Virus record (IMG/VR): IMGVR_UViG_3300010155_001996
Location: 1 to 20,061 of that record
DNA: 20,061 nt
Source of the DNA: a virus
Reading direction: 5' to 3' (one strand)
Part shown: in pieces, positions 1 to 20,061 of the stretch
Numbering within the stretch: position 1 is the stretch's first letter
How the letters are laid out: each line of letters begins with the position of its first letter
The notes under the pieces: model-generated
What the model was told of the DNA's origin: nothing
Seen by the model: only the letters and a program-made list of their open reading frames with translations
Databases searched by the model: none
Translations under genes and position numbers: made by a program

Positions 1-2352
1 ATCTCCAGTAAATAAAGCCCATAACTTATTTATCTGTTCTTTTGTATTGTGTTCTACAATATTACTAATATCAAGACCTGTTGCTGCAGATGCTATAGCA
101 GGAGCTAGAAAGTACACCATACCTAACCCATATGCTTTTTTAGCCCTAGTTCCTAGCAATTCTCCTGCAAGGATATCATCTCCAGCTTCTTTTGCTTTAT
201 CTATATTGTATTCTAAAAACTTTATACCATAATGCTGGAATTGTCCTAACAGTCTTCCTGCAGGATGCAACATCCACGGTGCCTTAGCTAATTCAGCATA
301 ATCAAAGTGAAGTAAAGTAGTTTTTCGAATACCATAATTTCTTGAACGACTTAATATTTCAGCTTTAATTTGAGATTCAGAAAGACCTGACTCCCTTAAA
401 GAAGTTTTGTAACTAGTAGAATTATTTAATTGTTCATACATTTTGAAAAAGGCTGTTCTAAACGTAGTCCTACGATTGAAATTCTCAATCTTAGCCATCA
501 TTTTACCACTAACTCCTGCAAAATTAGACACTTTAGAATGAACACTTGAAATAAGTCCAGGTTTTTTGAATTCAATTGTTTCATTATCAGTAATTCTTAT
601 TTTCTGAGTAAAGCTTTTACCCAACCCCCCCAAACTTTCTACCAATTCTGGAGCAGCTGTATCAGCAAATAAAAATCCAGCCTCTTTCATCATATTATCA
701 ACTAGAACTTTTATATCTTGATTATTATTATAAAATGATGTTGATTTCATCATAATAATTGGGCCAAATTCTACAAGATTAAGTAATCCTTGAGTAGCAT
801 TTTTAAAAGGAGAACGAAGATTGTATCCAAGTTTACTTGTAAATTCTAATGCTAACAAAGTTTTCATAGCTCCTTCAACATTCTCATTTTCGAAACCATA
901 GCCACCTTTCATACGAGCATTCATATCTATCATCATTTCAACAGTAGATCTTGCATATCCATCTAGAGGTTCGCCATTCTTGAACATCTCTTTGGCAGCA
1001 TTTAATGACTCTTTAGTATACATATCAGCATGTGCAACCATATTAAATCTATCTACCTCATCCATATACCTCTTTATATTAGTAAAGAAATTCCATGAAT
1101 ATTCATTCTGAGCATTTATACCTTCGGAATCAATATCAGTCACCCTACGCCCCTTTGTTCTGCCAGTAACATAACCTTCTAATCCTTTTAAAGCTGATTC
1201 TACAGCATTAGATTCAATCTTAAAATCACTAGCAACAGCATCAGATAGACGTTGCATATGAGGCATTAAGTTATCAAAAAAATCTATATTCAAAATCCTT
1301 TTATAATGAGGGAAATAACCCACTTGTTTGTCAGGACTAATCTTCTCTTTTATTTTTTCCCCTATTTCTGCAATCCTTTCAGGTGTATATCTTCCTTTCA
1401 TTCCTTGCTTTATCGAACCTACATATGCATTGACTCCATTTACTAATGTACTATGCATACTATCCATAAGGTCTATATATTCAGTAACAGCATTTACCAT
1501 AGGAGCAGATTTGAGAGCACTTTCAGGATGCTCAGCTCCATACTTAGCAAAAACAGGATTCAATATATTCTTTCTTCTGGTATTGTATTCACTCCTTGTA
1601 ATTTTATTCTTTTCTAATAGTTTTAATAATTTTGGTTTCTCTGTCCACCATTCCTTTAATTTCTCAAAATGTATTTTAGGTAAATCTTCCTCAATAGTCT
1701 TACGCATTTGATTAATAACTTTTCCTTCTCCATTGACATAGAAATTAGTTTCAGCTCTTAAAGCAGTTGATAACTTTTCCTTTGCACCTGGAACTCCATT
1801 CCAAGTATCTACAACAAGTTCTTCAACAATTGCTTCATGCTTATTAGCCGCTTTTGTTGCATTCTTTAACTTTCGCTTTGCTTGAATTTCACCAACAAAT
1901 CCCTCACTATAGCCATTTACAAGCATCTCTTTCTGCATGTGAGTTATTATATTTTGAAATGCTCTATCATGCCTATCTGTTCTACCTTTATATTGCAACC
2001 CTACATTATGAAGATTATCCATTAATGATATAAGTTGAGGATTTCTTTCAGCAACTCCTGAAGGAGTATAAAATACTGACCCAAAATTATGTATCAAATC
2101 TCCCTTCTCAGATGCTTTTGTAACTTTAGCCAACCTTCTTCTAAAGGTGTTTAAAAGTCCTTCAGTAAGTTTCACACCTTCTACATTTTCTATTGGTAAA
2201 TGGAAAATATCTAAAAATGTATTCCTTACCTGCTGATCTGCTTCATGTGAACCAAATCGTCTTAATATAGCAGGATTTTTTTTAAACTCAATACCTATAT
2301 CAAACATTTTATCAATTAAACCTTTTGGACAACCACCACCAGGTGCTATCAT
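1..2352 (-). CDS. Large internal virion (ejection-type) protein, C-terminus beyond window
   Basis: This reading frame is open for 784 codons from an ATG at 2352 and runs off the left edge, so the C-terminus is missing. An AAGGAG Shine-Dalgarno five bases upstream fixes the start. The N-terminus is MIAPGGGCPKGL; the only cysteine in the visible part is residue 8. Most of the chain is charged and looks alpha-helical. Residues about 683-716 contain a motif (FDYAELAKAPW, then GRLLGQFQHYGIKF) of a kind I associate with giant phage 'polyvalent' or ejected proteins. Residues about 740-760 form a hydrophobic Gly/Ala-rich stretch (GLGMVYFLAPAIASAATG) that could enter a membrane. It lies 16 bases downstream of the giant gene and is probably cotranscribed with it. 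A role in genome ejection is inferred from composition and neighbours. I cannot name a family with certainty. Confidence 0.75.
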   Translation of the reverse strand, partial: MIAPGGGCPKGLIDKMFDIGIEFKKNPAILRRFGSHEADQQVRNTFLDIFHLPIENVEGVKLTEGLLNTFRRRLAKVTKASEKGDLIHNFGSVFYTPSGVAERNPQLISLMDNLHNVGLQYKGRTDRHDRAFQNIITHMQKEMLVNGYSEGFVGEIQAKRKLKNATKAANKHEAIVEELVVDTWNGVPGAKEKLSTALRAETNFYVNGEGKVINQMRKTIEEDLPKIHFEKLKEWWTEKPKLLKLLEKNKITRSEYNTRRKNILNPVFAKYGAEHPESALKSAPMVNAVTEYIDLMDSMHSTLVNGVNAYVGSIKQGMKGRYTPERIAEIGEKIKEKISPDKQVGYFPHYKRILNIDFFDNLMPHMQRLSDAVASDFKIESNAVESALKGLEGYVTGRTKGRRVTDIDSEGINAQNEYSWNFFTNIKRYMDEVDRFNMVAHADMYTKESLNAAKEMFKNGEPLDGYARSTVEMMIDMNARMKGGYGFENENVEGAMKTLLALEFTSKLGYNLRSPFKNATQGLLNLVEFGPIIMMKSTSFYNNNQDIKVLVDNMMKEAGFLFADTAAPELVESLGGLGKSFTQKIRITDNETIEFKKPGLISSVHSKVSNFAGVSGKMMAKIENFNRRTTFRTAFFKMYEQLNNSTSYKTSLRESGLSESQIKAEILSRSRNYGIRKTTLLHFDYAELAKAPWMLHPAGRLLGQFQHYGIKFLEYNIDKAKEAGDDILAGELLGTRAKKAYGLGMVYFLAPAIASAATGLDISNIVEHNTKEQINKLWALFTGD

Positions 2353-2357
2353 AAATT

Positions 2358-2363
2358 CTCCTT
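2358..2363 (-). promoter_or_regulatory. Shine-Dalgarno for the left-edge gene
   Basis: The minus strand reads AAGGAG AATTT ATG. This decides the start at 2352 and shows that the left-edge frame is an independent gene rather than a continuation of the giant gene, which stops with TAA at 2369-2371. Confidence 0.8.
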
Positions 2364-2368
2364 ATTAT

Positions 2369-5300
2369 TTAATAATTCACAGTAGGCTCAACAAGAGGAG
2401 TACAGTGTCCTGCTTTCCTACGCTTTCTTTGTAAATCTTCTATAGTATCACTTGGGACTTTCTGCTTTATCTTTATATCCTGTCCCTGCTTTATAAGTCT
2501 TTTTAACATACTCAATCTATAATTACCAAGTAATGCTAATGGTTTTATAGATATCCCATCTCCACGACCTACAAGCATCTGAACATCTGGACTAGTACTA
2601 TGAGGACTTATTCTACCTGGCTCTGTATAACCTCCTTGAATTACTCTATCTAATCCCAAATTACTAAGATCAGTTGCAACATTCTCATTCATTACAAAAT
2701 ATGAAACAGGATCCATATAATTATTCTCCATCATCAATTGTTGAGTACGTGATAAAGTCTCATGTAACTTTTCAAACTGTAATTTTGTGTCTTTAGATTG
2801 ACCATCTGCTATAAGCCTCCTGTAGAATGATATATGACTATCATATTCTGGTCCCATTCCAAATGCATCTTTACTGAACATACCCTTTTCAGTATGTATA
2901 CTTTCATATCTATCCCATGTACCTGTAAGTTTCCTGTTATATCCAGGAACATTATTAATTACAGACATCATATTTCTATCATTGAGTGGAATATGTTCAA
3001 AATTTCTATCAAAAAAGTTACTATATGCCGTATATCTTTGAGCTAATTGTTCTAAAAAGTTTTTATATTCTAATTTTACTTGTTTATTTGTTTCATTATT
3101 GTATTTATCAAGCATAAATCTTATTGTACGCTTAAATCTTCCTGAACTCTTTGTACTTATCGGAATTGGCTCACCATTATATATTCCAATAGTAGTTGCC
3201 CCATCAGTCCTGGTAGGCATAGCATATTCCAATAGATATGCCATCCCCCATCCAGGAGTTTCAAATCCATCATTTAATCTTTCCATTATCTCAGCTTCAA
3301 TACTTTGAATATCACTTAATGGATTCATTCTTCTTCTTGTTTGTTCTGCAGTAGTCAAAGTTCTTCCCATATGTTTAGAAGTATATCCCATATCTGCATT
3401 CTCAGCATAAAGTTCAGCACCTAAGACCTGAGTCTTCCGTATAGAATCAAAAAATTTCTCTCTATTTGAGGGACGAAATCTCTCATGCAATGCATGAAGA
3501 GTATACCATTGGATAGTAGCTTCTTTCATATCTTTCTCTCTGGTAACATCTACCATTTTAAGATATTTCAGATGCTTAACATCACCTGTCTCAAGATATT
3601 CTGTACTAAGTATTTCATACAACTTCCCTTCTAACTCCTTTATAATACTATCCATACCTTCTACACGTTTTACTCTCGTATTCTCATTCATTTTATAATT
3701 CTTAAGAAGCCTACCTTTAGCTCTCTTTAAGTATTTTATATAATTAATATCATCCTTGACATTCTTGGTTAATCCAGGTAAAATTTCTTTCATCCTTTCT
3801 CGAGTCAATCCTGAATAATTCTCATTAAGAATTGCATTAGTGGCTGCTTGCATCTCTATATACAAATCTCCTTGAAGAATAGTTTCATTTTTACCTGAAT
3901 TACTATCCTCTGCTAATGGATCTCTATATAAAATTTCTCTATAAATACGTTCTGCAATTGAACCATGCTTTCCTCCAGAAGTTTTAGTTTGTGTAGCATG
4001 AGTCTCTGCACCTTCAACAAACGGATTTCTACTATACCATAAATAATTATACTCGCCAAACGGTTTGTTTTGAGCTTTTTCATCTTGGACTTTTTCCATA
4101 AAGGATGCTTGATATTCAAACTTCTTATCTCCATAAAAAGAATTCATCTTCTCATCAACTTTTTTCTTTCTTTGGACGCTTTTTACTCCAAATAAATTTC
4201 TAACTTCATCTGAATAACCATGTTTTCTTATCACACTTAAAAATGTTTGTTTACCAAGATCATTTAAATGGTCATTAAAATAACGATTTGATTTAGTAAT
4301 TATATCTTGATAGCTAGCTGGTCTACCTTGACCAGTATTATCATATACCTCCGTACTTAAAGTTAAGAAATCTGAATGTTCCTTCATTAAGGTTTTGAGA
4401 ATTGTTATTTCTACAGCAGAAAGATCTTCTTCTTTACCAGTTTTTACATTATGTTTCCTAAATATTCTAATACTACTATTATTAGGACCTTTATTGTTTA
4501 ATTGTTTATGTCGTCTTCCTTGTAAACTATCCTTCACATCTTCTCTAGATACTGAATTAGCCATAGTTTCAAATAGAGCATCCATTCGCCACATTGGCAT
4601 CTTGTTAACTATTTTAGAATTTACACCTTTCCAGTAATCAATAATAAGTTGTGATTCTAAAGCCATCCTATCAAAGAAACTTGAATTATCATAATCAACT
4701 GAAATAATAAATTCATTGTTAGGTCCAGATTTCATTAAATCTTGTCGTCCAGTTTCCTTATTAAGGACACCTAAATTAGCCATATGATTAATTAATCTTG
4801 GTGTTTTTTGTACAATTCCAATACCTTGTTTAAATACTCTGTTATTTGCATCAAAAGTATTCCATCCCTGATTACTATACCCCCTATCCAGTATTCTCAT
4901 TTCAGGGACATCACCTTCGTAAAAGCTTACATCCTTTGTATTTACCCAATGTTTTTTAACCCTACTAATATGATTCCATGTACCTTTATTCATTGCCCAC
5001 ATGAAGTCAACTTCATCTACATCATAATCTCCTTCAAATATATTAAGTACATCAAATCCATTTACTATTGCTGTATTTCCATCTGCCTCTCCTAGAAAAC
5101 TCTTCAATCTAAGTATAGCTAAATCATTAGGACTTGTACGAGGATATCTAGTAGTCAATATTCCTATAGACCAAGTAGGGTCTAAAGACTTTATAGTCTC
5201 ATGCATAATTCCTAAATTAGAAGTTTTTAGAAGATCATTATAAGCTTCGTCTAAATCTTTATCAGTAAGTCTTGGCTCTTCCTCTTTAAATAGAGATTTA

Positions 5301-8300
5301 AATACTTTCTTTAAGTTCTTTACATTCCCATTACTATCAACAGCTCTTAAATCTAAATCAGCATCTCTAAAACTAACATGTCCTTCACGAGCATAATGAG
5401 GTAATACTATTTCACCCTGATATATCTCGACATTTTCTCCTTTTTCTCCTTTTCTAATTGTAGGATCTAAATCTCTAAATCTAAAGTTCTGCTTTATAAC
5501 TGCTTTTCCACCATATACTTCACCATGATTAGTCTCAGAAGGTGGACTTAATAGAGGATCTAGAAATTGAGATTTAATTGCATTGACAATATGAGAATCT
5601 CCCATTGCTCTGGGATCTCCTCCTAATGCAGCCCATTGCATTTGATGTCCAACACCTTCCAATCCTTCAGGAGTACTTTGCATATCAGCTAATGTAATAC
5701 CTGGATCAACACTTTTCATTTTGAGTAATGCTATACGTCTGTATAAAGCATTCTTCATGAGCTGTCCCATTACGCCACCTTCAGATCCAATTTTATCAAC
5801 ACCTAAAATCTTATCAAGTCTCGCTTTATAAAAGGTATTATAATATTCTCCTGCCTCTCCTGAACTCATATAATTAGTTAAAGAAAGAGATTGTCTTGCT
5901 CTCATTTGTTTCTCTGGAATGACACTCACTCCAATAGTATTTAAAGGTATTTCCTTCATATACTGAGCTATTTCAGGAGTAGTTATATTCTCCATTTCTC
6001 CTACAGTTTTATCTATATATACAGGACGATCAGGGTTTCCTTGTCTATTCCATTCCACTTCTGACATAGCTGATTTCATTTTATCAGCAGAACGAGTAAG
6101 CATAATATCAAGATCAGGATGTTTATTGAAAATAGATTCTTGAATACCAGGATCATAAACAAACACTGTTTTTGCAAACATCATATATTCTTCACCATTA
6201 GATGATATAATAGGTTTAAATACAGCAGATCCTTCTCTATCCACACCATAAAAAAGCTCTAAAAATCTTCTATAATCACGACTAATAAATGAGATACTAT
6301 CATAACCTCCAGGATCTTCACGAGAACCTAACATATTATTCCATGTTGTTGCTTTCTTTTCCAATTTTTGTCTGACTGAAGGTTCTATTTTTGCCATATC
6401 CATATCATTCCAAACAATAAATCCTGCCTTATTTTTAGCAGCATAAGTGTCTAATATCCGACCATCCGCTGCATCAAAACTCCAACGTGCATTATTCCTC
6501 ATAGAATTTAGGATTGAATGATCAATTCTTCTAAATTTAGGAGTATGATAAAGAGACAGTCGTTTACCAAGATCAGCAAATTCCTTATTACTTCCATGAA
6601 CTATATCTAGAAACCTTTTATCATTCTTCCCTTGTACCATTGATTCAATTATAATAGAACGCATAGCATCTACATGTATATCCCCCCATGCTCCATCTCT
6701 TCTTAAACCATCCCTCATATTATCAAGCAAGCCCCTGACCTCTTGATTACCTTGTTCGTAATAAACATCATAGATTCTTTCTATAAACAAGTCTCTTACT
6801 TTCTCATGACTATTACTTGGGACACCTAGAACTTGCTTCCCAGATCCCAATCTAATTAATTTGACACCAGTACTAGATCCATCCTCCCATACATAGTTTT
6901 GAAGAACTTTATTAAAGTCTGCTTTTAAATTCTTAGCACGAGCATCAGCATCTTTCCCAAAACCAGAAATAGAATGAGGAGAATCCATATCCAAAACATT
7001 AACATTTGTACTTTGTATATCACGCCCTATATACATAAAAGCTTTCATATCACCATCTACAAAAACGAAGGGTACTTCTAAATCCTTGAATAAATTTGTA
7101 AATGGTCCCTTTTGCATGTTTTTCATTGTAACTTTAGACTTCCCATCCTGAACAGTTAAAACAGGAATAGATTCACTTCCTTCACGTAATACAATAATCT
7201 TCTGGACATCAGAAGAAACTCTTCTATACAAATCATGATATCTCCCATTTTTATTCCGTATTACAGTTTTACCAGAGATACTTACAGTCTGCCCATTTAT
7301 TCGTTCTGAGAGAGTCATTTTCTCTATTAGAGCATCATGTGCACTATGATAAATTGAACCATCTCTATTTTTTATAGTATTTGTTAGGAATTCAAGCTGC
7401 TCTATAGGATCATTAATTCGACTGCTCCATCCAGTATGATCAGGGAAATATCTCGTAAAAAACTCTTGCTGTGATATAGAAGATGTTCCTCTTATCCTAT
7501 ATTTATTATCAATAATAGTATCAATATCACCTTCAGCAGCAGTTGCCAATTTCTCCATATCTGTTGAATAAATCCCAAAATTCTTTAACCAATTAGCTAC
7601 TAAAGCACGATTCTCCTTATGCTGCGCTTCTGATCCTGTAAGAGCATCTCCTTTAAATACATACTTAATAACCTTATTATTATACTCAGTTGTCATAAGA
7701 CCCTTACTAAGTAGGAAATTTAGGAAATGATCAGGATGATTGGATCTCTTTATATAGCTAGCCATAGAATGTTTTAAATTATCTCTGGGATCTAACACAT
7801 TCACGAAGTCTATAACAGCTTGTGCAGCATTTTCTCCTTCTTGAGAACCTTTCCTTTGTACAATACTCCTAAGAACCTGTAAATCATTTGTATTATTTAT
7901 TTGTATAACACGATCAAAACTTACAATCCCATTACTACGATCTACCAACCCACCTTTAATAGGTATACTAGGACGTGAAGGATCATAACCTATATAATCG
8001 TTATATAATTCATGCCATGACCTACCTGCAATTTGTAATGATCTTCCCTTATTTTTAGCATCTCCAATAACTGCTATAGGATGAACAGAAAACATAACAC
8101 CTCCTTCTCCAGGAGGAGAGAATGTAGCAAATGGAGAATCTAAAGAAGCTAAGTCATTTAATCTAGCAATATCAGAACTTATTAGTTTTACTTTTGGATC
8201 ACTTATAATATCCATAAATAACTTTCGTTCTACATTACCATGAAATTCCTCTAAAAAATGTTTTTCAGTATTTATACCCTGTTTATTCAAGTAAGCTTCG

Positions 8301-10981
8301 AAACTCTTTACCTTCTCTAAAGGAATCGTTATCTCTTCAACAGTAGTATCAACCCTTCGTAAACCTTTATTCATAAGTTTTAATACACCTGTAACTGACC
8401 TTAATAAAGATTCTTCATTATCACCTTTATATCCTTCAATTCCTGTTTTATCAACCTTTAGTTTCCTATAAGGATACATCATTAAACTGGTTAAATCATC
8501 AGGATCCTTAACTACTACTCCTAATTCTTGCAATTCATTTAACATTTCATTCCATTTAGGATTATCAGTTTCGCTAAAAACCTTTGAATAGGTATTCATA
8601 CTCTCTATGTAATTACGAGCAAGCAATTGATTCTGGACTAAATAAAGTGAATCCCAGTCAAAATCAATACCTCTCTGCTTACTTTGCATTATTTCTTTTA
8701 CTCTTGATTCACCTACAGTAATATTTCGTATAAGACTCTCAAGTTGTCCCGCAGTTTTCACAAATACAGTGTTAAGTTTAGGATTCTCACTTATTGTTCC
8801 TTTACCCATATTAGCTACAGTCTCATTTATATTATTAGCATGACGAAGAATATCAGTTACTTTCTCAATGCTAAGTACAACATTATTATCTTTTACTTCC
8901 CCTCTCTCTATACGGATTCTAAGCTTAGGATCTATCATAATAGTTTTAGGTAATTCTCCTAGACTTCCATCACTTGCATTTCCTGATATCCATTCAGTAT
9001 TACTTTCAGTAGTAACAGATTCATTTAAAACCTTTTGCATTGTTAGTGCTACTTCATATTTAACCTCGTTAGTTATATTATCCCTAGAAGCTTCCAAGAC
9101 CTCAATAAAATCATCTTGCGTTCTAATCTTACCTTTGCCTTCCCAATCAATTTCCCTTATTAAATCCTCTATTTCTGTAGCTTCTTTCTCAGTAATCAAA
9201 GCTCTCGCTTTAACATTTTTAGTAGTTGTCCCCTTTATCCAAAGATAAAATTCATCAAACAATGGGAATGATTTATCAGAGACAGGAAGTTCAGGGCTTT
9301 TTTGTTCTCGTGCATTTGATTTTTCTGTTACCTCATATGAATCTGATACAATCTCTAGATCTTCTGCTTTTTGTCTCAAGTTCTTAAAAGTTCTTGATGT
9401 AAGAGGATTAATATGCTCCATTTGACCTCTTCCAAGAGTAGGGTAAATGTCATACATTCGTGGTTGAGCCTCTCCAAGAACATTTAAATTAGATCTTATC
9501 TCTCGCATTCTTACCTTGTTCATTTCAGGAGTAAGTGGACGACCTCTCCTATTTAAAAATGCTCCTATCAATAATGATTGCATGACATCTTGAGGTTCTA
9601 GAGGAGCTCCCTGGCCTGCATGTAAAATAAGTTTAGCATTCATAATAGCAGTACCACCAATTATACGTTTCCAATTTGCTAAACTACTCTTAAAATCTTC
9701 CTTTACAGATTCCTTCATCATTTCCTTACCATAAAAGCGTCGCTGTGAATTTAATGCATCTCGTAGAACTTCTATGGATTTTGCGTGCTTCTCTCCTATA
9801 GAAGCAACTGGATTTAATAAATCTATAAAATATTTCTTTCCCTTATAAGTATGTTCAATTAGAGATGATCCTTCAAGTGCATTTTTCCTACTATTACCTA
9901 TTATCTTTGAATTCATAAGTAACTTATCTACAAGCATATTCTCTTTCCCAAAATAGTTGTGCTTGAATGCTGCTCGAATACCAGACTTAAAATCATCCTT
10001 AGTAATAGACTGCTTACCTGCAGCTGGAAGAAGTTTTAATAATCCAAATCCTGCACCTACTCCTACACCCCATAATGGTGCAAGGAAGTCATACTCTCTA
10101 CCTTCATTTAATGATGCTGTCCCTTCAAATACAGCGTCTATCATGCCAAACATCATCCCTTCTTGGACCATACTTCCTGTAATAAAACCAAACTTATTAG
10201 GATTACGTTTCATCAAAACATCCACAAAATCCTGCATAGGACGAGTACCTATATTCTTTTTAAATGTCTCGGCAAGTAATTTACCTTCCTTAGCTGTTAA
10301 TTTGCCTAATTTTTGCCCTTCTATTACAATGCTATCTATTGCATCTGAAGCTGTTTTACCCCAATTATCAACTACACCTTTTCCTGCTCTATCCCATCTA
10401 GATTTCATTGAAAGATGAGCAACAGTCTTTCCTACCTGTTTATTTACAACATCTCGTGCTATCTTTGTAGAGAATAATTCAGTACCCCTAGAAGCCTCTT
10501 TTATTGCCTTCTGCGTTGCTTTAATAGAAGCTTTAACAGTTTTAGCACCTACTGCTTTTATTAAAGGTTTAGCTGCAAGTTGGACAGCCTTTGCTCCCAA
10601 CTTCATAGGTCCACCAATAACAAATCCTACAGTACCACCTACAGCTGCTCCAGCTTTTCCCAAAGCAGTTTCTGGAGTAAGATATTCTTTTTCTATTTCC
10701 TCAGATACAAGTAAACTTGGTAACCCAAATCCTGCTGTTTCAGTAAAGCTCCAGAGTGATTGTCCAAGTAAATCTATTGCAGCATTTCTCGGTTCATCTC
10801 TTTCAAAAGTAGTAGTAGGCAAAGCAGCCCGTAATAAATTCATATCACCAGAAACAGGTTTTACAGCCCTGGTTGAGGTACCCTTTAATAAATCTGGTGT
10901 TTTGAAATAGTCCTCAAATGATGGTGTTCTGATAGTGCTAGTATCAGTTGGGGCTACTAAAAGATCATATAAAGTAGGCAT
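2369..10981 (-). CDS. Giant 2870-aa virion protein, candidate double-psi beta-barrel RNA polymerase
   Basis: A single uninterrupted 8.6-kb gene fills 43% of the window. Residues about 106-146 and 299-322 are Gly/Ala-rich and hydrophobic, as in phage proteins that cross the host envelope during ejection. Residues 1945-1963 read RYPRTSPNDLAILRLKSFL, and residues 1984-1990 read GDYDVDE. The spacing R-x-P, then a hydrophobic stretch, then D-x-D-x-D-E resembles the beta-prime catalytic loop of multisubunit-type RNA polymerases and of the single-chain phage enzymes related to them (crAss-like phage virion polymerase, YonO). The three Asp (1985, 1987, 1989) would bind the catalytic magnesium. Lys 1826 and 1830 (GGKAVIK) are candidates for the partner-barrel lysines, but this is a guess. 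The protein has a single cysteine, 11 residues from its end. The likely role is transcription of early phage genes after ejection. It might instead be a purely structural or polyvalent protein with a degenerate barrel. The gene is certain; the polymerase call is about 60-65%. Confidence 0.65.
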   Translation of the reverse strand: MPTLYDLLVAPTDTSTIRTPSFEDYFKTPDLLKGTSTRAVKPVSGDMNLLRAALPTTTFERDEPRNAAIDLLGQSLWSFTETAGFGLPSLLVSEEIEKEYLTPETALGKAGAAVGGTVGFVIGGPMKLGAKAVQLAAKPLIKAVGAKTVKASIKATQKAIKEASRGTELFSTKIARDVVNKQVGKTVAHLSMKSRWDRAGKGVVDNWGKTASDAIDSIVIEGQKLGKLTAKEGKLLAETFKKNIGTRPMQDFVDVLMKRNPNKFGFITGSMVQEGMMFGMIDAVFEGTASLNEGREYDFLAPLWGVGVGAGFGLLKLLPAAGKQSITKDDFKSGIRAAFKHNYFGKENMLVDKLLMNSKIIGNSRKNALEGSSLIEHTYKGKKYFIDLLNPVASIGEKHAKSIEVLRDALNSQRRFYGKEMMKESVKEDFKSSLANWKRIIGGTAIMNAKLILHAGQGAPLEPQDVMQSLLIGAFLNRRGRPLTPEMNKVRMREIRSNLNVLGEAQPRMYDIYPTLGRGQMEHINPLTSRTFKNLRQKAEDLEIVSDSYEVTEKSNAREQKSPELPVSDKSFPLFDEFYLWIKGTTTKNVKARALITEKEATEIEDLIREIDWEGKGKIRTQDDFIEVLEASRDNITNEVKYEVALTMQKVLNESVTTESNTEWISGNASDGSLGELPKTIMIDPKLRIRIERGEVKDNNVVLSIEKVTDILRHANNINETVANMGKGTISENPKLNTVFVKTAGQLESLIRNITVGESRVKEIMQSKQRGIDFDWDSLYLVQNQLLARNYIESMNTYSKVFSETDNPKWNEMLNELQELGVVVKDPDDLTSLMMYPYRKLKVDKTGIEGYKGDNEESLLRSVTGVLKLMNKGLRRVDTTVEEITIPLEKVKSFEAYLNKQGINTEKHFLEEFHGNVERKLFMDIISDPKVKLISSDIARLNDLASLDSPFATFSPPGEGGVMFSVHPIAVIGDAKNKGRSLQIAGRSWHELYNDYIGYDPSRPSIPIKGGLVDRSNGIVSFDRVIQINNTNDLQVLRSIVQRKGSQEGENAAQAVIDFVNVLDPRDNLKHSMASYIKRSNHPDHFLNFLLSKGLMTTEYNNKVIKYVFKGDALTGSEAQHKENRALVANWLKNFGIYSTDMEKLATAAEGDIDTIIDNKYRIRGTSSISQQEFFTRYFPDHTGWSSRINDPIEQLEFLTNTIKNRDGSIYHSAHDALIEKMTLSERINGQTVSISGKTVIRNKNGRYHDLYRRVSSDVQKIIVLREGSESIPVLTVQDGKSKVTMKNMQKGPFTNLFKDLEVPFVFVDGDMKAFMYIGRDIQSTNVNVLDMDSPHSISGFGKDADARAKNLKADFNKVLQNYVWEDGSSTGVKLIRLGSGKQVLGVPSNSHEKVRDLFIERIYDVYYEQGNQEVRGLLDNMRDGLRRDGAWGDIHVDAMRSIIIESMVQGKNDKRFLDIVHGSNKEFADLGKRLSLYHTPKFRRIDHSILNSMRNNARWSFDAADGRILDTYAAKNKAGFIVWNDMDMAKIEPSVRQKLEKKATTWNNMLGSREDPGGYDSISFISRDYRRFLELFYGVDREGSAVFKPIISSNGEEYMMFAKTVFVYDPGIQESIFNKHPDLDIMLTRSADKMKSAMSEVEWNRQGNPDRPVYIDKTVGEMENITTPEIAQYMKEIPLNTIGVSVIPEKQMRARQSLSLTNYMSSGEAGEYYNTFYKARLDKILGVDKIGSEGGVMGQLMKNALYRRIALLKMKSVDPGITLADMQSTPEGLEGVGHQMQWAALGGDPRAMGDSHIVNAIKSQFLDPLLSPPSETNHGEVYGGKAVIKQNFRFRDLDPTIRKGEKGENVEIYQGEIVLPHYAREGHVSFRDADLDLRAVDSNGNVKNLKKVFKSLFKEEEPRLTDKDLDEAYNDLLKTSNLGIMHETIKSLDPTWSIGILTTRYPRTSPNDLAILRLKSFLGEADGNTAIVNGFDVLNIFEGDYDVDEVDFMWAMNKGTWNHISRVKKHWVNTKDVSFYEGDVPEMRILDRGYSNQGWNTFDANNRVFKQGIGIVQKTPRLINHMANLGVLNKETGRQDLMKSGPNNEFIISVDYDNSSFFDRMALESQLIIDYWKGVNSKIVNKMPMWRMDALFETMANSVSREDVKDSLQGRRHKQLNNKGPNNSSIRIFRKHNVKTGKEEDLSAVEITILKTLMKEHSDFLTLSTEVYDNTGQGRPASYQDIITKSNRYFNDHLNDLGKQTFLSVIRKHGYSDEVRNLFGVKSVQRKKKVDEKMNSFYGDKKFEYQASFMEKVQDEKAQNKPFGEYNYLWYSRNPFVEGAETHATQTKTSGGKHGSIAERIYREILYRDPLAEDSNSGKNETILQGDLYIEMQAATNAILNENYSGLTRERMKEILPGLTKNVKDDINYIKYLKRAKGRLLKNYKMNENTRVKRVEGMDSIIKELEGKLYEILSTEYLETGDVKHLKYLKMVDVTREKDMKEATIQWYTLHALHERFRPSNREKFFDSIRKTQVLGAELYAENADMGYTSKHMGRTLTTAEQTRRRMNPLSDIQSIEAEIMERLNDGFETPGWGMAYLLEYAMPTRTDGATTIGIYNGEPIPISTKSSGRFKRTIRFMLDKYNNETNKQVKLEYKNFLEQLAQRYTAYSNFFDRNFEHIPLNDRNMMSVINNVPGYNRKLTGTWDRYESIHTEKGMFSKDAFGMGPEYDSHISFYRRLIADGQSKDTKLQFEKLHETLSRTQQLMMENNYMDPVSYFVMNENVATDLSNLGLDRVIQGGYTEPGRISPHSTSPDVQMLVGRGDGISIKPLALLGNYRLSMLKRLIKQGQDIKIKQKVPSDTIEDLQRKRRKAGHCTPLVEPTVNY
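5015..5149 (-). other. Predicted polymerase catalytic loop (D-x-D-x-D) coding segment
   Basis: Codons 1945-1989 of the giant gene. Arg1945-x-Pro1947 is followed by a hydrophobic strand, a short turn with GNTAIV, and then GDYDVDE. In cellular RNA polymerases the matching segment runs from R-x-P-T-L-H to NADFDGD. The glycine usually found between the second and third Asp is Val here. Variants with other residues at that position occur in phage single-chain enzymes, to my recollection. Confidence 0.6.
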
Positions 10982-10984
10982 ATA

Positions 10985-11923
10985 TTATTTAAATCCTCCT
11001 ATTGCTCCTACACCTCCTGTAGGGCTTTTGTATAATGATGATAGTTCTTGCTCAAACTTCTTATCTTCTATTAAAGTTTTAATATCCAGCTCTTTCTCAG
11101 TATCCTCACTATAAAAACCATATTCTGAAGAATACTGTTCTCTCATTACATTTAGTTGCATAGTATTATAGTCAATGATATCCTTGAATAATAACATATT
11201 ATTCATCCTGTTTCCTAGTTTAGACATTTCTTGATATCTTCCTTCTAAGAAAGGGAGTCCTTTTACCTGCGGAGTCTTTTCTAATTGTTCAGACGTCATA
11301 TAACGGAACCATTTAGAATCATACATTCCTATTTTCCCTTCATAAAGCTTGACAGCTTCATTCAATTCATTATAAACCTTCTCTTGATTATCACTGTCTT
11401 TTGTAAAATCGAGAAAACTAGTCTGATGCCATTCAGGATATGCTTGAGAATGTGCTAAATTCCTTAACTTAACTGTCTCAGCCAACTCACTCTTCAACTT
11501 CATAACTACATCACGATCTTCTCTAAACTCTTTATATTCATCCTCAAAAAGTTCTATATGTGTATTAAGAGTTGCTATCTGACTTGCGATATCCTCTTTT
11601 TTTTGTAAAGCAGACTTTTCTTCCATTTTGAGAATATCTTCTCCAGTAGTTGCCAATGTCTCTTGTATTTTTTTAGCAAATTTAGGATCACCTGAAATTT
11701 GGCCAATGAGTTCATTATCTTGTAGAAAGTCTCTTAAACCCTTGTGTGGTGTTTCCCTTTCCTTTTTGTTTTCAATCTCAAGAATGTTATTTATAGAATC
11801 TTTAACAGCCTTTTCCTTGTTAGCTGCTACCAAAGCCAATGAATCATTAATAGCTCGTGATTTTTCTCTTTGTAATCTTATTCTCTCAGATCTACTTAAA
11901 TCTACTGTTGTACTATCACTCAT
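10985..11923 (-). CDS. Helical, cysteine-free internal virion protein candidate (312 aa)
   Basis: The product is highly charged and almost all predicted helix. Coiled-coil-like stretches lie near residues 10-60 and 95-150, and the C-terminus is short and glycine-rich (SPTGGVGAIGGFK). It has no cysteine, signal peptide or membrane segment. An AAAGGA Shine-Dalgarno eight bases before the ATG supports the start. The stop codon sits four bases before the giant gene's ATG, so the two are probably translationally coupled. Position between the 522-aa protein and the giant protein suggests a scaffold-like or internal core protein that assembles with them. I do not recognise a named family, and the role is inferred from context only. 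Confidence 0.7.
   Translation of the reverse strand: MSDSTTVDLSRSERIRLQREKSRAINDSLALVAANKEKAVKDSINNILEIENKKERETPHKGLRDFLQDNELIGQISGDPKFAKKIQETLATTGEDILKMEEKSALQKKEDIASQIATLNTHIELFEDEYKEFREDRDVVMKLKSELAETVKLRNLAHSQAYPEWHQTSFLDFTKDSDNQEKVYNELNEAVKLYEGKIGMYDSKWFRYMTSEQLEKTPQVKGLPFLEGRYQEMSKLGNRMNNMLLFKDIIDYNTMQLNVMREQYSSEYGFYSEDTEKELDIKTLIEDKKFEQELSSLYKSPTGGVGAIGGFK
10995..11000 (-). promoter_or_regulatory. Distant Shine-Dalgarno for the giant gene, inside the previous gene
   Basis: AGGAGG on the minus strand lies within the last codons of the 312-aa gene, 13 bases before the ATG at 10981. This spacing is longer than usual. The giant gene may therefore depend on ribosomes terminating at the overlapping upstream stop, which would keep its level low. 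Confidence 0.55.
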
Positions 11924-11954
11924 TAATTTATCCTTTCATTGTATATTGAGAAAC

Positions 11955-13523
11955 CTAAGGGCTCAATGAATGTGTCATTTTTGCTATAGATTCTTCTGCT
12001 AGCATCCATATATCAAGTTCTTCTGACATATATTGTCCATAATATCGTATATCTTTTGTAGAACCATTACGTATCATCTCATCCCATGCTTCCATTTGTT
12101 TTAATATTATATTATCTATCTCTTCTACAAGCGTGATATATAAAGTTCCTGAAGTATTCCCTTCCTTTTCTAACTTTCTTTGTGTTCCAATTTTCTGCAA
12201 TAATCCAGATGTTTGTAGGAACTTCCTGAAATCTGCTCTACTTGCTTCAGCTGCTTCAATAGGGAAATCTGGTGTTGTTATAGGTGGAGCTAAATATCTC
12301 ATTGTTTTCTGCGATGTATCTTCAATATTCTGGTTTAATTCAATAAGACTACTCAATTGATTTACCATAGCACTTTGTCCTATAGCTTGAAGTAAGTACA
12401 ACTGTTTATATTGCTCTACACCATTTAGAGTAATTGTACCACCATTTACTATTGCTTCTAAAGTATTGCTAACTGTACCTCCTACTTCCTGATTCCCAAA
12501 CACATATGAAAGTCCCTCAATTGTAGCATTAAAGTTAACAATATCTGTATCTGTAATTCGTTTATCTAATTTATTATTTTCGAACATATCTTTTATAGTT
12601 GACTTTACAGAATCATAAACACCAGTAAAGGATTTGGTATCAGATCCACTAGCATCAGTCCATCTTATAACTGTTTCACCTTCATCATCAGTACCTACTC
12701 CTAATGAGGTTGCAAATGCTGCTGCCATCTCTCTATATTTGCTTGAAGCCAAATTAGCGTCAGGATTATTAACAAGTACACTTGCATATGCTATATTTGT
12801 ATCTCTGTTAGATTGCTGCATCTTCTCATAATCTGTCTTAGATGCAAAAGTAGGATTATTATTTATTAAACTTGTCTTTAATCCAGTCATAGTATAACCT
12901 ATTAACTCTTCAGATTTTGGCCCAAGTGTAGGAACTCCATTTGTTATCACCAAATCATGTATATTTTCATCGATGAATCCCTCATCTATTAATTGAGTTA
13001 ATACATAAGGATTCTCATAACCCCCCATATCATTTATCGCATTTTCAAAATCACTAATATCAGATTGAGTTAGCCATCCAGGAGTAGGATCCCCTCCTAG
13101 CTGTGTTGAAAATCTAGCAGAAATTGCTGGACTTGTTATATTTCTCCCTCTATTAAATCCTGTATTAAAAGCAGTATAGTTAGCTTTATTTTCCTCATTA
13201 GTCCCAGGTGTTATACCCTTCTCAAGAAGTAAAGTTGCAAGTGTCTGTGCCTGTGTTTCCTCAGCACGTGGAGTTGCGGCAAAATCAACACTAGAAAAAT
13301 CAGGATTCCCACTTGCATCAAATGTAAGGTCATCACCATATTGTGCAAGTAATTGTTGTTGGAAACTCGTTTCCTGCATCTCCTTAGCATGTGCCTGACT
13401 ACTTCTTTGCATCTTTAAAGCATGTTTTTGTGACTCCTCTTGCAGTTTCAATGCACTTGGTTCTAACATACGATTCAATGTTTCAAAAAGTAATGCTGCT
13501 TCTCCAAATCCTGTTTCAGCCAT
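11955..13523 (-). CDS. Cysteine-free internal virion protein candidate (522 aa)
   Basis: Residues about 15-55 form a Gln/Lys/Met-rich amphipathic helix (ALKMQRSSQAHAKEMQET), followed by a mixed helical and polar body rich in Asn, Thr and Ser. There is no cysteine or obvious membrane segment. The gene starts with ATGGCTGA, which contains the TGA stop of the permuted-Hint gene, giving an 8-base overlap. A strong AGGAGG lies seven bases upstream, inside the Hint-coding sequence. The stop is TAG. Immediate coupling to the permuted-Hint gene suggests coordinated stoichiometry. By position and composition it fits an ejected or tail-core protein of a short-tailed phage. I recognise no catalytic motif and assign no function. 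Confidence 0.7.
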   Translation of the reverse strand: MAETGFGEAALLFETLNRMLEPSALKLQEESQKHALKMQRSSQAHAKEMQETSFQQQLLAQYGDDLTFDASGNPDFSSVDFAATPRAEETQAQTLATLLLEKGITPGTNEENKANYTAFNTGFNRGRNITSPAISARFSTQLGGDPTPGWLTQSDISDFENAINDMGGYENPYVLTQLIDEGFIDENIHDLVITNGVPTLGPKSEELIGYTMTGLKTSLINNNPTFASKTDYEKMQQSNRDTNIAYASVLVNNPDANLASSKYREMAAAFATSLGVGTDDEGETVIRWTDASGSDTKSFTGVYDSVKSTIKDMFENNKLDKRITDTDIVNFNATIEGLSYVFGNQEVGGTVSNTLEAIVNGGTITLNGVEQYKQLYLLQAIGQSAMVNQLSSLIELNQNIEDTSQKTMRYLAPPITTPDFPIEAAEASRADFRKFLQTSGLLQKIGTQRKLEKEGNTSGTLYITLVEEIDNIILKQMEAWDEMIRNGSTKDIRYYGQYMSEELDIWMLAEESIAKMTHSLSP

Positions 13524-14475
13524 TATTCTTCCTCCTTACATAGAATGAATGATTACCTGTAGCCAGAATTCTACCATTAACAAGTAAATATCCTCTATCA
13601 TTTTTATGTCTAAATGTTTCAACAACTTCCTTTTTCTCTATAATCCCTGTCTCTATATTGTAAGAGGCTACCATATCTCCTTCTTTTATTTTAGATATAT
13701 CCTTATCATCTACCTTTGTATCAGCTGAAAAACAAGTCATTCCCCAATTTGCTCCCATATCGCCAAGTGCTGTATATGTTCCTCCTGTCCATTCAGTACC
13801 TCCTGTATATCCTGTCTCAAACTCAGGGGTAGTAGCAGCACTAGAATGTGCCAGGGTTGCCGAACTACCAATAAATCCTGCAAATAAATCAGTTTCTCGT
13901 TGAGCTAAATCAAAAAGACCTGCCTCTAAAGCAGATTTCTCTCCTACTTGACCAGCTTCATATTGGGTTCTTGATTTTTCAATATCTTCTGTTAGAGTTT
14001 CTTTTCCCTGTTGCATCAGATAATCACCAGTAGATGCTACTAATCCTGTACTACCAACTTGAGATTCCATCTTCTCCCTTTGTTTCCCATATTCAGATCC
14101 TTTCCAGGAAATATCTGATTCAAATATATCTTTCTGAGATTCAGCTGCTGTATCATAAGTTTCCTGTAGTGATAGAGCTTTATCGGTTAGATGTCCAAGG
14201 GAATCTATCATAGCCTGATAAGATGCTTTATCTCGTTTTATTGCAGCTTTTGCAGCTTTATCATTTCCTACATATGATCCCCACTTATTACGATTATGTA
14301 CTAACACTCCTTCAGCATAATAGTTGTGGTTGTCAGATACTTCTATATTGTAAACATCCTCAGTACTAGGGACAGATTCTATACTCTCTACTACTTCTTC
14401 CTTCCCATCATAATTTAAAAGTAAATCTCCCTTTCGTACATGCTGTAATTGAATAAATTCTCTTATAATTTCCAT
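13516..14475 (-). CDS. Circularly permuted Hint (intein-like) protein: IC - helical cargo - IN
   Basis: Residues 1-61 are the C-terminal half of a Hint/intein domain: KGDLLL strand, VYNIEV, DNHNYY (block F) and GVLVHN (block G, His60-Asn61). Residues 62-247 are a helical cargo ending in a flexible Thr/Gly/Trp stretch. Residues 248-319 are the N-terminal half: Cys248-FSADTKV (block A), KEGDMVASYN, and TGNHSFYV (block B, Thr306-x-x-His309). Placed in normal order the two halves make one complete mini-Hint domain of about 133 residues with no homing endonuclease. Cys248 is the only cysteine in the protein. The residue after Asn61 is Arg, so standard transesterification is not possible; A-type bacterial intein-like domains also lack this nucleophile. 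Expected outcomes are a circular cargo, release of a linear cargo, or head-to-tail joining of monomers. The start is fixed by AAAGGAG four bases before the ATG. The cargo resembles its helical neighbours and is likely an internal virion protein. Hint halves: very confident; products: inferred. Confidence 0.9.
   Translation of the reverse strand: MEIIREFIQLQHVRKGDLLLNYDGKEEVVESIESVPSTEDVYNIEVSDNHNYYAEGVLVHNRNKWGSYVGNDKAAKAAIKRDKASYQAMIDSLGHLTDKALSLQETYDTAAESQKDIFESDISWKGSEYGKQREKMESQVGSTGLVASTGDYLMQQGKETLTEDIEKSRTQYEAGQVGEKSALEAGLFDLAQRETDLFAGFIGSSATLAHSSAATTPEFETGYTGGTEWTGGTYTALGDMGANWGMTCFSADTKVDDKDISKIKEGDMVASYNIETGIIEKKEVVETFRHKNDRGYLLVNGRILATGNHSFYVRRKNNG
13519..13734 (-). other. Hint N-terminal half (IN), 72 codons
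   Basis: Codons 248-319. Cys248 would carry out the N-S acyl shift at the Thr247-Cys248 bond, and Thr306 and His309 of block B would assist. The half ends right after block B with RRKNNG, which is shorter than the roughly 100-residue N-half of cyanobacterial DnaE split inteins. Confidence 0.88.
13531..13536 (-). promoter_or_regulatory. Shine-Dalgarno of the 522-aa gene embedded in the Hint half
   Basis: AGGAGG doubles as the Arg314-Arg315 codons of the IN half and lies seven bases before the ATG at 13523. The C-terminal tail of the Hint half is therefore partly constrained by the next gene's ribosome binding site. Confidence 0.75.
13735..14292 (-). other. Cargo segment between the permuted Hint halves, 186 codons
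   Basis: Codons 62-247. The cargo begins Arg62-Asn-Lys-Trp and ends Gly-Met-Thr247. Residues about 70-205 are charged and helical. Residues about 213-247 are a low-complexity Thr/Gly/Trp tether with a repeated TGGT unit, suitable for bringing the two Hint halves together. It contains no cysteine. Confidence 0.75.
14293..14475 (-). other. Hint C-terminal half (IC), 61 codons
   Basis: Codons 1-61, beginning at the gene's own start codon and ending His60-Asn61. Asn61 cyclisation would break the bond to Arg62. The half includes the strand before block F, so it is longer than the roughly 35-residue C-half of DnaE split inteins and pairs exactly with the short IN half. Confidence 0.88.
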
Positions 14476-14479
14476 AATT

Positions 14480-14486
14480 CTCCTTT
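14480..14486 (-). promoter_or_regulatory. Shine-Dalgarno that fixes the start of the permuted Hint gene
   Basis: The minus strand reads TAA AGGAG AATT ATG. The upstream gene's TAA overlaps the Shine-Dalgarno. Termination of the 321-aa gene followed by re-initiation four bases later would place the IC half at a true N-terminus. Confidence 0.8.
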
Positions 14487-15450
14487 AACTAAACATATCC
14501 CAAAGACTTTTAGCAGCTAAAGCAGTTCCAACAACAGGACCTCCAAGAAAACCTCCCACTGCTTTACCTAATTCAGACGCTACGATATCTTTTCCAACTT
14601 TTTTTCCAAGATATTGAGCTCCTTCACCTATAGTTTTCTCAGTTGCTTTGCCAACAATATCCTTACCAAATGTTTTCCCTATAACTTGTGTTCCTGCCAA
14701 AGTCTTAGTTATTCCGACGCCTTTGTCAAAAGCATTAGATCCTGGATTAGTCAATTCCTCAATTCCTGTTAAAACATTATATGTGCCTAAAACAGCACCC
14801 AATCCACCTCCCTTTATACCTGTTGCCTTAACATCTCCTTCTTCCCACCAATATGGATTATTCACATCCCTTTGATGGTCAGTTAGATTTATAGGTCCTT
14901 CAATTGCGGCACCTGTGTCTTTATCCACCCAGGATTGAGGGCCTCTTAATTTCTGCAATTTAGGGTGCCACCATTTTGCGGTGTCATCAATGTGTGGATA
15001 TTCAGTTGCGTCTTCCACACTGAATCCTGGCTTCACTCCTCCCCCACTCCTAGTGTTGTGAATTTGAGATACTTCCTGAGCTGCTGTAGTAAAATCTTTC
15101 TCTGACCATCCTCGCAAGTTAAGTTTATCTTCAAGTGCACCCCATAAATCTTTACCAATACTAAGCTTTGGATCAGAATCATAGGATCCAGATTCCTTAA
15201 ATATCCTATGAGAAGAACCTAATTCCAAATCTGATGTCACGTATTCAGGAGATATCTCAAACTCCATATCTCTGATATCCCCTGTAAATGCTTCCAATCC
15301 TTTCTTAGCCAATAGTGAAGCTTTAAGCGCAGCTTGACGACCTTCTTGGCCTCTTATGTCAGCTGCTTCACTCTCTCTTAGTCCTCTATAATAGTCTACA
15401 TCTGCTAGTGCTGTACCAAATTTTCCTGTAGTATCATAATAATTTGACAT
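14485..15450 (-). CDS. Internal virion protein candidate with Gly/Ala-rich C-terminus (321 aa)
   Basis: The N-terminal 60 residues are charged and helical. The middle is polar and Trp/Pro-rich (DDTAKWWHPKLQKLRGPQSW). Residues about 210-321 are rich in Gly, Ala, Lys and Thr and end in a hydrophobic segment (GGFLGGPVVGTALAAKSLW), a composition common in phage proteins that insert into the host envelope. There is no cysteine. The gene is in the same reading frame as the permuted-Hint gene and is separated from it by only the TAA and three codons. No family is recognised. An ejection or pore role is inferred from the hydrophobic tail and the neighbourhood. Confidence 0.7.
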   Translation of the reverse strand: MSNYYDTTGKFGTALADVDYYRGLRESEAADIRGQEGRQAALKASLLAKKGLEAFTGDIRDMEFEISPEYVTSDLELGSSHRIFKESGSYDSDPKLSIGKDLWGALEDKLNLRGWSEKDFTTAAQEVSQIHNTRSGGGVKPGFSVEDATEYPHIDDTAKWWHPKLQKLRGPQSWVDKDTGAAIEGPINLTDHQRDVNNPYWWEEGDVKATGIKGGGLGAVLGTYNVLTGIEELTNPGSNAFDKGVGITKTLAGTQVIGKTFGKDIVGKATEKTIGEGAQYLGKKVGKDIVASELGKAVGGFLGGPVVGTALAAKSLWDMFS

Positions 15451-15476
15451 TTTATTCCCCTATCTTTAATATATTT

Positions 15477-16115
15477 TTATTCCCACAACATAACTCTTAA
15501 ACCAATTCTACTGAAATACTTATGCGTCCAAACTCCCCCAGTATCATCTTGACCAGTCCAAAATGCATAATAAGATGTATAAGCCTGAATATATACATTA
15601 GTAGCATCTATTCTAACATCAGTTCCCTGCCAATCAGAACCACTTCCAAAAGTAGTATCCATTTCAAATCCACCTCTATATGGATAGACTTTATAAGTAG
15701 GCTCTAAGTCTGGGGAAGTTGCTCCATATAAATCACATATAAATATTTGACACAATGTAGGTGAATATGAAGAAAATGTTAAACCGTGAGCTAATGTATA
15801 ATTATCTTTATTTCCATCACTTCTATCTACATCTTGCCATCCACTATCATAATCTGGTATCTTTGATAAATCTGAATGAGAATGAGTTGCAGCATTGGTA
15901 GTAGTAGTTGAAGTTGCTGATAATGAAGTAGCTGGACTCATTACATTCTTGTATAAAGTATTCTCACATTTTATATATTGAACTAACCCTTCATTAGTCT
16001 TCCTTAATGTTATTTCACCTTCTCCCAAATCAGATATTTGAGGGATTCCATTGAGAACATGAATCTTGTTCTGTTTTGATTGTGAATTAACTCTTTCTTG
16101 TCTTGTCATTGCCAT
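15477..16115 (-). CDS. Small tail fibre or receptor-binding-like protein (212 aa)
   Basis: Residues 1-50 contain a short segment (QISDLGEGEITLRKTNEGL) resembling the 'L-x-x-G-E' lead-in seen at the N-terminus of phage fibre and minor virion proteins. A Ser/Thr-rich linker with NAATHSHSDL follows, then a beta-rich C-terminal domain beginning YDSGWQDV and continuing with YTLAHGL. The DSGW ... HGL pattern recurs, in my recollection, in C-terminal domains of phage appendage proteins. Three cysteines are present, unlike in the downstream ejection-type proteins. The ATG lies one base after the upstream TAA, with only a weak GTGAG ribosome site, so coupling to the beta-propeller gene is likely. The virion-surface role is inferred. 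Confidence 0.6.
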   Translation of the reverse strand: MAMTRQERVNSQSKQNKIHVLNGIPQISDLGEGEITLRKTNEGLVQYIKCENTLYKNVMSPATSLSATSTTTTNAATHSHSDLSKIPDYDSGWQDVDRSDGNKDNYTLAHGLTFSSYSPTLCQIFICDLYGATSPDLEPTYKVYPYRGGFEMDTTFGSGSDWQGTDVRIDATNVYIQAYTSYYAFWTGQDDTGGVWTHKYFSRIGLRVMLWE

Positions 16116-16116
16116 A

Positions 16117-17670
16117 TTATCTCACTGGCTTCAATCTATAAACTATTGAAATATCATTAATCTCAAATGTTGAAGCAGCAACACTAGAGAACTTTAAACG
16201 AATGCTTTTTATATTATTAATTGAAGCAGATGGAGTTAACTCAGCTTGTATCCAATTTCCTGTTGTATCAGTTAAATTAGCATCAAATTGAAGAAAAGAA
16301 GAACTTCCATCAACAGAATACATAACATCAATAGCATTGCCAGTACCTCCTGAATTCCCATCAAAATGAGTAGAAACATTAAACCCTGTATCTCCATCAG
16401 ATGCAGCTGTACGAAAATCGGAGACAACATCTGTGATAAATACAGTATCTCCTTGAACTTTACAAGTTGCAACAGGATTACCATCTCCATTAGTATGATT
16501 GTCGATAGCTGCTGCTAAATGTAATGCAACAACTTCTGCAGCATCATTTGTTTTAACTCCTGTAACTTCAATATCATCATCTTCTCCTGATACACTTGGT
16601 TTACTACTACCACTATTATCTGTATCAAACCAAATGGTTGTTTGTCCTGCAGTACCACCCCCTGCTGCATCATTCCTAAAGAAGACAGTAAAATATTTTT
16701 CATTCAAACTATCACTAACATCAGGCAAACATACTACTTTAGTTATTTCAGGGAGTGCTCCAATAGATCCTCCCTTATAAGTCACATATATTTTATATAC
16801 TTTCTTTCTCTGTCCAGGTTGTCCAAAATCGATATCTTTAGTAGCCATAGTTGTAGCTAGACTATATACTCCAGTATCAGACCACTTCATCACAGTACCA
16901 GTACCAGAAGTATGGGTATGGACTAAATCACCATTCCAATCATTAATAAAATTTGTCTGAATTTGACTATCTGTAAACTTAGTATCACCTTTGGTCCAGC
17001 TTTGTGTTACTAAATCATATAGATAAATATTACCAGCACTTGATGCAGTACAATCCTTTAGTACTATTAACTGTCTTTTCTTTGGAACATATCCAATAAT
17101 AGAATTATCAGTTATAAAGTCATCCCAATTACTTTCTTTTATTATTTGCCTACCTTGCTTCTCTAGTAGGTTATGTACTTCTTTCCCATCATATAAATAG
17201 CATCCTAGTTTATTTACCCATGCTATACCAAAGTCAGTTTTACAAGTAGCTGCAGGATGAGATACTCCTTTGTAAAGTAAAGTATCTTCTAAAAACTCTA
17301 TTTCCTGAGATACATTAATTAAATGCATTTTATGTTTTTTAAATTGTAGTATTCTATCTGCATATTCTTCAAGTTTTATTATTGCATCACCATCAGCAAT
17401 AGAAGCTTCAATCTTCCTGAAATCAGCAAAAGTGTCAAATTTCCCTACAGCTGATTTATACATTGTATCACCTTCTATAGTAGTTTCACCTTTTAAATTT
17501 GTCTTCTTAACATTCCCAATATATACTGTCCTATTAGTAACAACTGCTGTTTTGAATCTTACAGTTAATAATTCTTCAACTACATCAGGGAGCTTAAAAG
17601 GTCTTACAGGAGATGGAAATCTATGTCCTACATGATAGAATCCAGGATTCTGTTGTGCATAGTTAGCCAT
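16117..17670 (-). CDS. Beta-propeller-like tail (nozzle-type) protein (517 aa)
   Basis: Residues about 39-205 show repeating beta-strand units typical of propeller-type phage tail proteins: TAVVTNRTVYIGNV, LEEYADRILQFKKHKMHLI, GIAWVNKLGCYLYDG and IIGYVPKKRQLIVLKD. The phrase 'IYLYDLVTQSWTKG' continues the same blade pattern. From about residue 285 a different beta-rich domain follows (FGQPGQRKKVYKIYVTYKG to the C-terminus). No signal peptide or catalytic motif is seen. AGGAG eight bases upstream supports the start, which overlaps the NTase-like gene by eight bases. In related phages, to my recollection, this propeller is the C-terminal part of one larger protein whose N-terminal part matches the gene at 18211-20061. 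The likely position is the tail tube or nozzle. The general call is moderately sure; the exact family is not. Confidence 0.6.
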   Translation of the reverse strand: MANYAQQNPGFYHVGHRFPSPVRPFKLPDVVEELLTVRFKTAVVTNRTVYIGNVKKTNLKGETTIEGDTMYKSAVGKFDTFADFRKIEASIADGDAIIKLEEYADRILQFKKHKMHLINVSQEIEFLEDTLLYKGVSHPAATCKTDFGIAWVNKLGCYLYDGKEVHNLLEKQGRQIIKESNWDDFITDNSIIGYVPKKRQLIVLKDCTASSAGNIYLYDLVTQSWTKGDTKFTDSQIQTNFINDWNGDLVHTHTSGTGTVMKWSDTGVYSLATTMATKDIDFGQPGQRKKVYKIYVTYKGGSIGALPEITKVVCLPDVSDSLNEKYFTVFFRNDAAGGGTAGQTTIWFDTDNSGSSKPSVSGEDDDIEVTGVKTNDAAEVVALHLAAAIDNHTNGDGNPVATCKVQGDTVFITDVVSDFRTAASDGDTGFNVSTHFDGNSGGTGNAIDVMYSVDGSSSFLQFDANLTDTTGNWIQAELTPSASINNIKSIRLKFSSVAASTFEINDISIVYRLKPVR

Positions 17671-18196
17671 TTAGATACTCCTGAATTGGAATTAATCTGC
17701 TCTCTTCAGTATACTTACCTTCATTGAACATCTTCTGTGAGTAGATAAAATTATGTGGTGGATCTAAATATGTAGTCTTCCATAAATCTCCTTCTATCTT
17801 TTCAGCATCAGGAGTATAATCTACCTCTACAATATCATCTCTAATCTTTTTACAATTCTCCCATGATCTTATCTTTACAAATGGCTCAAAAGGTTTGCTA
17901 ATACTATATATTCTATCCTGCCAAAAGATATCTACTAGCATAAGATGTTCAAATCCTAAACGGATTCCAGTATCTAATAAATCTTTCAATCTTGAATAAT
18001 CTTTTATTTCACCTAATAAGCAAATATCTAAATCCCATGTTTCTATTCCTTGGGAAACTCCACCTCCAATATACATTTTATATTCATCTTTGAAATATTT
18101 AGAGTAATCATTATACCATCTTTTAATCAAAAATTCATGAGGTCTCTCCCAAGGTTCTGTTGTTTGAATATCACCAACTGTATATAAAAAACTCAT
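17663..18196 (-). CDS. Nucleotidyltransferase-like protein (177 aa)
   Basis: Residues 43-57 read IGGGVSQGIETWDLD. This is the G-G/S ... D-x-D signature of the polymerase-beta nucleotidyltransferase superfamily, with Asp55 and Asp57 as metal ligands. A third carboxylate lies at Asp89 in LMLVDIFW, on the strand where the fold places it. The length fits a minimal single-domain enzyme. It would transfer a nucleotide from NTP to an unknown substrate such as RNA, protein or a small molecule. GGAGG precedes the ATG. The gene sits between two tail-protein genes, an unexpected place for such an enzyme. Without a search I cannot tell whether it is an RNA-modifying, antitoxin-like (MNT) or antibiotic-transferase-like member. 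Confidence 0.7.
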   Translation of the reverse strand: MSFLYTVGDIQTTEPWERPHEFLIKRWYNDYSKYFKDEYKMYIGGGVSQGIETWDLDICLLGEIKDYSRLKDLLDTGIRLGFEHLMLVDIFWQDRIYSISKPFEPFVKIRSWENCKKIRDDIVEVDYTPDAEKIEGDLWKTTYLDPPHNFIYSQKMFNEGKYTEESRLIPIQEYLNG

Positions 18197-18210
18197 AAAA
18201 CTCCTCCATA

Positions 18211-20061
18211 TTACGATCCAGATCCACCGCCACTACCACCAGAAGGGGCACCACCATAACCACTAGAAGGCTCTGCATCTGCATCTACAGCAATTTCTAT
18301 AGTCTGAACTTTTTTCACTAATAATCCATAATTCTCATCCAAAATTTCTAATGTAAACTTTTTCTTATTACCATTTTCAGGATTAGTAACTGTTATTGCT
18401 GTAGCAGTCGTAAAAACCTGTACACTAGTAGAGGATAAAGATATCTCTTTATATACTGTAGAACCAAATCCTGTTATTCTAGCTATTCCAATTCTACCTG
18501 CACCCATATTTGTGCCACCATGAACACCTAAATCCATTGTAGTATCTGCATATTCATTGATACTCGCTAATGCTCTTATAGCTATTGGCTGACTTGTACC
18601 ATCATTAAATTCTGTTGCACCACCAGAATCATTCACTGAACTATCAGTATCACCCGCATCAGTACCATCCGTCCAGCGTCCTTTAGCTAGATCAGTATCT
18701 GCTACATATTGAGACCATCCATGTTTACCACCTGTCTTTAAATCAATCTCTTCAAGTAGGTACCAATTTTCAGAAGGATATGATCTTCTATATAAATTTA
18801 TTCCTATAATTCTATTATCTCCAAATGGGTGAACTGATATAGTAGTATTATCAATAGTAGGATGACAAACAAAAACTTGAACAAATAATACGTGATTAAA
18901 TAATTGTATAACACCCGCTTCTGTTATAGGCCCTTCCTGTCCTCCAATATAAACAGGATTAACTCCTAAAGTATATGTGCCATCCCACTCTCCATCTTCT
19001 TCAGTCCACCATCCTAGAACAATATCATTAGCAGTAAGAGCAGCAAGAGCTGGACTCGCTACTCTACAATCATCTATAGATACATCAATGCTTAAATCAG
19101 TGAATGATTTTAATTTCTGATCTTGTAATGACCATGTATCTAATTCTAACTCTTCAGAACCATCAGTTGTTTGAAATAACTTTGCATATGTATACCCATA
19201 CCATTTATTAACATTAGCATTACCAAACTCTCCATCAGATATTCTTAAAGCACCATCTGCAGCATAAAATGCATCCTTTCGAAGACCCCCAGTATTATCA
19301 GATAATCCAGTTATAGGGTTCCCCCAAGTAGTATCTTCTGCACTATAAATACTAACTCTACCAGCTTTAACAGATATATCATCAATTTTAAATGTAGTAG
19401 TACTAGCTAAAGACGTATTATATATTTGTAATAATCCAGTTGTATTTATAGGAACAACATCTCCATAATATTCTTGTTCAGTTGTATCAATAGTACTATC
19501 AGATGGACTACCATCGGTTGCTGTAATAGTAGTAGCTGTACCACCAAGTGAAAAGTTTATTACTGGAGTAGTTGCACCACTAGTTTGGTCAAGTTTAGCT
19601 GAAATCCTATAAGTTGCTCCTACTACAATGGTTTCAGACAATCTAGCTACGGCTAATTGTGCTCCCTCTATTTCTTCATCTGTGGTTGTAACAACTTGAA
19701 GTTTATTTGATGGCTCTGTAAGACTACCTCCAGCAATATTTAATACAGCCCAATCGCTTGCTGCACTAAAATCTCTATTTTTAGTATCTGTTATTAATTC
19801 ATCAGCACTACTATCAGAAAAAACCAGATAATCAGTACCAGTTTCAACTCCAGAACCTACTGTATGACCATCAATTCTATCATGACTAAACTGGAATAAA
19901 CCATAACCAGGATTTATAACATTAGTTCTAGCTGCTGCTCCTTGAGCTGCAGTTCCACCCATCATTCTAACCTTACCTAATTCATCTACCATCACATCAG
20001 TAGCCTCAGATAGTTCATTATCAGCTATATCACGAGGATCTGAGTTAGTACTCAAACCCCC
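18211..20061 (-). CDS. Beta-rich virion/tail protein, start lies beyond the right edge
   Basis: The frame is open to the right edge, which reads GGG GGG TTG, i.e. Gly-Gly-Leu-Ser-Thr. The TTG at 20055 is an internal Leu rather than the start, because GGL-STNSDPRDI ... EATDVMVDELGKVRMMGG is a typical N-terminal lead-in of large phage tail proteins. Only a short piece is probably missing. The visible 616 residues are Thr/Ser/Asp-rich and beta-rich. Around residues 415-440 is INLYRRSYPSENWYLLEEID, a segment I associate with the same protein family as the downstream propeller gene. The C-terminus is a flexible tail (SSGYGGAPSGGSGGGSGS). The role is a tail or tail-adaptor structural component. I am confident it is a phage structural protein, less so of its exact position. 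Confidence 0.65.
   Translation of the reverse strand, partial: GGLSTNSDPRDIADNELSEATDVMVDELGKVRMMGGTAAQGAAARTNVINPGYGLFQFSHDRIDGHTVGSGVETGTDYLVFSDSSADELITDTKNRDFSAASDWAVLNIAGGSLTEPSNKLQVVTTTDEEIEGAQLAVARLSETIVVGATYRISAKLDQTSGATTPVINFSLGGTATTITATDGSPSDSTIDTTEQEYYGDVVPINTTGLLQIYNTSLASTTTFKIDDISVKAGRVSIYSAEDTTWGNPITGLSDNTGGLRKDAFYAADGALRISDGEFGNANVNKWYGYTYAKLFQTTDGSEELELDTWSLQDQKLKSFTDLSIDVSIDDCRVASPALAALTANDIVLGWWTEEDGEWDGTYTLGVNPVYIGGQEGPITEAGVIQLFNHVLFVQVFVCHPTIDNTTISVHPFGDNRIIGINLYRRSYPSENWYLLEEIDLKTGGKHGWSQYVADTDLAKGRWTDGTDAGDTDSSVNDSGGATEFNDGTSQPIAIRALASINEYADTTMDLGVHGGTNMGAGRIGIARITGFGSTVYKEISLSSTSVQVFTTATAITVTNPENGNKKKFTLEILDENYGLLVKKVQTIEIAVDADAEPSSGYGGAPSGGSGGGSGS

Follow-up and report, generated by a model that had tools for sequence, protein, structure and literature searches.

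Hint domains bring both of their junctions into one active site, where the first cysteine (Cys1) forms a thioester with the residue that precedes it and the C-terminal Asn cyclises, cutting the chain after itself. To our knowledge, intein-made circular backbones are a laboratory invention. SICLOPPS and related engineered cyclisers place an intein C-half (IC), a target and an intein N-half (IN) in one chain, a part order identical to that of the phage genes described here, which we call E319 and E438; the cyclisers are engineered class-1 inteins with Cys, Ser or Thr at +1, whereas the phage genes are natural, carry Arg or Lys at that position and have a predicted circular product. Aranko, Oeemig and Iwai (2013; title as cited in PMC7664689) reportedly described ligation by a bacterial intein-like (BIL) domain that lacks nucleophilic side chains, in a protein that we take to be 2lwy.

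A-type BIL domains, such as the Clostridium thermocellum BIL (2lwy), share with the phage proteins Cys1, TxxH, a C-terminal His-Asn and a non-nucleophilic +1 residue, and with the model of E438 the Hint fold, and are among their best fold and sequence matches; in the low-confidence model of E319 the halves are not seen assembled. Known BILs are contiguous and lie between two different flanks, whereas the phage domain is cut in two and its pieces trade places around one cargo. Where a BIL domain lacks a +1 nucleophile, cleavage often takes the place of ligation and most of the product is cleaved (PMC7664689). BIL2 of the Tetrahymena BUBL locus (6y75, 6tmm) is the closest system by sequence and fold; BIL domains of that locus process cargo domains and can move a cargo C-terminus onto an amine, and BIL2 joins ubiquitin-like domains or cargo to lysine through an isopeptide bond (PMC8616854). 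The BUBL locus has whole, separate BILs among its ubiquitin-like domains, in contrast to one Hint divided over the flanks of a cargo. Natural split inteins, including the atypical PolB16 OarG, also consist of two complementing halves, but these are encoded by two genes and rejoin parts of a host enzyme, whereas in the phages both halves lie in one ORF flanking the cargo. PT-HINT polymorphic toxins belong to the same Pfam family (PF07591) and differ in having a contiguous Hint ahead of a toxin rather than a permuted one in a phage structural operon; neither E319 nor E438 matched a toxin family.

The E319 gene and its operon

The window is the whole stretch of DNA that was analysed, a single 20-kb metagenomic contig (IMGVR_UViG_3300010155_001996, 20,061 bases) of a marine-type phage. 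The parts of E319 and its neighbours are as follows.

13516..14475 (-): E319, whole permuted Hint gene, an ORF of 319 aa plus stop
14293..14475 (-): IC, the Hint C-half, residues 1-61 (PT-HINT profile 74-136; 60 bits to the IC profile)
14290..14298 (-): putative C-terminal processing junction, His60-Asn61 / Arg62, with a non-nucleophilic +1 (read from sequence)
13735..14292 (-): cargo, residues 62-247 (186 aa), mostly helical in a low-confidence model
13732..13737 (-): putative N-terminal processing junction, Thr247 / Cys248 (read from sequence)
13519..13734 (-): IN, the Hint N-half, residues 248-319 (49-53 bits to the IN profile; structure alignment)
13516..13523 (-): 8-base overlap of E319 stop and D522 start, ATGGCTGA, identical in the second phage
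14485..15450 (-): F321, the gene before E319, of no known family
11955..13523 (-): D522, the gene after E319; contigs L054 and L068 have a homologous D gene
2369..10981 (-): B2870, giant protein encoded in the E319 operon, with homologues in L054 and L068

E319 is a real ORF with natural-looking ends on both sides. Its start is preceded by AAAGGAGAATT, with AAAGGAGAATTATG as Shine-Dalgarno, and no longer reading frame exists because an in-frame stop lies just upstream; its C-terminus reads NNG-stop, and the D522 ribosome-binding site, AAGGAGG, is inside its last codons. In IC, GDLLL is followed by block F (HNYYAEG) and then block G (VLVHN), and IN contains Cys1 (C248), block A (CFSADT) and block B (T306GNH309). 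Cys248 is the only cysteine of the protein. The cargo ends in a Gly/Thr-rich tail, flexible in the low-confidence predicted model, and gave no convincing match to known families, its PHROG matches being weak.

The Pfam PT-HINT profile (PF07591) matches E319 in two separate stretches (E=4.8e-12), and in the best of these profile positions 74-136 fall on residues 6-61, so the C-half precedes the N-half. Profiles of the two halves, made from contiguous Hints of other organisms with both phage proteins excluded, gave the C-half (11-64) a score of 60 bits and the N-half (251-318) one of 49-53 bits, in coordinates of the stop-to-stop frame, which begins 3 residues ahead of Met; the maxima among 1000 shuffled E319 sequences were 10 and 7 bits, respectively. 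On these scores the match of both halves to Hint profiles is beyond chance. When the halves are rejoined in normal order, the resulting 133 residues give a single PT-HINT match over 11-133 (E=3.7e-14) and align over the junction of the halves with BIL domains of solved structure (6y75/6tmm, 3e-11 over 10-132; 2lwy, 3e-8 over 13-133), and tblastn returns one alignment to Ruminococcus-phage Hints that covers 99-100% of the query. Each catalytic block occurs once (Cys248, T306GNH309, H60-N61). Confidence in the full-length model is low (pTM 0.28), and packed halves are not seen in it, whereas each half alone is predicted well; VIA-align places residues 248-305 on inteins with Z ~5. The original prediction had read the gene as one Hint in IC-cargo-IN order with each block present once, and the half-profile, PT-HINT and BIL matches bear this out; His60-Asn61 and Cys248 stand in the sequence where it put them, and the gene lies in a structural-gene operon. 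The further reading, a circular or head-to-tail joined cargo in virions, stays a prediction. E319 almost certainly contains a whole-domain Hint permutation, as judged from its sequence.

From its gene neighbourhood and operon we infer that E319 belongs to the virion. Its giant neighbour B2870 (2870 aa) matched nothing convincingly in Pfam, in PHROGs or among solved structures and was unsuccessful as the sole query for relatives; these were gathered with a 70-aa conserved piece of the tail protein, which yielded 62 contigs. No Hint was found in the 62 tail-gene relatives, nor in an additional contig whose link is the giant virion protein. L054 and L068 are the nearest relatives, linked through the giant protein and D. 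At the E locus, L054 encodes a plain protein of 298 aa (L054:9221-10117) with kin in about 30 relatives, forming a ~300-aa family, and L068 encodes a different plain protein of 249 aa (L068:803-1552), so the locus between F and D is variable, with the permuted Hint present in some phages only. Homology of the E319 cargo to the relatives' plain protein is unsupported: 121 of 995 and 44 of 993 shuffles scored equally well.

Elsewhere in the window, a 177-aa gene (17663-18196, minus strand) lies between 16117-17670 and 18211-20061, separating H517 and J616. It contains a nucleotidyltransferase-like motif, GGGVSQGIETWDLDICLLG, and had no significant family match. The counterparts of H517 and J616 form one fused tail-protein ORF in nearly all of the 62 relatives and two adjacent ORFs in L064. 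The C-terminus of J616 is GGSGGGSGS.

A second phage and wider searches

A pattern scan of the viral collection for a Hint C-half shortly after a start codon recovered, as L080, a second phage contig (IMGVR_UViG_3300025267_003074; 28 kb; loci L091 and L092). At the same operon place as E319 it carries E438, a permuted Hint gene of 438 aa (L091:7774-9090). The protein begins MRKYIKNIKVGDYVKS; block B (T50GAH53) and then LVHN115 follow, and the C-terminus reads RR-CFSGDTWIEVYNG-stop, where CFSGDTWIEVYNG comprises 13 residues from Cys426. E438 opens with a Hint that lacks only its first ~13 residues, its first strand, and those 13 close the protein. Its catalytic residues are C426, T50GAH53 and H114-N115, with Lys116 at +1, and its one cysteine is at Cys1. 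The 13-aa IN of E438 would be below the minimum among characterised natural split inteins, the 15-aa IntN of PolB16 OarG (PMC10189870).

Residues 3-116 of E438 match the PT-HINT profile, the match starting at profile position 9. A model of a 423-aa part, from which the last 15 aa are absent, has pLDDT 88-98 from residue 1 to about 110, and in it residues 1-115 adopt a horseshoe Hint fold with Z up to 17 (against 2lwy, aligned at 13..135, Z 16.6 and rmsd 1.3 over 115; against 6y75, aligned at 14..148, Z 17.2 and rmsd 1.6 over 120). In most solved inteins and BILs the equivalent of modelled residue 1 is one of residues 13-15, so the gap at the front is ~13 residues, the length of the tail. The C-terminal block-A motif is visible in four overlapping loci, and among the 3796 ORF ends of all loci fetched E438 was the only one with a block-A motif.

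The Hints of E319 and E438 are 43% identical. Likeness of their cargos is confined to the first ~30 residues, beginning KGNKWYGSDKKAK after LVHN115 in E438 and RNKWGSYVGNDKAAK in E319. The gene order around both is of the same kind (F, E, D, C and a giant B of about 2,870 aa), the sequences of the neighbouring proteins are not alike, and the 8-base E/D overlap is common to both phages. The place of B2870 is taken in the second phage by a 2862-aa frame that looks unrelated. In E319 the break falls after block B and ahead of the conserved stretch that follows, and in E438 directly past block A. A homologue with a contiguous Hint in the same gene would have spoken for rearrangement of the contig; the distant homologue is permuted too, at another breakpoint. 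On this comparison IC-cargo-IN is a natural layout that recurs in two phages, the only two members found, with different breakpoints. No other Hint half was found in the E319 window or the second contig, so within those sequences the only possible partner of a half is its counterpart in the same copy or in a different one.

Direct searches with E319 of viral contigs and phage records returned no homologue, or only the N-half of Ruminococcus-phage Hints. Apart from L080, the C-half-first matches of the pattern scans were mostly known kinds, ordinary split or HEN-containing inteins of RNR, terminase and similar proteins. A scan of 84,980 species genomes found no E319-type start with a non-Cys +1, and the Hint scan of genomes returned contiguous Hints and orphan C-halves, the latter mostly from Chryseobacterium. 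Many orphan C-halves, most of them from Chryseobacterium, head short ORFs of ~70-190 aa that are likely silent toxin cassettes (L099, L101, L104, L109, L111, L113, L115, L119, L121, L135). Erwinia-phage collagen-like proteins were considered as permuted members and rejected because their Hint is contiguous. Other arrangements encountered include a phage protein that ends in two tandem contiguous Hints, with the stop one residue past the last His-Asn (LVHNK; L093:2-1816), PT-HINT proteins, including two that carry a nuclease domain (colicin-type DNase, EndoU), beside TPR proteins in Ruminococcus phages (L002, L003), and an ORF that consists of a Hint N-half, a C-half and then a second, truncated N-half at its end (L130:4503-5303). 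In the open-access papers that we searched we found neither a natural IC-cargo-IN gene nor an intein-made circular backbone in nature.

Predicted chemistry and product

The residue that follows Asn61 is Arg62, whose bearing on splicing the original prediction left aside. Class 1 inteins have Cys, Ser or Thr at +1; with Arg62 in E319 and Lys116 in E438, class-1 transesterification (canonical splicing) is impossible. The analogy that had been drawn with engineered cyclisers thus holds for the IC-cargo-IN order and fails at the +1 residue. Since Cys1, TxxH and His-Asn are kept and +1 is Arg or Lys, the chemistry should be BIL-like, combining Asn cyclisation with an N-terminal thioester, and ligation would come about only through attack of an amine on that thioester.

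We propose that residues 1-61 and 248-319 would fold together and bring Arg62 and Thr247 to one active site. Cyclisation of Asn61 would free the amino group of Arg62, Cys248 would take over the Thr247 peptide bond as a thioester, and attack of the freed Arg62 amine on the Thr247 thioester would close the 186-residue cargo head to tail, IC and IN being discarded. The computed mass of the cargo is 20,026.7 Da if circular and 20,044.7 Da if linear; for the E438 cargo the corresponding values are 33,906.6 and 33,924.6 Da. Self-cleavage of E319 at one or both junctions is probable. Head-to-tail closure in cis is our best single guess for the main product, held tentatively; it ranks above the alternatives because plain trimming gains nothing from permutation, which two diverged proteins have retained, each with its own breakpoint. 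The permuted order would bring the two ends of the cargo to a common active site, whereas a contiguous Hint at one end would be enough for simple trimming. The full explanation, that E319 is a natural permuted BIL-like Hint wrapped around its own cargo, which it then closes, has by our estimate a probability of roughly 0.5. Such a gene could have arisen from a cargo flanked by whole Hints, each copy of which lost a complementary piece; different losses might then have produced different breakpoints, as in E319 and E438. The proposed ancestor resembles the Tetrahymena polyubiquitin locus, in which BIL domains alternate with ubiquitin-like domains.

The strongest competitor, though rather unlikely, is that the reassembled Hint simply cuts at each junction and sets the 186-residue cargo free in linear form, as a kind of protease-free maturation. 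It would suit Arg62 and Lys116 at +1 and the predominance of cleaved products among BIL domains that lack a +1 nucleophile (PMC7664689), but it needs no permuted domain, and permutation with two breakpoints is best explained if the ends must meet. Less likely again is joining between molecules, in which IC and IN of different copies would produce head-to-tail chains or the Thr247 thioester would pass to a neighbouring lysine as an isopeptide cross-link. Structural proteins occur in many copies, and the closest solved relatives in both sequence and fold are the structures of Tetrahymena BIL2, which makes isopeptide bonds to lysines (PMC8616854); however, neither a partner nor an acceptor lysine can be pointed to, and it is within its own chain that the freed amine has the highest effective concentration. 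That the Hint is decayed or purely structural, its halves folding and clamping the protein after the reaction was lost, would fit the low-confidence full-length model of E319 but is very improbable, as both proteins, diverged to 43% identity in the Hint, retain an intact Cys1, TxxH and His-Asn, and the sole cysteine of each is Cys1. Scrambling of a contiguous Hint gene during assembly is nearly refuted: the window is one 20-kb metagenomic contig without a close sister sequence, but the gene has working boundaries at both ends (ribosome-binding sites, conserved overlap), and a distant contig repeats the IC-cargo-IN order with another breakpoint, which argues strongly against misassembly.

Closure in cis thus remains the reading we prefer. 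The wider proposition, in which natural IC-cargo-IN autoprocessing yields a virion protein that is backbone-circular or polymerised head to tail by BIL-type ligation without a +1 nucleophile, is possible and likewise tentative. The permuted Hint of these two phages has the layout that engineers use for making circular proteins, here apparently built by nature. If the proposal is true, this would be the first natural intein-based system of protein circularisation, and Hint domains could serve a structural gene and not only selfish or toxin-releasing roles. It would suggest that a virion protein can be matured or toughened without a protease, and would offer new ligation modules that tolerate Arg or Lys at +1.
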